DNA from: Clostridiales bacterium
Lineage (GTDB): Bacteria > Bacillota > Clostridia > Lachnospirales > Lachnospiraceae
Length of the DNA: 64,000 nucleotides
Direction of reading: 5' to 3'
Assembly (NCBI GenBank): GCA_012520645.1
Contig: JAAYNV010000028.1
Coordinates: forward strand, 1-64,000
Under the pieces are notes generated by a model, which ran no database searches, was not told the origin of the DNA, and worked only from the letters and a program-made list of their open reading frames with translations. Positions 1-64,000 of the stretch are shown one piece after another (position 1 is the stretch's first letter; each line of letters opens with the position of its first letter). Position numbers and translations under genes: made by a program.

Positions 1-863
1 CTTCCCGACTTCTGAATGGAAGCCCTTACTTTCTGTCCGATTTCGCTCTGCTTCACTTCCAAAATCTGTCCCTCCGGCACGCCGCTAATCAATGCTCTAT
101 CCACCGTCTGATTCCACATGGTACGGTACTGGTTATCGGTTTTTATCTGCTCCGCTTTTGGGTTGTTCTTGCCAATCTTTTTCGTAGGCAGATACACACC
201 GTTTCTGTCAAAAACCTTGAGCTTTTGCTTGTCATCTTTGACATAAATATTAATAAGGTCAGTGTAGGAGCGTTTCACTTCATCAAGAAAGCTGTCGCTC
301 TTAAATCGGCTGTCTTTTATGGTAAAAAGATTACGCTCATATACCTCGCCCTTGTGAATAATTTTACAGCCTTTCCGAAGCAGTCCGGCTTCATCCAGTA
401 TCTCTTTTTTAGTACGTACATGCTTTCCGTTTTCGTCATAAAACATATTTCTTGTAGCAATCTTCTCCACTGGTTCATCAAGCAGTTTTCGCTCTGAAAA
501 GATAAGATGGATATGATAGTTTGTTTTGCGTTTGTTGTGATGCAAAGCTGAGATACATTCCACGCCATAATTTTGCTTAAAATGCTCCGTAAAAAGCTTC
601 AGCAACTTGTCCGGCTCATAATCTACAAAACTTTCCGGCAGCGCAATGATAAGCTCCCTTGCTTCAATGCAGGTTCCTTTCGTTCCACTTTCCCAAAATT
701 CCTCTTGGTTACACTTAGCAAGTTCCGTCCAAAATTTGCGGTCAGTTGTTTCATAAACTGCATACAAATTTTCCTGCCTTGCTTTACTCGATATATAACT
801 AATTCTGCCCTTTAAATTTGACAGCTTTGACATCTGTATAAATGAATTTCTTACAATAGGCAT
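1..863 (-). CDS. mobA: MobA/MobL-family relaxase, 3' part cut by window edge
   Basis: This open frame is absent from the ORF track because it has no stop in the window. It starts at an ATG (protein MPIVRNSFIQ...) right after an AAAGGGGG ribosome binding site and runs 287 codons off the left edge. Around residues 113-130 it has the relaxase histidine cluster HHNKRKTNYHIHLIF, the metal-binding HxH signature of MobA/MobL enzymes that nick at oriT and pilot single-stranded DNA during conjugative mobilization. The hairpin-rich stretch just upstream would be its oriT. The two ORF-track calls inside it (225-497 and 317-568) are shadows. Family assignment rests on the motif and the context (int, repA); the rest of the protein is not visible. 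A Rep-type HUH protein is the only serious alternative. Confidence 0.85.
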   Translation of the reverse strand, partial: MPIVRNSFIQMSKLSNLKGRISYISSKARQENLYAVYETTDRKFWTELAKCNQEEFWESGTKGTCIEARELIIALPESFVDYEPDKLLKLFTEHFKQNYGVECISALHHNKRKTNYHIHLIFSERKLLDEPVEKIATRNMFYDENGKHVRTKKEILDEAGLLRKGCKIIHKGEVYERNLFTIKDSRFKSDSFLDEVKRSYTDLINIYVKDDKQKLKVFDRNGVYLPTKKIGKNNPKAEQIKTDNQYRTMWNQTVDRALISGVPEGQILEVKQSEIGQKVRASIQKSG

Positions 864-884
864 TACCCCCTTTCTTTTAAAAAT

Positions 885-1207
885 GATAGCGACTTTTGCT
901 ATCGTGAGTGGACACTTAGGTGTCCGTTTACGAACCATCTGCCGTATCCGGCACAACAGCCCTGCAAGGGCGCATTCAGAAATTGCAGAGCAATTTCTTC
1001 ATTACGCGGCTCTCGCTAAGTCCGTCTGCAAGCAGCCGCGTTTAGCTCGATGCAATCGCGAAATACACAGAGTACAAATCTCCGATTTGTGCGATGGGTG
1101 TATTTCGCTCTCAAACGCCGAGGGCTTGTGAGTGTAGTCCGTTTTTGTCATTACACCCTAATCCAGCTTTCTCCTTAACTACCATATACAGGAGCGTGGC
1201 ACGCTCC
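885..1207. other. oriT-like cluster of inverted repeats
   Basis: About 320 bp without a credible gene, lying immediately upstream of the relaxase. It is packed with perfect hairpins: 885-903 (GATAGC/GCTATC), 910-925 (GGACAC/GTGTCC), 941-952 (GCCG/CGGC), 959-971 (GCCCT/AGGGC), 979-997 (GAAATTGC/GCAATTTC), 1005-1040 (CGCGGCT/AGCCGCG), a nested pair 1058-1108 (GCGAAATACAC outer arm, ACAAATC inner arm) and 1191-1207 (GGAGCG/CGCTCC). Inverted repeats next to mobA are typical of origins of transfer. The nic site cannot be read from sequence alone. A structured RNA is the alternative. Confidence 0.55.
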
Positions 1208-1233
1208 CGTCAAACACATCGAATGAAAAAAAT

Positions 1234-1509
1234 TTACCATCGGAAGCTCCGATGCATTCCCACCTTTTCCAGATACTCCTGCCTTGCCTTTTCTCTTTCT
1301 TCCTCAGTTGGAGCAGTCTTATATTTTGTGTATAAATCCCGCTTTACCATAGCTTCCAATTTTTCTTCCAAACCTTTCTTTATCTCTGGTAAAACATCAT
1401 CTATTTCCACCAAGTGATGTTTAAGGAGTGCAATAAATAATTCCTCTGAAATCTGCACATTTTTCAGTCCTATCAATCCATCCTTTCCATCAAGACCGCA
1501 ACAACGCAA
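1234..1509 (-). CDS. Small conserved hypothetical protein of the mobilizable element
   Basis: 91-residue ORF whose track start is a TTG, not ATG. It is acidic and helical, ending in a charged stretch with TAPTEEEREKARQEYLEKVG. It lies between repA and the oriT-like region in the same orientation, a position where mobilizable elements often encode small accessory or relaxosome proteins; that role is only a guess. The start is unclear. The 75 bp upstream contain the palindrome CCTTGCAAGG and a strong GGGAGG site followed by a four-codon ORF (ATGCAGATTATATAA), so translation may begin elsewhere or the 5' end may be disrupted. No function is assigned. Confidence 0.55.
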   Translation of the reverse strand: MRCCGLDGKDGLIGLKNVQISEELFIALLKHHLVEIDDVLPEIKKGLEEKLEAMVKRDLYTKYKTAPTEEEREKARQEYLEKVGMHRSFRW

Positions 1510-1583
1510 TGTCTATAAATTTTGCAACCTTGCAAGGTTCATCACCGCAAATTTTATATAATCTGCATTGTTGCGTTCCTCCC

Positions 1584-2564
1584 TTAAATCTGCTTTATCT
1601 TATCCAGTTCCCAATACCATGAGTTATTGATTTTTCTTGCTCTAATGCCCAGCTCCTTTTTGGCATTTTCCAATGTTCTTTTAGAAATTCCCTGTTCCTC
1701 AGCCATATCAAAAATCTCATTACTCTGTACCGCATTAGCAGTCTCTGCCAGTTCCCGAAGCATCTGCTTTGCCTGCTCCAATTTATTTGCTTTTGGGGCA
1801 ATACCGCCAAGCACTTCATCTGCTGTAATCTCATAATCTCCCAGCCACTTAAAACCACTTTCCATCAGTTCAAATGCCTTGGGATGTCCGAACTGTGCCA
1901 AATTATTTTTTATCTGAACAACTGCTCTGATATTGGGTTCTCCTTCCACTCTGCCGACTAGCAACACGCTCCTTGCTACTGCAAAGAAATCAATGGAACC
2001 CATGCCCCTATAAGCCGCCTTATTGCCGGATGCCTTATTCATATGACCGATAAGAATAATGGCACATTTATATTTCTCTGCCAAAGCTCCTAAACGCTTC
2101 GTCATATCCCTTGCTTCATTTGCTCTGTTCATATCCATGCCACCACCCAAGTAAGCCTGTATCGGGTCTAAAATTAACATCCTCGCTCCGGTCTGTATAA
2201 TAGCTTCTTCCAGCCTTTCATCTGCCATAGAAAGAGACTTGTCGCTTTCATCAATTACCACTATCCGCTCACAATCTGCACCTGCCTTTTCAAGCCTTGG
2301 CTTTACAGTATCTGCAAGCCCGTCCTCGGCAGTCTGATAAATAATGTTCATTGGTTCCGTCAGTTTCATATCATTATCCAGCCCCTCTCCTTTGGATAAC
2401 TTGGCTGCAATATTTAATATCAAGGTTGTCTTTCCGTCTCCCGGATCACCTTGTACGATTGTCAGCTTTCCATAAGGGATGAATGGATACCAAAGCCACT
2501 CAATCTCCTGCGACTGTACTTCTGACATGTTAATCATTTTCAGTTCTGTTCTCTTTTCTTCCAT
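1584..2564 (-). CDS. repA: RepA-like AAA/RecA-superfamily replicative ATPase
   Basis: 326 residues, start supported by CGGAGG five bases before the ATG. The Walker A loop GDPGDGKTT is near residue 40 and the Walker B-like LILDPIQAYLGG near residue 130; IILIGHMNK follows near residue 170, as in hexameric RepA/DnaB-like helicases (AAA_25 type). The C-terminal 80 residues look like a winged-helix segment (QSNEIFDMAEEQGISKRTLENAKKEL). Such proteins occur in plasmids and mobilizable elements, where they support replication after excision or transfer. It follows int after 135 bp that hold a predicted countertranscript RNA, so its expression may be controlled as in plasmid copy control. Confidence 0.8.
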   Translation of the reverse strand: MEEKRTELKMINMSEVQSQEIEWLWYPFIPYGKLTIVQGDPGDGKTTLILNIAAKLSKGEGLDNDMKLTEPMNIIYQTAEDGLADTVKPRLEKAGADCERIVVIDESDKSLSMADERLEEAIIQTGARMLILDPIQAYLGGGMDMNRANEARDMTKRLGALAEKYKCAIILIGHMNKASGNKAAYRGMGSIDFFAVARSVLLVGRVEGEPNIRAVVQIKNNLAQFGHPKAFELMESGFKWLGDYEITADEVLGGIAPKANKLEQAKQMLRELAETANAVQSNEIFDMAEEQGISKRTLENAKKELGIRARKINNSWYWELDKIKQI

Positions 2565-2590
2565 AAAGTCCTCCGTTTCCTAAAATCTCA

Positions 2591-2619
2591 TTGTCACACA
2601 GAAGAACCTCTGTTATACT
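2591..2619 (+). promoter_or_regulatory. Sigma-A promoter reading against the int-repA transcript
   Basis: TTGTCA at 2591-2596 and TATACT at 2614-2619 are separated by exactly 17 bp. The predicted start is near 2626, opposite to int and repA. No ORF follows; a terminator comes about 100 bp later. Confidence 0.6.
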
Positions 2620-2690
2620 TATGCTGTGATTACATATCTTATTGAACATTAGTAGTTCAATAAGCATGGGTAACAGAGGTTTTCCTGTTA
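2605..2690. repeat. Competing inverted repeats in the repA leader
   Basis: AACCTCTGTTA (2605-2615) pairs perfectly with TAACAGAGGTT (2671-2681), enclosing the 9-bp hairpin at 2639-2663. The same TAACAG can instead pair with CTGTTA at 2685-2690, so two structures exclude one another, as in an attenuator. Confidence 0.6.
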
Positions 2691-2728
2691 TCACAAGTCC
2701 TAGCAGTTGCCGCTGTTAGGGCTTTTTT
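2626..2728 (+). ncRNA. Predicted countertranscribed RNA between int and repA
   Basis: Between a 17-bp-spaced promoter and a U-rich terminator lies about 100 nt with no ORF but strong structure. A perfect hairpin TTATTGAAC/GTTCAATAA (2639-2663) is followed by the terminator stem AAGTCCTAGCAG/CTGTTAGGGCTT (2695-2724, paired with two G-U wobbles) and TTTTTTCTTTTT. It is antisense to the 3' end of int and the leader of repA. The layout matches countertranscript RNAs that limit plasmid Rep synthesis, but this one is inferred and untested. Confidence 0.5.
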
Positions 2729-3777
2729 CTTTTTCAAAATCCAGCATATCCGCTACTTTTCTTTGTTGATTCGGATATAAGTGTCCGTAAGTATTTAATG
2801 TGATACGGATATCCTTGTGTCCTACCCTCTCCTTTATCAGAATAGGCTCAATTCCTTTATTGATTAAGTACGCCACATGAGAATGTCTCAAATCGTGAAC
2901 TCTGATTTTCTTTACTCCTGCTTTCTCCATTTGGTGTTTCATTTTGTGTTGCACTGCTTCCTGCACAATGGGGAAGAGTCTTTCATTCTCCGGCATCCCA
3001 TAATGACCATCTATAAAATCCTTAATCTCCTGTTTGAGAAACTCCGGTATTTCTATCAGTCTTACAGATTGCTTCGTCTTAGGTTCCGTAATCACATCCT
3101 GCCTTTCTGTCCGGTAGTAAGTCTTGGTAATGCTGATTTGATTTCTCTCAAAATCGATGTCCTTTGGTGTAAGTGCCAACAACTCTCCAATTCTACATCC
3201 CGTCCAAAAGAGTATTTCAAAGATAAGATAGTATCTGCTTCCCGGCTCCATCGTTTGTATGAACTTTTGGTACTCATCCACTGTCCAGAAGTCCAAACTT
3301 CTGTTATCCGAACTTCCCATACGCTTTACTTTTTTACAAGGATTTGTGTGTAAATCGTAAATTCGTGAAGCATGAGTGAAAAGACTGGTTAGCTGATTTT
3401 GTATCATTCTTAAGTAGGCTTCCGAAAATCCTTTCGTCTGCATTTCATTCTGCCACTGGATAATCTGCCCGGCAGTTATCTCACTCATCATCTGATTACC
3501 GAAGTATGGAATGATGTGTTGCTCCATCATATACCGCTTGTTCTTCATGGTACGTTCCTTCAACTCATTCTGCTTATCTTCAAAATAAACTTCCATAAAT
3601 TCACTTAGCTTCATATCCATACTTCTGCTGTTATTCAATTTCTTCTGTCGTTCATACTCAAGAGCTTCACACTTTTTTCTCAAAACCTCTTTTTCTTCGC
3701 TTTTTCTTTTCGCCCTTGGCATTTGTTTCAAACCATTGGGCTGTCCATTTCTTTGTGTCTTTCTCCTTATACGCCAT
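2700..3777 (-). pseudogene. int: Tyrosine recombinase (integrase), frameshifted near its N-terminus
   Basis: The catalytic part is intact in the frame of track ORF 2700-3731. It has a SAM-like core-binding domain, Arg in FWTGCRIGELL, HDLRHSHVAYL, and the GHKDIRITLNTYGH region with the nucleophilic Tyr. The true start lies upstream in another frame: ATG at 3777 after GGAAGG, encoding MAYKEKDTKKWTAQWFE...KRGFEKKV and then a TGA at 3667-3669. One extra A in the run GAGAAAAAAGTG explains the break; with five As the frame reads RGFEKKCEALEYERQ and continues normally. The track start MKQMPRAKRK is therefore out of frame with the real N-terminus (Arm-type DNA-binding domain). The cause may be loss of function, slippage in the A6 run, or a sequencing error. 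Confidence 0.8.
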
Positions 3778-3793
3778 AATGACCTTCCTTTCC

Positions 3794-3988
3794 TTAATTT
3801 GCTACCAATTCATAGCCAAACATCTTAGTTGCCCAGAACACTCTTGGAATTCGCCCAGGCATTGTCACATAGCCCTGACTATCCAATTCCTTGTTCATCG
3901 ACTTAATAAGCTTGTATGCGTGAGATTTGGAACAATTCAGTTCTTTTGCAACATCTTCCGCACTCATCATATATTGATAATTCGCCAT
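3794..3988 (-). CDS. xis: Excisionase-like small HTH protein
   Basis: 64 residues beginning MANYQYMMSAEDVAKELNC, with GGGAGG upstream of the ATG. The segment SAEDVAKELNCSKSHAYKLIKSMN is a winged-helix/HTH as in excisionase-type proteins, which bind attachment-site arms and steer the integrase towards excision. It sits 16 bp upstream of the integrase start in the same direction, and its promoter region is shared with the divergent repressor gene through the TTCGTAAA boxes. A plain small transcription regulator is possible, but position and size favour excisionase. Confidence 0.7.
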   Translation of the reverse strand: MANYQYMMSAEDVAKELNCSKSHAYKLIKSMNKELDSQGYVTMPGRIPRVFWATKMFGYELVAN

Positions 3989-4052
3989 TTATTCGTCCTC
4001 CCTTCTTCATTTCTAATTTCCTTACATCTCTTGTATTTTGTTCGTGTACGAA

Positions 4053-4206
4053 TTTCGTAAACTTATATTAGCACCATATCTTCCCTTTGTCAACACTTCG
4101 TAAAATTATTTTTACGGTTTTCGTAAATAGTATTTTTTGTAATTTCCTCTTTTATGTTTTTCGTAAATATGCTATTATGGATATTGTAATTATGTTTTTC
4201 GTATTT
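4053..4206. promoter_or_regulatory. Repeated TTCGTAAA operator boxes between xis and repressor
   Basis: The divergent intergenic region holds TTCGTAAA at 4054-4061, 4097-4104, 4120-4127 and 4160-4167, an inverted TTTACG at 4111-4116, and a partial TTCGTATT at 4199-4206. Such clustering points to binding sites for the adjacent XRE repressor, controlling both its own gene and xis-int. Confidence 0.55.
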
Positions 4207-4235
4207 TTTCTATGTATGAATATAGGAGGTTGCTC

Positions 4236-4718
4236 ATGGGCGATGGAAAGAAATTAAAAGAACACATTGATAACAAAGGTACCAATGTGCGTAAGATTGC
4301 TAAAGAAACCGGCATCAGTGCCACTACTCTTTATACTATTATTCAAAAGGATACCAACATCAGATTTGACTTTGCTCTCCGTCTGGCAAATGCCTTGGAG
4401 ATTGATGTAAATGAAATATGCTCCGCAAGTCCTTTCTCCGGAGCCATTACAGAAGAAGAAATCTACCCTACCCTTCCGGATGGTTTGAATGGTGCATTGG
4501 ATTCAAGCAGAATAAAAACATACTTAAAATATTCCCTCTATCCTCTCATGCACCTATTTGGTAAAAACAGTATGCCGGATGTGGACAATCTGCTTACATC
4601 CTTTTATCAGTTGGATGATGAAGCCCGGAAAGAGGTTGTGGAAACGATACAATTTAAGCTGCAGTATCATAAGGATGCGGAAAGAGCAGAACAGGTAAAA
4701 CAGATTAAGGGATGGTAA
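4236..4718 (+). CDS. XRE-family (Cro/CI-like) repressor of the element
   Basis: 160 residues from ATG 4236, chosen over the track start because AGGAGG lies six bases before it. The N-terminus KLKEHIDNKGTNVRKIAKETGISATTLYTIIQKD is a lambda-repressor-type HTH. The C-terminal 90 residues (NLLTSFYQLDDEARKEVVETIQFKLQYH) are helical and probably dimerise. It is the only rightward gene of the element core, divergent from xis-int, so it likely keeps excision genes silent by binding the TTCGTAAA boxes. The signal relieving repression cannot be read from the sequence; no LexA-like peptidase motif is evident. Confidence 0.8.
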   Translation: MGDGKKLKEHIDNKGTNVRKIAKETGISATTLYTIIQKDTNIRFDFALRLANALEIDVNEICSASPFSGAITEEEIYPTLPDGLNGALDSSRIKTYLKYSLYPLMHLFGKNSMPDVDNLLTSFYQLDDEARKEVVETIQFKLQYHKDAERAEQVKQIKGW

Positions 4719-4726
4719 AAAAATAG

Positions 4727-4755
4727 CTCCAGTGAATTTGGGTGATTCACTGGAG
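4727..4755. terminator. Bidirectional terminator between repressor and toxin genes
   Basis: CTCCAGTGAAT/ATTCACTGGAG, an 11-bp perfect stem with a 7-nt loop, T-rich on the right and A-rich on the left. It lies between the convergent repressor and toxin genes. Confidence 0.8.
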
Positions 4756-4782
4756 TTCTTATCTTATATTCAGTTCATACAT

Positions 4783-5454
4783 TTATGTATTAGTTTCTTG
4801 GCTAATATGTTCTAGCTCATTAACTTTAGCCTCAAGTTCTTTTATTTTAGTCTCTAATTCTATTAATTGTTGCTCCTGCTCACTATTTTTAGCTTCTAAT
4901 TGTTCTTTATCCGAAATACTTGTTCGCAATTCGTATAAAAAACTCGGAAAATATTTATTCAAAACCAATTCTTCAATGGCTTTATATTCAGATGAATTAA
5001 TATCAAATCTTCCATCCTTCTGATGATATAATATGCGATTTATACTCACAGTACGAATATCATTAAGCTTCATCACCGAATCATGCTGTATGAACGAATA
5101 ATCTGCTTTCTTTAACAAATATAAATCACTTTTACTTGTATTATTATCAACTGGATGATAAACATCAGGATGTTTTTGCGGATCATACGAAAATATAGGT
5201 AGTACATATAAAAGTTTCTTATTGACGCCAATTACTAACCCTCTATGTTCGTATGACATCTCTGGAACAAAGTTTTTTCCAAACTCAAACTGATATATTT
5301 CACCCTTTTTTATTTTACGCGTCTGAAAACTCTTTCTTTTATTATCTGCCCATCTATAATCTGACTTTGAAAATCTATCAATCTCATCATTTCCTAGTGT
5401 TCCATTTAAAATTAAATCATTCGTTTTGGTGATATTTCTTATGTATTCTCTCAC
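4783..5454 (-). CDS. PemK/MazF-fold toxin with C-terminal coiled coil
   Basis: 223 residues from GTG 5454 (GGAGG site just upstream). Residues about 48-150 look like a PemK/MazF/ToxN-type RNase fold: KKGEIYQFEFG, then SYEHRGLVIGV, and later KLNDIRTVSINRIL. The last 45 residues (ELETKIKELEAKVNELEH) form a clear coiled coil not seen in short MazF proteins. No protein antitoxin ORF is adjacent. Instead the gene is preceded by a promoter, a multi-hairpin RNA and a terminator, the layout of type III toxin-antitoxin loci in which RNA neutralises a ToxN endoribonuclease. Family assignment is from motif reading; type II with a distant antitoxin remains possible. Confidence 0.6.
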   Translation of the reverse strand: MREYIRNITKTNDLILNGTLGNDEIDRFSKSDYRWADNKRKSFQTRKIKKGEIYQFEFGKNFVPEMSYEHRGLVIGVNKKLLYVLPIFSYDPQKHPDVYHPVDNNTSKSDLYLLKKADYSFIQHDSVMKLNDIRTVSINRILYHQKDGRFDINSSEYKAIEELVLNKYFPSFLYELRTSISDKEQLEAKNSEQEQQLIELETKIKELEAKVNELEHISQETNT

Positions 5455-5481
5455 TAGAACGCCTCCATTTACTTATGTACG

Positions 5482-5626
5482 AAAAAAGGGTATAGACTTA
5501 GCTATACCCTACTCTGAAATTCAGAGCGACCTCGTCGGTCAAATTAATCCTTTCATGTCATGGCTTTGTCAGCCAAAAATTTAAGCAGTATAACTGCGAA
5601 AATTCATTAATATTATTTGTTTCTCT
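5482..5626 (-). ncRNA. Structured RNA upstream of the PemK-like toxin (candidate RNA antitoxin)
   Basis: About 145 nt, no ORF. In transcription order it holds small hairpins GCAGT/ACTGC, TGGCT/AGCCA, GACC/GGTC and CTCTGA/TCAGAG, then the terminator stem GGGTATAG/CTATACCC followed by six Us (5482-5509). Its promoter is at 5633-5661. The toxin start lies 28 bp past the U tract with no separate promoter, so toxin mRNA would come from readthrough. Long tandem repeats, usual in type III antitoxins, are not obvious. Confidence 0.6.
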
Positions 5627-5632
5627 GCTTAG

Positions 5633-5661
5633 ATTATACCATACTGCACATTGGTTTTCAA
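5633..5661 (-). promoter_or_regulatory. Sigma-A promoter of the structured RNA and toxin
   Basis: TTGAAA (5656-5661), 17-bp spacer, TATAAT (5633-5638) on the minus strand. Near-consensus, with no ORF between it and the hairpin RNA. Confidence 0.75.
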
Positions 5662-5759
5662 TATTTTATCTAACAGAATGTGCTTATTGTATCAAAGATA
5701 CTTTCTGATGTCAATCTCTTTAATAAACATTTTATGTTTCAATTCTACAATGGTGCATA

Positions 5760-6422
5760 TCATAGTATTGCCTCTCCGCATATATCAAAAATTGACATCT
5801 GACCATCTGACTTTTTTTCCGACATATACTTCCATATGGTTTTGTCTAACACGCTTTCACCCACTTCTAACACAGAAGCCGTCTTGCGCAATATTTTGCT
5901 CGCCTCCTTATAATCGGCTGTCAAAACACCTGCTATTTCAAGAAATTGGAACATGTGTCTATCAATAGGAATTGCTTGCTGACCAGATAACAGTTTCATA
6001 TAGTCAATAGTTTTTCTACCCACTCCATTAATTTCTAGTAAACTCTCAGCATTCCTGTCATCCAAAATCCACTCTGCCAAATCGTCCTCTGTATTTATAT
6101 TACAATTATATAAATACCATGCCAAATCACAGATTGTATCTTGCTTTCTTTTATTTTTCCATTGTATTATTTCTTCAATTGGTATTGTTTGAAATAGTAT
6201 TATAAAATCGCAGGTTGTTCTATAATCCGAATATCTGCTTAAAATATTATAAACTCTTGGATACACCACACTTTTATAATTCATTCCTGCTTGTAATACT
6301 GAATCCGTCAAAGTTGCTGCCATATTATAATATGGCGTTCTTTGTGTGATTTCAGCATAATTGTGAGGAATTTTTTCTAAAAGGTCTATAACCTTTTGAA
6401 CTGAGTTATCTATATTATCCAT
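5760..6422 (-). CDS. HhH-GPD DNA-glycosylase-like protein (OGG/EndoIII superfamily)
   Basis: 220 residues, last gene of the four-gene operon, overlapping the QueC-like gene by 8 bp. The helix-hairpin-helix NGVGRKTIDYM (about 132-142) is followed by IPIDRHMFQF (about 151-160). The Lys of GRKT and the Asp of PID match the catalytic Lys and Asp of bifunctional EndoIII/OGG glycosylases, so activity is plausible. The Fe-S cluster cysteines of EndoIII are absent. Such enzymes excise modified bases from DNA. OGG-like genes accompany QueC-like genes in type IV CBASS, which is the closest context I know. Substrate unknown; a nucleic-acid-binding role without catalysis cannot be excluded. Confidence 0.7.
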   Translation of the reverse strand: MDNIDNSVQKVIDLLEKIPHNYAEITQRTPYYNMAATLTDSVLQAGMNYKSVVYPRVYNILSRYSDYRTTCDFIILFQTIPIEEIIQWKNKRKQDTICDLAWYLYNCNINTEDDLAEWILDDRNAESLLEINGVGRKTIDYMKLLSGQQAIPIDRHMFQFLEIAGVLTADYKEASKILRKTASVLEVGESVLDKTIWKYMSEKKSDGQMSIFDICGEAIL

Positions 6423-7059
6423 TAATCTTTTCCTCTAGTATATTATTTATCGCATTTATGCGGTCAACACAATTAGGACACGCTCCACATGGCATATCTG
6501 CATTTACCTGACACGAATATGTCATCTCAATAGGCGCCATTAATTCTAATCCTAATTTTGCCACCTCTGTTTTTGTCATTTCACGAAAAGGCATATTAAT
6601 CCTAATAGAACCATACTCATATAACAAACTTTCTAGCTTTGTAAAAAACTCCATTGAACAATCTATTTCTTTTGCATGATTACTATTAATAAACGCTGTA
6701 TATACATCTTTAATACCCATAGATTGCGCATACGCCGATGCCAATGATATGAACAAAATATTTCTATACGGCAGATACATATCCGCAGCTTCAACATTGT
6801 CTTCCCACAAATTCGCTTCTATTATCATTCTCGAGTTGGATTCCTTGTAAACATCACCAATTTTAATGATACGTACATTATCTACATATTTTGCAGGAAG
6901 TACTTGCAAAAGTGTTTGATATTCCTTGTCCTTACAATGCTGACCGTAATCAATAAATAAAATTACAACATTCTTATTTTCTTTAGCAAGCTTATATGCC
7001 AATACGGTAGAATCCATTCCACCGGAGGCAAGCAAAAGACAATCAAAATTATTCTCCAT
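6415..7059 (-). CDS. QueC-like ATP-dependent 7-deazaguanine enzyme
   Basis: 214 residues, matching QueC length. PP-loop SGGMDS at 12-17, YLPYRNILFISLASAYA at 95-111, and a zinc-type cluster C183-x7-C191-x2-C194-x2-C197. QueC converts 7-carboxy-7-deazaguanine to preQ0 through an amide. QueC relatives in defence loci (QatC; Cap9 of type IV CBASS) act on partner proteins rather than in tRNA queuosine synthesis. No queD, queE or queF lies nearby, and the neighbours are a Gly-rich small protein, a kinase/deoxyribosyltransferase fusion and a DNA glycosylase. A specialised function is therefore more likely than housekeeping queuosine synthesis, so I withhold the symbol queC. It overlaps both neighbours, indicating translational coupling. 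Confidence 0.85.
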   Translation of the reverse strand: MENNFDCLLLASGGMDSTVLAYKLAKENKNVVILFIDYGQHCKDKEYQTLLQVLPAKYVDNVRIIKIGDVYKESNSRMIIEANLWEDNVEAADMYLPYRNILFISLASAYAQSMGIKDVYTAFINSNHAKEIDCSMEFFTKLESLLYEYGSIRINMPFREMTKTEVAKLGLELMAPIEMTYSCQVNADMPCGACPNCVDRINAINNILEEKING

Positions 7060-8392
7060 TTTTCACCATCCTACTAATCGCAGTAAATACTGCATCAATT
7101 ACTTGACTCTTCGTCTTGCAATAATATGTACATGAGTTTTTTAAAAACATATTATCTAGCTTCAGATACGGATCATAAAGTATTATTGGCTTTCCACTTG
7201 CTTGATAATTTCCAATTTCTACCAACGTTCCTTGGTCATTGTAGAGTAATGTTGCTATCATTATTTTGCATTCCGATAACAAGTCCATATCCTTAGCAAA
7301 TATAGCACGCTCTTCACTCATATCCATATCCTTATTCACTTGTCCATTTTCTTGGATTGGTCTCCGAGGTTTAAAATTATGATACAAAAGAGAAGCCTCT
7401 AAAATATCCAATTTCTCTGTATCTACATAATCAAAATCCGGAGCTGCCATATAAATTGGATAGTTTACTCTTACGTTCCATGGAACTCTTATTCCCTCCA
7501 TTTCAACGAAATCATAAATATTCTGAATAATGAGTTCTACATTTTCTTTGAATTTTTCTTGTTGAATTGTTTGTGCATATAAACTTGACATCCACGCTGC
7601 AAATGCCATATTATCTGAAATATTAGTTCCAACCCTTTCAGACATAAATGCTATATCATATACATCTCCTACTCCCACAGAATGAATAGTTTCTCCGATA
7701 TGAGCAGGTGCCTCATAACTTGTTTTTTCCCTAAAATCATAAAGCCATGAACCACCTCTATTTTCCTTTATTAATAACTGAGCGACACTCTTTTTTCCAA
7801 AATATGTTATTAAATTATCATAACTATTTTCTTTAAAAAACTCTTCAAATGAGGTCGATGACGTCGATAAGAATACTGTCTGAATTTTTATTGTATCTAA
7901 ATCTAAAATATCATCACAGTCATAATTCATATCTATATGAATTTTACCTTCATAGTCCGAAAGGTCACTTAAAATTCTTGCATTCCCATATCTTCCCGGA
8001 AAAATAATTATATCTGTCGGTTTGAAATTATCTAATACCTGCATTAACGGCAACATGCTAACATATTCTGCTTGCCTACCTAATATGTTCTCATATAGCT
8101 GATTACCACTCTCATCCGACTGACCAATTAACATTACGTTTGGTGCCTTATCCACCTTACCTAAGCGAAAGACACTATTTGCTCTTAACACATCAACCCC
8201 AAATTTTTCAACATCTTTTACAAGATAATCTGGTGCATAATATGCCAATGCATATTCTATATTCAGTGCATCACAACTTCTTGCAGCATGAAAAATCCCA
8301 CCAAGTCTTGACGTACTATATCCATTCTCTATAATATCAAGATGCTGGTCTACATATACCTCTCCAATTATCAATATTTTTCTATTATGCAT
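7049..8392 (-). CDS. PfkB-family kinase fused to nucleoside 2-deoxyribosyltransferase-like domain
   Basis: 447 residues. The N-terminal 300 are ribokinase/PfkB-like: KILIIGEVYVDQHLD at 4-18, the GG substrate region RLGGIFHAARSC at 29-40, and the second signature HSVGVGDVYDIAF at 237-249 with catalytic-base Asp243. From about 308 the sequence becomes nucleoside 2-deoxyribosyltransferase-like: YPIYMAAPDF, then DQGTLVEIGNYQASGKPII with the expected nucleophilic Glu392. One chain could thus phosphorylate a (deoxy)nucleoside and cleave or exchange its base. It is second in the operon, overlapping its neighbours by 8 and 11 bp. I know of no standard pathway using this fusion beside QueC. Confidence 0.75.
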   Translation of the reverse strand: MHNRKILIIGEVYVDQHLDIIENGYSTSRLGGIFHAARSCDALNIEYALAYYAPDYLVKDVEKFGVDVLRANSVFRLGKVDKAPNVMLIGQSDESGNQLYENILGRQAEYVSMLPLMQVLDNFKPTDIIIFPGRYGNARILSDLSDYEGKIHIDMNYDCDDILDLDTIKIQTVFLSTSSTSFEEFFKENSYDNLITYFGKKSVAQLLIKENRGGSWLYDFREKTSYEAPAHIGETIHSVGVGDVYDIAFMSERVGTNISDNMAFAAWMSSLYAQTIQQEKFKENVELIIQNIYDFVEMEGIRVPWNVRVNYPIYMAAPDFDYVDTEKLDILEASLLYHNFKPRRPIQENGQVNKDMDMSEERAIFAKDMDLLSECKIMIATLLYNDQGTLVEIGNYQASGKPIILYDPYLKLDNMFLKNSCTYYCKTKSQVIDAVFTAISRMVKNGE

Positions 8393-8762
8393 ACAAATTT
8401 ACCACGATAAAAGGAACAGGTGATAGTCCAGACGACTTAATTGCTCCTGAATATCTTTTTCCCTTTTTTATACACAAATTCAAATAGTTATAAGATACTG
8501 GCAGATTTCCAATAACCTCTTGAGTACTGGACAAAACAACAGCCAGTCGCTTGTTAATTAACTGCATTGATAATTCAACTGATTGTCCAGTGGAAGGCAC
8601 ATCTTTATGATTCTGAAAATATTCTGATATAGCCACATCCTCCAATAGAATATTTTCAATAGCTAATGGACATTCATCGCCTCCATTATTTCCTCCATTA
8701 GCAATTGAACCAGCTCCACCACCACGATATGTTCCAAACATTCCATTACCAGAAGACCCCAT
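8385..8762 (-). CDS. Small protein with Gly-rich N-terminal tail; putative partner/substrate of the QueC-like enzyme
   Basis: 125 residues, first gene of the operon, with CGGAGG before the ATG. It begins MGSSGNGMFGTYRGGG; after methionine removal the N-terminus would be glycine, followed by a flexible Gly/Ser/Asn tail to about residue 30. The rest is a compact beta-rich domain (VELSMQLINKRLAVVL, then VIGNLPVSYNYL) faintly resembling HIRAN-type GYLP sequences. No catalytic motif is visible. QatB, partner of the QueC-like QatC, also has a small-residue N-terminus, which suggests this protein could be modified at its N-terminus. That role is inference from context; otherwise it is an unknown small protein. 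Confidence 0.65.
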   Translation of the reverse strand: MGSSGNGMFGTYRGGGAGSIANGGNNGGDECPLAIENILLEDVAISEYFQNHKDVPSTGQSVELSMQLINKRLAVVLSSTQEVIGNLPVSYNYLNLCIKKGKRYSGAIKSSGLSPVPFIVVNLYA

Positions 8763-8953
8763 AATATACCTCCGTAAAATAATATGATGCTTTCATTTTA
8801 CATCGTTTCAACTATTTTGAATAGTCGGAACATTTGGTCTATTCCTTTACAATCATAGTAATCAGGTTACAAATAGATTTGTAAAATTTTTTGGCACCGT
8901 TTTGGCACCGCCAACCCTATTTTTCGCTATTCTTTTCACCTATTTCAAGACGC
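8763..8953. other. Intergenic region between accessory operon and tuf: dyad and direct repeat
   Basis: About 190 bp without a gene. It holds the dyad ACTATTTTGAATAGT (8811-8825), a possible operator for the accessory operon, and two copies of TTGGCACCG (8891-8899 and 8902-8910). The latter are close to where foreign, AT-rich sequence meets the tuf terminator and are candidate attachment-site arms. No convincing promoter with both boxes could be picked for the accessory operon. Confidence 0.35.
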
Positions 8954-8958
8954 AAAAA

Positions 8959-8985
8959 GGGCTTCCCGATTTCTCGGAAAGCCCC
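8959..8985 (-). terminator. Rho-independent terminator of tuf
   Basis: On the minus strand GGGGCTTTCCGA and TCGGGAAGCCC form a long stem followed by TTTTT, about 35 bp after the tuf stop. Confidence 0.9.
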
Positions 8986-9019
8986 ATAAAATCTAGCTTT
9001 TTAGAGACACTATCAAAGA

Positions 9020-10207
9020 TTACTCGATGATAGTAGCAACACGGCCTGAACCTACAGTACGTCCACCTTCACGGATAGCGAATGTAAGACCCTGCTCCAT
9101 AGCGATCGGGTGAATCAGTTCGATTGTCATTTCTACGTTATCACCAGGCATGCACATTTCTGTACCAGCCGGTAACTCACAAACACCTGTTACGTCAGTT
9201 GTTCTGAAGTAGAACTGCGGTCTGTAGTTGTTGAAGAACGGAGTATGACGTCCACCTTCATCTTTTGTTAATACGTAAACCTGAGCTGTAAATTTCTTAT
9301 GGCATGTTACAGAACCCGGTTTAGCAAGAACCTGTCCTCTTTCGATATCTGTTCTGTTGATACCACGAAGCAGAGCACCGATGTTATCACCAGCCTGAGC
9401 CTCATCCAGCATCTTACGGAACATTTCGATACCTGTAACAACAATCTTTCTTGTTTCTTCCTTGATACCAACGATTTCAACTTCATCATTTAAGTGAAGT
9501 GTACCACGCTCTACTCTACCAGTTGCAACTGTACCACGACCTGTAATTGTGAATACATCCTCTACCGGCATTAAGAACGGCTTATCTGTATCACGCTGCG
9601 GATCCGGAATATGGGAATCTACTGCTTCCATAAGCTCCATGATCTTGTCGCCCCACTCGCTGCTCGGATCTTCCAGAGCCTTTAAAGCGGAACCTTTAAC
9701 AATCGGGCAGTCATTGAAATCATACTCAGCTAACTGCTCTGTGATTTCCATTTCTACTAACTCAAGTAATTCCGGATCATCAACCATATCGCACTTGTTC
9801 ATGAATACTACGATATACGGTACACCTACCTGACGGGACAGAAGGATGTGCTCCTTTGTCTGAGCCATAACACCGTCAGTAGCAGCAACAACGAGGATAG
9901 CACCATCCATCTGTGCAGCACCTGTGATCATGTTCTTTACATAGTCAGCATGGCCAGGGCAGTCAACGTGTGCATAATGTCTCTTGTCTGTCTCATACTC
10001 AATGTGAGAAGTAGAGATTGTGATTCCACGCTCTCTTTCTTCCGGAGCCTTGTCAATATTCTCGAAATCTGCAGCTGTGTTACCTGCAACTCTTGCAGAA
10101 AGTACTTTTGTGATAGCAGCTGTTAAAGTTGTTTTACCATGGTCTACGTGTCCGATGGTACCAATGTTACAATGTGGCTTGTTTCTTTCAAATTTAGCTT
10201 TAGCCAT
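9020..10207 (-). CDS. tuf: Elongation factor Tu
   Basis: 395 residues, standard length. G1 GHVDHGKTT near residue 19, switch [20 protein letters not shown] near 80, NKCDM near 135. It delivers aminoacyl-tRNA to the ribosome in a GTP-dependent manner. AAGGAGG precedes the ATG. It follows fusA after 149 bp but has its own consensus promoter there and a strong terminator downstream, so it can be expressed independently of the str operon. Nothing unusual in the protein. Confidence 0.98.
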
Positions 10208-10293
10208 TATGATAGTCCTCCTTAAATTTGCGTAAACGCATTGTTTCTGATTTTATAGATTCTGAGCAATTCAATTTTGCTCGGCTATCTCTA

Positions 10294-10322
10294 ATTATAT
10301 TAGAGACAGCCAAGTTTTTCAA
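10294..10322 (-). promoter_or_regulatory. tuf promoter
   Basis: TTGAAA (10317-10322), 17-bp spacer, TATAAT (10294-10299). The -10 lies in the loop of a 12-bp inverted repeat (GGCTGTCTCTAA/TTAGAGATAGCC), and a second hairpin GAGCAA/TTGCTC follows in the leader. Confidence 0.75.
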
Positions 10323-10356
10323 GCATTATTTCACTTTTATTTTGTCTTAACAGTAC

Positions 10357-12474
10357 TTACTTCGCTTTTGCTGCTAATACTTTTTCCTGTACGTTCTTCG
10401 GAACCTGCTCATACTTTTCAAAGAACATGGAGTAGTTACCACGTCCCTGTGTCTTGGAACGTAAGTCTGTAGAATAACCAAACATTTCAGCAAGCGGTAC
10501 ATATGCTTTTACCATCTTGCCGCCGCCGATATCGTCCATACCTTCGATACGTCCGCGACGGGAGTTGATATCACCGATGACATCACCCATATATTCTTCC
10601 GGCATAGTAACCTCAACCTTCATAATCGGCTCAAGAAGTACCGGATTTGCCTTTGACATAGCATCCTTAAATGCTAAGGAACCTGCAATATGGAATGCCA
10701 TTTCGGAAGAGTCGACTTCATGGTAAGAACCATCGTATACATTTGCATGTACACCCAGTACCGGGAATCCACCCAGAACACCTGCTTTGGATGCTTCCTC
10801 AATACCTTCACCGACTGCCGGAATATATTCCTTCGGAATAGCACCACCGACAACAGTAGATTCGAATTTGAATGTCTCTTCGCCGTTCGGATCCATCGGC
10901 TCAAATTTAACTTTACAGTGACCGTACTGTCCACGACCACCGGACTGCTTTGCGTACTTGCTGTCAACATCAACAGCCTTGGTAAAGGTCTCCTTGTAAG
11001 CAACCTGCGGTGCACCTACGTTTGCCTCTACCTTGAATTCACGCAGAAGTCTGTCTACGATAATTTCAAGATGAAGCTCACCCATACCGGCGATGATTGT
11101 CTGACCTGTTTCATGATCGGTGTGCGCACGGAAGGTCGGATCTTCCTCTGCAAGCTTTGCAAGTGCCTCGCCCATCTTGCCCTGTCCAGCCTTAGTCTTC
11201 GGCTCGATTGCAAGCTCGATAACCGGCTCCGGGAACTCCATGGACTCAAGGATTACCGGATGCTGGTCATCGCATATGGTATCACCTGTTGCAGTAAACT
11301 TAAATCCAACTGCTGCTGCAATATCTCCGGAATAAACCTTGTCAAGTTCTGCTCTCTTGTTTGCATGCATCTGAAGAATACGTCCAACACGTTCCTTCTT
11401 ATCTTTTGTAGAGTTGTATACATAGGAACCGGAATTCATAGTACCGGAGTATACACGGAAGAATGCCAGCTTACCTACGAACGGGTCTGCCATGATCTTG
11501 AATGCCAGAGCGGAGAACGGTTCATCATCAGAAGAATGTCTCTCAACCTCATTGCCTTCCATATCCGTTCCCTTAATGGCCGGAATATCAAGCGGAGACG
11601 GCATAAACTCAATAATAGCATCCAGCAATTTCTGTACACCTTTATTTCTGTATGCAGTACCACAGCATACCGGAATAGCACGACAATCGCAGGTTGCCTT
11701 TCTAAGTGCAGCCTTCATATCATCTACAGAAGGTTCTTCTCCCTCCAGATACTGCATCATTAAGTCATCATCCAATTCGCAAACCTTTTCTACTAACTCA
11801 GTACGATAAAGCTCTGCATCATCCTGCATATCGCCAAGATCCTTGGTAACTGTAATGTCATCGCCCTTATCGTCATTGTAGATATAAGCCTGCATTTCAA
11901 ATAAATCAATAATTCCCTTGAAATCGTCTTCTTTTCCAATCGGAAGCTGAAGTACGATTGCATTTTTTCCTAATCTTGTACGAATCTGATCAACAGCTCC
12001 GTAAAAGTCTGCACCAAGGATGTCCATCTTGTTGATGAATGCCATTCTCGGTACGTTATAAGTGTCAGCCTGACGCCATACATTTTCTGACTGCGGTTCT
12101 ACACCGCCCTTAGCACAGAAAACACCTACTGCACCGTCAAGTACACGAAGAGAACGCTCAACCTCTACTGTGAAGTCAACGTGACCCGGTGTATCAATGA
12201 TATTGATACGATGCTCTAAAGCACCCGGTTTTGTCTTGCAATTCTCCTGTAATGTCCAGTGGCATGTAGTTGCGGCTGATGTGATTGTGATACCTCTTTC
12301 CTGCTCCTGCTCCATCCAGTCCATGGTAGCAGTACCTTCATGAGTATCACCAATCTTATAATTAACACCGGTATAATATAAGATACGCTCAGTTGTCGTA
12401 GTCTTACCTGCATCGATATGCGCCATAATACCAATGTTTCTGGTTCTCTCTAATGGATATTCTCTTCCAGCCAA
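10357..12474 (-). CDS. fusA: Elongation factor G
   Basis: 705 residues, full length. [15 protein letters not shown] near residue 17, DTPGHVDFT near 95 and NKMD near 150 are the GTPase motifs; domains II-V follow, including [14 protein letters not shown] of domain IV. It catalyses GTP-driven translocation of tRNA and mRNA on the ribosome. AAGGAGG precedes the ATG. It lies downstream of rpsG in the conserved rpsL-rpsG-fusA-tuf order. The protein shows no truncation or frameshift. Confidence 0.98.
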
Positions 12475-12506
12475 GGTATTTCCTCCTTTTTAAACTACAT
12501 CGAAGA

Positions 12507-12542
12507 TTAGAAGCGATAGTGTGCGAACGCCGAGGTGTTCGC
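12507..12542 (-). pseudogene. Remnant of a second rpsG 3' end
   Basis: On the minus strand this intergenic stretch encodes ANTSAFAHYRF followed by TAA, almost the same as the true S7 C-terminus ([10 protein letters not shown]) that ends 57 bp upstream. The shared residues use partly different synonymous codons (CAC TAT CGC versus CAT TAC AGA), so it is an old or foreign copy rather than a fresh duplication. It also overlaps an imperfect hairpin. Confidence 0.6.
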
Positions 12543-12563
12543 GCACACAACGTATGCTCATTC

Positions 12564-13052
<489 letters not shown>

Positions 13053-13201
13053 TCATTTCGAAAAATAAATCATCGGTACTCACATGTTTCCATAATTTTG
13101 TGTTCGTGCGGTCTATCTGTTTATAAAATCCAGAATTCCAACACTAAATAAAATTAGTTCCGTTTGTGGTCCAAAGTTACGCGGCTGAAAATAATATCAG
13201 A

Positions 13202-13621
13202 TTATTTTGCAGCCTTCGGTCTCTTAGCGCCGTATTTGGAACGGGCCTGTTTTCTGTTAGCAACTCCTGCTGTATCAAGAGTACCTCTGATCACGTGGTA
13301 TCTTGTACCAGGTAAGTCCTTTACTCTTCCGCCTCTGATCAGAACAACGCTGTGTTCCTGTAAGTTGTGTCCTTCACCCGGAATATAGCTTGTTACTTCG
13401 ATTCCGTTAGACAGACGAACTCTGGCGATCTTTCTAAGAGCAGAGTTAGGCTTTTTCGGAGTAGCTGTCTTAACAGCGGTGCAGACACCTCTCTTCTGCG
13501 GTGCAGAAGCATCCGTAGACTTCTTTCTTAAGGAGTTCCATCCTTTCTGAAGTGCCGGAGCTGTTGATTCCTTTACAGATGTCTGACGTCCTTTTCTAAC
13601 TAACTGGTTAAATGTTGGCAT
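13202..13621 (-). CDS. rpsL: Ribosomal protein S12
   Basis: 139 residues, [12 protein letters not shown] start, with the conserved decoding loop ([15 protein letters not shown]) and [11 protein letters not shown]. It is part of the 30S decoding centre and the site of streptomycin-resistance mutations. First gene of the str operon, behind a consensus promoter. Usually the L7Ae-like gene ybxF lies between rpoC and rpsL in Firmicutes; here a glycosyltransferase gene takes that place. Confidence 0.98.
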
Positions 13622-13693
13622 TCTGTTTCACCTCTTTCTTGAATTAAAATGTTATTGCATCAAAAATGGTGCGATTGTCACGCACACTAGATT

Positions 13694-13722
13694 AGTATAC
13701 TTGCCATTTTTCCCCTTGTCAA
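13694..13722 (-). promoter_or_regulatory. rpsL (str operon) promoter
   Basis: TTGACA (13717-13722), 17-bp spacer, TATACT (13694-13699) on the minus strand, about 70 bp before rpsL. Confidence 0.8.
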
Positions 13723-13761
13723 TACGTTTTTCAAGAACTTTACAGATTTCAATGGAACAAT

Positions 13762-14727
13762 TTATATTTCATTTTGTTCTGTTTCTTCATATAATATACT
13801 CTCTATAATATAACGGGGTCTCTTTTTGGTTTCACTGTATATTTTCCCGATATATTCCCCAATGATTCCCAGACACAAAAGCTGTATGCCCCCCACCATC
13901 CAGATGGATACCATTAAAGAGGTCCAGCCTACGATTGTCTCTCCCATAAACTTACGGACAAGGGAATAGATTAACATTGCCATACTGATCAGAAACATCA
14001 GCGCTCCCGCATGAATAATCATACGCATCGGTTTCACACTGAAGGAAGAAATTCCGTCAAAGGCAAATGACAGCATCTTTTTTAACGGATACTTACTCTC
14101 TCCTGCAAACCTCTCATGTCGCTCATACTCCACAATCGCCGTATGATAACCGATCTGTGGTACAATACCGCGCAGAAAAAGATTGACCTCTTCAAACTCT
14201 TCCAGACCGTCCATGGCACGTTTACTCATCAGCCTGTAGTCTGCATGGTTAAATACAAGATCTACCCCCAGCGTCTTCATCACATGATAAAAACCTTCTG
14301 CCGTAAAACGCTTAAAAAATGTATCCGTTTTCCGCGAAGAACGGACACCGTACACGATATCATTTCCTTTTTCAAACTCGTCAATAAATTTTTCGATTAC
14401 GCCCACATCATCCTGCAAATCCGCATCCAGGGAAATTGCCGCATCCGCATACTTTTTAGCAGTCATAAGTCCCGCCAAAAGAGCATTTTGATGTCCTCTG
14501 TTTCTGGAGAGGTTGATTCCTGTATAAATACCGTCCTGCTCATGCAGCTTTTGTATGATTTCCCATGTATGATCTTTGGAACCGTCATTGACCATGGCAA
14601 TCTTACTGTCCTTTGCAATTTTTTCCCGCTGCATCAGATCTATCATGATTTCCCTAAGCTGCCTCGCTGTCTCCGGCAATACCTGCTCCTCATTATAACA
14701 GGGCAGCACCAACCAAATTGTCTTCAT
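13762..14727 (-). CDS. Polyprenyl-phosphate glycosyltransferase, GT2 with two membrane segments
   Basis: 321 residues. GT-A domain with WLVLPCYNEE at the N-terminus, MVNDGSKDHT near 45-55, and SLDADLQDD near 100, the DXD-like metal site of DPM1/GtrB-type enzymes. Two hydrophobic segments near residues 230-255 and 265-290 anchor it in the membrane, as in GtrB enzymes that load a sugar onto undecaprenyl phosphate. It sits between rpoC (behind a terminator) and rpsL, an unusual place for a glycosyltransferase. It may serve the surface glycans encoded elsewhere in the window. Confidence 0.85.
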   Translation of the reverse strand: MKTIWLVLPCYNEEQVLPETARQLREIMIDLMQREKIAKDSKIAMVNDGSKDHTWEIIQKLHEQDGIYTGINLSRNRGHQNALLAGLMTAKKYADAAISLDADLQDDVGVIEKFIDEFEKGNDIVYGVRSSRKTDTFFKRFTAEGFYHVMKTLGVDLVFNHADYRLMSKRAMDGLEEFEEVNLFLRGIVPQIGYHTAIVEYERHERFAGESKYPLKKMLSFAFDGISSFSVKPMRMIIHAGALMFLISMAMLIYSLVRKFMGETIVGWTSLMVSIWMVGGIQLLCLGIIGEYIGKIYSETKKRPRYIIESILYEETEQNEI

Positions 14728-14796
14728 AATTACATTCCATACCTTTCTTCAGACAGCAGACCGTCTCCTATCCGTAAACGCTGCTCTTTCAGAAAA

Positions 14797-14820
14797 GGAC
14801 AGAAACAAACGCTTCTGCCC
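14797..14820 (-). terminator. Terminator after rpoC
   Basis: GGGCAGAA/TTCTGTCC stem (one G-U pair) with TTTT on the minus strand, just after the rpoC stop. Confidence 0.7.
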
Positions 14821-14835
14821 TTTTTCATAATCTGC

Positions 14836-17800
14836 TTATTCTTCTGTCAGTACAGCTTCCTCTGCCTCTTCGGACATTTCTACTGCTTCTTCCATCTCTT
14901 CATCAGACATCTCGGTCAGTCCTTCTGTCAGATCATTTTCTTCCTCAGAAGGTTCCACATCCTCAAAAGAAATTTCATCCTCCATGGATAAGTTCAACAG
15001 ATTGTCATCGGTATCCAGTTTTACACTTCTGTAACGCTTCATACCGGTACCTGCCGGAATCAGCTTACCAATGATAACGTTCTCCTTCAGACCAATGAGC
15101 GGATCAACCTTACCTTTGATTGCAGCTTCTGTCAGAACCTTCGTAGTCTCCTGGAAGGAAGCTGCGGATAAGAAGGAATTCGTTGCAAGGGCTGCCTTGG
15201 TAATACCAAGCATAACCTGCTTGCCTTCTGCCGGCTCTTTACCTTCTGCAATGAGCTTCTCATTCATTTCCTCATAATCCAGTACATCCACCAGAGTGCC
15301 CGGTAAGTAATCGGCATCTCCATTGTTCTCAATACGGATCTTCTTTAACATCTGGCGAACGATCACCTCGATATGCTTATCGCTGATATCAACACCCTGC
15401 AGACGATATACGCGCTGTACCTCGCGAAGCATGTAATCCTGTACAGCACGCACACCCTTGATCTTTAACAGATCATGCGGGTTCACGCTACCTTCTGTCA
15501 GTTCATCTCCGGCATCCAGTACGGCACCGTCCATAACCTTAATACGGGAACCATACGGAATCAGATAAGTCTTTGCTTCTCCGGTTTCATTGTTTGTAAT
15601 GACAATCTCACGTTTCTTCTTGGTATCCTTGATGCTTGCCACACCACCGAACTCTGCAATGATTGCAAGTCCTTTCGGCTTTCTTGCCTCGAAAAGCTCC
15701 TCAACACGCGGAAGACCCTGTGTGATATCGTCACCGGCTACACCACCGGTATGGAAAGTACGCATCGTCAGCTGTGTACCCGGTTCACCGATCGACTGTG
15801 CCGCGATGATTCCGACTGCCTCTCCGACCTGTACGGCTTCACCAGTTGCCATGTTGGCACCGTAGCACTTTGCACAGATACCATTGTGGCAGCGGCAGCT
15901 TAAGATCGTACGGATTTTAACTGCCTCGATCGGCTCACCATTCTTGTCTACACCGGTCTTTAATACTCTGTCTACGCGGCTCGGTGTGATCATATGATTC
16001 TTCTTTACAATCACGTTGCCGTCTCTGTCCAGAATATCTTCACAGGCATATCTGCCCTGAATTCTGTCATGCAGGCTTTCAATGGTCTCTTTTCCGTCCA
16101 TGAATGCCTTAACTACCATACCCGGAATTTCATCTCTTCCTTCGGAACAGTCCACTTCACGGATAATCAATTCCTGCGATACGTCAACCATACGTCTGGT
16201 CAGGTAACCGGAGTCCGCTGTACGCAGAGCCGTGTCGGACAGACCTTTACGTGCACCATGTGCAGACATGAAGTATTCCAGTACGTCCAGACCTTCACGG
16301 AAGTTGGACTTGATCGGCAGCTCGATGGTACGTCCGGTTGTGTCCGCCATCAGACCACGCATACCGGCTAACTGCTTAATCTGCTGGTTACTACCACGGG
16401 CACCGGAATCCGCCATCATGAAGATGTTGTTGTATTTATCCAGACCTGCAAGCAGCACATCTGTCAGTTCCTTATCAGTCTCATTCCATGTCTCTACAAC
16501 TGCACGGTAACGTTCTTCCTCCGTAATCAGACCACGTCTGAAGTTCTGGGAAATCTTATCTACCGTAGCCTGTGCCTCGTCAAGCATCTGCTGCTTCTGT
16601 TCCGGCACGGTCATATCGGAAATGGATACGGTCATGGCTGCTCTTGTAGAGTACTTGTATCCGGTCGCTTTGATCAGGTCAAGTACCTCCGCTGTTGTGG
16701 AAGCACCGTGTGTATTGATGACCTTTTCCAGAATCTGCTTTAACTGCTTCTTTCCGACATGGAAGTCTACTTCCAGCTTTAAGAAGTTTTCTGGATTGCT
16801 GCGGTCTACAAAGCCAAGATCCTGCGGCAGAATCTCATTGAACAGGAAACGTCCCAGTGTGGATTCCACATTGCCTGTGATCTCCTCACCGTCTGCATTC
16901 TTCTTCGTCATTCTGACGGTGATTCTGGAATGCAGGGTAATCACCTTATTTTCATAAGCAAGAATGGCTTCATTCACACTCTTAAAGAACTTTCCTTCGC
17001 CCTTTGCTCCCGGTCTTTCCTGTGTCAGATAGTAAATACCAAGTACCATATCCTGTGAAGGAACGGCAACCGGTCCACCGTCGGACGGCTTTAAGAGATT
17101 GTTCGGAGAGAGCAGTAAGAAACGGCACTCTGCCTGCGCCTCTACAGAAAGCGGAAGGTGTACAGCCATCTGGTCACCATCGAAATCGGCATTAAACGCA
17201 GTACATACAAGCGGATGAAGCTTGATTGCCTTACCCTCTACCAGAATCGGCTCGAATGCCTGAATACCAAGTCTGTGCAGTGTGGGGGCACGGTTTAACA
17301 TAACCGGATGCTCCTTAATAACTTCCTCAAGCACATCCCATACCTGAGTATCCAGTCTCTCCACTAATTTCTTTGCATTTTTAATATTCTGGGAAATGCC
17401 GCGGCTGACTAATTCCTTCATCACAAAAGGCTTAAACAGCTCGATCGCCATTTCCTTCGGAAGACCACACTGGTAAATCTTCAGTTCCGGTCCCACGACG
17501 ATAACGGAACGTCCGGAGTAGTCAACACGCTTACCAAGTAAGTTCTGACGGAAACGTCCGGATTTACCCTTTAACATATCAGACAGGGATTTCAGTGCCC
17601 GGTTGCCCGGTCCTGTAACCGGTCTTCCTCTTCTTCCGTTGTCAATCAGGGCATCCACTGCTTCCTGCAGCATTCTCTTTTCATTTCTGACAATAATGTC
17701 AGGTGCACCCAGCTCCAACAGTCTCTTCAGACGGTTGTTGCGGTTGATGATTCTTCTATATAAGTCATTCAGGTCAGACGTAGCAAAGCGTCCACCGTCT

Positions 17801-18552
17801 AACTGTACCATCGGTCTTAAATCCGGCGGAATGACCGGAACCACATCCATGATCATCCATTCCGGTTTGTTTCCGGACTCACGAAAGGCTTCTACAACCT
17901 CCAGTCTCTTGATGATTCTGGCACGCTTCTGTCCGGAGGAATCCTTTAATCCGGTCTTTAACTCAACTGCTTCCGCCTCCAGATCGATTGCCTGAAGCAG
18001 TTCCTTGATCGCCTCGGCACCCATACCGACACGGAACTTGCTTCCCCAGTTCTCTCTTGCATCCTGATATTCCTTCTCAGACAGTACCTGCTTATACTGA
18101 AGATCTGTCTCTCCGGCATCCAGTACGATGTAGGAAGCAAAATAAAGTACCTTTTCCAATACCCTTGGGGAGAGATCCAGGATCAGACCCATACGGGACG
18201 GAATACCTTTAAAATACCAGATATGGGATACCGGAGCCGCCAGCTCGATATGACCCATACGCTCACGGCGCACGCTTGCCTTTGTAACCTCGACACCGCA
18301 CCGGTCACAGACAACACCCTTATATCTGATTTTTTTGTATTTACCGCAATGACATTCCCAGTCCTTGCTTGGTCCGAAGATCTTCTCACAGAACAGACCG
18401 TCCTTTTCCGGCTTTAAGGTTCTGTAGTTGATCGTCTCCGGCTTTAACACCTCGCCTCTGGACCATTCCCGGATCTTCTCCGGGGATGCCAATCCAATCT
18501 TGATGGCATCAAATGTCATCGGCTGATAGGTTTCGTTTTTATTTTCTGACAT
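14836..18552 (-). CDS. rpoC: RNA polymerase subunit beta'
   Basis: 1238 residues. N-terminal zinc cluster ([19 protein letters not shown]) near 70-90, catalytic NADFDGDQM near 455, trigger-loop region further on, and a second zinc cluster [13 protein letters not shown]. The C-terminus is a long acidic Glu-rich tail (about 45 residues), common in Lachnospiraceae. It starts 30 bp after rpoB and is followed by a terminator. Catalytic core subunit of RNA polymerase. Confidence 0.98.
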
Positions 18553-18582
18553 TTATGGCACTCCTTCCAAATTACGTTTCTG

Positions 18583-21500
18583 TTACACTTCATCAAAGGA
18601 CTCTTCGAAGTCTGCATCTGCCATATCATCGGCAAAATCCTCTTCCACTTCGTCTTCACTGCTTACCAGCTCACCGCTGTTTTCGTCAAACTCCTGCTTC
18701 TGATAGCCAAAAGAGCCGAGTGATTCGTTCTCGTAATTATTGTAATCACGGGAATCGCCTTCGATTTCGTAACGGTAATCTGCCTCTCCATAATCAATGG
18801 TTTCCATGATTTCCACTTCGGTATTGTCCTCACGAAGCACTCTGACATCGAGTCCAAGGGACTGTAATTCCTTCAGGAGTACCTTGAAGGATTCCGGAAT
18901 ACCCGGCTCCGGTATATTGTCGCCCTTGATAATTGCTTCGTAGGTCTTGACACGTCCTACCACGTCATCGGACTTCACAGTCAGGATTTCCTGTAAGGTA
19001 TAGGATGCACCGTATGCTTCCAGTGCCCAAACCTCCATTTCTCCGAAACGCTGTCCACCGAACTGTGCCTTACCGCCTAACGGCTGCTGTGTTACAAGAG
19101 AGTAAGGACCAGTGGAACGTGCATGGATCTTATCATCTACCAGATGATGCAGCTTTAAGTAATGCATGTGTCCGATTGTTACCGGGCTGTCAAAATACTC
19201 ACCGGTACGTCCATCGCGCAGTCTTACCTTACCGTCTCTGGAAATCGGAACACCCTTCCAGAGCTTTCTGTGATCTCTGTTCTTATATAAATATTCCATA
19301 ACCTCCGGGAGCAGTTCTTCCTTATGCTTCTTCTCAAACTCTTCCCATTCAAGGTTAACATAATCATTCGCCAGATCGAGGGTATCCATAATGTCCACCT
19401 CGTTTGCACCATCAAATACCGGTGTGGCTACATTGAAGCCAAGTGCCTTGGCTGCCAGGGAAAGGTGGATCTCAAGTACCTGTCCGATGTTCATACGGGA
19501 CGGCACACCAAGCGGATTCAACACGATGTCAAGCGGACGTCCGTTTGGCAGATACGGCATATCCTCTACCGGAAGCACACAGGAAACGACACCCTTGTTA
19601 CCGTGACGACCGGCCATCTTATCACCAATGGAAATCTTTCTCTTCTGTGCAATATAAATACGCACTGCCTGATTGACTCCCGGCGGCAGCTCGTCGCCGT
19701 TTTCTCTTGTGAACACCTTGGCATCCACAACAATACCATACTCACCGTGCGGTACCTTTAAGGAAGTATCACGCACCTCTCTTGCTTTCTCACCAAAGAT
19801 AGCACGAAGCAGTCTTTCTTCTGCGGTAAGCTCGGTCTCTCCCTTCGGCGTTACCTTTCCGACCAGAATATCACCGGCACGTACTTCGGCACCGATGCGG
19901 ATGATTCCTCTGTCATCCAGATCCTTTAACGCATCGTCACCGACACCCGGTACATCTCTTGTGATTTCTTCCGGTCCCAGCTTCGTATCACGGGACTCTG
20001 CTTCATATTCTTCAATGTGTACGGATGTGTAAACGTCATCCTGTACCAGTCTTTCACTTAATAGTACGGCATCTTCGTAATTGTAGCCTTCCCAGGTCAT
20101 GAATCCGATTAACGGGTTCTTACCCAGTGCCAGCTCGCCGTTCTGTGTGGACGGTCCGTCTGCGATTACCTGTCCTGCTTCCACATGATCGCTCTTGAAT
20201 ACGATTGGCTTCTGGTTGTAGCAGTTGGACTGGTTGCTTCGGGAGAACTTCGTCAAATGGTATTCTTCCCTTTCTCCGTCATCATAAGTCATACGGATTG
20301 TATTGGAAGATACATGATCAATCGTACCAGACTTCTTTGCCACCACGCAGACACCGGAGTCAACGGCTGCCTTCGGCTCCATACCGGTTCCGACTGCTGG
20401 AGCCTCTGTGATTAAAAGCGGTACCGCCTGACGCTGCATGTTGGATCCCATCAGCGCACGGTTTGCATCGTCATTTTCCAGGAACGGAATCAATGCTGTT
20501 GCTACGGAGAATACCATCTTCGGAGACACGTCCATGTAATCGAACATAGACTTCGGATACTCCTGCGTCTCCTCACGGTAACGACCGGAAACGGAACTCT
20601 TTACAAAGTGACCTTCCGCATCCAGCGCTTCATTCGCCTGTGCTACATGATAATTATCTTCTTCATCCGCCGTCATGTATACAACCTCATCGGTTACACG
20701 CGGGTTCTGCGGATCGGATTTATCAATTTTACGGTACGGCGCCTCAACAAAACCGTACTCATTGATTCTTGCATAGGATGCCAGAGAGTTGATCAGACCG
20801 GTGTTCGGACCTTCCGGGGTCTCAATCGGACACATTCTTCCATAGTGGGAATAATGTACGTCACGGACCTCAAATCCCGCACGGTCTCTGGACAGACCAC
20901 CCGGTCCAAGTGCGGATAAACGTCTCTTGTGGGTCAGCTCGCCAAGCGGGTTATTCTGATCCATAAACTGGGACAGCTGGGAGGAACCGAAAAATTCCTT
21001 CACGGCAGCCTGTACCGGTTTAATATTAATCAGTACCTGCGGGGAGATTTCCTCTGCATCATGTGTGGTCATTCTTTCACGGACAACTCTTTCCAGTCTG
21101 GACAGACCGATACGGTACTGGTTCTGTAACAGCTCTCCTACTGCACGGATACGTCTGTTGCCAAGGCGATCGATATCGTCATCATTTCCAAGACCATACT
21201 CCAGATGAATGTTATAGTTAATGGAAGCTAAAATATCTTCTTTTGTAATATGTTTCGGAATCAGTTCATGGATGTTCTTCTTGATCGCATCCGCAAGTTC
21301 CTCCGGATCTCCTGCATGTTCTTCCAGAATCTGCGCAAGCACCGGATAATAAACGGCTTCTGTTACCCCCAGTTCCTTCGGGTCACAGTCCACAAAGTTT
21401 GTAATATCCACCATCAGGTTGGAAAGAACCTTGACATTTCTCTCCTCTGTCTGGATATATACGAACGGAACGGCTGCATTCTGAATTGCATCTGCAAGCT

Positions 21501-22470
21501 CCAGTGTTACCTTAGTTCCTGCTGTAGCAAGAATTTCTCCTGTCATGGTATCTACAACATCTTCTGCAAGGATCTGATGTCTGATACGGTTCCTTAAGGC
21601 TAATTTCTTGTTAAACTTATATCTTCCGACTTTAGCCAGGTCATATCTTCTGGGGTCAAAGAACATTGCCGTAATAAGACTCTCTGCACTTTCCACGCTG
21701 AGCGGCTCACCCGGACGGATTTTTTTATACAACTCTAAAAGACCTTCCTGATAATTCTCAGCAACGTCTTTTGCAAAGCTGGCTTCAATCTTCGGCTCAT
21801 CACCGAACAGCTCTCTGATTTCATCATTTGTACCAACGCCCAGTGCACGGATCAGCACAGTGATCGGTACCTTTCTCGTTCTATCTACACGTACATAGAA
21901 AACATCATTGGAATCTGTTTCGTATTCCAGCCATGCGCCACGGTTCGGAATAACGGTACAGGAAAACAGTCTTTTTCCTATTTTATCATGGTCAATCGCA
22001 TAATAAATACCCGGAGAACGTACCAGCTGGCTGACGATTACACGTTCCGCACCATTGATTACGAATGTTCCGGTCTCAGTCATTAACGGAAGATCTCCCA
22101 TAAAAATCTCATGTTCGCTGATTTCTTCCTTTTCTTTATTATACAGACGTACCCTGACCTTTAAAGGAGCCGCATAGGTGGCATCTCTTTCCTTACACTT
22201 TTCAATCGTGTTCTTGTTGACAGGCATCTCGTCTTCGCATAATTCGAAGTCCACGAACTCAAGACTCAGGTGTCCGCTATAGTCTGCGATTGGAGAGATA
22301 TCATCAAAGACTTCTTTTAAGCCTTCTTCCAGAAACCACTTATAGGAATCCTTCTGAACCTCGATCAGGTTCGGCATCTCCAAAACCTCTTTTTGTCGTG
22401 AATAACTCATACGCATGCTCTTGCCATGATTGTTGACAACAGGACGTATTCTGTTCTTTTCCATTGACAT
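18583..22470 (-). CDS. rpoB: RNA polymerase subunit beta
   Basis: 1295 residues. Rifampicin-pocket region [33 protein letters not shown] is conserved (near 485-520), as are [12 protein letters not shown] and the C-terminal clamp. An acidic C-terminal extension ([22 protein letters not shown]) is longer than in Bacillus. It is transcribed with rplJ-rplL through an attenuator upstream and is followed closely by rpoC. Confidence 0.98.
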
Positions 22471-22628
22471 TTCACCCCGTTCTTTATGATTTTAAGCCTT
22501 AATCAGCACTATTTACCTTGCAAAATGTATACCACACCACAATAGTGCACTATCCATTCTACTACAAGACCCAAAGATATGTCAAGCAGTTATTTCCAGT
22601 TTTTCAAAGGCCTTTTTATCACAAAAAA

Positions 22629-22655
22629 GGATGCAGCCAGTATAAAGCTGCATCC
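22629..22655 (-). terminator. Attenuating terminator between rplL and rpoB
   Basis: GGATGCAGC/GCTGCATCC stem followed by TTTTTTG on the minus strand. In rplJL-rpoBC operons such hairpins lower polymerase gene transcription relative to L7/L12. Confidence 0.85.
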
Positions 22656-22677
22656 TCTCAATCTCAGTCTTCTTAAA

Positions 22678-23055
22678 TTATTTAAGAGTAACCTTAGCGC
22701 CTTCTGCCTCAAGTTTTGCCTTGATGTCTTCAGCTTCTTCCTTAGAAGCGCCTTCTTTTACTACCTTCGGAGCGCCGTCTACAACGTCCTTAGCTTCCTT
22801 TAAGCCAAGTCCTGTAGCTTCACGAACAACCTTGATAACCTTAACCTTGTTCGGTCCTACTTCTGTAAGTTCTACGTCGAACTCTGTCTTCTCGTCAGCT
22901 GCTGCTGCGCCGTCTCCGCCTGCTGCTGCAACTACAACACCTGCTGCTGCGGATACACCAAATTCTTCTTCACATGCTTTTACTAAGTCATTTAACTCTA
23001 ATACTGTAAGCTCTTTGATAGCGTCGATAATTTCCTGAGTGGATAATTTTGCCAT
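22678..23055 (-). CDS. rplL: Ribosomal protein L7/L12
   Basis: 125 residues: N-terminal dimerisation helices ([32 protein letters not shown]), an Ala/Gly-rich hinge ([17 protein letters not shown]), and the C-terminal factor-binding domain [36 protein letters not shown]. It forms the ribosomal stalk that recruits translation GTPases. Located 70 bp after rplJ in the usual pair. Confidence 0.98.
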
Positions 23056-23125
23056 TATAATTTACCTCCATTTTTAATTTTCAAATTGTCTTGTTTCTAT
23101 ATTACTTGTTTCCGGTCTGACAGAA

Positions 23126-23686
23126 TTACTCTGCTGCCGGTGCTTCTTCTGCCGGAGCCTCGCCTGCTGCTTCCTCTGCCGCCGGTGCTTCGCATGCAGA
23201 TGCTCCGCCTTTTTCTGCCAGCTGATTCATCACACGTGCAAAGTTTGCAATCGGAGACTGAATGCTTCCCAGTAACTTGGAAAGTAATTCTTCTCTGGAA
23301 GGAATCTTAGCGATCTCAGCCATTCCTGCTGCATCATATACAGTTCCTTCTACCACACCTGCTTTGATTTCAAGCTTGTCTGCGTCCTTCGCAAACTTAG
23401 CAAGTACTCTGGCCGGAGCAGTTGCGTCTGTAGTGGAAATAGCGATTGCGCTAGGTCCTTCCAGATACGGAGCAAGCGCTTCGAAATCAGTTCCCTTGAA
23501 TGCGAAGTTCATCATTGTGTTCTTGTAAACCTTGTAAGTGATTCCTGCTTCACGAAGCTGCTTACGAAGATCTGTATCCTGTGCTACGGTAAGTCCACGG
23601 TAGTCAACCAGTACAACAGACTGTGCATCCTTGATGCTTGCGGAAATCTCTTCCACGATAGGCTGTTTCAATTCAACTTTTGCCAT
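23126..23686 (-). CDS. rplJ: Ribosomal protein L10
   Basis: 186 residues; MAKVELKQPIVEEISASIKDAQSVVLVDYRGLTV start, then the L10 core and an unusually Ala/Glu/Pro-rich tail (AAEEAAGEAPAEEAPAAE). It anchors L7/L12 dimers on 23S rRNA. AAGGAGG precedes the ATG. Expression is predicted to be controlled by the L10 leader upstream, where L10 binding represses the operon. Here it is separated from rplK-rplA by a 12-kb polysaccharide locus. Confidence 0.98.
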   Translation of the reverse strand: MAKVELKQPIVEEISASIKDAQSVVLVDYRGLTVAQDTDLRKQLREAGITYKVYKNTMMNFAFKGTDFEALAPYLEGPSAIAISTTDATAPARVLAKFAKDADKLEIKAGVVEGTVYDAAGMAEIAKIPSREELLSKLLGSIQSPIANFARVMNQLAEKGGASACEAPAAEEAAGEAPAEEAPAAE

Positions 23687-23696
23687 TTTTTTACCT

Positions 23697-23925
23697 CCTT
23701 ATAGATTTTGTCCGGCATACGCCGGTATTGCCGATCAGGAGTTTTATGAATTCTTCAAAATAAGAACCAAAAACCTCCCCGTCTTCAGGCATTGCCAAAA
23801 GACAGGGAGGTAAAAATCATTGCAAAAACTCTTTTCTCCTCGGCAGGCGTTTTCTTCTTACGCATCAGTTCCCAATAGGAAAACCTCTGCACCTGCTGTC
23901 TTCGGCATGGTTCTAAAACCTTGAA
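23697..23925 (-). ncRNA. L10 leader of rplJ-rplL
   Basis: 230-nt leader upstream of rplJ with the typical layout. A 5' structured region (GGTGCAGAGG... through GAAAACGCCTGCCGAGGAG) is followed by a strong terminator-type stem CCTCCCTGTC/GACGGGGAGG plus TTTTTG (23769-23810) and a last hairpin near the ribosome binding site. L10 binding is the known regulator in Firmicutes. Assignment is by position and architecture, not covariance search. Confidence 0.75.
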
Positions 23926-23926
23926 T

Positions 23927-23955
23927 AGAATAGCATAGCTCTATTAATCTGTCAA
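23927..23955 (-). promoter_or_regulatory. rplJ operon promoter
   Basis: TTGACA (23950-23955), 17-bp spacer, TATTCT (23927-23932), beginning three bases after the GH5 stop codon. It gives rplJL-rpoBC transcription independent of the upstream polysaccharide genes. Confidence 0.8.
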
Positions 23956-23958
23956 GCG

Positions 23959-25158
23959 CTATTTTTCAACTTCTGTCAGTTCCTTTACGATTTCCGGATA
24001 GATCCATCTGTTCTTTTCCCGGTCCATTAATCCATATTTCCCCGGTTCTTCTGGTTTCCCACCGTTATCCCACCATATACACATAATACCGCTCTCTTTT
24101 GCTTTCCGGACATAATATCTGGTCCATTCCACCCGTTCTGCAGTATTTCCACGATTTCTGCATCCAAACTCACCAATAATGACCGGAATCCGCCTGTCCA
24201 GGAAATACGTTTCCAGTTGTTCCATCAATTCATCAATTTCAGCCGTATCCTCCTTTTGTTCCAAAGACCATTTCGCTGTTCCATCCTCTTTTTGTGCAAA
24301 TGAATAAGGAATATATCTGTGTACTGTTACAATTAAATGGCCATCCTGCGGTAATTCCATCTCCCGAAGCACTTCTTCCTGTGCCGCATCCGCATAGGTA
24401 GGCAGCAGAAGATACCTCTTTGCATTATTTCCACCGCAGCTTCTGACCGTATTCACAAAAGCGGCATTTAAACGGTTCACATTTGCCCTTGCCTCGCGTG
24501 TTCCGCCGTTCCATTCATATTCACTATCCGTCAGCCGCGGTTCATTCATTCCCTCAAACAGCAGCTCTTCTTCATAATCCGCAAAATATTCTGCAATCTG
24601 CCTCCATGCCCCGCACAGTCTTACTTCTGTCTCATCCACCTTCTCATCTGTCAGCTCGATCCACTCCTCATGGTGCATATTGATAATAACATACAGATCC
24701 GCGGCTCTCGCATCATCCACCACCTGCCGGACCCGGTTCAGCCATGCCGGATCAATCTGTCCTGCCGCGTCCATATGCTCATACCATGTAACCGGAATCC
24801 TGACCGTATCAAAACCAGCCCCCTTTACTGTCTGAAACAATTCAGGTTCTATCACAGGATTCCCCCATCTGGTCTCGTAATCCGTCACGGTTCCAATCTT
24901 TTCCTGGCTTCCATAGCAGTCCAGCGCATTGCCCAGGTTCCACCCATTACCCATTTTCTTTACAAAGCGTAATGCCTCTCCCTGCTCATACCACCGTAAC
25001 AATGCCACCCCTGCCACAACCGCCAGGATAATCCCGACGGCAAGCTTACAGCCATTGCATTTCCGAAAATTCTTTTGCCTTGTCATTTGGTTTCTTTTCA
25101 TCACTCTGCCCGCTTCCCAGACGATTACTTCCATCTGTCTTTTCCCTGTTCTGCTCAA
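23959..25158 (-). CDS. GH5-family endoglucanase of the cellulose-like locus (CcsZ-type)
   Basis: 399-residue track ORF. A single N-terminal membrane segment (CKLAVGIILAVVAGVALL) tethers a GH5 barrel: GNGWNLGNALD, RIPVTWYEH, NMHHEEW, the acid/base FEGMNEP and the nucleophile VIIGEFGCRN. Such enzymes trim or release nascent glucan beside cellulose synthases (bacterial BcsZ role; CcsZ in Clostridioides is GH5). The start is uncertain: the track start overlaps the synthase gene by 113 bp, and internal Met codons at about 25101 and 25086 would keep the membrane segment; none has a strong ribosome binding site. It is the last gene of the locus. Confidence 0.88.
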   Translation of the reverse strand: MSRTGKRQMEVIVWEAGRVMKRNQMTRQKNFRKCNGCKLAVGIILAVVAGVALLRWYEQGEALRFVKKMGNGWNLGNALDCYGSQEKIGTVTDYETRWGNPVIEPELFQTVKGAGFDTVRIPVTWYEHMDAAGQIDPAWLNRVRQVVDDARAADLYVIINMHHEEWIELTDEKVDETEVRLCGAWRQIAEYFADYEEELLFEGMNEPRLTDSEYEWNGGTREARANVNRLNAAFVNTVRSCGGNNAKRYLLLPTYADAAQEEVLREMELPQDGHLIVTVHRYIPYSFAQKEDGTAKWSLEQKEDTAEIDELMEQLETYFLDRRIPVIIGEFGCRNRGNTAERVEWTRYYVRKAKESGIMCIWWDNGGKPEEPGKYGLMDREKNRWIYPEIVKELTEVEK

Positions 25159-27376
25159 TCCACTTCTGCAGCTGGATACGTTTCACTCTGTTTTCATTGT
25201 TTTCCTTATAGTTTACAACCGAATACAATTTTAAACCATTCGGAAGCACACGTTCCTTTCTGCATACCAGTTTGAGTCCCTCAGCCAGACGCAAAACCAT
25301 CTGTTCCGGTGCCTTTTCCATACGTATCGCTACGAATTTATAATTAAAGTTTGCGATCTGTGTCTTTCCGCCGCCTTCTACCTGAACAGAGGCCTCCATC
25401 GGAATACGGGCCATCTTACGCTTTTCATAAAAAGTCTTGGCCGCTCTTCTCTCAATGTTTGTCTTAAGATCGTCAAAAAATCCGCTGGACTCATCCAGAT
25501 TGGTTGGCAGTGTTGGTTCTCTGTCATACAAAATTCCCAAATAATCATCATGGCCTTCTGCCATATCCTGAATCACAAACGCATATTTCCACTGGTTTTT
25601 TCCGCCCGATACATTGGTAACTGCCCCTTTTACAGTCGCTTCATAACGGTCTGTTTTCAACTGTATATCAACCGTATCCTGATCATCCAGATCCATCGGC
25701 GCTTCAAATATGACCGAAACTCCTCCCTCTGACAGATCTTTCGTCATCCCATGGTACACATCGCCCCGGTAGCGTATCGTACAATCCACTGACGCGAACA
25801 CTCTTTCCGTCTTACGGTACAGGGTACGACCGGAAACAAAGAAGATAGCCATTACCAGTCCGAACAGGTTATTCAAAAGCCAGAACAATACAACGATCGG
25901 ATCCAGGGAACCGGATTGGAACATCATCCTTACACAATTACAGATTCCGATAACAGACAAAACAATCAGCAAAAGAAACGGTATCATATAGATGCCATTC
26001 TTTCCTCTTTCATCTTCCGGTCCGTCTTTCTGCGTCACTTTGAACTTCTTCAGGCTGATTCCAAAGGTCTCTGCAATGATCGGAATGAGCATAAACGGGA
26101 ACAATACCACCTCATAAACAGAAGTCCATTTCGTAGTACGGATATTGTTACTTAACATCCGCAATGCAATATTACTCGTCACATACATTGGCAGCCAGAA
26201 AATCAACACCTGCAAAAGCGTACATTTGATGACCATATACCCAAAGACAGCAAACATAATCGGCGACATGATGTACACAAAACGCTTAATTGGAGCATAC
26301 CAGTACCAGACTGAGGACCAGTAATTCATCTTCTGTCCCCAGCTTAATCCTTTGGTCATAAAAATATGCAGCTTTTTACCAGTGGAGATAACCCCGCGCC
26401 CCCATCTGACACGCTGCTGTATCAGACTCTTTAGATCTGTCGGGGAAAGACCTGAGGCAAGCACCTCATTGATACCATAGCAAACATACCCTTTCTTCTG
26501 CAGACAAAGACCGGTCGCAAAATCCTCTGTGATGGCATCCGTATAAAAGCCACCGATATCCTCCAAGGCTGCACGGGAGAGCATCGTGTTAGAGCCTCCA
26601 TAGATTACACTGTTGGATTTGTTTCTCGATACCTGAATGTCCTTATAGAAATAGTCCTGCTCATTCGGTATTCTACTTTCCGAAAACAAGTTGAACTGGT
26701 AAAGATCCGTATTGTAAAAACTCTGCGGGGACTGCACAAATCCCATGCGGATCTTATCCTTCTCGTCCCTGCCTTCATTTTTTATCTCAGCATCTACAAA
26801 ATACGGTACCATCCTCATTAGGAAATTATGATTCGGTATCATATCCGCGTCAAAAGTCACCACCAATGGGGATGAGGTCACACTCAGTGCGTGGTTCAAA
26901 TTGCCTGCCTTGGCATGCTCATTATTTTCCCGGTCCAGATAATTGATACCCATTTTTTCTGCCAGTTTACGCATAGAAGGACGCCTGTTATCGTCACACA
27001 AATAAATATGCACCTTACTCTTATCCGGATAATCCATGTGCAGACATCCATTAATCGTCTTATAAAGCAGCTCCTCCGGTTCGCTGTAAGTGGCGATGAA
27101 CACATCCACATCCGGGAACCGGTCAAGCGGTACATCCGGTAACTTAGGCACTCTGACATCGTGCATATCATAATAGTGAACCCACGCCTCAAACATACCA
27201 AATACTTCCACCACAATCAGTGCGATACCCGACACAAGAGAAACCCATCCGTATTCTACCGGAATCGTAAAGAAAATTCTCCAAATAATGTAAACCAATG
27301 TACAAATGGCATTGATGATATACCACCATCTTCGCCATACCCGTTTCAGCCAATTCTCCTTTTCTTTTTCCTTCAT
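25046..27376 (-). CDS. Cellulose-synthase-like GT2 with C-terminal PilZ domain (CcsA/BcsA-type)
   Basis: 776 residues. Two N-terminal membrane helices, then the GT2 domain: VDVFIATYSEP (90-100), DDN near 128, TFDADM near 174, TED near 280 and QQRVRW near 318, all hallmarks of processive beta-glucan synthases. Several further membrane helices form the export channel. The PilZ domain has RKTER (RxxxR) and DLSEGG (DxSxxG), so cyclic di-GMP should activate the enzyme. A second, weaker PilZ-like stretch follows (KRKMARIPMEASVQVEG). Neighbouring GH5, MBOAT and DHHW genes match acetylated-cellulose loci of clostridia. The product may be cellulose or another beta-glucan. Confidence 0.9.
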   Translation of the reverse strand: MKEKEKENWLKRVWRRWWYIINAICTLVYIIWRIFFTIPVEYGWVSLVSGIALIVVEVFGMFEAWVHYYDMHDVRVPKLPDVPLDRFPDVDVFIATYSEPEELLYKTINGCLHMDYPDKSKVHIYLCDDNRRPSMRKLAEKMGINYLDRENNEHAKAGNLNHALSVTSSPLVVTFDADMIPNHNFLMRMVPYFVDAEIKNEGRDEKDKIRMGFVQSPQSFYNTDLYQFNLFSESRIPNEQDYFYKDIQVSRNKSNSVIYGGSNTMLSRAALEDIGGFYTDAITEDFATGLCLQKKGYVCYGINEVLASGLSPTDLKSLIQQRVRWGRGVISTGKKLHIFMTKGLSWGQKMNYWSSVWYWYAPIKRFVYIMSPIMFAVFGYMVIKCTLLQVLIFWLPMYVTSNIALRMLSNNIRTTKWTSVYEVVLFPFMLIPIIAETFGISLKKFKVTQKDGPEDERGKNGIYMIPFLLLIVLSVIGICNCVRMMFQSGSLDPIVVLFWLLNNLFGLVMAIFFVSGRTLYRKTERVFASVDCTIRYRGDVYHGMTKDLSEGGVSVIFEAPMDLDDQDTVDIQLKTDRYEATVKGAVTNVSGGKNQWKYAFVIQDMAEGHDDYLGILYDREPTLPTNLDESSGFFDDLKTNIERRAAKTFYEKRKMARIPMEASVQVEGGGKTQIANFNYKFVAIRMEKAPEQMVLRLAEGLKLVCRKERVLPNGLKLYSVVNYKENNENRVKRIQLQKWIEQNREKTDGSNRLGSGQSDEKKPNDKAKEFSEMQWL

Positions 27377-27383
27377 CTTTCCC

Positions 27384-28220
27384 TTATTCCCTTTCTTTTA
27401 CAATCTTTTTGCCATCACTTAAAAAAATCTGATCTTCTTCTCCGGTAAAAAATAACTCCGTTTCCATACTGCTGCAGGTGTCGCAGATAATCGAATCCCC
27501 TTTTTTTGCCGTTACGACCGCAAACTCCGGTTTCAGTCTGAGCAACAATTTACCTGTGAGTGCATTGGCTCTTCCATGATCTGCCACTTTATACAGATTT
27601 GCCTCCGGCCATTTTACCATAAGCAGTTCTTCCGTACGTTTTTCTGCTGCATCCCCCACAAAGACCATCTTTACATCCTTATGCTCCAACAGCACTGCCA
27701 ACGAGTAATTATTAATATTTTCATAATTTTTTTCAAGCGGTGGATAAACCAGTAAATTCATGCCACCCAGTATCATCTTCTTTGTCTTTGTGGGATAAAT
27801 AACCGGAATATCCTTCTGCTGGCAAATTCGGTTGATTCGCCCCATTTCTTCATTCTGCTTCGCATAATATGGCGCAATGATATTTCCTACCATATCCATT
27901 TCCAACAGCCGTACTGCATTCCCAATATGCTCCTCCTTCGGAGTAGTCAGAATCATACTGTCTATACGTTCTATTTTCCTTGTCTGCAAATATTCCAGAA
28001 TTTTATCTTCATCCTGTGCGCTCCCCGTATCGATCATCACGGCTCTGCTGCCATTCTGTATCACAATGCAGTCTGCATCCTGCCCTGTTCTAAGAACTGC
28101 CACCACAATGGTTCCGTTGTCCGCTCTTTTCTCCCCAGCTCCAAGCAGCCAGCACAATGCCGCAAGAACACCCAGAAATACAATCCATCCGGCAGCCATA
28201 CCTATTTTATTTATTTTCAT
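27384..28220 (-). CDS. MBL-fold (ComEC C-terminal-like) extracytoplasmic protein, degenerate metal site
   Basis: 278 residues; N-terminal signal-anchor (MAAGWIVFLGVLAALCWLLGA) then a metallo-beta-lactamase fold resembling the ComEC/Rec2 C-terminal domain: VAVLRTGQDADCIVIQNGSRAVMIDTG, SMILTTPKEEHIGN, MVFVGDAAEKRTEELL. The canonical HxHxDH motif is reduced to TPKEEHIGN, losing most metal-binding histidines, so hydrolase activity is doubtful. It lies 8 bp upstream of the synthase gene and 10 bp after the DHHW gene. A structural or regulatory part in polymer export is possible; DNA uptake is not suggested by context. Confidence 0.7.
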   Translation of the reverse strand: MKINKIGMAAGWIVFLGVLAALCWLLGAGEKRADNGTIVVAVLRTGQDADCIVIQNGSRAVMIDTGSAQDEDKILEYLQTRKIERIDSMILTTPKEEHIGNAVRLLEMDMVGNIIAPYYAKQNEEMGRINRICQQKDIPVIYPTKTKKMILGGMNLLVYPPLEKNYENINNYSLAVLLEHKDVKMVFVGDAAEKRTEELLMVKWPEANLYKVADHGRANALTGKLLLRLKPEFAVVTAKKGDSIICDTCSSMETELFFTGEEDQIFLSDGKKIVKERE

Positions 28221-28229
28221 TCTTCCTCC

Positions 28230-29453
28230 TTACTCCGCTTTGAAATATGGAATCGAGGCGTCTTCTATATTATATGGATATACTTCCACCAGAATATAAT
28301 CATATCTGTTTTCTCTAATGTGCTGTTCTATATCCACTTTATCCTCCGTATCTTTTGTCCAGAAGGCTTCAATCTCACCACACATAGGTGACAGAAAAGC
28401 AATGACCGGCGAAAAGTAAGAGTCCTTCAATATCAGCACCTTCGGTCCGTCTGGATTTTGTTGATTGATCACATGATCGTATACATTGATACCAGACAAA
28501 TAAATGCTGTATCTGGAATCATCATATGGGTCTGTATTGGTCAGATTGCTTTCATAAAAGAAACTCTCTTCAAAGCTGCCGCTCTGTTCAATATCTCTCC
28601 CGCTATCCTTTTGGGCCGTAAACTCATACTCTCCGTTTTCCTTAGGCCAGATCAGTTCAAAATCATCCAGCCCTGAAAATGTAATTCCGGTATTTCTCCC
28701 CATTGACCCCAGCATACACTGTTTATACTCTTTTATATTATAATTTCCGATATCCCGATAATAACCATCCGGATCCCAATTTTCTCCATATCGCCTGTCA
28801 ATCTCATCTACAATTTGAAAAGTAGCAAGCAGTGCTGCTCTTGTGGTCCAGTGATGGTCTGTTTTATAGAACATCTCTTCATAGGTAATGTCATCCGTAT
28901 TATCAAAATAAGTCCTCAGATCCAAAACATCCACCTGATTTTTTTTCAGTTCATATAAAAATTCATCCTGAATCTTATTGGCATCGTTAATCGGCATTCC
29001 TGCGTACATGTTACTTTCTCCCGGTATATATTTTCCCGGTGGTGCAACAAACAACACCTTTGTACCGTACGGTTCCACATATTCCTTCAAACGCCGTATC
29101 CGCTTTGCATATTCCGGCACCAGCGGATCTTCCTCTCTATAAAAAGAAGCATGCTGCAGCATATCCTGTTTGTCTTGAATATAGGAAAAATTATTGCTCT
29201 CCCGTTTTCCCAACAGACGCTGCAGATAGCCATAGCCCTCGATAAAACACATTCTTCCAGCCATCTCGTCCGCAATCGTATCCTCCACCTCTGCAATCAG
29301 CCCGCTTACATCCGAAATGCTTTCAATCTCCGTCTCCTGAAAAACCTCCACAATACTTCCAAGCTGCTGTTTCCAGTTCACAATGCAGAATAATGATAAA
29401 AGCACACAGAACAGAACCGCATAACAGCACTTTTTTCTATAAAAACGTTCCAT
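28230..29453 (-). CDS. DHHW/AlgX-like SGNH protein for polymer O-acetylation (CcsH-type)
   Basis: 407 residues, one N-terminal membrane helix (CYAVLFCVLLSLFCIVNW). Motifs VLFVAPPGKYIPGESNMY and YKTDHHWTTRAA (DHHW) define the family related to AlgJ/AlgX, and PKVLILKDSYFSPVIAF carries the Ser of an SGNH esterase. Such proteins transfer acetyl groups outside the membrane after an MBOAT partner exports them. The MBOAT gene lies 13 bp upstream, so the two form an acetylation pair. Confidence 0.85.
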   Translation of the reverse strand: MERFYRKKCCYAVLFCVLLSLFCIVNWKQQLGSIVEVFQETEIESISDVSGLIAEVEDTIADEMAGRMCFIEGYGYLQRLLGKRESNNFSYIQDKQDMLQHASFYREEDPLVPEYAKRIRRLKEYVEPYGTKVLFVAPPGKYIPGESNMYAGMPINDANKIQDEFLYELKKNQVDVLDLRTYFDNTDDITYEEMFYKTDHHWTTRAALLATFQIVDEIDRRYGENWDPDGYYRDIGNYNIKEYKQCMLGSMGRNTGITFSGLDDFELIWPKENGEYEFTAQKDSGRDIEQSGSFEESFFYESNLTNTDPYDDSRYSIYLSGINVYDHVINQQNPDGPKVLILKDSYFSPVIAFLSPMCGEIEAFWTKDTEDKVDIEQHIRENRYDYILVEVYPYNIEDASIPYFKAE

Positions 29454-29466
29454 TTTTCCACCCTGC

Positions 29467-30909
29467 CTAAAAGTTGAAATAAATAAAAGGATTGTATGCT
29501 CCCATAGATAAGTAACAGATTCCCAGAATAACCAGTGCTATGACAGCAAACGGATAGCATGCGTTATATACGTGCTCCGCCTTCCCCATCTTATGCTCCG
29601 CCAACATTCGATTGATATTTCTGGCAATCGGTGTCGAGAAAAGAATACCCAAAAGCAGCCAGAGCCAGTATTCCTTTACCAGCATAAGCGCCGTTGCACT
29701 AAACACCCCATTCCGATTCATCGCAAACATATTTTTCAGGAAAATTCCCGCCTGATACAGATCATCCGCCCGGAAAATCACCCAGCCGATTGTCACAATA
29801 AACATCGTATAGAAATGCTTTATCACACGATGCCCTTTCATCTTTCCAATATCCAGAAAACGTTCGGCAAGCTGCGCGGTAAAATGAAGCATTCCCCAGA
29901 TTGGAAAGGTCCACTGTGCTCCATGCCAGATTCCGGTTAAGAGCCAGACGATGAACATATTTTTGACCATCGTATCCTTATTTTTAACCCTGGAGCCGCC
30001 CAACGGGAAATAAACATATTCCCGGAACCAGTCCGTCAGGGAAATATGCCAGCGTTTCCAAAAATCGTTAATGGAATCCGCAATATACGGATAATTGAAG
30101 TTCTCTCTGAATTTAAAACCGAATATGAGACCAAGCCCAATTGCCATATCCGAATATGCCGAGAAATCGAAATAAATCTGCAGCGTATAGGCAATTGCTC
30201 CAAGCCACGCAAGCAGTGCCGGTACATTGTATGCTTCCTGCCCAATTTTGGACCAGTTAAAAATATAATCTGCCAGAATTGCCAGATTGTTAGCTAACAG
30301 AATCTTCTTTCCAAAGCCTACTGAAAATCTGGCAATACCGGCTGAAAACTTATGAACAGTCTCCTTTCGGCTGCGTATCTGTTCCGCAATATCCGAATAC
30401 TGAATAATCGGACCCGCGATCAGCTGTGGGAAGAAAGCAATATACACACCGACATACAGAATATTTCTCTCAACCTCCGTTTTTCCTTTATAGACATCCA
30501 CAACATAAGACAATGCCTGAAAGGTAAAAAACGAGATACCAATCGGAAGTGCAATATCCACTGCCGGTACCATGCTTCTGCCTGTCATGCCATTTAACGT
30601 TTCTACCACAAAGGTAAGATATTTGAAAACAAACAGAATTCCAAGATTACAGATGCAGTCAACGATCATCACTTTCTTTTTAAAAGAAGAACCCGCTCCC
30701 TTTCGTCCAATCAGCATCCCAGCTCCCCAGTTCAGCACAATGGAAAAAAGCATCAGCAAAACATTCTTTGGCTCTCCCCAGGCATAAAAGAAAATACTGG
30801 TAAACAGCAGCCAGATATTCTGAAGTTTCCTGTTCCATTTCAGACAGTAATAGCCCACAACCGTTACCGGAAAAAAATAAAGTAAAAACACAAGACTAGA
30901 AAAAAGCAT
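29467..30909 (-). CDS. MBOAT-family O-acyltransferase (AlgI/CcsI-type)
   Basis: 480 residues starting at ATG 30909 (MLFSSLVFLLYFFPVTVVGYY); the track ORF's first 34 residues belong to the small upstream gene read in another frame. About ten membrane helices, the conserved DFSAYSDMAIGLGLIFG, FPLGGSR, and LTGIWHGAQWTFPIWG with the catalytic His. MBOAT enzymes move acetyl groups across the membrane for alginate, cellulose or D-Ala esterification. Partner of the DHHW gene downstream. Confidence 0.9.
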   Translation of the reverse strand: MLFSSLVFLLYFFPVTVVGYYCLKWNRKLQNIWLLFTSIFFYAWGEPKNVLLMLFSIVLNWGAGMLIGRKGAGSSFKKKVMIVDCICNLGILFVFKYLTFVVETLNGMTGRSMVPAVDIALPIGISFFTFQALSYVVDVYKGKTEVERNILYVGVYIAFFPQLIAGPIIQYSDIAEQIRSRKETVHKFSAGIARFSVGFGKKILLANNLAILADYIFNWSKIGQEAYNVPALLAWLGAIAYTLQIYFDFSAYSDMAIGLGLIFGFKFRENFNYPYIADSINDFWKRWHISLTDWFREYVYFPLGGSRVKNKDTMVKNMFIVWLLTGIWHGAQWTFPIWGMLHFTAQLAERFLDIGKMKGHRVIKHFYTMFIVTIGWVIFRADDLYQAGIFLKNMFAMNRNGVFSATALMLVKEYWLWLLLGILFSTPIARNINRMLAEHKMGKAEHVYNACYPFAVIALVILGICYLSMGAYNPFIYFNF

Positions 30910-30911
30910 AC

Positions 30912-31073
30912 CTATTTTTCCCCTTTCTTCTCTTTCCTTGCATAATACCAATAGCTGCCAAGTATCAACAGGAACGAGACTGCGAAAGCCACCCGGAAGA
31001 CAAAATGCCATCCCGGGGTACTGACTGATTTTAAAAAGTAATCAAATTCCGGTATGAAATCTGGTATTGTCAT
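30912..31073 (-). CDS. Tiny membrane protein between CotH and MBOAT genes
   Basis: 53 residues, missed by the ORF track: MTIPDFIPEFDYFLKSVSTP, then one hydrophobic helix (FRVAFAVSFLLILGSYWYYA) and a Lys/Glu-rich end. GGGAGAAA lies just upstream; it starts 4 bp after the CotH stop and ends 2 bp before the MBOAT start, so spacing is operon-like. A small subunit of the acetylation or synthase complex is plausible, comparable in position to small proteins of dlt loci. Function unknown. Confidence 0.65.
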   Translation of the reverse strand: MTIPDFIPEFDYFLKSVSTPGWHFVFRVAFAVSFLLILGSYWYYARKEKKGEK

Positions 31074-31077
31074 ATTA

Positions 31078-32673
31078 TCATTTCTCCCTGCTTACATAGA
31101 TTGCCGGCACAAAGAACACCGCCAGACAGATTATAAAAAAGATCCCGTTTCTGCCCCTTCTCCCTGTATCCAACTCGGTTCCTTCACGCATATCCTTCAA
31201 ATCACGCATAATCGAATCGCCATGTTTTCGTAACACTGTCTTAATCCGGTAAAGTTCCTGCTCATAGCTGTCACTTTGCCGCACGATCAGATCTCCGTCT
31301 TCATCCAGATAATCCACCAATGCAAAGCTGTTTTTCTCCTGATACATCTTTGACCACCTTGCCCACTCACGCGGCTGGGCATACGTCAGATACTCGTGTA
31401 TTTCATCCACAAGCCCTATGATGTTCTCTTCAGACAAAAGACCTCTGCGCAGCCTGGCATAACGCTTCTGTACCTTTTCCATAAACGCCTGATCCTGTAC
31501 CAGTCTGTCAAAAAAAGGCGCCGTGTAAAAAGCCAGGTCTTCCTCACTCATTTCTGCCAGCTTATAATTATCTATCGCTCCGTCATAATCCCATACCGGA
31601 CCAATCTTCAGCTTACCCCCCAGTTCCTTATACATGTAAGTGGAATTGTTTCCCGCGTCATAATTTCCAAAAAACTCATTGATAATAAAATAATCGACAA
31701 AAGAATCGACATCAATGTAATCGGGATATCTGGAAAATGTCATATAATCATCCGCATACAGAATCTGCTCCACTTTTGAAATATCCTGTTCGATATACTG
31801 AACCGTCTCTTCTGAAATCTTATACCTGCTCGGATAAATCACCCCGAGATAGCCATAAGTCAGACCTTCCCTCGTAGCATAGGTATCCAGCATCAGCCCT
31901 TCTTTATCATAGCGGTCACGTCGTACGATATAAGGCGTATACACATCTGACTTCTTATAATCCGAAATATTGACACGATACTCGCCCTGACCTACTTTTT
32001 CTCCAAGGAGATACACACCCTGATAGGTATATTTTCCATCCTTTCTGATAAACACCTCGCAGTATTTTGTATCCGGAGCATAATCCGTCATCTGGGATGC
32101 CACCCGGTAGCACAAATAATTACGCATCATGCTCGGATCCGACATACTGCCATTCAGTACCCATTCATCATCTGCTCCCATAGACAACAGTGAAATTTTA
32201 TTATCCTGCCCGCTCTCGGTCCGAAGCTTTACCAGATACTGCGGTTTATCATACATCATAGATGTATTTCCACGTCGCTTAATTAATATTTTGCTCTCCT
32301 GAACCGGTTTATCTGTAATATGGTTGAGACCGCCGCTGTCAATCACCTGTATCCTTCCCTCTATGTATGGTTCCACATCCTCCAGCGTCTCGTATATCTT
32401 TGTTTCCTGGTTATAAGCCAGCGTTATCGGTGGTTCTTTCCCATTCATATCAAGCACAATGATCGGAAGTCCGGTCTCAAATCCCTCATCTGCCACAAAC
32501 TCATCATCCAGATGCGCCAACGGTTCTCCAGTCTCTTCCACCAGTTCCAGATGTTCTCCATATATATTCTGTTCTATCTTCACGTGGCATTTCTGGTACC
32601 ATACATTCATTCCAAGTAACACAGCCACACAGACCACAATACCTGCCACGCCTTTCCCCCGTTTTATACGCAT
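31078..32673 (-). CDS. CotH-family kinase-like protein
   Basis: 531 residues with N-terminal (GVAGIVVCVAVLLGMNVWY) and C-terminal (GIFFIICLAVFFVPAIY) membrane helices flanking an external CotH domain: IKRRGNTSMMYDKPQYLVKL, WVLNGSMSDPSMMRNYL, and IGPVWDYDGAIDNYK near 345. CotH proteins are atypical protein kinases, known from spore coats, and often occur beside VTC and DUF4956 genes, as here. Its substrate on the cell surface is unknown. It overlaps neither neighbour but is only 10 bp from the DUF4956 gene. Confidence 0.85.
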   Translation of the reverse strand: MRIKRGKGVAGIVVCVAVLLGMNVWYQKCHVKIEQNIYGEHLELVEETGEPLAHLDDEFVADEGFETGLPIIVLDMNGKEPPITLAYNQETKIYETLEDVEPYIEGRIQVIDSGGLNHITDKPVQESKILIKRRGNTSMMYDKPQYLVKLRTESGQDNKISLLSMGADDEWVLNGSMSDPSMMRNYLCYRVASQMTDYAPDTKYCEVFIRKDGKYTYQGVYLLGEKVGQGEYRVNISDYKKSDVYTPYIVRRDRYDKEGLMLDTYATREGLTYGYLGVIYPSRYKISEETVQYIEQDISKVEQILYADDYMTFSRYPDYIDVDSFVDYFIINEFFGNYDAGNNSTYMYKELGGKLKIGPVWDYDGAIDNYKLAEMSEEDLAFYTAPFFDRLVQDQAFMEKVQKRYARLRRGLLSEENIIGLVDEIHEYLTYAQPREWARWSKMYQEKNSFALVDYLDEDGDLIVRQSDSYEQELYRIKTVLRKHGDSIMRDLKDMREGTELDTGRRGRNGIFFIICLAVFFVPAIYVSREK

Positions 32674-32683
32674 ATGCCACTCC

Positions 32684-33367
32684 CTATCTGCTCAATTCAT
32701 CATTCTGGCACACGATATTCACATTGCTGACACCCTGCGCACTGTACAGAATATCTGCCAGTTCCCTGCCGCTGTGCTTTGACACTCCCTCCAGCATTCT
32801 GGAAGATACCTCGTAGATCAGCTCGATTGTTTCTTTTGTTGAATTCTGTACACGCAGTGACTGCTTACCCGCAAACTGTTCATCCATCATTCTTCTGACT
32901 TCATCTGCGCATTTACGCTCTCCACGGATCACTACCATATAGCGGTCGTTCGTCTTCACAAAGCCAAACAGGAACATAAATAAAAAGATAATTGCGGATC
33001 CGATGCCTGCAATCATAAATTCGGATACACCGCAACAGATACCTGCTGCAATACACCAGAAAATAAATGCCGTATCTCTGGGATCCTTGATCGCTGTACG
33101 AAAACGGACAATGGAAAGCGCACCGACCATACCAAGCGACAGCGCAATATTATTTCCAATTACATTCATGACCAGTGTCGTGACCAGTGTCAGCATTACA
33201 AGAGAAACGTTGAAACGAACGCTGTACACTGTCCCCGAATGTGACATTTTATAGGTAATATAGATTACCAGTGCAATCACCGCTGAACCAAGAAAATTCA
33301 ACAGAATATCTTCTACCCCAAGTGCCCCTGAATTGCTTACCAAATACTGAAATAATTGTTCTCTCAT
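32684..33367 (-). CDS. DUF4956 membrane protein
   Basis: 227 residues; three or four membrane helices in the first 140 residues with the family core MVGALSIVRFRTAIKDPRDTAFIFWCIAAGIC, then a soluble alpha/beta tail (YMVVIRGERKCADEVRRMM). DUF4956 proteins are nearly always beside VTC/CYTH and CotH genes; mechanism unknown. GGAG precedes the ATG. It is placed between those two partners here, 17 bp after the VTC gene. Confidence 0.85.
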   Translation of the reverse strand: MREQLFQYLVSNSGALGVEDILLNFLGSAVIALVIYITYKMSHSGTVYSVRFNVSLVMLTLVTTLVMNVIGNNIALSLGMVGALSIVRFRTAIKDPRDTAFIFWCIAAGICCGVSEFMIAGIGSAIIFLFMFLFGFVKTNDRYMVVIRGERKCADEVRRMMDEQFAGKQSLRVQNSTKETIELIYEVSSRMLEGVSKHSGRELADILYSAQGVSNVNIVCQNDELSR

Positions 33368-33384
33368 CTTTTTTGTCTCCTTCG

Positions 33385-34083
33385 TTATATCAATCCCTTA
33401 AAAATTCTTCTCGCCATACAGTATTTACTGTAGGAAAGCTGCATCTTGTCACAGGAAGATACCACATCCTTAATATAGCTGAATAAAAAACGGTTATACT
33501 TCACTTCCAACGTGACATGATCATAATCATCCACCGGATATAATTGTAGTTCCGGATTGAATATGTCAAAACATGCTTCACTTGCCATGATTCTGCTATC
33601 CAGTGTAATCCTGGTGCTATTTTCCGGAATACTGAACGCATTCCTGTTGTATTCCACCACACATTTCGGGCGATACATTCTCTCCTGCATCATGCAATAC
33701 ATTTCCATGGCTAAACCGTTTTCATATTTCAGCAGGCTCCCATAGTCGCCCCGGATCAGGGCCATAGCATCCTCTCTCTCTAAAACCAAAGACCGCTTCC
33801 TCTGGAACTCTCCCTGCTTCTCTTTCATCTCCAGCTTGGCAGTCTGATCCTCAGGCGAGTAAACGCGCAGACGAATCTTCTTGCGATACTCGTACCCATC
33901 CTCTTTTTCAAAGAAATCCCCATCATCCATCGTGTCAAAATAGAGACTTCTCACCTGATATCCCATATCGCCTCCGTAGCTGTCCCGCGGCAGAATCTGT
34001 TCCAGTTTTCTTTCTAACAATGCCGCTTCGATGCCCGTGAGCTGATATTTCTTTTCTACTCTCAGTACATCTATTGTATTCAT
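33385..34083 (-). CDS. VTC/CYTH-fold (polyphosphate-polymerase-like) protein
   Basis: 232 residues. VEKKYQLTGIEAALLERKL, VRSLYFDT, YRKKIRLRVY, KLEMKEKQGEFQRKRS and LDSRIMAS trace the VTC tunnel-fold basic and acidic residues. In yeast VTC makes polyphosphate; bacterial single-domain members beside CotH/DUF4956 have no settled role. First gene of the inner transcription unit that continues through GH5, behind a promoter and terminator-bearing leader. Confidence 0.8.
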   Translation of the reverse strand: MNTIDVLRVEKKYQLTGIEAALLERKLEQILPRDSYGGDMGYQVRSLYFDTMDDGDFFEKEDGYEYRKKIRLRVYSPEDQTAKLEMKEKQGEFQRKRSLVLEREDAMALIRGDYGSLLKYENGLAMEMYCMMQERMYRPKCVVEYNRNAFSIPENSTRITLDSRIMASEACFDIFNPELQLYPVDDYDHVTLEVKYNRFLFSYIKDVVSSCDKMQLSYSKYCMARRIFKGLI

Positions 34084-34149
34084 AATCTCATCGTTCCCAT
34101 TCCTTCCCCTTTCTTTTCCCTGCTTGCAGATATATCAGCATAATATGCT

Positions 34150-34192
34150 AAAAAACAGACTCCGCTCCCCTAAAAAAGGATTCGAAGTCTGT
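34150..34192 (-). terminator. Terminator-like hairpin in the leader of the VTC-to-GH5 operon
   Basis: ACAGACTTCG/CGGAGTCTGT stem with TTTTTTAG on the minus strand, about 70 bp before the VTC start and 130 nt after the promoter. It could be an attenuator. Confidence 0.65.
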
Positions 34193-34392
34193 CTGATCTA
34201 CTAGTCACTATAGTCTATACCTGCTCTACGTACCATATTTCCGGTACTGCATCCACTTTTACATAAATTTTACATTTCAGCATCTTTACTATAACATTTT
34301 ACCTTTTGCTATGCAAGTTTTTTTTAAGTTTCCGTGCTTTTTTCATCGCCCATTCTTGACACCATATCATTTTTCATGACTGCTTTAGAGAA
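34193..34392 (-). promoter_or_regulatory. Promoter and leader of the polysaccharide operon
   Basis: TTGCAT (34311-34316), 17-bp spacer, TATAGT (34288-34293). The RNA that follows contains the hairpin GTACC/GGTAC and then the terminator-like stem, a layout fitting a sensor-plus-attenuator. It matches neither c-di-GMP riboswitch class that I can recall. The remainder up to the CapA stop shows no gene. Confidence 0.55.
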
Positions 34393-35793
34393 TTATGGTT
34401 TTGGTGCTACCAGACCTGTTTCATCCAGAACCGCCGTATCCGACAGCGTATTCATATACCCGATCACCCTTGCAGCTTCCGTCCCCGTCAAAAGCTTTGT
34501 ATAGCAGTTTTCCTGTCTTGCCGGTACAAATCTGAGGCTTTCCAAACCCTGGGGTGTCACAACTGCCTTCACCAGACAGGTATCTAACGCTCTGGAATTA
34601 AACCAGTAATTTCCCAGACTATAAATAACCGGAACCCCATCCACATATCCGATTTCCTGCAGGCAATGCGGATGGTTTCCAATGATCAGGTCCGCTCCCG
34701 CCTCCACGATTCCTGCCGCCTGTTCCCTCTGTGCCCAGTCCAAATCCGTTGTATTTTCCGTCCCCCAGTGAATGTATACGATCACAAAATCGCTTTCCTG
34801 CTTTGCCTGCGCAATGGTCTCATATAACTTTTCCGGATTCCAGCAGCGAAATACCCCAGGAGTATTCCCGGTCGCCCCCTTTGTATTGGGATTATCCTGA
34901 CGCTCAATCTGGGTTGCACTGATCAGCGCAATTTTTAAGTCCTTTGTCATCAGATAAAGTGGCTTGGATGCCTCCTCCAGATTGCGCCCCGCTCCCACAT
35001 AGGGAATACCTGCTTCCGTAAGCGTATCCAGCGTATCCGTCAGGGAAACCTCTCCATAATCATAGGCATGATTGTTGGCGAGGGAAACCACATCCACTGA
35101 CAGGTCTTTCAAATATGACACATGTGACGGTTTTGCCCGGAAGGTATACTGTTTTTCCGGTGTCGGAGTCCCTCTGTCTGTATAGGTAAACTCATTATTT
35201 AACATAAACACATCCGTCTTCCGCATTTCCTCCATCAGATCTGCCGAAAAGCAGGAGGTGATATCTCCACCACGCTGTTTCAACCGCACCATTGGGCTAT
35301 AGCTGTCGTCAAAAAGAATGTCACCTGCAAAGGTAACCGTTACGCTTCCATCAGCGCCACTCTCCACTTCCACCGCATTCATTGCCTGCATACCTGCCGC
35401 ATCAGCCAGCACTGCCCCGTATCTGGAGTTATCCTCTTCTTTGTTATTCTCCTCATAAGCTCCTCCGGTCTCACTTTCAATCCGGGAAAGTACATCTCCT
35501 TCTACAGTCTCGTTTGTCGTCCGGTCATTTTCTTCCCGTCCACTCTCTTCCCGCACCAGTCCCGTTCCTGCCCCGGACGCCGTTTCCGGCAGTACTCCAC
35601 TGCCGCTCTCCGCATAAGCCACATTTTGCCGCATCATCCACGACACCGTACCAAGCGTCAGAAGTCCAAGTGTTACTACACTTATGAAAACCGTAAAAAA
35701 CACCTTCCAGGCTCCCCGTTTCCCGGTACGTCTTTGTTTCCTTCCTTTGTCATCTGCTGTTTTCCTCTGATATGCTGCATTGCTTTTTCTCAA
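34393..35793 (-). CDS. CapA/PgsA-family metallophosphatase-like protein
   Basis: 466 residues from a TTG start with AGGAG seven bases before it. One membrane helix near 30-50 (WKVFFTVFISVVTLGLLTLGTV), a 90-residue low-complexity linker rich in Glu/Gly/Ser, then the CapA domain: VTFAGDILFDDSY, DVFMLNNEFTYTDRG, SLANNHAYDYG, IVYIHWGTENT, DLIIGNHPHCLQ. CapA-like proteins act in poly-gamma-glutamate and other capsule assembly; the metal residues are retained. It has its own promoter-like boxes (TTGCGC-17-TATACT) just after the rplA terminator and heads the polysaccharide locus. Confidence 0.88.
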   Translation of the reverse strand: MRKSNAAYQRKTADDKGRKQRRTGKRGAWKVFFTVFISVVTLGLLTLGTVSWMMRQNVAYAESGSGVLPETASGAGTGLVREESGREENDRTTNETVEGDVLSRIESETGGAYEENNKEEDNSRYGAVLADAAGMQAMNAVEVESGADGSVTVTFAGDILFDDSYSPMVRLKQRGGDITSCFSADLMEEMRKTDVFMLNNEFTYTDRGTPTPEKQYTFRAKPSHVSYLKDLSVDVVSLANNHAYDYGEVSLTDTLDTLTEAGIPYVGAGRNLEEASKPLYLMTKDLKIALISATQIERQDNPNTKGATGNTPGVFRCWNPEKLYETIAQAKQESDFVIVYIHWGTENTTDLDWAQREQAAGIVEAGADLIIGNHPHCLQEIGYVDGVPVIYSLGNYWFNSRALDTCLVKAVVTPQGLESLRFVPARQENCYTKLLTGTEAARVIGYMNTLSDTAVLDETGLVAPKP

Positions 35794-35863
35794 ATCAATT
35801 CTCCTGTTTTTAACATTCTACACTTCTTTTAATGACAGTATAGCATACTTCCTTCTTATGCGC

Positions 35864-35893
35864 AAAAAAGGACCGCCGCGTCTGCGGCAGTCC
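35864..35893 (-). terminator. Terminator of the rplK-rplA operon
   Basis: GGACTGCCGC/GCGGCGGTCC stem followed by TTTTTT on the minus strand, 18 bp after the rplA stop. Confidence 0.9.
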
Positions 35894-35910
35894 TTATTGG
35901 AATGCGTGAA

Positions 35911-36603
35911 TTATGCGAATTTTGCTACGCTTACCTTTACACCAGGTCCCATAGTAGATGTCAGAGTTACGCTCTTTAAATACTGACCTTTTAATGTGGA
36001 AGGTTTTGCTTTTACGATAGCATCCATCAATGCGTTGAAGTTCTCCTGTAACTGTTCCTCAGTAAAAGAAGCCTTTCCAACCGGAACGTGGATAATATTG
36101 CTCTTATCCAGTCTGTACTCAATCTTACCGGCTTTGATATCATTGACTGCCTTTGTAACATCCATAGTTACAGTACCAGCCTTCGGGTTCGGCATTAAGC
36201 CTTTCGGTCCAAGTACCTTACCGAGACGTCCTACAACGCCCATCATATCCGGTGTTGCTACTACTACATCAAAATCAAGCCATCCGTCGTTCTGAATCTT
36301 CGGGATCAGCTCCTCGCCGCCTACAAAATCAGCTCCGGCAGCCTCTGCCTCATTTACCTTGTCTCCCTTTGCAAAAACAAGAACCTTAACAGTCTTACCA
36401 GTTCCGTTCGGAAGTACAACAGCTCCACGGATCTGCTGATCTGCGTGACGTCCGTCACAGCCTGTTCTGATATGAACTTCGATTGTTTCATCAAACTTTG
36501 CGGTTGCGGTCTTCTTTGCGAGTGCAATCGCATCATTTGACTCATAGAATACTGCACGATCTACTAATTTAGCAGCTTCGTTATATTTTTTACCATGTTT
36601 CAT
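35911..36603 (-). CDS. rplA: Ribosomal protein L1
   Basis: 230 residues; [16 protein letters not shown] start, with the typical [26 protein letters not shown] segment. It binds 23S rRNA at the E-site stalk and in many bacteria represses its own operon. AGGAGG precedes the ATG. It ends at a strong terminator instead of running into rplJ. Confidence 0.98.
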
Positions 36604-36685
36604 TGTTAATCCTCCTATGGTGCATACGGCAGCCGTCCGTCATCCGGACTGTGGCTGTCTCCCACTCTCTGATAGAAATTGTTTA

Positions 36686-37111
36686 TTAGTCTTCTACTTT
36701 GATGCCCATGCTTCTTGCAGTACCTGCGATCATGCTCATAGCTGCCTCGAGGTTTGCTGCATTTAAGTCCGGCATCTTCATCTCAGCGATTTCCTGAATC
36801 TTAGCCTTGGAAATGGTTGCAACCTTTGTCTTGTTCGGTACTGCAGAACCGGACTTGATGTTGCAGGCTTTCTTCAAAAGAACTGCTGCTGGCGGAGTCT
36901 TAGTAACAAAGCTGAAACTTCTGTCTGCATATACAGTAATCACAACCGGGATGATCAGATCTCCCTTATCTGCTGTTCTTGCGTTGAACTGCTTTGTAAA
37001 TTCAACGATGTTCACACCATGCTGTCCAAGTGCAGGACCAACTGGCGGAGCCGGTGTTGCTTTGCCGGCAGGAATCTGTAACTTAATGTATCCTTCTACT
37101 TTCTTTGCCAT
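36686..37111 (-). CDS. rplK: Ribosomal protein L11
   Basis: 141 residues from ATG 37111, preceded by AGGAGG; the track start three codons upstream lies on top of that site. [32 protein letters not shown] is the conserved thiostrepton-site N-terminus. It shapes the GTPase-associated centre of the 50S subunit. Confidence 0.98.
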
Positions 37112-37265
37112 TTTCGGCACCTCCTAAATATATTGTGGTATAACGGGGTAGGTACCCCTTCCACAGTTCGAACGGATTGCTCCGCGAACATCAACTGTAA
37201 CTTCACGAATGCCCTCAGGCTTCCATGATTTGAAAAAACACGAAGTGTTTTTTCCGCCCGATGCC
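37112..37265 (-). promoter_or_regulatory. Structured nusG-rplK intergenic leader
   Basis: About 150 bp with hairpins AAAAAACAC/GTGTTTTTT (about 37236-37256) and GGGGTA/TACCCC (about 37147-37160) before rplK. Position fits the autoregulatory leader seen upstream of rplK-rplA, but I cannot confirm an L1-binding fold. Confidence 0.4.
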
Positions 37266-37781
37266 CTACATCGAGCGTACCTCTGCAAAGCTGATCTCTA
37301 CAGGGGTCTCCCTGCCAAACAGCTCCACATTGATCGTGGCAGTCTGCTTGCCAAAATCCATTTTCTGAACAACGCCAACGGTATCCTTCCAGACACCAGC
37401 CACAACCGCAACGGTATCACCCTCACCAAAATCCACGGAGACATTTTCCATCTTGATGCCAAGTGGCTTCATCTCTGCTTCGGTAAGCGGCACCGGCTTG
37501 CTTCCAGGACCTACGAATCCAGTAACACCTCTCGTATTTCTTACGACATACCAGGTATCATCATTCATAACCATATTCACTAAAACATATCCCGGGAACA
37601 TCTTTTTCTGTACCGTCTTTTTAGCACCGTTCTTCATTTCCACTACATCCTGAAGCGGAACCCTTACTTCCAAAATTTCCTCTTCCAGATGTCTGTTCTC
37701 GATTGTTTTCTCAATGTTGGCCTTTACCTTGTTCTCATATCCCGAGTAGGTATGCACTACATACCAGTTTGCTTCTGCCAT
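37266..37781 (-). CDS. nusG: Transcription elongation/termination factor NusG
   Basis: 171 residues from ATG 37781; the track's extra 20 residues precede the GAGGGTG ribosome binding site. NGN domain (WYVVHTYSGYENKVKANIEKT; VRNTRGVTGFVG) followed by a KOW domain (GDTVAVVAGVWKDTVGVVQKMD). It binds RNA polymerase and modulates pausing. Sits in the usual secE-nusG-rplK order. Confidence 0.97.
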   Translation of the reverse strand: MAEANWYVVHTYSGYENKVKANIEKTIENRHLEEEILEVRVPLQDVVEMKNGAKKTVQKKMFPGYVLVNMVMNDDTWYVVRNTRGVTGFVGPGSKPVPLTEAEMKPLGIKMENVSVDFGEGDTVAVVAGVWKDTVGVVQKMDFGKQTATINVELFGRETPVEISFAEVRSM

Positions 37782-37797
37782 ACAATCACCCTCACTC

Positions 37798-38007
37798 TTA
37801 CATTGATAAGAAGTTGATACCATATTGCAGGATTGTATCAATCAAAGTAATAACCAATCCTAACACAACGGTAATCCAAACAACTGCAACAGATTGTTTC
37901 AAAAGGGACTGCTTGTCAGGCCAAACCACTTTCTTGAACTCGGCTTTCACACCGTTAAAAAACCCTTCTAATTTGCCGGTCTTTGGTGTATCTTTTGATT
38001 CTCCCAT
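37798..38007 (-). CDS. secE: Preprotein translocase subunit SecE
   Basis: 69 residues; amphipathic segment FFNGVKAEFKKVVWPDKQSLLKQS then a single membrane helix (VAVVWITVVLGLVITLIDTIL). It clamps the SecY channel. Located between rpmG and nusG as in most Firmicutes. Confidence 0.97.
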   Translation of the reverse strand: MGESKDTPKTGKLEGFFNGVKAEFKKVVWPDKQSLLKQSVAVVWITVVLGLVITLIDTILQYGINFLSM

Positions 38008-38066
38008 CGTCCGCTCCTTCCCGACTTCACGTCAGTCTTACACTGACTCTCCGTCTGAAAATACAA

Positions 38067-38216
38067 TTATTTGGTTTCTTTGTGTAATGTGTGAGTCTTG
38101 CAGAATCTACAATATTTCTTGGTTTCCATTCTGTCCGGATGTGTCTTCTTGTCTTTTGTCATATTGTAGTTACGCTGCTTGCATTCTGTACATGCTAAAG
38201 TAATTTTTGTACGCAT
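38067..38216 (-). CDS. rpmG: Ribosomal protein L33
   Basis: 49 residues, too short for the ORF track: [29 protein letters not shown], ending [14 protein letters not shown]. The two CxxC pairs mark the zinc-binding form of L33. GGAGG precedes the ATG, and it opens the rpmG-secE-nusG operon behind a consensus promoter. Confidence 0.97.
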
Positions 38217-38292
38217 TATTCTACCTCCACGCTTTTGTTCGATTCCTAAAATTGAGCATAAAAAAAAGACCTAAATCTCATCTCGCCTGTCT

Positions 38293-38321
38293 ACTATACC
38301 ATTCAGCAGACGGACTGTCAA
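38293..38321 (-). promoter_or_regulatory. rpmG-secE-nusG promoter
   Basis: TTGACA (38316-38321), 17-bp spacer, TATAGT (38293-38298) on the minus strand. Confidence 0.8.
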
Positions 38322-38571
38322 GTATTTCTGCTATATTCCTGCTGTTTCTGTAAAAAATATATTGAATTTTCATAAAAAATATTTAGAAACTCCTTACTTT
38401 TCTACTTTTTTACACTTTCTATTTATAATAGGAAATGATATAATAAATACATAAAATTATTTCGCTGTTTCAGTTATCATCACTCAATAGTGTACCGATA
38501 CATAGTTTATAAGATTGTCTACGGATGGACAAGGGGTGCACACGATTTCACGGAAGAAAGGAGGAGCTGAT

Positions 38572-39879
38572 ATGGCTGGTTATTCTATGGCACTGAATAA
38601 TGTCTATAATCATTATCTGACTACCTACGCCTCAAAAAGCGTATCACGCTATGACACGCATAAAAAGAGCGAGCTCAGAAGCATTTATAATTCCATTGTC
38701 AAACTGAATAAAGAAGCTCCCCTTTGTATCGTTGACACGAGCAAGCAGTCCCAGCAGTTTGCAGTCGGCATCAAAGAAAATGCCCGTCTTCTGCACAATA
38801 CCATCGCGTCTTTAGGTGGTCTTGACGAGGAGACCCTGCTGAATAAGAAAATCGCCTGCTCCAGCAATGAGGAGCTTGTCACTGCCAAATATATCGGTGC
38901 AGAAAGCAATCCTTCCGTTATCCTTTCCTTTGATATCGTCGTTCAGTCACTGGCACAGCCGCAGACCAACATGGGGCATGTTCTCCCTTCGTCTGCAAAA
39001 GTGGCACTGGAGCCCGATTCCTATTCGTTTGATGTCAATATCAATGACCTGAATTATGAATTCCAGTTCCAGATCAATGCCGGCGATACTAATCTGGATA
39101 TACAAAACCGCCTTTCCCGTCTGATCAACAATGCAGGAATCGGTCTGAATTCCGAAGTATTAGAAGATGGTTCCGGCAACAGTACACTCGTTGTACGCTC
39201 CAATGCGACCGGACTTGTGGAAGACCGTGACTTCATTTTTCAGATTTCAGATGACCATACAAGCCGCCGTTCCGGCACAGTGGAATATCTTGGCATTCAG
39301 GATATTACCTCTCCTGCTGAAAATGCTTCCTTTTTATTAAATGGAAGAGAACGTACGGCTGCTTCCAACACCTTTTCGGTCGAGAAAACCTATGAGATTA
39401 CCTTAAACGGAGTCAGTACGGACGAAACCGTTTCCGCATCCATCGGTCTGAAAACAGATGTGGATTCCCTTTCCGAAAATATCAGTCATCTGATCGTCGG
39501 CTATAATGACTTTCTGCAGTCTACGGCAGCCCAACAGGTGCAGCCGGGAAGCCGCAATTTGTTTACAGACATGACCAGTGTATCTTCTTTATACCGAAGC
39601 GACCTGGAAGCCATCGGAATGAAATTTTCAGAAGACGGTCTGATATCACTGGATAAAGCTATTTTAAGCAATACTATCCACGATGAAAATACAGAAAATG
39701 TCTTTGAACCGGTACGGCATTTTGCCCACTCCATTCTGCAAAAGACAAATCAGATTTCCCTGGATCCGATGAAATACGTCAATAAAACCGTCGTTGCTTA
39801 TAAGAATCCGAGACGAAGTCTGGCTTCCCCATATATCACAAGTGCCTATAGCGGTATGCTGTTTAACAGCTATTGTTAA
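38572..39879 (+). CDS. FliD-like flagellar filament capping protein
   Basis: 435 residues from ATG 38572, chosen because AAAGGAGGAGC lies just before it; the track start is 57 bp upstream. The N-terminus (NNVYNHYLTTYASKSVSRYDTHKKSELRSIYNSIVKLNKEAP) and C-terminus are helical, as in FliD; the middle has beta-rich segments with Ig-like character (FLLNGRERTAASNTFSVEKTYEITLNG). FliD caps the growing filament. It is alone here: no other flagellar genes follow, and a bidirectional terminator closes it. Upstream, ACCGATAC (38494-38501) faintly resembles a sigma-28 -10. Family call is moderately firm. Confidence 0.7.
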   Translation: MAGYSMALNNVYNHYLTTYASKSVSRYDTHKKSELRSIYNSIVKLNKEAPLCIVDTSKQSQQFAVGIKENARLLHNTIASLGGLDEETLLNKKIACSSNEELVTAKYIGAESNPSVILSFDIVVQSLAQPQTNMGHVLPSSAKVALEPDSYSFDVNINDLNYEFQFQINAGDTNLDIQNRLSRLINNAGIGLNSEVLEDGSGNSTLVVRSNATGLVEDRDFIFQISDDHTSRRSGTVEYLGIQDITSPAENASFLLNGRERTAASNTFSVEKTYEITLNGVSTDETVSASIGLKTDVDSLSENISHLIVGYNDFLQSTAAQQVQPGSRNLFTDMTSVSSLYRSDLEAIGMKFSEDGLISLDKAILSNTIHDENTENVFEPVRHFAHSILQKTNQISLDPMKYVNKTVVAYKNPRRSLASPYITSAYSGMLFNSYC

Positions 39880-39917
39880 GGCAGTATCGCACACCGTTTC
39901 ATACAGTGTTATTAAAA

Positions 39918-39952
39918 GAGGGTCATCCTATTTACAGGATACCCTCTTTTTT
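39918..39952. terminator. Bidirectional terminator after the FliD-like gene
   Basis: GAGGGTCATCCT/AGGATACCCTC stem with one mismatch or bulge, A-rich left and T-rich right flanks, between convergent genes. Confidence 0.85.
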
Positions 39953-39999
39953 ATCAGTTTCATTCCATATGATTCTCGTTTCAAGAACATACCTTCCTG

Positions 40000-41622
40000 T
40001 TACAACGGAATATTTCCATGCTTTTTCGGAATGCTTTCCACCTTCTTGGTTTTTAAGCCACGGAGTCCTTTTAAAATCGCCGCTCTGGTCTCCTCCGGCT
40101 TGATCACTTCATTGACAAATCCGCGGCCGGCTGCCACATACGGATTCAGGAAACGATCCTCATACTCTTTCTTGCACTGCTCACGCATAGCCGCAGGGTC
40201 TGGCGCTTCTTTAATCTTGCGCTTAAAGGCAATGTTGACTGCTCCGTCTGCACCCATAACAGCAATTTCAGCAATCGGCCACGCATAGACCAGATCCGCT
40301 CCCATTTCCTTGGAATTCATCGCAATATAAGCTCCACCGTACGCCTTTCGCATAATCAGGGAAATCTTTGGAACAGTCGCCTCTGAATAAGCATAAAGCA
40401 CCTTCGCTCCATGCCGGATGATTCCGGCATGCTCCTGCGCAGTTCCCGGAAGGAAAGCCGGTACATCCACCAGTGTTACAAGAGGAATATTAAAGCAGTC
40501 GCAGAAACGGATAAATCTTGCCACCTTGTCAGACGCATGATAATCCAGGGAACCACCATAAGCGTTGGCCTGATTTGCCACAAAACCAACTACCTCTCCT
40601 GCCATTCTTCCCCAGCCGATGACAGCATTGGTCGCAAATTCCTTCTGTACCTCAAAGAAACTGTCTTTATCCACAATGCAGTTGATCACTTCCTTTACAT
40701 CATACGGATGTCTGGAATTATCCGGAACAATATCTTTCAGCTTCTCACACGGATTCTCATCCCCTGCAAATTTCTTACCGAAGTTTCCAACCTTATTTAA
40801 CATGCGGTTTACAGCAAAAAGCAATGACTGTTTTTCCGAAATGGTCTTTACAACAGGTGCCTTCTCTTCAAAGTTGCTCGGCAGATAGGACAGCAGCTTG
40901 CGCACACCCATCAGACACTCGCCCTCTGAATCATAAGTAAAATGAGAAACACCGCTCTTTTTGGCGTGTACTTCAGCGCCACCCAGCTCCTCAACCGAAA
41001 CCTCTTCGTTGATAACCGTCTTTACCACATTCGGTCCGGTGATAAACATCTTGGAGGTATCCTTGACCATAAAAATAAAGTCACAGATGGCAGGCGCATA
41101 GCAGGCTCCGCCCGAACACGGTCCCAAGATCACTGCGATCTGCGGAATAACACCGGATGCCTTTGTATGACGCAGAAACATTCCGCTGTAGCCGCTCAGG
41201 GAAGAAATTCCTTCCTCAATTCTGGCTCCACCACTGTCATTGATACAGATTAACGGTGCCTTCATATCCATTGCCATATCCTGAATCCGGCAGATCTTAA
41301 AGGAATGGTATTCTCCCAGGGTGCCGCCGATGACCGTAAAATCTTCACTGGCAACAAACACAAGCCTGCCGTCGATTTCACCGTATCCGGTCACAACACC
41401 GTCACCCGGAACTCTTCTTTTATCCAGATCAAAATCATCAATTCTGGATTCTACAAATCCGTCTACTTCTACAAAAGTACCTTTATCTAACAGCATCTCG
41501 ATTCGTTCTCTCGCTGTCATTTTTCCCTGTTTGTGCTGCTTATCAATTTTCGCCTGACCACCGCCAAGCAGAGCGCGCTCTCTTCGAGCATCCAAATCCT
41601 TGATTGCTTCATCCCAGTTCAT
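40000..41622 (-). CDS. Acyl-CoA carboxylase/decarboxylase carboxyltransferase subunit (PccB/MmdA-like)
   Basis: 540 residues from ATG 41622, preceded by GAGAGGAAG; the track's 30-residue extension is upstream of that site. MTARERIEMLLDKGTF, LICINDSGGARIEEG, ILGPCSGGACYAPA and VTLVDVPAFLPGTAQEHAGIIRHGAKVLYA mark the biotin-dependent carboxyltransferase pair of crotonase folds. Substrate may be propionyl-, methylmalonyl- or acetyl-CoA; no biotin-carrier or decarboxylase membrane subunit is next to it. A FabT-like dyad just after its promoter suggests control with lipid metabolism. Confidence 0.88.
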   Translation of the reverse strand: MNWDEAIKDLDARRERALLGGGQAKIDKQHKQGKMTARERIEMLLDKGTFVEVDGFVESRIDDFDLDKRRVPGDGVVTGYGEIDGRLVFVASEDFTVIGGTLGEYHSFKICRIQDMAMDMKAPLICINDSGGARIEEGISSLSGYSGMFLRHTKASGVIPQIAVILGPCSGGACYAPAICDFIFMVKDTSKMFITGPNVVKTVINEEVSVEELGGAEVHAKKSGVSHFTYDSEGECLMGVRKLLSYLPSNFEEKAPVVKTISEKQSLLFAVNRMLNKVGNFGKKFAGDENPCEKLKDIVPDNSRHPYDVKEVINCIVDKDSFFEVQKEFATNAVIGWGRMAGEVVGFVANQANAYGGSLDYHASDKVARFIRFCDCFNIPLVTLVDVPAFLPGTAQEHAGIIRHGAKVLYAYSEATVPKISLIMRKAYGGAYIAMNSKEMGADLVYAWPIAEIAVMGADGAVNIAFKRKIKEAPDPAAMREQCKKEYEDRFLNPYVAAGRGFVNEVIKPEETRAAILKGLRGLKTKKVESIPKKHGNIPL

Positions 41623-41733
41623 ATGCGACTTCCTCTCTTCTGCTTTTCCATGCTTTGCACAGATTTTGATGCCATTGGGCAACTGTAACGTGTCAATAAT
41701 ATTTGATTGCATAAATATTTGAACTTCTTCTAT

Positions 41734-41802
41734 TTTGAATATCCATTATTTTGATATTCAAACTATCATGGAATATTATAGCATGGAATTTGAATTTTAC
41801 AA
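41734..41802 (-). promoter_or_regulatory. Promoter with FabT-like dyad for the carboxyltransferase gene
   Basis: TTGTAA (41797-41802), 16-bp spacer, TATAAT (41775-41780), then the perfect dyad TTTGAATATC-N9-GATATTCAAA (41734-41762) just past the expected start of transcription. Its half TTTGAATATCAAA resembles the fatty-acid-synthesis operator of FabT-type MarR regulators. Confidence 0.5.
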
Positions 41803-41844
41803 GAGGGAAAACAAAAATTGAATTCAATTTTTGTTTTCCCTCTT
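41801..41844. terminator. 44-bp perfect palindrome acting as terminator after glf
   Basis: AAGAGGGAAAACAAAAATTG and its exact reverse complement are joined without a loop through GAATTC. It lies 14 bp after the glf stop. The T-rich right arm can end rightward transcripts and the A-rich left arm, read on the minus strand, can end glf. Confidence 0.6.
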
Positions 41845-41857
41845 CTGTACATCCATT

Positions 41858-42967
41858 TTACAGTTCAACCTGTTTCGCCGCCATTTCCAATGCAGCAGCA
41901 ATAACCTTGTCCATATCATAATATTGATACTGTCCCAGTCTGCCACCAAACAAAACATTCGGCTCTACCTCTGCCAGTCTGCTGTAATGGGCGAATAAAG
42001 CATTATTCTTTTCATCGTTGACCGGATAATAAGGCTCATCTCCCTTTTTCCATTCCGCAGGGTATTCCTTCGTAATAATCGTATCCGGCTGCTTACCAAA
42101 TTCAAAATGCTTATGCTCAATAATTCTGGTATAAGGCACCTCTCTTTCGGTGTAGTTCACCACCGCATTTCCCTGGAAATTATCCACCCCGGTCAGTACC
42201 TCCTCCTCAAACCGCAAAGAACGGTATTCAAGGGCTCCAAGACGATAAGTAAAATACTCATCTATCATTCCGGTATACACAATTTTTTTAAAGGACGGGC
42301 GATTCTCTGATGCCATATATGCAGAATATTCCGTATTCAAAAGCACGGGAATCCCCTCCAACATTTTTTCCACAATCTGTGTGTAGCCGCCCTTGGGAAT
42401 TCCCTGATACGGATCATTAAAATAATTATTATCATAGGTAAAACGAAGCGGCAGCCTCTTTATGATAAACGCCGGAAGCTCCTTACAGTCTCGTCCCCAC
42501 TGCTTTTCCGTGTAACCCTTTACCAGCTTCTCATACACATCCCTTCCCGCCAGAGAAAGTGCCTGTTCCTCCAGATTGCGCGGCTCTGCGATGCCAAGCT
42601 CTTTAATCTGTTCGGCAATCTTATCCTTTGCCTCCTTCGGTGTGCGAATCCCCCACATTTTACTGAACGTATTCATATTAAAAGGAAGGTTGTAAAGTTC
42701 ATCTCCATACACAGCAAGCGGTGAGTTGACATAATGGTTAAACTCCACAAACTGATTCACATAATCCCATATCCTTTTATCTGAGGTATGAAAAATATGG
42801 GCACCGTATTTATGAACCTGAATACCGCATTTTTCTTCGGTATAGATATTTCCTGCCAGATGCGGACGTTTTTCAATGACCAGACTGGTTTTGCCCTTTT
42901 TCTTCATCTCATAAGCAAACACCGCACCAAACAGTCCTGCTCCTACAATTAAATAATCATATTTCAT
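41858..42967 (-). CDS. glf: UDP-galactopyranose mutase
   Basis: 369 residues. FAD-binding DYLIVGAGLFGAVFAYEMKKKG at the N-terminus, HKYGAHIFHTSDKRIWDYV near 55, and YTEKQWGRDCKELP plus RLPLRFTYDNNYFNDPYQGIP typical of Glf. It converts UDP-Galp to UDP-Galf, the donor for galactofuranose in surface glycans. It is near the lic genes and presumably feeds a phosphocholine-bearing glycan or capsule. Confidence 0.97.
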   Translation of the reverse strand: MKYDYLIVGAGLFGAVFAYEMKKKGKTSLVIEKRPHLAGNIYTEEKCGIQVHKYGAHIFHTSDKRIWDYVNQFVEFNHYVNSPLAVYGDELYNLPFNMNTFSKMWGIRTPKEAKDKIAEQIKELGIAEPRNLEEQALSLAGRDVYEKLVKGYTEKQWGRDCKELPAFIIKRLPLRFTYDNNYFNDPYQGIPKGGYTQIVEKMLEGIPVLLNTEYSAYMASENRPSFKKIVYTGMIDEYFTYRLGALEYRSLRFEEEVLTGVDNFQGNAVVNYTEREVPYTRIIEHKHFEFGKQPDTIITKEYPAEWKKGDEPYYPVNDEKNNALFAHYSRLAEVEPNVLFGGRLGQYQYYDMDKVIAAALEMAAKQVEL

Positions 42968-43020
42968 GCCCGACTTTTCCCGTTGCTTTCCTTCTTACTT
43001 TTCATACTTACTTTTCATAC

Positions 43021-43353
43021 TTACTTTTTATACTTCTTCAGCTGAACAAAATCTTCCATCAGACCAAGTACCTTTTCACGACCTTCCTCATTCAGCTTTA
43101 CATGATACTGCATGACACGATTCTCCAGAAGCTGTTCACCGATGGTCACGTCCCGATCCAGCGATGAAAAATCAATGGGATTCAATTTCAGCTTATCACA
43201 CATACGGATCACCGTACCATATGCCATTCCCTCGATCCCCCGATCCAGTGCCGTTACCAGCGTACTATATGGAATATCCATCTCCATAGCAAACTGCCTT
43301 ACACTTCTGTACTGTGATAAGATTTCTTTTTTCAGAATCTTTGATTTCGTCAT
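43021..43353 (-). CDS. XRE-like HTH protein
   Basis: 110 residues. KKEILSQYRSVRQFAMEMDIPYSTLVTALDRGIEGMAYGTVIRMCDKLKLNP is a Cro/CI-type HTH common in Lachnospiraceae small regulators. The C-terminal half is helical (GEQLLENRVMQYHVKLNEEGREKVLGLMEDF). It lies 53 bp upstream of glf in the same direction, so it may regulate that locus. The spacer contains a short repeated sequence (ACTTTTCATACTT). Confidence 0.75.
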   Translation of the reverse strand: MTKSKILKKEILSQYRSVRQFAMEMDIPYSTLVTALDRGIEGMAYGTVIRMCDKLKLNPIDFSSLDRDVTIGEQLLENRVMQYHVKLNEEGREKVLGLMEDFVQLKKYKK

Positions 43354-43461
43354 ATGCTATACCTCGCTCATGAGTTTTTGTTTCCTTCTTAGGTATTATA
43401 ACATATTATCACTATTTCGTACATATGGAAATCCGGATTATTGAAAGGTTTTGCATGGAAA

Positions 43462-43497
43462 ATGCAAGCAGTCAGGTTTCACTCCAACTGCTTGCAT
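43462..43497 (-). terminator. Hairpin after the 54-aa ORF
   Basis: ATGCAAGCAGT/ACTGCTTGCAT, an 11-bp perfect stem, followed by TTTTCC on the minus strand. Confidence 0.55.
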
Positions 43498-43661
43498 TAA
43501 TGTCTTGTCTTACTTATTTCTTCTAAGATTTCGAATGCTTTTTCTTCCAGATCGTCTTCAAAAGCTCCGATTCTTGAAATTGCTGTTGCTGTAGTGCTTC
43601 CCACATCATAGACAGCCTGACATACCACTTCCAAGGTTTTGTCCATCAATTTCTTTAACAT
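43497..43661 (-). CDS. 54-aa hypothetical protein
   Basis: Not in the ORF track. ATG at 43661 after AGGAAAG; MLKKLMDKTLEVVCQAVYDVG..., ending EEKAFEILEEISKTRH. One Cys, amphipathic helix, acidic C-terminus, no export signal. It lies upstream of the HTH gene in the same direction and is closed by a terminator hairpin. Function unknown. Confidence 0.5.
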   Translation of the reverse strand: MLKKLMDKTLEVVCQAVYDVGSTTATAISRIGAFEDDLEEKAFEILEEISKTRH

Positions 43662-43730
43662 TTTTCTTTCCTAAGTTTACAAAATATTATTAAAACAGCG
43701 ACCGCTGTTTCAATCAGTATCGTTTCTATA

Positions 43731-44225
43731 TCAAAAACAAATCCTTTGCCGCAACACTGGATACCTGCTCAACTCCTCCGGCATCTGCATATATTCTGTT
43801 GTATGAAATGAGAAATTCGTTGCTCCAAATATGTCCTCAATCACCAAACCACATTCTGAAAACAATTTACAGATACTATTCAATGTAAAAAACTAACATG
43901 CATTCGATCTAATATTCCTGCTTCCTCATAATCAAAGCTGCCCTTTAACAAAGTCATAAAAACCGACATATGCATCAAGTTCGGAATACTACGCATAAAC
44001 TCCCATCTTCTTTTAAATAGGGCAAAACCGTATGGCTAATTTCTACAGATCGTATAAATATTCCAATACATCCCCTAAAATAATATAATCAAAACTATTC
44101 TCTCAACAAGAAATTTCTATGCCTTCCACGTTACCCTGAATAACATCCAAATATCTAACACCAATTCGCGTAATCTTCTCTGCTAGTTCAATTTCTTTTA
44201 CTTCCACCTTCGGTCAGCGATTAAT
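43731..44225 (-). pseudogene. Decayed SAM-dependent methyltransferase gene
   Basis: No open frame, but minus-strand fragments in different frames read EGIEI, then SFDYIILGDVLEYLYD, and near the end KLFSECGLVIEDIFGATN and FHTTEYMQMPEELSRYPVL. These match the order of a class I methyltransferase (DxxxxxDVLEHL acidic motif, then a C-terminal segment). Several stops and frameshifts separate them, and no start remains. A short hairpin (AAACAGCG/CGCTGTTT, 43693-43710) follows. Confidence 0.65.
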
Positions 44226-44335
44226 CTGGATGCCATTGACTTATCCGAAGATATCATCGTCTATACACTACTTATTAAAAAACCCAATTAGTAGCAGGAT
44301 AAAATAATAGTAACTCTCTGTTTTCTCACCAGGAT

Positions 44336-45853
44336 TTATGATTTTATTTCATGTAAATATTGCTTTCCATCTTTGATAAAACTTATAATAATTAATATCA
44401 TTACTATCCCTATCGGAAAAGCTGCAATAATGCTTACAGATTGTAAATTGTTCATGCTACTTTCAGAGAAAACAAGAGCAATAGGAAGAATAATAAGCAT
44501 GATACACCATAGAAACTGAATTATTTTATGTGGCTTTTCGTTTTCTTCCAACTTATAATAGCTATAACAAGATGCTGTATATGCTATAGAGTCAAAGGAT
44601 GTTGCATAAAAAGCAATCATAGTAAATAATACAACTACCAGAACAAACGGAGCACACGGTAACGTTTTGATGATATTAATAATCATCGAACACAAATCCC
44701 CGTTTGCCTCATACTGCGCGATAAAATCCAAAACGCCGGATGTCTGTAATCCAAGAGAGTAATTACCCAAAACGATAAAGCTCACTATGGTAGAACCTAC
44801 ACTAAATACATATCCTCCGAGGATAGTCTGTCTTATTGTTCTACCTCTTGAGATATTACCAATAAAGAACGGAGCAGCAACGCACCATACCATCCAGTAT
44901 GCCCAATAGTAAATTGTCCACTCTTGCGGAAAATTAGTCTTACGTATCGGATCAGTATATGTAGCAAGACCGATAAAGTTCTGGATGGTTCTCCCCAAAG
45001 ACTCAAATCCAGTATCAATAATATATCTTGTTTTACCACTAAAGATTAAAACAAACAAAATCAATCCAAAAAACATATAAATACAGACTTTGGCCAAAAC
45101 ACTGATGCCCTTAATTCCATGAAGCAGCGCATATGTATAAACAGCACAGGTAATCAGAAGAATGGTAATAGTAATAACTGTTCTGTTGATTGTAATATGG
45201 AATAGCTCGCCAATGATACTCGCCATAAGAGGGGTAGCTACACTAAAAGTTGTGGCAGTTCCAGCGAGAAGTGCGAACACTGCCAATAGGTCAATTACTC
45301 TTCCACCAAATCCGTCTGCATATTTTCCAATAATAGGACGGCAGGCTTCTGAATATTTCTGTCTATTTCTCTTTCTCACATGAAGCATAAAGCCAAAAGC
45401 AACAGCCAGAACCAGATAAAATCCCCAAGGAATAAAGCTCCAATGGAAAATCGGGAACACACCTGACCATTCCTGAATACTGCCCAATTCTGCAATGTGC
45501 GGATTCGTGGCATACATAACCCATTCTGAGAAAGAATAGAACAGAATGTCAGCAGCAAGTCCACATGTAAACATCATACTTCCCCAGGTAAAGAAAGAAT
45601 ATCTGGATTTCTCATTCGGCTCACCAAGCACAATATCACCATACTTAGAAATCGCCAAGAACATTGAAACTAAAAACATTCCAAGACCAATAATTAAATA
45701 ATATGTTCCAAAAGTATCCCCGAAAAAAAATCGAATCTTGCAAAGCACTTCGTTAGACTGATTCGGAAACTCAAAAAACAGCAGACTCAATCCAACAACA
45801 ATCACCAACGGTACCAATGTTATCATCCAATCAATTTTATTCTGGCTTTTCAT
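44336..45853 (-). CDS. BCCT-family transporter, probable choline importer
   Basis: 505 residues from ATG 45853, one base after the LicC stop and with GGAGG inside the end of that gene; the track start overlaps it. Twelve membrane helices; the signature aromatic helix GLAADILFYSFSEWVMY and YYWAYWMVWCVAAPFFIGNISRGRTIRQ are typical of betaine/choline/carnitine transporters. Its position after choline kinase and LicC genes points to choline uptake for phosphocholine decoration, replacing the usual LicB permease. Confidence 0.9.
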   Translation of the reverse strand: MKSQNKIDWMITLVPLVIVVGLSLLFFEFPNQSNEVLCKIRFFFGDTFGTYYLIIGLGMFLVSMFLAISKYGDIVLGEPNEKSRYSFFTWGSMMFTCGLAADILFYSFSEWVMYATNPHIAELGSIQEWSGVFPIFHWSFIPWGFYLVLAVAFGFMLHVRKRNRQKYSEACRPIIGKYADGFGGRVIDLLAVFALLAGTATTFSVATPLMASIIGELFHITINRTVITITILLITCAVYTYALLHGIKGISVLAKVCIYMFFGLILFVLIFSGKTRYIIDTGFESLGRTIQNFIGLATYTDPIRKTNFPQEWTIYYWAYWMVWCVAAPFFIGNISRGRTIRQTILGGYVFSVGSTIVSFIVLGNYSLGLQTSGVLDFIAQYEANGDLCSMIINIIKTLPCAPFVLVVVLFTMIAFYATSFDSIAYTASCYSYYKLEENEKPHKIIQFLWCIMLIILPIALVFSESSMNNLQSVSIIAAFPIGIVMILIIISFIKDGKQYLHEIKS

Positions 45854-45854
45854 C

Positions 45855-46571
45855 TCACTTTTCCTCCACATATTTTTTATAGTTGCTATCGAGAGCTGCC
45901 AACTCCCTTAGACTATCCACCTCAATAATATCTGATTTAATCATAGGTCTGATACCTAGATCATACTCATCAAAATGGCAGAACATCACTACATCATCCC
46001 AGTAGATTTGTCTGTTCTGTTTCTCATCAAACTCATATTCCAAGTGCGCCTTTAGCTTTCGCCCATCTTCTGCGGACCACCGTGAAATACTATATAGCTG
46101 CCAACCACCTACTCCACCTGCTTTAGAACAAGCAACCACCCTTCCTTCATCAACCTGCATAAGCCATTCATCCGTTTCTCCATCTATCCATACAGCATTA
46201 TATCCGGATTTTTCAAACTCGGGAGAAAGAATTGAATCATTGTATATAATCTGGTCTCCATCCAGGATGATTGAATCCTCGATGTATTCTCTTGCCACAT
46301 ACAATGATGAAATATTATTACATGAATCATAAAAAGGATTCTCCAAAATCTTTACCCCATATTCTTTCTCCAGAACGCAAAACTGATCTTTTAAAAATCC
46401 AACTACCACATAAATCTCAAAAATTCCATTCTTTCGAAGTCCACGAATAACCGTATCAATCATTCTTACCCCATTTACCATTACAAGCGGCTTTGGTGTA
46501 GTCAGTGTCACAGGCTCCATTCGTTTTCCAATCCCTGCCGCCATAATGATTGCTCGTTTTACCTTATTCAC
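45855..46571 (-). CDS. licC: LicC-like choline-phosphate cytidylyltransferase
   Basis: 238 residues from GTG 46571, overlapping the upstream gene by 8 bp. AIIMAAGIGKRMEPVTLTTPKPLVMVNG is the nucleotidyltransferase signature; NNISSLYVAREYIEDSIILDGDQII is typical of LicC. It makes CDP-choline from CTP and phosphocholine. Operon partners are a choline kinase fusion upstream and a BCCT transporter downstream. Confidence 0.88.
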   Translation of the reverse strand: MNKVKRAIIMAAGIGKRMEPVTLTTPKPLVMVNGVRMIDTVIRGLRKNGIFEIYVVVGFLKDQFCVLEKEYGVKILENPFYDSCNNISSLYVAREYIEDSIILDGDQIIYNDSILSPEFEKSGYNAVWIDGETDEWLMQVDEGRVVACSKAGGVGGWQLYSISRWSAEDGRKLKAHLEYEFDEKQNRQIYWDDVVMFCHFDEYDLGIRPMIKSDIIEVDSLRELAALDSNYKKYVEEK

Positions 46572-48315
46572 TTTTCATCAACTCCTCCTTTACAATTTTG
46601 TAATAATCCTTCGCATAACGGTACTGACGAAGGGAATATTCTCCGAACTCAATACCCAGATTTCTCTTATACTCGCACCAATTGCTCCAAAGCAGACCAC
46701 ATGCTGCAATATAGCAATAAATTTTTATCCTTATCTGATCTAGGCAATTTCCATCAAAATAGATATTGATTAGCTGGTCTGTTTGTTCCTTGCTATAGAG
46801 TGAATAAATACAGAACATTGCAATGTCAACATGAGGGTCCTGCATACCAGAATACTCCCAATCAATCAATCGGATATCTCCATCTGCAGTAAAAAGGAAG
46901 TTGTCTGGCACCGCATCAATATGAGTCAAACATTTGTGTTCTATGTGTGCATCGATATATGGTTTTAAAGAGAATACATTCTCCTTTGTTTTCTGATAAT
47001 CCTTGTAAATCGACGTTGCTCCACTCCAGAGGCTTTCATAGAAATCAATCTGACCAAAGATATCGAATTCATGCTCAACTATCAAATTAAGAGAATGGAA
47101 TTCCTTCAGCTTTTTCATACTTTTTTTCAAATCTTCAACATTATTAGAATCACAAACTCTTGCACCTTCCAATAATTTTGTTATCTTATATCCATTTTCT
47201 AAATCAATATATACTATATCATCGCATATACCTTTATCAGCAATGGTTCTATATACCTCAGCCTCTTGCTTTCTGTTTATTATCAGCCCGGTACCTTTCC
47301 CTGGAGTACGCATAATATACTTCTGTCCTTTACAGTTGAAAAGGAAGGAGCGATTTGTCATACCTTTCTTAAGCACTTGAATGCCTGTTATATCTGAAGC
47401 AGATACTTTAAAGGTATTAGCAATTACAGAAATTGCTTCAGATTTTAGATGATTAGTTTCCTCATCCAGTTCTCGCAATTGCTCATATGTATTTATCTCA
47501 ACTGCATCTGCAGCATGAACTACTCTTGCCTGCACAACCATACGATCATTCTCATAAAGTGTCTCTTCCCAGAAAGCGTTACAATATTTTTCAGCTTTAT
47601 CAAACTCAAGCAGTCTCTCTTTCACAATTCTACTCGTTTCCCCTACAAGATATGAAATGCCAATCATAGCATTTCCTCCCTGTTTTTCCTGAACATTAAC
47701 AAGCTCCATTTTCCTATTTACTCTTACAGCGCTTTCATTATCCACAAGCTCACTCACCATATACCATGAATATAGTTCATATCTGTGGAATGGATTTCTA
47801 TCACACCAAATATCACACGGAACAATGTAGGTGTTTGAAATGTAAGATGAGGCTAACGCCAACGAATGAAGATTATTGGCGGATAAATATTCTTCATTAA
47901 CAATTAGCTCAACTCCGAATTCATCCATAAGATACTCAAACTGCTCTTTCATGAATCCAACCACTACATAAATTTCAGTAATCCCGATTTCATGAAGTTG
48001 TTGGATGATACGCTCTATAAGCGGTTCGCCATTTACCTCTAGCAAAGCCTTAGGTATCTGGGTATTAATAGGAACCATGCGCATTCCCAATCCTGCGGCA
48101 AGTATAATAGCATTTTTCGGAGACTTTGACTTGAATTCTTGATCTGCCTTTGCTGTCGGTCGTATTTGTTCATCAATAAATCCCTCTTTGATGAGATTTC
48201 TCAGAGAACGATTGACCACACCAAGGGAATGCCCAGAGGCTTCTGATAAGATACGCTGATTTACAAAAGGTTCCAATAATAGCGTGCTTAATATGTCTGC
48301 TTCTTGTTTTTTCAA
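46564..48315 (-). CDS. HTH - nucleotidyltransferase - choline kinase (LicA-like) fusion
   Basis: 583 residues from TTG 48315, chosen because AAAGGAGG lies nine bases before it; the track start is 17 codons upstream. Three parts: a winged HTH (ADILSTLLLEPFVNQRILSEASGHSLGVVNRSLRNLIKEGF), a nucleotidyltransferase (AIILAAGLGMRMVPINTQIPKALLEVNGEP; ANNLHSLALASSYI), and a choline-kinase domain with LTHIDAVPDNFLF and IRLIDWEYSG as catalytic and Mg-binding loops. It would phosphorylate choline and perhaps activate it. With LicC and the BCCT transporter it forms a phosphocholine pathway. The HTH may regulate its own operon. Confidence 0.88.
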   Translation of the reverse strand: MKKQEADILSTLLLEPFVNQRILSEASGHSLGVVNRSLRNLIKEGFIDEQIRPTAKADQEFKSKSPKNAIILAAGLGMRMVPINTQIPKALLEVNGEPLIERIIQQLHEIGITEIYVVVGFMKEQFEYLMDEFGVELIVNEEYLSANNLHSLALASSYISNTYIVPCDIWCDRNPFHRYELYSWYMVSELVDNESAVRVNRKMELVNVQEKQGGNAMIGISYLVGETSRIVKERLLEFDKAEKYCNAFWEETLYENDRMVVQARVVHAADAVEINTYEQLRELDEETNHLKSEAISVIANTFKVSASDITGIQVLKKGMTNRSFLFNCKGQKYIMRTPGKGTGLIINRKQEAEVYRTIADKGICDDIVYIDLENGYKITKLLEGARVCDSNNVEDLKKSMKKLKEFHSLNLIVEHEFDIFGQIDFYESLWSGATSIYKDYQKTKENVFSLKPYIDAHIEHKCLTHIDAVPDNFLFTADGDIRLIDWEYSGMQDPHVDIAMFCIYSLYSKEQTDQLINIYFDGNCLDQIRIKIYCYIAACGLLWSNWCEYKRNLGIEFGEYSLRQYRYAKDYYKIVKEELMKSE

Positions 48316-48381
48316 ATTGAAATTCCTCCTTTTCACGAACATTTTCTTTTTCATTTTCATGAACAATACACTCAGATAAAA

Positions 48382-48431
48382 CCTATCTCCACTTTGTGTT
48401 ACTCTAAGAAAGCAAAGGTAGATAGGTTATT
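48382..48431. repeat. Inverted repeat upstream of the lic operon
   Basis: AACCTATCT and AGATAGGTT bracket about 30 nt and extend through CCACTTT/AAAGGTA with small mismatches. It may be a terminator for the decayed upstream genes or an operator for the HTH-containing fusion. Confidence 0.4.
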
Positions 48432-48503
48432 TCTTTGATGTCTTAACTTATAATACCATTATGGTGTAATATTCTGAACACTCACATATACAACACGATA
48501 ACA

Positions 48504-48837
48504 TCATTTTTTATACATACGTTCCAAAACTTCCAGTGCATATTTTTCATCCACAAAATAGGAAAAGACACTATTGGATAAAATTGCATCATACTTTGTT
48601 TCTGTTTCCAGATTGATCGCTTCATCACAAACTAAATCACCGGATGTTAAAACTGTTTTGGCACATTCTATCATCGACTGTGAATAATCCACTGTTTCTT
48701 TTTAACTCCAAAAAGACTTTTTCCTTATCTCCGGTATTTAATATCTGCCTATCTACCGAACGATTTTCCCATATGCTTTTCCAATAATTCACCTGATCTT
48801 CTCCTTTGTCCTTCTCTTCTGATATATTGCTTTCCAT
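48504..48837 (-). pseudogene. Truncated SAM-dependent methyltransferase
   Basis: Two pieces in different frames: the N-terminal EDQVNYWKSIWENRSVDRQILNTGDKEKVFLELKR and a C-terminal piece DYSQSMIECAKTVLTSGDLV...YDAILSNSVFSYF, which is motif I/II of a class I methyltransferase. The segment between, holding the SAM-binding glycine loop, is missing. It directly follows the aminotransferase pseudogene. Confidence 0.7.
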
Positions 48838-49770
48838 TTTTGATTTTTGCTGTCAGATCTTTCATAAAAATATTATTCTGAAGCAGATAGCATAGCAGTT
48901 CCCTGCTACTAATTTCTTGTCCCAACTCACACATAATATAATTTGCCTGGGATGGAAAGACCGTTAAATAGGGAATCGCTTTCAATTCTTCAATTAGCTG
49001 ACTCCTGCTTTCCTTCACTTTTTGTAATGCCGACATATAATCTTTTTTATACTTGTCTGCAATCTGCATATAAAATTCCCCAAAGGAATTAATATTTCAA
49101 ATAGACAAGTTATTCTTTATTTGCCGGATAACCTCCTGATTGCCGCTTGCCAGTACCCCTAACCTCGCTCCGGGAATTCCATGTGATTTTGAAATACTTT
49201 TCACTACAAAAAGTCCCTCACTATATTGGTCCAGCCATTTTGGCGAAATTTGAGTTAATTCTTCCTTCATTTTGTCTGACGGGTAATATGGATTGACTAA
49301 ATAGCAATAATCCAATATTTTGGGATAACGCCAGTATCCTCCATAGCGCCTTGCTATTGCATCATACTCTGCCTCTATACTCTCAGCGAATAAACTTTCT
49401 GCTATATCAAGATCCTGTATATCATCAATTTCCTCTTCAAAGATCAGATCCGACTCTAACAACAGGCTGTCTTCCGATATTAAATACTCCTTTGCCAGCG
49501 CCAGCGAGTAGATATTATTGGTCTTATGATAAATTGGATTGTTGATATGACATATAGGCGTCTTTACATTTAAAGTTCCAACATAATCAATTAGTTTTTT
49601 CCTTCATATCCTACTACGATAACAATTCTTGACAGCCCCTTTTTGTCTAAAATACCTAATGCCCGTTCTATCAAAGTAACGCCATTCACCTTTACCATAC
49701 ATTTGGTATTTCCGGCCGTTAATTCTTTTAATCGCTTTCCCATTCCCGCAGCCAAAATAATTGCCTGCAT
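48838..49770 (-). pseudogene. Nucleotidyltransferase-aminotransferase fusion, frameshift plus in-frame stop
   Basis: From ATG 49770 (GGAGGAAAC before it): MQAIILAAGMGKRLKELTAGNTKCMVKVNG, a LicC-type nucleotidyltransferase. One base is missing from the run GGAAAAAACT near 49592; seven As would restore the frame into LIDYVGTLNVKTPICHINN. The C-terminal part is a class I PLP aminotransferase (HisC-like) with the Lys motif VVKSISKSHGIPGARLGVLAS. It is cut by a TGA at 49097-49099 where a Trp (TGG) fits (NNLSI-stop-NINSFGEFY). Its last residues run into the methyltransferase remnant. Intact homologues are bifunctional enzymes of surface-glycan loci. Confidence 0.75.
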
Positions 49771-49851
49771 ATGTTTCCTCCTGCAATAATAAGTTATCAT
49801 TTTCCTCCAAGTCTGATATAATAAATTTATCTTGATTGGAGGAATACATTT

Positions 49852-51006
49852 ATGAAAATGTTATTTTATAGTTGGTCCGGAATCACTGAAAAAGATGCGA
49901 TGCAGACCCTTCAAAAAATGGGGGTTCACATCACAGTTCTTTCACATTCTCCCAAAAACTATAACGAGGATCCAGATCTTCTTTTAAGACTGGAGCAGCT
50001 TTACCGTCAACAGCCTTTTGACTGTGTCTTTTCGTTTAACTACTTTCCGGTAATCTCTACCTTCTGCAATCAAATGAAAATAAAATATTTATCCTGGGTA
50101 TATGATTCTCCACATTTGACCCTTTTTTCTAAAACAGTTTTTAATAACTGTAATAATATCTTTCTGTTTGACCGTTGTATGTATCAGGAAATGATTGAAA
50201 TGGGAGCAAAACATATTCATTATCTTCCCCTCGCAGTCAACACTGATCGTCTGCATTTTTTACAGTCATCTTTCCCATCCGGTTATATACATGACATTTC
50301 CTTTGTCGGAACACTATATAACGACCAGTATAATTTTTATGATCAGATCCAGTATCTGCCTCCCCATATAAAAGGGACTCTGGATGGATTAATTCAATCT
50401 CAACTACAGATATGCGGATATGACTTTTTACAGGATATGATTACTCCTGAAATGTGCAATGAAATTTTTAAATATATTCATTTAAGTCTGGGAGAAGAGT
50501 ATTTAAAATGTGAAAAAAATATTTTTTTGAATATTCTTTACCGCAAAATATCTACATTAGAACGGCAAAACTTTATCAATACTATCAGCCAGCTATTTCC
50601 CACTGCGCTTTACTGCAAAACTCCTACTCCCGAATTTCCTTCCGTTATAAATATGGGATATTCCGATCCCTATACTCAGACACCTATGGTTTTCAAGCGC
50701 AGCCGCATTAACTTAAATATCACGCTCCGCTCTATTCAATCTGGAATCCCACTAAGAATTCTCGATATCATGGGAGCTGGAGGTTTTGTACTTTCCAATT
50801 ACCAGAGTGAACTTTCCGAATATTTTGATATCGGTACAGAAATTGTAATTTATGAAAATCTGGATGACTGTCTGGAGAAAATTGATTATTACCTTAAACA
50901 CGACGAACTGCGGGAGAAAATCGCCCAAAAAGGTCATGAAAAAGTTGTCCAATTATTTACTTACGAACGCCAGTTAGGAAAACTGTTAGATATTGCTTTG
51001 CTCTAA
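49852..51006 (+). CDS. CgeB/DUF3880-type glycosyltransferase
   Basis: 384 residues, TTGGAGG before the ATG, behind TATAAT (about 49817). The N-terminal half (FDCVFSFNYFPVISTFCNQMKIKYLSWVYDSPHLTL) and the C-terminal RINLNITLRSIQSGIPLRILDIMGAGGFVLSNYQSELSEYFDIGTEIVIYENLDDC match the GT-B-like DUF3880/CgeB family, found in spore-coat and flagellin glycan loci. It is divergent from the decayed genes and convergent with the long glycan operon, overlapping its last gene by 21 bp. Confidence 0.8.
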   Translation: MKMLFYSWSGITEKDAMQTLQKMGVHITVLSHSPKNYNEDPDLLLRLEQLYRQQPFDCVFSFNYFPVISTFCNQMKIKYLSWVYDSPHLTLFSKTVFNNCNNIFLFDRCMYQEMIEMGAKHIHYLPLAVNTDRLHFLQSSFPSGYIHDISFVGTLYNDQYNFYDQIQYLPPHIKGTLDGLIQSQLQICGYDFLQDMITPEMCNEIFKYIHLSLGEEYLKCEKNIFLNILYRKISTLERQNFINTISQLFPTALYCKTPTPEFPSVINMGYSDPYTQTPMVFKRSRINLNITLRSIQSGIPLRILDIMGAGGFVLSNYQSELSEYFDIGTEIVIYENLDDCLEKIDYYLKHDELREKIAQKGHEKVVQLFTYERQLGKLLDIALL

Positions 51007-52530
51007 TATTCCATCCAAATTTTCTTTAATGATTTTCTCCTCCGGATACAACTCATTGGCAATCGCAAGCCACCTTACTGCTGTTTTCGTTTTTCCTTGT
51101 GCATAAGAACAACAGGCCTTTGCAAACAGAATATCACAATCCAATTGCATCGAATCATCGAAAGATTGCAACATTTTTTCTACAAGACTATAATCCTCTC
51201 CGCTAATTGCATTGTTCAGCTGCACTTTCTTGTCATACTCATAATCTTCGGTTCCAAGAAATGCAGAAATATACTCTCGCGCTTCTTCAAGACTTCCGCA
51301 TTCTTTTCCCGTCATGCACTTAACACAGAGATTCAACAGATCATTTCCATTGCGAAATGTATTAGCATGACTGATATGACTTACTACACATAATACAATA
51401 TCCTGTTCATCACTGCATTTATCAACGATATGTCGCTTTGTTATAAACCGCCTGGCATAATTATACTGATAAAAAAACTGTATATCTTCACCATTCTTCT
51501 GGGCATCCCGGTATATTTTATCCAATACACTATCGACCATATTCTCCCAATTTTTCCTATCCTCATCCACCAGTATCGTTATATATTCAAGATAAACTTT
51601 ATCTGAGAGTAAATTCTCAATAAATCTTAAGCGTTCTGATAATGATATTCCCTGAATATTTCCTATCATATTGAGTTCTATCTGCAATCCACCCAAATGT
51701 ATTGCACATAAACACTTCAAATTCTTCTCATTATCCTTTTTCCACATTTTTAATAACAATAAGGTTTGAAAAAAAATTTCATCATAACACAAATATCGTT
51801 CTTTATAATAATATGACATTGATACAGAATTAGCTCTGACCCTATAATAATAAAGCGGTTCTTCTATACACACACAACTTTTCGCTATCTGCAAAAGTCT
51901 TAAACAAGTATACGTATCTCCACCTTGAGAAATATAAGCAGGTCTCTCATAAATATATTTCATATTTTCTATATATAATTCTCTTTTGATCAGCTTTCCC
52001 CATACCGGTCTAAAAGCATTATAAAAATCTCTAATATCATCTCCTAACTCAGAAATATCTTCAGACTCAAATTGCTTTGGCACAACTATACGACCTATTC
52101 TCTTTATATCATCATTCAAAAATTGAACCGAACCCGCTGCAATTATATCAACTTCTCCATCCTTAGACTTCCCATATAATTTCTTTAGAAATTCAACATG
52201 TAAAATATCATCGCTATCTAAGTCCGCTATATACTTGCCCCTTGCAAAAGCAAGCAAATCTAAATAAGTATAATAGCCTTCTTCATTCTGTACAATAGAA
52301 TTATAATTTTTCTTATTGAAATATAAGCGTATTCTATTATCTCTTTCCGCATATTCTTTTAATATATCCCCGGTTCTATCAGTTGATCCATTTTCTAAAA
52401 CAATCCACTCAAAATCAGCAAATTTTTGATTTATCACGCTTTTAATGCAGTCTTCAATATATTTTTCAACATTATATGCACGTGTTATAATAGTCACCTT
52501 TATTTTATGCTCTACTGTATTCTCTTTCAT
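50986..52530 (-). CDS. GT2 glycosyltransferase with helical C-terminal domain
   Basis: 514 residues. The GT-A domain occupies about 1-240: VTIITRAYNVEKYIEDCIKSVINQ, ENGSTDRTGDILKEYA, and the DXD site IADLDSDD near 98. The C-terminal 270 residues are helical with TPR-like segments (AKACCSYAQGKTKTAVRWLAIANELYPE) and may bind protein acceptors. It is the last gene of the glycan operon; its 3' end overlaps the convergent CgeB-like gene. Confidence 0.88.
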   Translation of the reverse strand: MKENTVEHKIKVTIITRAYNVEKYIEDCIKSVINQKFADFEWIVLENGSTDRTGDILKEYAERDNRIRLYFNKKNYNSIVQNEEGYYTYLDLLAFARGKYIADLDSDDILHVEFLKKLYGKSKDGEVDIIAAGSVQFLNDDIKRIGRIVVPKQFESEDISELGDDIRDFYNAFRPVWGKLIKRELYIENMKYIYERPAYISQGGDTYTCLRLLQIAKSCVCIEEPLYYYRVRANSVSMSYYYKERYLCYDEIFFQTLLLLKMWKKDNEKNLKCLCAIHLGGLQIELNMIGNIQGISLSERLRFIENLLSDKVYLEYITILVDEDRKNWENMVDSVLDKIYRDAQKNGEDIQFFYQYNYARRFITKRHIVDKCSDEQDIVLCVVSHISHANTFRNGNDLLNLCVKCMTGKECGSLEEAREYISAFLGTEDYEYDKKVQLNNAISGEDYSLVEKMLQSFDDSMQLDCDILFAKACCSYAQGKTKTAVRWLAIANELYPEEKIIKENLDGILEQSNI

Positions 52531-52549
52531 ACTGTTTCACTTGCCTTTA

Positions 52550-52792
52550 CTATTTATTATCAACTTTATCCTTCACAAAATTGACAATATTCATAACATT
52601 TTCAAAGTTCTCCTTTGCTATTTCATCCAAGTCTATAACAATGTTATAAGTTTCCTCAATTTCCTGCACCAGAAGAAACAAAGCCACGGAATCTAAAATG
52701 CCACCTTCCAAAAGATTTGTTTCCTTATCAAATTCTTCATACGGTTGAATTTCCTCAATTAATTCTATAATTTTCTTTTCTATTTCTTCCAT
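52550..52792 (-). CDS. Discrete acyl/peptidyl carrier protein
   Basis: 80 residues from ATG 52792 (MEEIEKKIIELIEE); the track's extra residues lie in the upstream gene's end. LLEGGILDSVALFLLVQEIEE contains the Asp-Ser attachment site for phosphopantetheine. It directly follows the adenylation enzyme gene, so the pair probably activates and holds an amino or hydroxy acid, as DltA-DltC do. The acceptor is likely a sugar of the glycan encoded here. Confidence 0.85.
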   Translation of the reverse strand: MEEIEKKIIELIEEIQPYEEFDKETNLLEGGILDSVALFLLVQEIEETYNIVIDLDEIAKENFENVMNIVNFVKDKVDNK

Positions 52793-52799
52793 AGTTCCA

Positions 52800-54335
52800 T
52801 TAACTCCTTGCTTTCTCTTCTCTACTCTTTTTATTAAGCCAAACTCTATCCAACTTTCCATTTACATTCAGGGGAATATCCTCCAATATTCTTATAACTT
52901 TAGGCATCATATACTTGGGAATTTTTTCCTTTAATTCATTATAAATCTCTTTTTCCAAAATTGCTTTTGAAGTTGAACAGTATAAAATAATTTTCTCCCC
53001 ATCATAAATAGCACACGCTTGCCTTATCCCATTTACAGAATATGCTGCACTATCAATTTCTCCAAGTTCAATTCTGTGACCCTGATACTTGATTTGTGAA
53101 TCCTTTCTACACAAATATATAATTTCTCCCAATTCATTATATTTTACTATATCACCTGTTCGATAAATCAAATCACGATATCTTGTGTTTAAAGGATTTT
53201 GTATAAAGACTTCGTTTGTTTTTTCAAATTGTCCATAATAGCCTAACGATAGGCAAATCCCTCTGACACACAATTCCCCTGCCTCTCCAGGCTGCACCAA
53301 TTCATTTTTTTCATTTAAGACAATAATCTCTGTATTTCTACACGCTTTTCCTATTGGCAGCGATTCTTCCTCTTTGAATTCTCTGTCAACAATATAATAG
53401 CTACAGACATCCGTAATCTCCGTTGGCCCATACAGATTAGCATAAAGCAAATCAGGATAATACTTTCTCCATTCATTCAATGGTTTTACCGGCATTACCT
53501 CTCCACAAAACAACACTTTTTGCAATGTGCAAAACCTTGTTTCCTTCAATACTCCAGAGTTTGCAACTGCAATTAATGCCGATGGGACCCAGAAGAATGT
53601 ATTTATTCTATTCTCATTAACGAAGTCAACTAACTGCGAATGAAACATAAAGTATTTTTCCGGGATAATAACCATTGTTGCTGCATTTTTAATTGTCTGA
53701 TAAATGTCTAAAATAGAATTATCAAAATAAAAGGGCGCTTGATTTCCAAATATTGTATTGTTATCAAAATGAAAAGTATCTGAAAGCCATTCCATATAAT
53801 CAATGACTGCCCTATGACTAATTACAACTCCCTTGGGTACTCCGGTAGAACCAGATGTGAACAATGTATATAGTGGATCAACATCTAACTGATCCGATAA
53901 AGTTTTTTCTAATTCATATTCTATTTCTTCTGAATCAGCATCCTCTATCTTCATTACTGCTTTAAAATCTATCTCCAACTGCCTCGTATGTATATTTTTT
54001 TCTGAAGAGTAATTCGTCAAAATCAGTACCGGCTTCAATGTGTTCAATACTATATTAATACGTTCAATAGGTGAATGAATATCTATCGGTGAATAGAAAT
54101 TCCCACTATATACAATCCCCATGAAGGCAACGATACAATCTATCCCTTTCTCCATGTATACAGCTATCGGCTCATTCTTTTGGCTGCCCAGTTTTTTTCT
54201 GATTCCGCTCGCAATACACCTTGCCTTTCTATCCAGTTCAGCAAAAGTAATCTCTTTCTTTTCATCTTTAAATGCAATTTTATTTGGATATTTTTCTCTG
54301 CTTTCCAACAAATATTCAATCACACTTTTCTTCAT
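52800..54335 (-). CDS. DltA-like stand-alone adenylation enzyme
   Basis: 511 residues, close to DltA length. ANL-superfamily core motifs: LFTSGSTGVPKGVVISH near 155, LYANLYGPTEITDVC near 290, YRTGDIVKYNELGEIIYLCRKDSQIKYQGHRIELGEID near 390, and the C-terminal catalytic Lys in NGKLDRVWLNKK. It should load an acid onto the carrier protein encoded 8 bp downstream. No dltB or dltD accompanies it, so this is not the teichoic-acid D-alanylation operon; substrate specificity cannot be told by eye. Confidence 0.88.
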   Translation of the reverse strand: MKKSVIEYLLESREKYPNKIAFKDEKKEITFAELDRKARCIASGIRKKLGSQKNEPIAVYMEKGIDCIVAFMGIVYSGNFYSPIDIHSPIERINIVLNTLKPVLILTNYSSEKNIHTRQLEIDFKAVMKIEDADSEEIEYELEKTLSDQLDVDPLYTLFTSGSTGVPKGVVISHRAVIDYMEWLSDTFHFDNNTIFGNQAPFYFDNSILDIYQTIKNAATMVIIPEKYFMFHSQLVDFVNENRINTFFWVPSALIAVANSGVLKETRFCTLQKVLFCGEVMPVKPLNEWRKYYPDLLYANLYGPTEITDVCSYYIVDREFKEEESLPIGKACRNTEIIVLNEKNELVQPGEAGELCVRGICLSLGYYGQFEKTNEVFIQNPLNTRYRDLIYRTGDIVKYNELGEIIYLCRKDSQIKYQGHRIELGEIDSAAYSVNGIRQACAIYDGEKIILYCSTSKAILEKEIYNELKEKIPKYMMPKVIRILEDIPLNVNGKLDRVWLNKKSREEKARS

Positions 54336-54380
54336 TGGTCTTCCATCTCCCTATCCCTTTTAAAAACTATTCCGTTTAAA

Positions 54381-55460
54381 TCATCTCTTCAAACTGCTTC
54401 TATAAAATTTATCTATCTGCTTATCCATACAGGCTCTTATATCACCACTTTTTGCCCAACATTTATACCATTCTACAGTCATTGCAACGGCTGTTTCAAT
54501 ATCCCAATTGGGAGACCAACCAAACACTTTTTTTAACTTTGAACAATCTAGCTTTAAAAAACTTGCTTCATGTGGACTATCATCAGAATGGCTTACCCAC
54601 TTTATATGATTCCCCCAATATTTTACAAATAACTCAACTAATTCTCCTGTTTGCAAACAATCACTATCATTTGGTCCCACATTATACCAGTCTGAATAGT
54701 TAGTACTATTATACTGATTCGCAGCAATCATCAGATACACATATAAAGGTTCTAAAACATGTTGATATGGTCTTATAGAAAAAGGATTCCTTACCACAAT
54801 ATCCTTCTGTTCCATTGCTGCACGAACACAGTCTGGAATAATTCTATAATTTGCAAAATCTCCTCCCCCAATTACATTTCCTGCCCGAACAGTAGAAACA
54901 GCTACCCTATTCATCTCCGTTTCATTTGAAAAAAAACACCGTTTATAAGTATGCGTAATAAGTTCTGAGCACGATTTCGAATTTGAATATGGATCATATC
55001 CATTCAGTACATCATTTTCTCGATATCCCCATTCCCATTCACGATTCAAATAAACCTTGTCTGTAGTTACATTTACAAAAGATTTTACGTTGCAATTATG
55101 TCGTATACATTCTAAAATATTGACAGTTCCCATTATATTGGTTTCATATGTATAAGCTGGATTATTATATCCCTCCCGTACAATTGACTGTGCAGCTAAA
55201 TGAAAAACTATCTCTGGTTGGGCCTTATCAAATGCTTCTTTCAACGCTGAATAATCCCTGATATCTCCATAAATAGAATGAACATCCTCTTCCAAATGTG
55301 CAATCTTAAACAATGATATTCGTTCTTCTGGTTCCAAAGAATATCCAGTAACCACCGCTCCAGCATCAGCCAATATTTTGCATAACCATGACCCTTTAAA
55401 ACCGGTATGCCCTGTAATGAAAACTCTTTTTCCTTTATAAAATGTAATATCAAACATCAT
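54381..55460 (-). CDS. rfbG: CDP-glucose 4,6-dehydratase
   Basis: 359 residues; KRVFITGHTGFKGSWLCKIL dinucleotide-binding motif, SIVREGYNNPAYTYETNIMGTVNILE, TTDKVYLNREWEWGYRENDVLNGYDPYSNSKSCSEL with the SDR YxxxK. It converts CDP-glucose to CDP-4-keto-6-deoxyglucose. The matching cytidylyltransferase rfbF is in the same operon. The downstream enzyme RfbH for 3,6-dideoxysugars is not in the window. ATGA overlap with the preceding gene. Confidence 0.95.
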   Translation of the reverse strand: MMFDITFYKGKRVFITGHTGFKGSWLCKILADAGAVVTGYSLEPEERISLFKIAHLEEDVHSIYGDIRDYSALKEAFDKAQPEIVFHLAAQSIVREGYNNPAYTYETNIMGTVNILECIRHNCNVKSFVNVTTDKVYLNREWEWGYRENDVLNGYDPYSNSKSCSELITHTYKRCFFSNETEMNRVAVSTVRAGNVIGGGDFANYRIIPDCVRAAMEQKDIVVRNPFSIRPYQHVLEPLYVYLMIAANQYNSTNYSDWYNVGPNDSDCLQTGELVELFVKYWGNHIKWVSHSDDSPHEASFLKLDCSKLKKVFGWSPNWDIETAVAMTVEWYKCWAKSGDIRACMDKQIDKFYRSSLKR

Positions 55461-56008
55461 TGCACCTTTTCCTCCAGCGCCCTAATATACTGATCAGCAT
55501 TTTCTTTTTCTTTCTCATCCGTGCTCAATTCCTTTACTCTATGGAAAATCACAATTGCCTTTTCCAACATTTCTTCTTTAACATATAACTTACCCAACAA
55601 CAATAAGTACTCTGTACTATTATTAAACTCCTCATAAAAATCAGCATAGACGGAAGATACATTTTGATAACTCTGACTGAAAAAAAGTGCATAACCATAC
55701 ATTATTATCATTTGCTTCATCCATTTTTCTTTCAAATTAAACAAATCCGACCGTACAACATCATCAATCGTTATTACCACATTTTCCCAGTCTTTTTTCT
55801 CAATCTGTTTTGCAATTAAATCTCTCTTTTGTTTTAATATGTCTTTACTTACAGATTTCTCATATGACCAGATTTTTTCAAGCTCTGTATACTCACTATT
55901 AGTTTCATACAATTTTGAGTTTAAAATGGTTCGAAATGGTTCTTTAATCCAATTTGCCTCTGGTCTATCAAATACTTCTAAATTAGTACATTCATCATGT
56001 TCAGGCAT
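55457..56008 (-). CDS. Hypothetical helical (TPR-like) protein of the glycan operon
   Basis: 183 residues from ATG 56008, which overlaps the radical SAM stop (TAATG); the track start adds 12 residues inside that gene. The C-terminal half repeats the TPR pattern (YLLLLGKLYVKEEMLEKAIVIFHRVKELSTDEKEKENADQYIRAL). No catalytic motif. It sits between the radical SAM and rfbG genes and is probably an adaptor for the glycan machinery. Not recognised. Confidence 0.7.
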   Translation of the reverse strand: MPEHDECTNLEVFDRPEANWIKEPFRTILNSKLYETNSEYTELEKIWSYEKSVSKDILKQKRDLIAKQIEKKDWENVVITIDDVVRSDLFNLKEKWMKQMIIMYGYALFFSQSYQNVSSVYADFYEEFNNSTEYLLLLGKLYVKEEMLEKAIVIFHRVKELSTDEKEKENADQYIRALEEKVQ

Positions 56009-56889
56009 TACCCCCCCCATGCTTGAAAATTTGTACAAGAACAATAATTTCTATTACATCTTTTCCCAACAGCTTCCAATGGTAATTCATATATATTTTC
56101 ATAAAAATTAAAAGAATTTGATGCATTGGATAAACATTCCCAACAGCTTCCTGTTGTTAAATTTAGCATAAAACACCATTTCCCAGCATAGCAAAATTCG
56201 TCTCGTTTCTTGTTAAATTCCTTCTTATCCAATTCAAACATCTGTGATTCAAATTTATCTCCCATCCGAAAATATTCATCTATACCCATCTCTGTGCATA
56301 TAGAAAATGTTCCATCCGGATTATCTTGACGAGCAATTCCAACTTGCGGATAAGCTCCAATTTCCTCTTTACATATTGTTCTCAATTCCTTCGCCAATTC
56401 TTCGTTAAACTCACGCCCCAAAACAGTTTTAATATGAAAGGATATTCCTTGACTTTGTACATATTTAACATTTTCAAAAAATTTCTTTAACAGCTTCTTT
56501 CGTTTTAACTCTACATAATGCAATGACAAATGAAAACAGATATGGTCTGCTTTTCCTATCCCTTGTAAACGCTCAACCAGTTCACGCATCCTATCAGAAA
56601 TAGTTCCATTTGTTAATACATTAACATAGTGCCCTTCCTGCACCAAAACCTCTATCAAATCCACTATTTCTTTTGGCAATAGTGTTTCTCCATCACCAAC
56701 AAGATTAAAAAGACATGAACCTCCTAATCTCCTTATACTGCATGCCTGTTGTATTACCTCAAGCGTATAGTTTAAACAACTATCTGTTCTGGTTTGATTA
56801 TACTTTGCCTGTCTTAGATAACAATAACTACATTGCAAATTACATCCGCATCCATTTATATTAGCTTCAATATAGTGTTTTATTCTTAC
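56008..56889 (-). CDS. Radical SAM enzyme of the glycan locus, unusual start codon
   Basis: About 293 residues. The track start at 56838 drops the first cysteine of CNLQCSYC, the CxxxCxxC 4Fe-4S motif; the frame upstream encodes VRIKHYIEANINGCGCNLQCSYC and has GGGAGGAG at the right distance from a GTA codon at 56889. No ATG, GTG or TTG is in frame there, so the start may have mutated or be non-canonical. GDGETLLP and LTNGT fit the TIM-barrel core. C-terminal cysteines (CFMLNLTTGSCWEC, KRCNRNYCSC) suggest an auxiliary cluster or SPASM-like domain. Substrate unknown; sugar or peptide modification is likely. Confidence 0.75.
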   Translation of the reverse strand, partial: VRIKHYIEANINGCGCNLQCSYCYLRQAKYNQTRTDSCLNYTLEVIQQACSIRRLGGSCLFNLVGDGETLLPKEIVDLIEVLVQEGHYVNVLTNGTISDRMRELVERLQGIGKADHICFHLSLHYVELKRKKLLKKFFENVKYVQSQGISFHIKTVLGREFNEELAKELRTICKEEIGAYPQVGIARQDNPDGTFSICTEMGIDEYFRMGDKFESQMFELDKKEFNKKRDEFCYAGKWCFMLNLTTGSCWECLSNASNSFNFYENIYELPLEAVGKRCNRNYCSCTNFQAWGG

Positions 56890-56966
56890 CGATTTTTCTC
56901 CTCCCGTATTAGTCTATTGCTTTTCTGTTGTTAACTCCTTGTTATACACCACTCTCTTCTCCAAAA

Positions 56967-58088
56967 TTAGATATCATTCTTTGGAATTAAATAACAAACT
57001 GTTTCCGTCTGATTATCACTATAATGTCTCAGATAGATTTTACAGGTAATTCCCAGACTTTCTATATATTTAGGTATTTCTAATATATCCTCTTCTTTAT
57101 GATAAACACATATTGCCATAACCGGTCTATTTTCCTTTATTGTATTCTGAGCCCCTCGCAACGAAGACATCTCCGCTCCCTCAACATCCATTTTAATCAT
57201 ATCTATCTTCTGTGTTTTTCCCGCAAAGCAACTATCTATTCTACACACTTTAAAAGAATTGAGTTTCTCTTGGTCTTCTGTAAAAATTCCTTTTTCAATA
57301 GTCTGCATAACTCCAAGAGCGCATTCTACTTGTACGCTTCCATCATATTCTGATGTAGCCATAGGAATCAACGTAATATTATCATGAGTTTTTAAATTAT
57401 TTTGAGCTTGTTTAAAGATTTTTTCATCTGGCTCAAAACCAAATATTTCTTTATAATTTCCCTCTACCACCTCAATAAAACTTGAAATTGTATCTCCTGT
57501 ATACATTCCTGCATCCAGATAATATTTTACTTTATGGAATTCAACGATCTCCTTATCAAAATATTGATCCATCCTTCTAATGGCTGTCGCATATTTTCTG
57601 TTTCTTGTCCGCAAAAATAAAAGTCTATTTTTTAATACTTTTTTTGATTCTTCATCTTCTAATCGTTCATATAACACCTGTATATCACTTTCATGCCTTT
57701 TATAATACTCTATACAACTACTTTCCCACTGAAACTGAAATACTATATCATAGTTGGAAATATTTTCTTCACGAATACCTCCTTCCAGTAATTGTTGCTT
57801 AATCTGACTATAATATAATTGTGTCGTAATATAATAATACGCATTAGGAAAAAGTTCCTTTGAACGTTCAAACAAAACAATTTCTATATCATCTACTTTC
57901 TTTCCACTCTTCTCCTTGGAATTGTCACAAAATGCAACAGGAAATATTTCCTTATCTCTAAAATATTGTAAGTTTATTTCACTTGTGCTGCCTGCACCAA
58001 AAAGAATAATAGGCTGATCCATGGACTTCATTTTTTCAATCTCTTCTAAATATTCTTCCGTATACATACACACTTCATCAATCAACAT
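56967..58088 (-). CDS. FkbM-family methyltransferase with N-terminal Rossmann-like domain
   Basis: 373 residues. N-terminal IILFGAGSTSEINLQYFRDKEIFPVAFCDNSKEKSGKK resembles a nucleotide-binding PglD-like fold. FkbM part: YLDAGMYTGDTISSFIEV near 190, IDMIKMDVEGAEMSSLRGAQNTIKENRPVMAI near 295. FkbM enzymes O-methylate sugars or natural products. Paralogous in layout to the gene at 60295-61464, so the glycan may carry two methyl groups. Confidence 0.85.
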   Translation of the reverse strand: MLIDEVCMYTEEYLEEIEKMKSMDQPIILFGAGSTSEINLQYFRDKEIFPVAFCDNSKEKSGKKVDDIEIVLFERSKELFPNAYYYITTQLYYSQIKQQLLEGGIREENISNYDIVFQFQWESSCIEYYKRHESDIQVLYERLEDEESKKVLKNRLLFLRTRNRKYATAIRRMDQYFDKEIVEFHKVKYYLDAGMYTGDTISSFIEVVEGNYKEIFGFEPDEKIFKQAQNNLKTHDNITLIPMATSEYDGSVQVECALGVMQTIEKGIFTEDQEKLNSFKVCRIDSCFAGKTQKIDMIKMDVEGAEMSSLRGAQNTIKENRPVMAICVYHKEEDILEIPKYIESLGITCKIYLRHYSDNQTETVCYLIPKNDI

Positions 58089-58135
58089 ATTTCATTTCTC
58101 CTACTACAATATATTTATGGTTAATGTCTCTCCAA

Positions 58136-59338
58136 TTATTTCAATGCTTCTTCAATTTTTGTTGCAAACAACTCTGCCAACCGCTCTCTTCCTCTCTCAT
58201 TGATTGTCTCATCCGGAGAATCCTTATCTGAGAAAAAATCTTTTGACAGCAAATAGCTCATATCAAATAATTCTACATTTTCATCTTCTGTAATCATTCT
58301 TATTTTACTTACATTTTTTTGATATCGAGTTGTGAACTGTTCTCCCAACAATTCTTCACCCAACATGTAATTAATTGCCGGAATGTATGGCACAACCTTC
58401 ACGCCTTCCTTTTTCGCAAGTCTTAATATCTTTACAAGATATTGAACACCTTCCAGCTCTGTATTTAAAGAATATAGATAATTCATCTTAAGATATATCT
58501 TGTTTCGATTCAAGATAGCAATCTCTTCATTGCAGTTAGATGCAATTGAAAATTCTGTCTGAAGATTTTTTATTCTTTCCCATACTATACTTCTATATTC
58601 TTCCAGTTCTTCATCTTTTACCGGTGTTTCTTCATAAACCATCTGTATCAATTCCGCATGCTGTGACCGCGGTAACAGATATTGTTTTGGTGTCAACGTA
58701 TCAAAATTAACCATGACTACCAAGAGTTTCGGCTTCATTCCAAGTGTAATCTGTGATTTGAAAATATTATAATAAGCTCGTAAACCCATACCATGCATTG
58801 CCAGAATTTTTAAATCATTCTTATTAACCCTATCCTTTAACATTTCAGCCAAATTTCTTGTATTCGAATCTTTCAATGCAATTTTAGAAAATTCACAATC
58901 TGCCAATAGTAATACGTTGCCAGAATAATTTCTTCTAAATTCATTCATATACTTTTCGTACAAATCTGATTTTACAGTATAAAAATCTTTTTCAGCAACA
59001 AAACCCATTTCACTTAATTGTTTTTCTATTTCACTACTATGTTCTGTAGAAATAATAATTTTTATTTCCGTCCTCCTCTTGCAAAGCTCATCCGGTGACA
59101 TAATCGGAAATTCATGTATCCTGCCGCCCCATTTTTGAGGATTATTATCTACAAAATAAATATCCTTATATCCACACTTTTTTAAAATAACTGAAAATTC
59201 CGTTCCTCTGATTCCTGCTCCAAAAATAACTATTGTACTCAATTCTGCTCTGTGATTGTTTACACACTGCATCAGCGCGTCATAATCTTCCCGATTTACC
59301 GAAGTGACAGGCCATGCAAAATTTTTTACCTGTGACAT
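58136..59338 (-). CDS. Rossmann/SGNH-like two-domain protein
   Basis: 400 residues from ATG 59338 (MSQVKNFAWP), preferred because GGAGAAGG precedes it; the track start is five codons upstream. The N-terminal domain has IVIFGAGIRGTEFSVILKKCGYKDIYFVDNNPQKWGG, like the leading domain of the neighbouring FkbM proteins. The C-terminal 250 residues look like a degenerate SGNH hydrolase (VLLLADCEFSKIALKDSNTRNL start; DSPDETINERGRERLAELF end), but the usual catalytic His is not evident. Possibly an acyl transfer or recognition partner in the glycan locus. Not firmly recognised. Confidence 0.55.
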   Translation of the reverse strand: MSQVKNFAWPVTSVNREDYDALMQCVNNHRAELSTIVIFGAGIRGTEFSVILKKCGYKDIYFVDNNPQKWGGRIHEFPIMSPDELCKRRTEIKIIISTEHSSEIEKQLSEMGFVAEKDFYTVKSDLYEKYMNEFRRNYSGNVLLLADCEFSKIALKDSNTRNLAEMLKDRVNKNDLKILAMHGMGLRAYYNIFKSQITLGMKPKLLVVMVNFDTLTPKQYLLPRSQHAELIQMVYEETPVKDEELEEYRSIVWERIKNLQTEFSIASNCNEEIAILNRNKIYLKMNYLYSLNTELEGVQYLVKILRLAKKEGVKVVPYIPAINYMLGEELLGEQFTTRYQKNVSKIRMITEDENVELFDMSYLLSKDFFSDKDSPDETINERGRERLAELFATKIEEALK

Positions 59339-59358
59339 TTTTACCTTCTCCATTTGTA

Positions 59359-60294
59359 TTATCTAATATATTTCTCCATATATTCTCGTTCAAATTCTTC
59401 TATATATGGCGAGTTATAAAACTCATCATAGTGCTCTTTTAACTCGTTCTTCACATATACCAAATGTTCCTTACAATCCGTCAGATGATTTATCGAAATC
59501 TTATTGCACATTGATATCATATAAGACCATTCACTATATTGAACATATTCTGCAATTCCAGGAAGCTTGTTTGAAAGATACTCTGTTCTCTCTCTAAAAG
59601 CTATAAAATACTCCTTCATTCTTTCCGCAGTCCAAAGTTTACTATTGGTTGTAAATGCAGAAATATTCCCTGAATGCCTCGAAAAACAATATTTCGGTAT
59701 TCCATGTGCCACTACACGGTTTGCCATTGCAAAATATTTATACATAACACTTATATCATCGATTGTTCTGTCTGTTCGAAAACGTTCCTGACAAAGCAAT
59801 GCTCTTCTCATTAATTTTGTCGGCTCTGCTGCATTATATTTTTTCCTTTTCAACATTTCAACAACGCCTTCCTCGGCAGTCAATACCAGCTTTTCCTCAA
59901 ATACATAATTAGGCAGGATTTCTCCGTTAACCTCCTTTGTTGAACCACAAATAGAAATATCTGCATCCTCTTCTTTGGCTAAATGATATAAAAATTCTAG
60001 CATATCCTTTTCAGCTATGTCATCGTCATCTATAAATGTGACATATTCCCCTGTTGCCGCATCAACCCCGGCATTTCTTCCTGTTCCGATATTAATATTC
60101 TTTGGAATATGAATAACTCGAATTCTCTTATCCTTTTTCGAATATTCATCTGCAATGGTTCCACTTCTATCTTTGGAACCATTGTCCACAATAATAAACT
60201 CAAAATTTTTCATTGTTTGATTCAAAATTGATTCTATTGCCCTGCCTACCAATTCTTCTCTATTATAGGTCAACATGATAACCGAAACATCCAT
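59359..60294 (-). CDS. GT2 glycosyltransferase
   Basis: 311 residues; GT-A fold with VSVIMLTYNREELVGRAIESILNQ, IVDNGSKDRSGTIADEY, and YVTFIDDDDIAEKDM near 90 (metal site). The ATG directly follows the stop of the upstream FkbM gene, with GGGAGG inside that gene's end. No membrane helices. Probably adds one sugar of the flagellin or surface glycan. Confidence 0.9.
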   Translation of the reverse strand: MDVSVIMLTYNREELVGRAIESILNQTMKNFEFIIVDNGSKDRSGTIADEYSKKDKRIRVIHIPKNINIGTGRNAGVDAATGEYVTFIDDDDIAEKDMLEFLYHLAKEEDADISICGSTKEVNGEILPNYVFEEKLVLTAEEGVVEMLKRKKYNAAEPTKLMRRALLCQERFRTDRTIDDISVMYKYFAMANRVVAHGIPKYCFSRHSGNISAFTTNSKLWTAERMKEYFIAFRERTEYLSNKLPGIAEYVQYSEWSYMISMCNKISINHLTDCKEHLVYVKNELKEHYDEFYNSPYIEEFEREYMEKYIR

Positions 60295-61464
60295 CTACCT
60301 GATCCTCCCACTGTCAATCGCTGTAAATACAGTTTTACAGTCTCCAAAAATCATTTTTTGTCTTAGAAAAACACGATAATTATCATTGAGTTCTTTCATA
60401 TACAAAAGCATTTCTGTCAAGTTCTCTTTCCTTGTCCCAAATTCTCCAACAATAACTGGTTTATACTGTTGAATTGTTTTTTTACATCCTCGTAGTGTTT
60501 GAAAGTCAGCTGCTAATGCGTTAATTTTTAAGATGCCGCATGGCTCTCCTTGCAACAAATTGTCAACTGTATTTACCTCTATCTTTTCTTCCATAAAATC
60601 TTCTTCTTCAATTCCACAGCTGCTTGGAATTGTTTCACTCATATTTTTAAAAAAATTGGGAGAATCAAAATTCCTTTTGTTTTTATTTTGTGCTGTAAAA
60701 AAAGTCAAAGTATCCTTACATTCCCATGCTCCGCACTGAAAAGTTTCCACATTCTTCAATCTTCCCAACTTAACAAGCATTTGCAAGCCTTCATAATTTT
60801 CCTCATCCGGTTCAATTGCATATATTTTCTTGTACTTTCCTCCACAAAAAGCATAATAACGCAACAATGTATCCCCTGTATATGCCCCTACATCAACATA
60901 ATTGTCTTCCTCAAATGAATGAAATAACTTACTGTCAAAAAAGGATTCTCCATCAACATATTTTAATAATGGAAATTTATTTCCGCATAACCTGAAATTG
61001 ACATTTTCAACAAAAAGCTCTTTTGAGAAATTATCTTCCAGAAATTCATATACAGTCTCAAACTGTTCAATATTGGCCCTAATATAGTCATAGTCCAGAA
61101 ATTCATTATCCACCTTAAAGGGTTTTTCCATGTGAATTATCTTATTTTTTTCTCCCGCTTCCTTCAACTGCTTTTCAATTTCAACAGCTCCTCCAACCGC
61201 TGCTGTAATAAGCATATCGTATTGCGAGTATTTCTGTTTGATTTGTGCATATGACAAAACTTCTGTTTCCTCAAACTTCTTTCCCCATAACTTTGAATTA
61301 TTGTCACAAAAAGCATCCGGATAAATTCCCTTGCATTCTAATATTTTCTTTACAATATGTGCATTATTTCCACATCCCCAGAATATGACAGGTTTCCCTG
61401 TTTTTCTCTGATTCCAAAACAACTCTTCTTCTTTCATGATGCTATTTCTAAAAGTATTCTTCAT
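60295..61464 (-). CDS. FkbM-family methyltransferase with N-terminal Rossmann-like domain
   Basis: 389 residues from ATG 61464; GAGG precedes it, whereas the track start is a TTG on top of that site. N-terminus KPVIFWGCGNNAHIVKKILECKGIYPDAFCDNNSKLWGKKFE parallels the other FkbM protein in the operon. FkbM core: YVDVGAYTGDTLLRYYAFC and KIYAIEPDEENYEGL; the late motif is weaker (GILKINALAADFQTLRGCKKTIQQYKPVIVGEF), with Asn-Ala replacing the usual Asp-Val/Glu-Gly, so activity may be reduced. Confidence 0.82.
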   Translation of the reverse strand: MKNTFRNSIMKEEELFWNQRKTGKPVIFWGCGNNAHIVKKILECKGIYPDAFCDNNSKLWGKKFEETEVLSYAQIKQKYSQYDMLITAAVGGAVEIEKQLKEAGEKNKIIHMEKPFKVDNEFLDYDYIRANIEQFETVYEFLEDNFSKELFVENVNFRLCGNKFPLLKYVDGESFFDSKLFHSFEEDNYVDVGAYTGDTLLRYYAFCGGKYKKIYAIEPDEENYEGLQMLVKLGRLKNVETFQCGAWECKDTLTFFTAQNKNKRNFDSPNFFKNMSETIPSSCGIEEEDFMEEKIEVNTVDNLLQGEPCGILKINALAADFQTLRGCKKTIQQYKPVIVGEFGTRKENLTEMLLYMKELNDNYRVFLRQKMIFGDCKTVFTAIDSGRIR

Positions 61465-61486
61465 AGGTTTCCTCAACTAATATCCA

Positions 61487-62266
61487 CTACCACTTTTTCC
61501 ACGGTGCAGATCCTTCATTCCATATTTTTTCTAACATCCCTTTATCCCGCATCGTATCCATACACTGCCAGAATCCAGTATGCTTATAAGCTGCTAATTG
61601 TAAATCAGCTGCCAATTTATTTAATACTTCTTTCTCAAAAACCAGTTCATCATCATCTCGTAAATATTCGAATATTTCTGGCTGAGCAACCATAAAGCCA
61701 CCATTGATCCATGCTCCATCTTCCTGTGGCTTCTCATCAAACTTATCAATTCCCGCTCCATCTTCTTGAAAACTAAGTACCCCAAAACGGCTACCTGGTT
61801 GAATAGCTGTCATAGTAACTGTTTTCTGGTGTTTCCTGTGAAACTCTAGAAGCGCACCCAAATCAACATCGCTTACCCCATCCCCATAGGTAAGCATGAA
61901 CGGCTCATCCCCTACATACTTATGTATTCTGAAAATACGCGCACCAGTCTGAGCTTTTTCTCCCGTATCTACTAAAGTTACTTTCCATGGTTCAGCTACA
62001 TTGTTATGTACAATCATCTTATTGCTATCTGTAAAATCAAATGTAATATCAGAACGATGAAGGTAATAATCAGCAAAATACTCTTTAATCACATATCCCT
62101 TATATCCACAACATATTATGAATTCATCAAATCCATATGCCGAATAATACTTCATGATATGCCATAAAATCGGCGCATCCCCTATTGCTACCATGGGTTT
62201 AGGTTTGACTGTACTTTCCTCACTGATTCTTGTTCCCAGACCGCCCGCTAAGATTACTACTTTCAT
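61487..62266 (-). CDS. rfbF: Glucose-1-phosphate cytidylyltransferase
   Basis: 259 residues from ATG 62266; GGGAGG lies inside the track's 8-residue extension. MKVVILAGGLGTRISEESTVKPKPMVAIGDAPILWHIMKYYS is the RfbF signature; LTYGDGVSDVDL near 128 and WINGGFMVAQPEIF near 180 complete the fold. It makes CDP-glucose from CTP and glucose-1-phosphate, the substrate of RfbG in the same operon. Confidence 0.96.
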   Translation of the reverse strand: MKVVILAGGLGTRISEESTVKPKPMVAIGDAPILWHIMKYYSAYGFDEFIICCGYKGYVIKEYFADYYLHRSDITFDFTDSNKMIVHNNVAEPWKVTLVDTGEKAQTGARIFRIHKYVGDEPFMLTYGDGVSDVDLGALLEFHRKHQKTVTMTAIQPGSRFGVLSFQEDGAGIDKFDEKPQEDGAWINGGFMVAQPEIFEYLRDDDELVFEKEVLNKLAADLQLAAYKHTGFWQCMDTMRDKGMLEKIWNEGSAPWKKW

Positions 62267-62301
62267 ATTTTTTGTTTTCCTCCCAGTCACTGTGTATACC
62301 T

Positions 62302-63384
62302 CTAAGCAAAAATTTCAATAATCTGCGCTTCATAATCTGCATCCTGTATATCCGCTACCAGCTCTCCACCCAGAAATTCATTATTATACTTATACGGAAC
62401 AGCTACACGTTCTCCCTGTCCCGCCAGAAACCATTCATACTCTAAATCAGCATGCCCGATATCTACTGCCTGAATCCCTTTCTTACAAAGATCATATGCA
62501 AGTACACCCGCACAAGGTCCCATGGCAATCAAAACCAGATCCTTCTCCTTTGCATTTTTAAGTACAGCTTCCAAAATCTCTCCATACCGGTCAAAGGAAT
62601 TCTCCGCTGGTCCCAATATTCTCCTGACAGACTCTACATTACTTAGGAAATCATTCTTCACACCGAATCTTGTCTTTGCGCCTTCTACCATAATAATATT
62701 GCGTTTTTCCCATATACTTTGCAGCTTTTTGAAACGCTTCGCCGGAGCATCCGTAAAACGGTCTTCATATAAAATATACGGTCTTGTAACATACGCATCA
62801 TAATAGATCCGATCCGTTTCCAACAGTTGTTCATGCAGTTTTCTTGTTTCCGGTGTCATATAACTGCGAATCCCCTGTGCCGCACCGTAACAATATCTAT
62901 CAAGCGATCCATAATTATCTGCAATTCCTATGAGCAAATCCTCCTGTCTGGAATGCAGCACCTCTTTCAGCCGGTCTGCGAGCTTCTCATCCACTTTTTG
63001 AAACTTTGCTCTCTCAATCCCCGCTATTATGGAAATTTCTCCATCTCCGAACCTCGCCAGAGACTTCCCCTTCTCTACAATTTCTCTGATCGCAACATCT
63101 CCGCTTACAATATTCGGATACCAGTATTTCTGTTCGCCCTTCCGTGGATCCTTCCACTCATACTCAAGGTTTTCTCTTTGTAAACGCGTTATTTTATATA
63201 AGGAAACCAGATCCTTCTGCAGGGAACTGATCGCATTCTGCTGATTTACGATCATATCCTGCATTCCTGTAAGCAGTCTGTGAATATCCGCCCTCCATTT
63301 TTCAAATGCCTCATCCTTTTGATTCCATGCATCCGCCTGTTGAAGAAGATATTCACACACTTCCGTAAGTTCGGTATCTTTCAT
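62302..63384 (-). CDS. GT-D-fold glycosyltransferase
   Basis: 360 residues from ATG 63384, preceded by GGAGGAAAAAC; the track start is nine codons upstream. After a helical N-terminus (coiled-coil-like, 1-90), VEKGKSLARFGDGEISIIAG is the GT-D signature (RFGDGE), followed by IIMVEGAKTRFGVKNDFLSN and VLIAMGPCAGVLAYDLCKKGIQAVDIGH. GT-D enzymes act in serine-rich-protein and flagellin-type glycan elongation. First gene of the operon behind the sigma-28-like promoter. Confidence 0.88.
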   Translation of the reverse strand: MKDTELTEVCEYLLQQADAWNQKDEAFEKWRADIHRLLTGMQDMIVNQQNAISSLQKDLVSLYKITRLQRENLEYEWKDPRKGEQKYWYPNIVSGDVAIREIVEKGKSLARFGDGEISIIAGIERAKFQKVDEKLADRLKEVLHSRQEDLLIGIADNYGSLDRYCYGAAQGIRSYMTPETRKLHEQLLETDRIYYDAYVTRPYILYEDRFTDAPAKRFKKLQSIWEKRNIIMVEGAKTRFGVKNDFLSNVESVRRILGPAENSFDRYGEILEAVLKNAKEKDLVLIAMGPCAGVLAYDLCKKGIQAVDIGHADLEYEWFLAGQGERVAVPYKYNNEFLGGELVADIQDADYEAQIIEIFA

Positions 63385-63507
63385 GTTTTTCCTCCACATA
63401 AAAAAGGACATTATGGCATGCCCTTAATGGTCGTCATAATGTCTTAGTTATAATTCTATGACTGTGCATCCATGCAGCTTTTTTGTTCATCCTAAACATT
63501 TATATAT

Positions 63508-63534
63508 ATATCGGCATTTCCTCTTAAAATCTTA
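63508..63534 (-). promoter_or_regulatory. Sigma-28 (SigD/FliA-type) promoter of the glycan operon
   Basis: Minus strand: TAAG (63531-63534), 15-bp spacer, GCCGATAT (63508-63515). The -10 matches the SigD consensus GCCGATAT exactly and the -35 differs by one base from TAAA. Downstream, GACATTATG/CATAATGTC (63407-63443) forms a leader hairpin. Confidence 0.7.
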
Positions 63535-63613
63535 CTATATCCTGTAGCTTGTAATTGTTTTATTTTCAATTTTATCCTATAATAATCATAAAATTACTGA
63601 CCGGAGGTTGCTG

Positions 63614-64000
63614 ATGTATCCTTTATCCGCATGTATCATTGCAAAAAATGAAGAAAAAAATCTTGATAGCTGTCTGCGAAGTCTCAAAAATATTGTCTCT
63701 GAGATTGTTTTAGTAGATACCGGTTCTACCGATCATACGCAGGAGATTGCTGCCAAATACACTGATAAAATTTTTTCTTTTTGCTGGTGCAATGATTTTA
63801 GTGCCGCCCGCAATTATGCTGTCTCAAAAGCTTCCAATGACTGGATCATCAGCCTCGACTGCGACGAATACATGAAAGATTGTGATACCTCTGTGCTGGC
63901 TGATTTTTTATGTCCTGCCAATCAACAGACCATTGGTCAGTTTTCTTTACAGAATCTTCTTCCGAATGGTTCCCCGCAATCTGTGCAAACCGATATTGTT
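63614..64000 (+). CDS. GT2 glycosyltransferase, 3' part cut by window edge
   Basis: Open from ATG 63614 (CGGAGG before it) to the window end, 129 codons, absent from the ORF track for lack of a stop. LSACIIAKNEEKNLDSCLRSLKNIVSEIVLVDTGSTDHTQEIA and FSAARNYAVSKASNDWIISLDCDEYM give the GT2 fold and DXD site; the WCNDFSAARN segment is typical of SunT/SPBc2-type glycosyltransferases often fused to TPRs. A sigma-A promoter (TTGTTT-17-TATAAT, ending about 63583) drives it, divergent from the glycan operon. Confidence 0.88.
   Translation, partial: MYPLSACIIAKNEEKNLDSCLRSLKNIVSEIVLVDTGSTDHTQEIAAKYTDKIFSFCWCNDFSAARNYAVSKASNDWIISLDCDEYMKDCDTSVLADFLCPANQQTIGQFSLQNLLPNGSPQSVQTDIV

What the first reader, a model, noticed from the sequence alone, without database searches (positions are those of the whole stretch)
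4783..5661. PemK/MazF-fold coiled-coil toxin behind a multi-hairpin RNA with its own promoter and terminator
The order promoter (TTGAAA-17-TATAAT), 145-nt hairpin RNA, terminator, ribosome binding site, toxin without its own promoter is that of type III toxin-antitoxin loci. Yet the RNA has four different short hairpins rather than obvious tandem repeats, and the protein carries a C-terminal coiled coil and MazF-like motifs. It could be a new type III family or an RNA-regulated MazF-like toxin.
Basis: partly seen in the sequence, partly recalled or inferred. Interest (0 to 1): 0.72.

Follow-up and report, generated by a model that had tools for sequence, protein, structure and literature searches.

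The report
MazF-like toxin with RNA antitoxin
A gut bacterium carries a gene for a probable RNA-cutting toxin that in every relative is preceded by the same previously uncatalogued small RNA, which is often kept when the toxin is lost; this looks like a new kind of RNA-held toxin-antitoxin pair, although toxicity and neutralisation are still untested.

Summary
On the minus strand lie a promoter (5661-5633), a ~144-nt RNA ending in a terminator (5510-5482), a ribosome binding site and a 223-aa ORF (5454-4783) whose core is predicted to have the MazF fold.

All 47 homologous loci with upstream DNA, found by protein alone (identity down to 46%), carry the same RNA. It matches no Rfam family; 17 of 24 base pairs show compensatory changes. 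It does contain a repeat: two hairpins with GACRA loops, 28-34 nt apart, resembling the phage P22 boxB pentaloop.

Between unrelated contexts, homology covers just promoter-RNA-ORF (~0.95 kb). No neighbouring protein is conserved and the RNA encodes no conserved peptide. In 11 of 47 loci the ORF is broken or truncated while the RNA is kept; nine further loci keep promoter and RNA with the ORF gone or reduced to remnants. No family member lacks the RNA.

Best reading: an RNA-antitoxin (type III-like) module with a MazF-fold toxin, outside ToxIN, CptIN, TenpIN and AbiF. Toxicity, binding and RNA processing are untested; an autoregulatory leader is the main rival.

The parts
5633..5661 (-). promoter TTGAAA-17-TATAAT with extended -10 (TGG before TATAAT)
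   Evidence: 11 of 12 matches; a TATAAT-like -10 is found upstream of the RNA in most relatives and RNA-only loci
5482..5626 (-). putative antitoxin RNA, ~144 nt (start inferred from the -10, end from the terminator T run)
   Evidence: model R1 matches 5478-5603(-) at 101 bits; upstream of all 47 relatives; no Rfam match
5585..5597 (-). hairpin 1 (GCAGTTATACTGC), followed by a T run; sequence and stem vary among relatives
5562..5574 (-). repeat hairpin A, GGCT-GACAA-AGCC
   Evidence: helix 1 (4 of 5 pairs with changes on both sides)
5528..5540 (-). repeat hairpin B, GACC-GACGA-GGTC
   Evidence: helix 2 (3 of 4 pairs with changes on both sides, 100% of cells paired)
5512..5526 (-). hairpin 3, CTCTGA...TCAGAG
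   Evidence: helix 3 (5 of 5 pairs with changes on both sides)
5482..5510 (-). intrinsic terminator AGGGTATAG-CTAAGT-CTATACCCT plus T run
   Evidence: helix 4
5462..5466 (-). ribosome binding site GGAGG
   Evidence: read directly
4783..5454 (-). toxin ORF, 223 aa, GTG start (TTG in most relatives)
   Evidence: dN/dS about 0.03-0.18 in pairs with usable dS
4972..5313 (-). MazF-like domain (about residues 48-161), preceded by a two-helix N-terminal extension
4789..4947 (-). C-terminal coiled coil (about residues 170-222)
4727..4755 (-). terminator-like hairpin after the toxin (also reads on the + strand)

Best explanation
This is a two-part RNA-antitoxin / protein-toxin module of type III-like logic. 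One promoter makes a short RNA most of which ends at the terminator; occasional read-through makes the toxin mRNA, translated from a weak start codon, so RNA stays in excess (arrangement shown; ratio inferred). The RNA folds into hairpins, two of which present the same GACRA pentaloop 28-34 nt apart (shown by covariation). The protein is a MazF-fold endoribonuclease, probably dimeric through its MazF domain and coiled coil (fold predicted; activity and dimerisation inferred). The two hairpins bind the toxin, perhaps one per subunit, and block it (inferred). If transcription stops or the module is lost, the RNA decays and the toxin cuts cellular RNA (inferred from known type III systems).
For: RNA present upstream of 47 of 47 homologues with upstream DNA, collected by protein alone. 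Structure: 98% of cells paired, 17 of 24 pairs with two-sided changes against 3-7 in slid controls. RNA divergence 0.01-0.18 where toxin dS is 0.3 or more. In pairs from unrelated contexts the shared DNA is only about -240 to +700, the promoter-RNA-ORF unit. No conserved neighbour protein and no conserved peptide in the RNA. Toxin broken or truncated in 11 of 47 loci with RNA at 73-137 bits; promoter and RNA without toxin in L059, L064, L066, L069, L070, L072/L121, L117, L120, L122, some with start or start-plus-end remnants of the toxin gene; RNA-only copies keep 19-24 of 24 pairs, L069 24 of 24 with 4 double changes. Family sample of 299 genomes: 14 strong RNA loci, of which 7 have an intact and 1 a broken toxin and 6 have none; no family member without RNA. 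MazF fold. Working precedent with the same layout: C. difficile AbiF/RCd22 (PMC12373285).
Against: No experiment shows toxicity, RNA-protein binding or RNA processing. No pseudoknot, which all solved type III antitoxins have, was found. Only two repeats, and L026 keeps a toxin (with shortened coil) behind a single repeat. Retained RNA after toxin loss could partly be recent loss: L064, L072 and L122 show some broken pairs. The usual catalytic Thr of MazF appears replaced by Phe/Cys next to an invariant Ser89 (inferred from the alignment), so catalysis is not assured.
Confidence: 0.72

Rival explanations
1. The RNA is a cis-acting leader: the MazF-like protein, or a ligand, binds the GACRA hairpins and sets read-through of the terminator or translation, so the element is an autoregulatory attenuator and not an antitoxin.
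For: Hairpins followed by a terminator directly before the RBS fit an attenuator; the loops have the P22 boxB class of sequence (GACAA with flipped C, PMC12550061), a known site for an RNA-binding regulator of read-through; hairpin 1 plus T run resembles a second terminator.
Against: A purely cis-acting leader has no use without its gene, yet promoter and folded RNA persist without the gene in nine separate loci, some with compensatory changes. No mutually exclusive antiterminator pairing was seen among covarying columns.
Confidence: 0.17
2. The RNA is an independent small RNA with targets elsewhere in the cell, and the MazF-like ORF is a travelling companion regulated by read-through.
For: RNA-only loci are nearly as frequent as RNA plus intact toxin in the family sample (6 against 7).
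Against: RNA-only loci keep toxin remnants in L059, L064, L066 and L122; RNA and ORF share homology boundaries; distribution is patchy, about 5% of genomes, as for a mobile module.
Confidence: 0.06
3. An ordinary type II MazEF/PemIK locus whose protein antitoxin is hidden or lies elsewhere.
For: MazF fold; distant relative L057 passes the Pfam PemK cut-off.
Against: No shared neighbour ORF of 70 aa or more in 48 loci; no conserved ORF with RBS in the RNA; shared DNA ends just after the toxin stop.
Confidence: 0.03

Closest known systems
AbiF/RCd22 of Clostridioides difficile (PMC12373285; RNA family RF03085)
   Same: SigA promoter, ~130-nt RNA with two repeated stem-loop motifs, terminator, RBS and toxin without its own promoter; RNA neutralises the toxin by direct binding there
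   Different: Toxin there is an Abi_2/HEPN-type protein; here a MazF-fold protein with coiled coil. RNA here does not match RF03085 or any Rfam family
Type III toxin-antitoxin systems ToxIN, CptIN, TenpIN, AbiQ (PMC5086642)
   Same: Repeated antitoxin RNA, terminator, then toxin; repeat length of 31-34 nt is near the 34-36 nt of ToxI; the MazF and ToxN folds are related (own knowledge)
   Different: Protein is nearer to MazF than to ToxN in fold search and no ToxN-type family was hit; no pseudoknot found; two imperfect repeats, the second merged with extra hairpins
MazF/PemK toxins of type II systems (e.g. B. subtilis MazF 4mdx, S. aureus MazF 4mzp)
   Same: Predicted core fold (TM 0.74 by target length, E about 1e-5)
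   Different: No MazE/PemI-type antitoxin gene; N-terminal extension and coiled coil; RNA upstream instead
Phage P22 boxB RNA hairpin (PMC12550061)
   Same: U-GACAA-A / C-GACRA-G pentaloop, compatible with a GNRA fold with the third base flipped out; observed loop variants GACGA, GACAA, GAUGA, GGCGA all fit G-N-Y-R-A
   Different: No N-like protein; loop resemblance only, no evidence of antitermination

Membership tests
Type III toxin-antitoxin (general layout) | tandem-repeat RNA upstream of the toxin, separated by an intrinsic terminator, one promoter | tested here: met
   Two hairpin repeats 28-34 nt apart, terminator and conserved promoter; imperfect repeats
Type III toxin-antitoxin (general layout) | no protein antitoxin next to the toxin | tested here: met
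Type III toxin-antitoxin (known families) | toxin homologous to ToxN, AbiQ, CptN or TenpN | tested here: not met
   No such family in Pfam, NCBIfam or PADLOC scans; the 50 best PDB fold matches are all MazF
Type III toxin-antitoxin (known families) | each repeat folds as a pseudoknot | tested here: inconclusive
   Covariation shows hairpins only, no supported pseudoknot
Type III toxin-antitoxin (general) | RNA binds and neutralises the toxin protein | not testable with these tools
   needs bench work
Type III toxin-antitoxin (general) | toxin processes the antitoxin RNA | not testable with these tools
   needs RNA-seq or Northern blot
AbiF/RCd22 | abiF RNA motif RF03085 and Abi_2 protein | tested here: not met
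Type II MazEF/PemIK | MazF/PemK-fold toxin | tested here: met
   predicted fold; sequence only weakly
Type II MazEF/PemIK | adjacent protein antitoxin | tested here: not met
   (ORFs of 70 aa or more)
Known Rfam RNA | match to any of 4227 families | tested here: not met
   best sub-threshold match is a plant-type miRNA model at E 2.3

The most novel reading that the evidence does not exclude
A MazF-fold RNA-cutting toxin is held in check by an RNA instead of a protein, through a pair of P22-boxB-like GNRA pentaloop hairpins; and bacteria that lose the toxin keep the RNA as a stand-alone antidote against incoming copies.
Probability: 0.45. Interest if true: 0.82.

Novelty: new variant of a known kind. 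Interest (0 to 1): 0.7.

Why it matters
MazF toxins are a textbook case of protein-held (type II) toxins. An RNA holding a MazF-fold toxin would show that RNA antitoxins arose more than once on different toxin scaffolds, give a new structured RNA family with a defined loop motif, and offer natural orphan RNAs for testing whether antitoxins persist as anti-addiction genes. It is found in common gut Lachnospiraceae and directly testable with two plasmids.

Tried and rejected
Viral contigs: no homologue; a 16-mer pattern gave 39 contigs, but model R1 found no credible copy (best 25 bits). INPHARED phages and PLSDB plasmids: no match for protein or RNA. Full-length fold with the coiled coil was poor (pLDDT 60), so only the core was used. 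Sequence search of PDB found nothing relevant. Pseudoknot search by column covariation: nothing beyond the hairpins. Peptide encoded in the RNA: rejected. Conserved neighbour gene: none. L057, a 27% relative with a clear PemK match, has no such RNA; I count it as outside the family. Weak RNA model hits below about 50 bits in other genomes are treated as chance. A boxA-like reading of TTCTTTCNCACTT before hairpin 1 was dropped because that stretch changes as a hairpin in other members. Literature searches found no description of this pair; the library is incomplete and subscription papers are missing.

Full report
Observation. The minus-strand features reported are present where stated: a near-consensus promoter (5661-5633), an RNA of about 144 nt that ends in an intrinsic terminator (5510-5482), a strong RBS and a GTG-started ORF of 223 codons (5454-4783). 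The upstream stretch folds better than 199 of 200 shuffles (z -3.2). The region matches no Rfam family even at a permissive threshold.

Protein. Pfam sees PemK_toxin only weakly (E 0.0085). A distant relative, L057 (27% identity), passes the PemK cut-off. Without the coiled coil, AlphaFold gives pLDDT 82 and pTM 0.73, and the 50 best PDB matches are all MazF-family toxins (best E 9e-6, TM 0.74 by target length); the best viral match is a PemK-like protein that also covers the N-terminal extension (168 columns). The core is therefore very probably MazF-fold, with a helical N-terminal extension and a C-terminal coiled coil. Invariant residues include SYxH and the stretch KLNDxR. The MazF-type Thr seems replaced by Phe/Cys next to an invariant Ser89; this is read from the alignment, so catalysis is inferred, not shown. 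In pairs with usable dS, dN/dS is about 0.03-0.18.

RNA. Protein-only searching gave 48 loci, mostly Lachnospiraceae and some Oscillospiraceae. Every one of the 47 with upstream DNA has the RNA in the same orientation, even at 46-51% protein identity; in L030 and L044 it stands further upstream behind extra DNA, and L026 keeps only the second half. Covariation is strong: 17 of 24 pairs have two-sided changes, 98% of cells pair, and slid controls fall to 31-46%. Hairpins 2 and 3 of the RNA are two copies of one motif, a short stem capped by GACRA, usually 31-34 nt apart (28 in one locus). In the distant members L037, L038, L040 and L045 the linker, third hairpin and terminator have changed, but the two GAYRA hairpins and their spacing remain. 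Loop variants (GACGA, GACAA, GAUGA, GGCGA) fit a GNRA-like pentaloop with the third base flipped out, as in phage P22 boxB, whose loop is GACAA (PMC12550061). This is a resemblance, not proof of a shared function. No pseudoknot was supported.

Unit. When homologous loci from unrelated contexts are compared, DNA similarity covers about -240 to +700 relative to the start codon and then stops. The promoter, RNA and ORF thus move as one unit. Neighbouring proteins are not shared, and no conserved peptide with an RBS exists in the RNA. The start codon is TTG in about three quarters of relatives, consistent with low toxin output.

Asymmetry. Eleven of 47 ORFs are frameshifted, stopped or truncated while their RNA scores 73-137 bits. 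A covariance search of 299 family genomes found 14 strong RNA loci: 7 with intact toxin, 1 broken, 6 with no toxin. A second sample added L117, L120, L121 and L122 without toxin. Several carry scars: L059 and L066 join the first codons of the toxin to what look like its last ones, L064 and L122 keep only the start. The orphan RNAs keep their -10 elements and 19-24 of 24 pairs, some with compensatory changes (L069: 24 of 24 with 4 double changes). The reverse, an intact family member without the RNA, was never seen. This is the pattern expected if the protein is harmful and the RNA protects from it.

Mechanism. The layout equals that of AbiF/RCd22, where an RNA with two stem-loop repeats neutralises a different toxin by direct binding (PMC12373285), and of type III systems in general (PMC5086642). 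I propose RNA in excess through termination, toxin through read-through, and blocking of a toxin dimer by the two loop hairpins. Layout, structure and selection are shown; toxicity, binding, stoichiometry and RNA cleavage are inferred.

Classification. It works like a type III system, but it is not a member of ToxIN, CptIN, TenpIN (protein test not met, pseudoknot not found) or AbiF (RNA and protein tests not met), and it is not MazEF (no protein antitoxin). I rate it a new variant of a known kind. The main rival is a cis-acting leader; persistence of the RNA without its gene argues against it but does not exclude it.

Noticed in passing
window 5745-8887: Cassette absent at the matching place in close relative L001: a glycine-rich 125-aa ORF, a 447-aa ORF with a C-terminal nucleoside deoxyribosyltransferase domain, a QueC-like protein and an HhH-glycosylase-like protein. 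It recalls nucleobase-modifying defence operons (own knowledge, not tested).
   Followed up: partly
window 315-4537: Second insert relative to L001: tyrosine integrase, small excisionase-like protein, DnaB/primase-like helicase and HTH regulator, an apparent integrative element next to the toxin module.
   Followed up: partly
window 5503-5494 and the same place in relatives: The terminator loop (UUAGCG in most relatives) is conserved even in orphan RNAs whose stem has changed (L069); terminator loops normally drift. Unexplained.
   Followed up: no
window 5585-5575: Hairpin 1 is followed by a T run and looks like a second, promoter-proximal terminator in most relatives.
   Followed up: no
L057:1492-2280(-): Distant PemK-like toxin (27% identity) with N-terminal extension and coiled coil but without the RNA, beside phage-like genes.
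   Followed up: partly
L066:2023-2370 and L034:2002-2165: Two tandem Clostridiales-1 RNAs near an orphan antitoxin RNA, and a FuFi-1 RNA near a toxin locus.
   Followed up: no
window 23759-23923(-): Ribosomal protein L10 leader, ordinary.
   Followed up: no

Follow-up and report, generated by a model that had tools for sequence, protein, structure and literature searches.

The window (the whole 64,000-nt stretch of DNA that was analysed) belongs to contig C69, one of 72 in a draft genome of 2.70 Mb that is 88% complete. It contains 12 co-directional genes on the minus strand, running from 63384 down to 50986, in agreement with the count given in an earlier note on this DNA. An intergenic sigma-28 (SigD) type promoter lies ∼120 nt upstream of gene 1, between this operon and a glycosyltransferase gene that diverges from it on the plus strand (Table 1). 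Read along the minus strand from 63534 to 63508, the site is TAAG-ATTTTAAGAGGAAAT-GCCGATAT, followed by ATATATAAATG; a 15-nt spacer separates the -35 box TAAG (63531-63534) from the -10 box GCCGATAT (63508-63515), and the sequence 3' of the -10 box, ATATATAA, includes a downstream ATAT. The site thus has the TAAA-like -35 box and the CCGATAW -10 box at the right spacing that define sigma-28 promoters, and differs from TAAA-N15-GCCGATAT by a single mismatch (TAAG for TAAA), which confirms the earlier identification of this motif on sequence. No suitably placed inverted repeats, of the kind expected for an invertible promoter, were found flanking the site. Gene 1 probably starts at 63384 rather than at 63411, because a ribosome binding site (GTGGAGG) is present at 63391-63397.

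Table 1. Features of the window, and full-form SigD-like sites on other contigs of the same genome.
Position	Strand	Feature	Basis
38572..39879	+	Short FliD-like protein	Partial FliD_C match
49852..51006	+	Convergent DUF3880 + Glyco_trans_1_2 glycosyltransferase	Family match
50986..52530	-	Gene 12: GT2 glycosyltransferase, last of the co-directional run	
52550..52861	-	Gene 11: acyl/peptidyl carrier protein	Below cut-offs
52800..54335	-	Gene 10: amino-acid adenylation enzyme	TIGR01733 over cut-off
54381..55460	-	Gene 9: CDP-glucose 4,6-dehydratase (RfbG)	TIGR02622 446 bits; PDB 1rkx
55457..56044	-	Gene 8: 195 aa, without family match	
56008..56838	-	Gene 7: radical SAM enzyme	Family match
56967..58088	-	Gene 6: FkbM-type methyltransferase	Family match
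58136..59353	-	Gene 5: weak C-methyltransferase C-terminal domain + DUF1574-like part	Weak match
59359..60294	-	Gene 4: GT2 glycosyltransferase	Family match
60295..61476	-	Gene 3: FkbM-type methyltransferase	Family match
61487..62290	-	Gene 2: glucose-1-phosphate cytidylyltransferase (RfbF)	TIGR02623 389.7 bits, cut-off 300
62302..63384	-	Gene 1: GT-D fold glycosyltransferase, SP_1767/DUF1792 family	Profile and structure matches
63385..63507	-	Predicted start-site region and 5' leader of operon transcript	Start inferred from promoter position
63400..63445	-	Intrinsic-terminator-like hairpin GACATTATG/CATAATGTC, then T6	Between promoter and gene 1
63465..63476	-	UGCAUGGAUGCA: GGA in small hairpin loop, weakly CsrA-site-like (speculative)	
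63508..63534	-	Sigma-28 (SigD) type promoter	Matrix score and Markov background
63614..64000 (runs to C69:64669)	+	Divergent TPR-type GT2, SunS-like	
C16:27164		Full-form SigD-like site before hag	Pattern search
C16:15356		Full-form SigD-like site before flgM	Pattern search
C16:22267		Full-form SigD-like site before flaG	Pattern search
C7:156503		Full-form SigD-like site before mreB-flgFG	Pattern search
C7:211893		Full-form SigD-like site before pstS	Pattern search

The widest gap within the operon is 128 nt (56839-56966). Gene 1 scored 284.7 bits against PF08759 (cut-off 27) and 254.5 bits against TIGR03728, i.e. under the cut-off of 290.75 for that family, and we therefore assign it to the GT-D fold and not to the TIGR03728 equivalog. 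RfbF and RfbG both scored above their equivalog cut-offs, and RfbG also resembles CDP-glucose 4,6-dehydratases of solved structure. This makes CDP-4-keto-6-deoxyglucose, or one of its derivatives, the probable nucleotide sugar, with the remainder of the sugar predicted. None of the 12 genes, of which gene 5 is weakly and gene 8 not assigned, was recognised as encoding a flippase, an ABC exporter, a polymerase or a priming transferase. Glycosyltransferases together with sugar-nucleotide genes, and without recognisable export or polymerisation genes, are the content expected of a flagellin glycosylation locus.

Several neighbouring genes belong to families with relatives close to flagellin genes. 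Relatives of the convergent DUF3880 glycosyltransferase flank flagellin genes both in this genome (on C16) and in G015, where a protein 44% identical to the divergent SunS-like GT2 is also encoded near a flagellin. The FliD-like gene, which the earlier note took as support for a motile host, is not a FliD cap: its product has only a partial FliD_C match, its family lacks a full FliD_N, and the true FliD of this genome is encoded at C16:22906. As a family it does adjoin flagellin/GT-D clusters (on 15 Lachnospiraceae contigs): of the 45 loci in the close group described below, 15 carry relatives of the window protein (37-48% identity), typically beside flagellin and GT-D genes, and four of these relatives (L140, L149, L153 and L160) are preceded by a sigma-28-like site. 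The support that the note drew from this gene therefore stands, though on different and firmer grounds. Beyond the operon, the minus-strand region 44336-48366 encodes a fused HTH/nucleotidyltransferase/choline-kinase-like protein, a second nucleotidyltransferase and a BCCT transporter, likely a CDP-choline supply adjoining the glycan locus. The short open frames at 48749-49849 (minus strand), one of which matches part of an aminotransferase, look like a decayed gene.

When two or fewer mismatches were allowed, the bare consensus TAAA-N15-GCCGATAT had 361 matches genome-wide, compared with 306 for the reversed pattern, and one-mismatch places numbered 33 in the 2.7 Mb genome; a plain match to these 12 letters is by itself weak evidence for the window site. 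The pattern TAAR-N14..16-NCCGATAW was found at 31 sites in the genome (8 + 23; reversed controls gave 20 in all), most of them inside genes. Only six of the 31 are correctly oriented upstream sites that run on into ATA, namely the window site and the five on C16 and C7 in Table 1. It is this extended form of the window site, including the downstream ATA, that is significant. We scored it with a two-block matrix built from 21 flagellar promoters (17 sites upstream of flagellins in relatives and four sites of this genome), from which the window site was left out. Because the flagellin sites had been picked as the best upstream matches, the matrix leans somewhat towards the consensus. The window site scored 22.5 bits, within the training range of 10.7-26.6, and was by far the best in the 64 kb, the runner-up independent site reaching 14.1 bits. 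With a third-order Markov background, 40 Mb of simulated sequence yielded no site that reached 22.4 bits, and a score of at least 20 bits would be expected 0.27 times per genome. The number of one-mismatch matches and the mostly intragenic position of the tighter-form sites are what a chance match would lead one to expect; against this stand the extended matrix score, the intergenic placement, the orientation and the spacing of the window site, and we regard a chance origin as very improbable.

The earlier note had proposed looking for the same motif before fliC, and we found it before hag, as well as before flgM and flaG on the same contig (Table 1). These genome-wide counts rest on pattern searches and chosen stretches; the names flgM, flaG, mreB, flgF and pstS were taken from translations, without a family search, and the automatic gene caller had put the hag and mreB sites inside short overlapping open frames. 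The sigma factor itself, FliA/SigD (FliA_WhiG), is encoded at C14:8535 (260.5 bits, cut-off 189.6), and the genome also encodes flagellins, FlgL and two CsrA proteins; by gene content, the host, a gut-type member of the Lachnospiraceae, is motile. A -35 box of the TAAG type also precedes flagellins in G003, G012 and G033, and one TAAG variant upstream of a relative's flagellin reads TAAGGATTTTTGGCAAAATGCCGATAAATATAAC (L077); TAAG is not unusual in this position.

As no flagellin gene was found on C69, the link between the operon and flagellin rests on relatives. A single-protein search of the species genomes gave no relatives. A search with a GT-D alignment gave 79 loci, which were divided into a close group of 45 (L180 together with the first 44 entries of the list) and a distant group (the other 34). 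The close relatives of gene 1 are Lachnospiraceae loci. A flagellin gene lies within 10 kb of the GT-D homologue in 22 of the 45 close loci and in none of the 34 distant ones (Fisher 3e-7), a probability that is indicative, since the loci are related to one another and the ranking had been viewed before they were split; with any flagellar marker (including FliD and the FliD-like family) the counts are 29/45 and 0/34. Sigma-28-like sites of at least 17 bits in the close loci lie mainly on the GT-D strand (27, compared with six on the opposite strand), and although many of them are flagellin promoters, such sites directly precede GT-D operons in L123, L132, L135, L146, L151 and L180. L123 is the G015 locus, in which a gene-1 homologue (56% identity) shares a contig with two flagellins, FlgL, the SunS-like transferase and DUF3880 transferases. 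The promoter itself is not alignable across close relatives, because gene 1 is absent from the same-genus genome G001 and the content of the operon differs from that of its closest relatives. Matches to RfbF and RfbG beside GT-D in relatives were rejected as orthologues, being only 22-30% identical.

Taken together, these results make it likely that a SigD/FliA promoter transcribes an operon whose glycan goes onto flagellin. In this scheme FlgM would release SigD at hook completion, and SigD-RNA polymerase would start ∼7 nt downstream of GCCGATAT and produce a transcript spanning the 12 genes (63384 to 50986). The products of the operon (RfbF, RfbG, the methyltransferases, the radical SAM enzyme, the adenylation enzyme and the carrier protein) would make a modified CDP-6-deoxy-hexose glycan, which the GT-D and GT2 enzymes would transfer to flagellin in the cytoplasm, before export. 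That the site 'drives' the operon, in the words of the earlier note, we infer from the sequence, as we do promoter activity, co-transcription, flagellin as the acceptor and the identity of the sugar. The link to late flagellar expression that the note had drawn is supported by the matrix score, the genome-wide list of sites and the presence of the sigma factor.

The same DNA could be read in other ways. The operon product might be a capsule, an exopolysaccharide or a teichoic-acid decoration instead of a flagellin glycan. Loci for surface polysaccharides often contain CDP-sugar enzymes and GT2 transferases, and elsewhere in the window there are a CTP-transferase/choline kinase, a BCCT transporter, a UDP-galactopyranose mutase and a PGA_cap protein. 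However, the export, polymerisation and priming functions of such loci were not recognised in the operon, transferases of the GT-D, DUF3880 and SunS-like families are repeatedly found near flagellin, and the promoter is of the SigD type. We therefore consider a surface polysaccharide improbable, and the preference of the earlier note for flagellin glycosylation over capsule is supported by the co-location of GT-D and flagellin genes and by the lack of recognisable capsule export and polymerisation genes. It is similarly unlikely that expression comes mainly from a housekeeping sigma-A promoter, with the SigD site adding little. There is a candidate for such a promoter, a TG-extended CATAAT with ATGACG upstream (63437-63410, minus strand; 9/12 matches), from which transcription would start just upstream of the ribosome binding site, and both promoter types have been predicted for some Roseburia and Eubacterium flagellin genes (PMC3720852). 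Sites of this quality, however, occur at chance level (64, compared with 59 in shuffles), and the candidate overlaps the leader hairpin.

A further alternative, which we regard as possible though doubtful, accepts the SigD promoter but has most transcripts end at the hairpin at 63400-63445, giving a leader RNA of ∼100 nt; SigD would then be necessary but not sufficient, and expression of the operon would need a second signal (attenuation or antitermination). The hairpin is formed by a 9-bp inverted repeat (63407-63415/63435-63443), with T6 within 63400-63406, directly before the ribosome binding site; an alternative 8-bp stem lies at 63404-63425. In isolation it has a predicted stability of -11.4 kcal/mol (z -2.7), and terminator-like hairpins also follow the SigD-like sites before pstS and mreB. 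However, a terminator scan gave only a slight excess (six sites, compared with 3.5 ± 2.1 in shuffles), shuffled sequences fold as well as the full leader (z -0.44), no Rfam family reached its gathering score in the 2 kb stretch covering the leader, and no LoaP antiterminator scored above cut-off. The hairpin may therefore be an attenuator, or nothing. Control of the leader by LoaP is not supported, the best match in this 88% complete genome being an ordinary NusG (96.3 bits, cut-off 125), and control by CsrA is not claimed, as the GGA loop and a csrA gene are present but the fold is no better than chance. A conditional terminator in the leader, combined with a SigD promoter of the operon's own away from the flagellin genes, would gate the flagellin glycan operon twice, so that hook completion would set the timing of flagellin modification and a further signal would trim it; we think this rather unlikely.

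Flagellin glycosylation under SigD remains the best reading of the operon, and a SigD-timed glycan operon is both well supported and a fairly expected arrangement. In Clostridioides difficile the flagellin glycosylation genes (CD0240-CD0244) depend on sigD; that cluster adjoins fliC, and as no SigD promoter of its own was found, co-transcription from fliC has been suggested (PMC3865298). Both systems have glycosyltransferase genes that are, or in our case probably are, under SigD and serve the flagellar filament, whereas the window operon has its own SigD site on a contig without flagellin and encodes a CDP-glucose pathway, an adenylation enzyme and a carrier protein. An operon that stands apart and carries a SigD site of its own thus extends the known arrangement only modestly and does not amount to a novel type of system. 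The box types of the site are shared with the flagellin sigma-28 promoters of Roseburia, Eubacterium and Butyrivibrio, which have TAAA or TAAG and (N)CGATAT mostly 15-17 nt apart by that paper's counting, with TAAG listed before an R. inulinivorans flagellin (PMC3720852); those sites precede flagellin genes, whereas the window site precedes a glycan operon. Gene 1 shares its catalytic family with the GT-D (DUF1792) domain of dGT1/GalT1 from Streptococcus parasanguinis (PDB 4pfx, E 1.5e-42), which adds glucose to the protein-bound Fap1 glycan (PMC5063993), although the acceptor there is a serine-rich adhesin and for gene 1 would be flagellin.

Nothing specific was found in the literature on Lachnospiraceae flagellin glycans. 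The nearest parallels are the Lachnospiraceae flagellin/GT-D/DUF3880 clusters (for example L139, L146 and L156-L160), which likewise have a GT-D homologue, a DUF3880 transferase and a short FliD-like gene, and several of which carry sigma-28-like sites. Unlike the window, they have a flagellin gene near the GT-D gene, and their sugar-nucleotide enzymes are different ones, with a nucleotidyltransferase and a dehydratase that are only 22-30% identical to those of the window. The gut is rich in flagellins of Lachnospiraceae, which the host senses. The 12-gene operon, whose glycan probably decorates such flagellins in step with flagellin itself, points to enzymes worth testing, and the GT-D subgroup, with flagellin next to it in roughly half of the examined loci, can help to assign flagellin glycosylation in Lachnospiraceae that have not been cultured.

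Some observations were made outside the window. The SigD-like site upstream of pstS (C7:211893-211918, minus strand; L001) has its terminator-like hairpin immediately after it, and a closely similar sequence occurs in G001 (L091:4786-4812), ∼1.3 kb from a flagellin gene; a short RNA is a possible product. One csrA gene lies in the C16 flagellar cluster, and a second, weaker csrA match (C58:326-475) is directly upstream of a flagellin gene (C58:946). The hag leader, at the end of C16, contains a GCGGCAGGGAAGCCGC hairpin with an AGGGA loop and has its ribosome binding site in a second hairpin (fold z -3.2), and can be likened to CsrA-regulated flagellin leaders.
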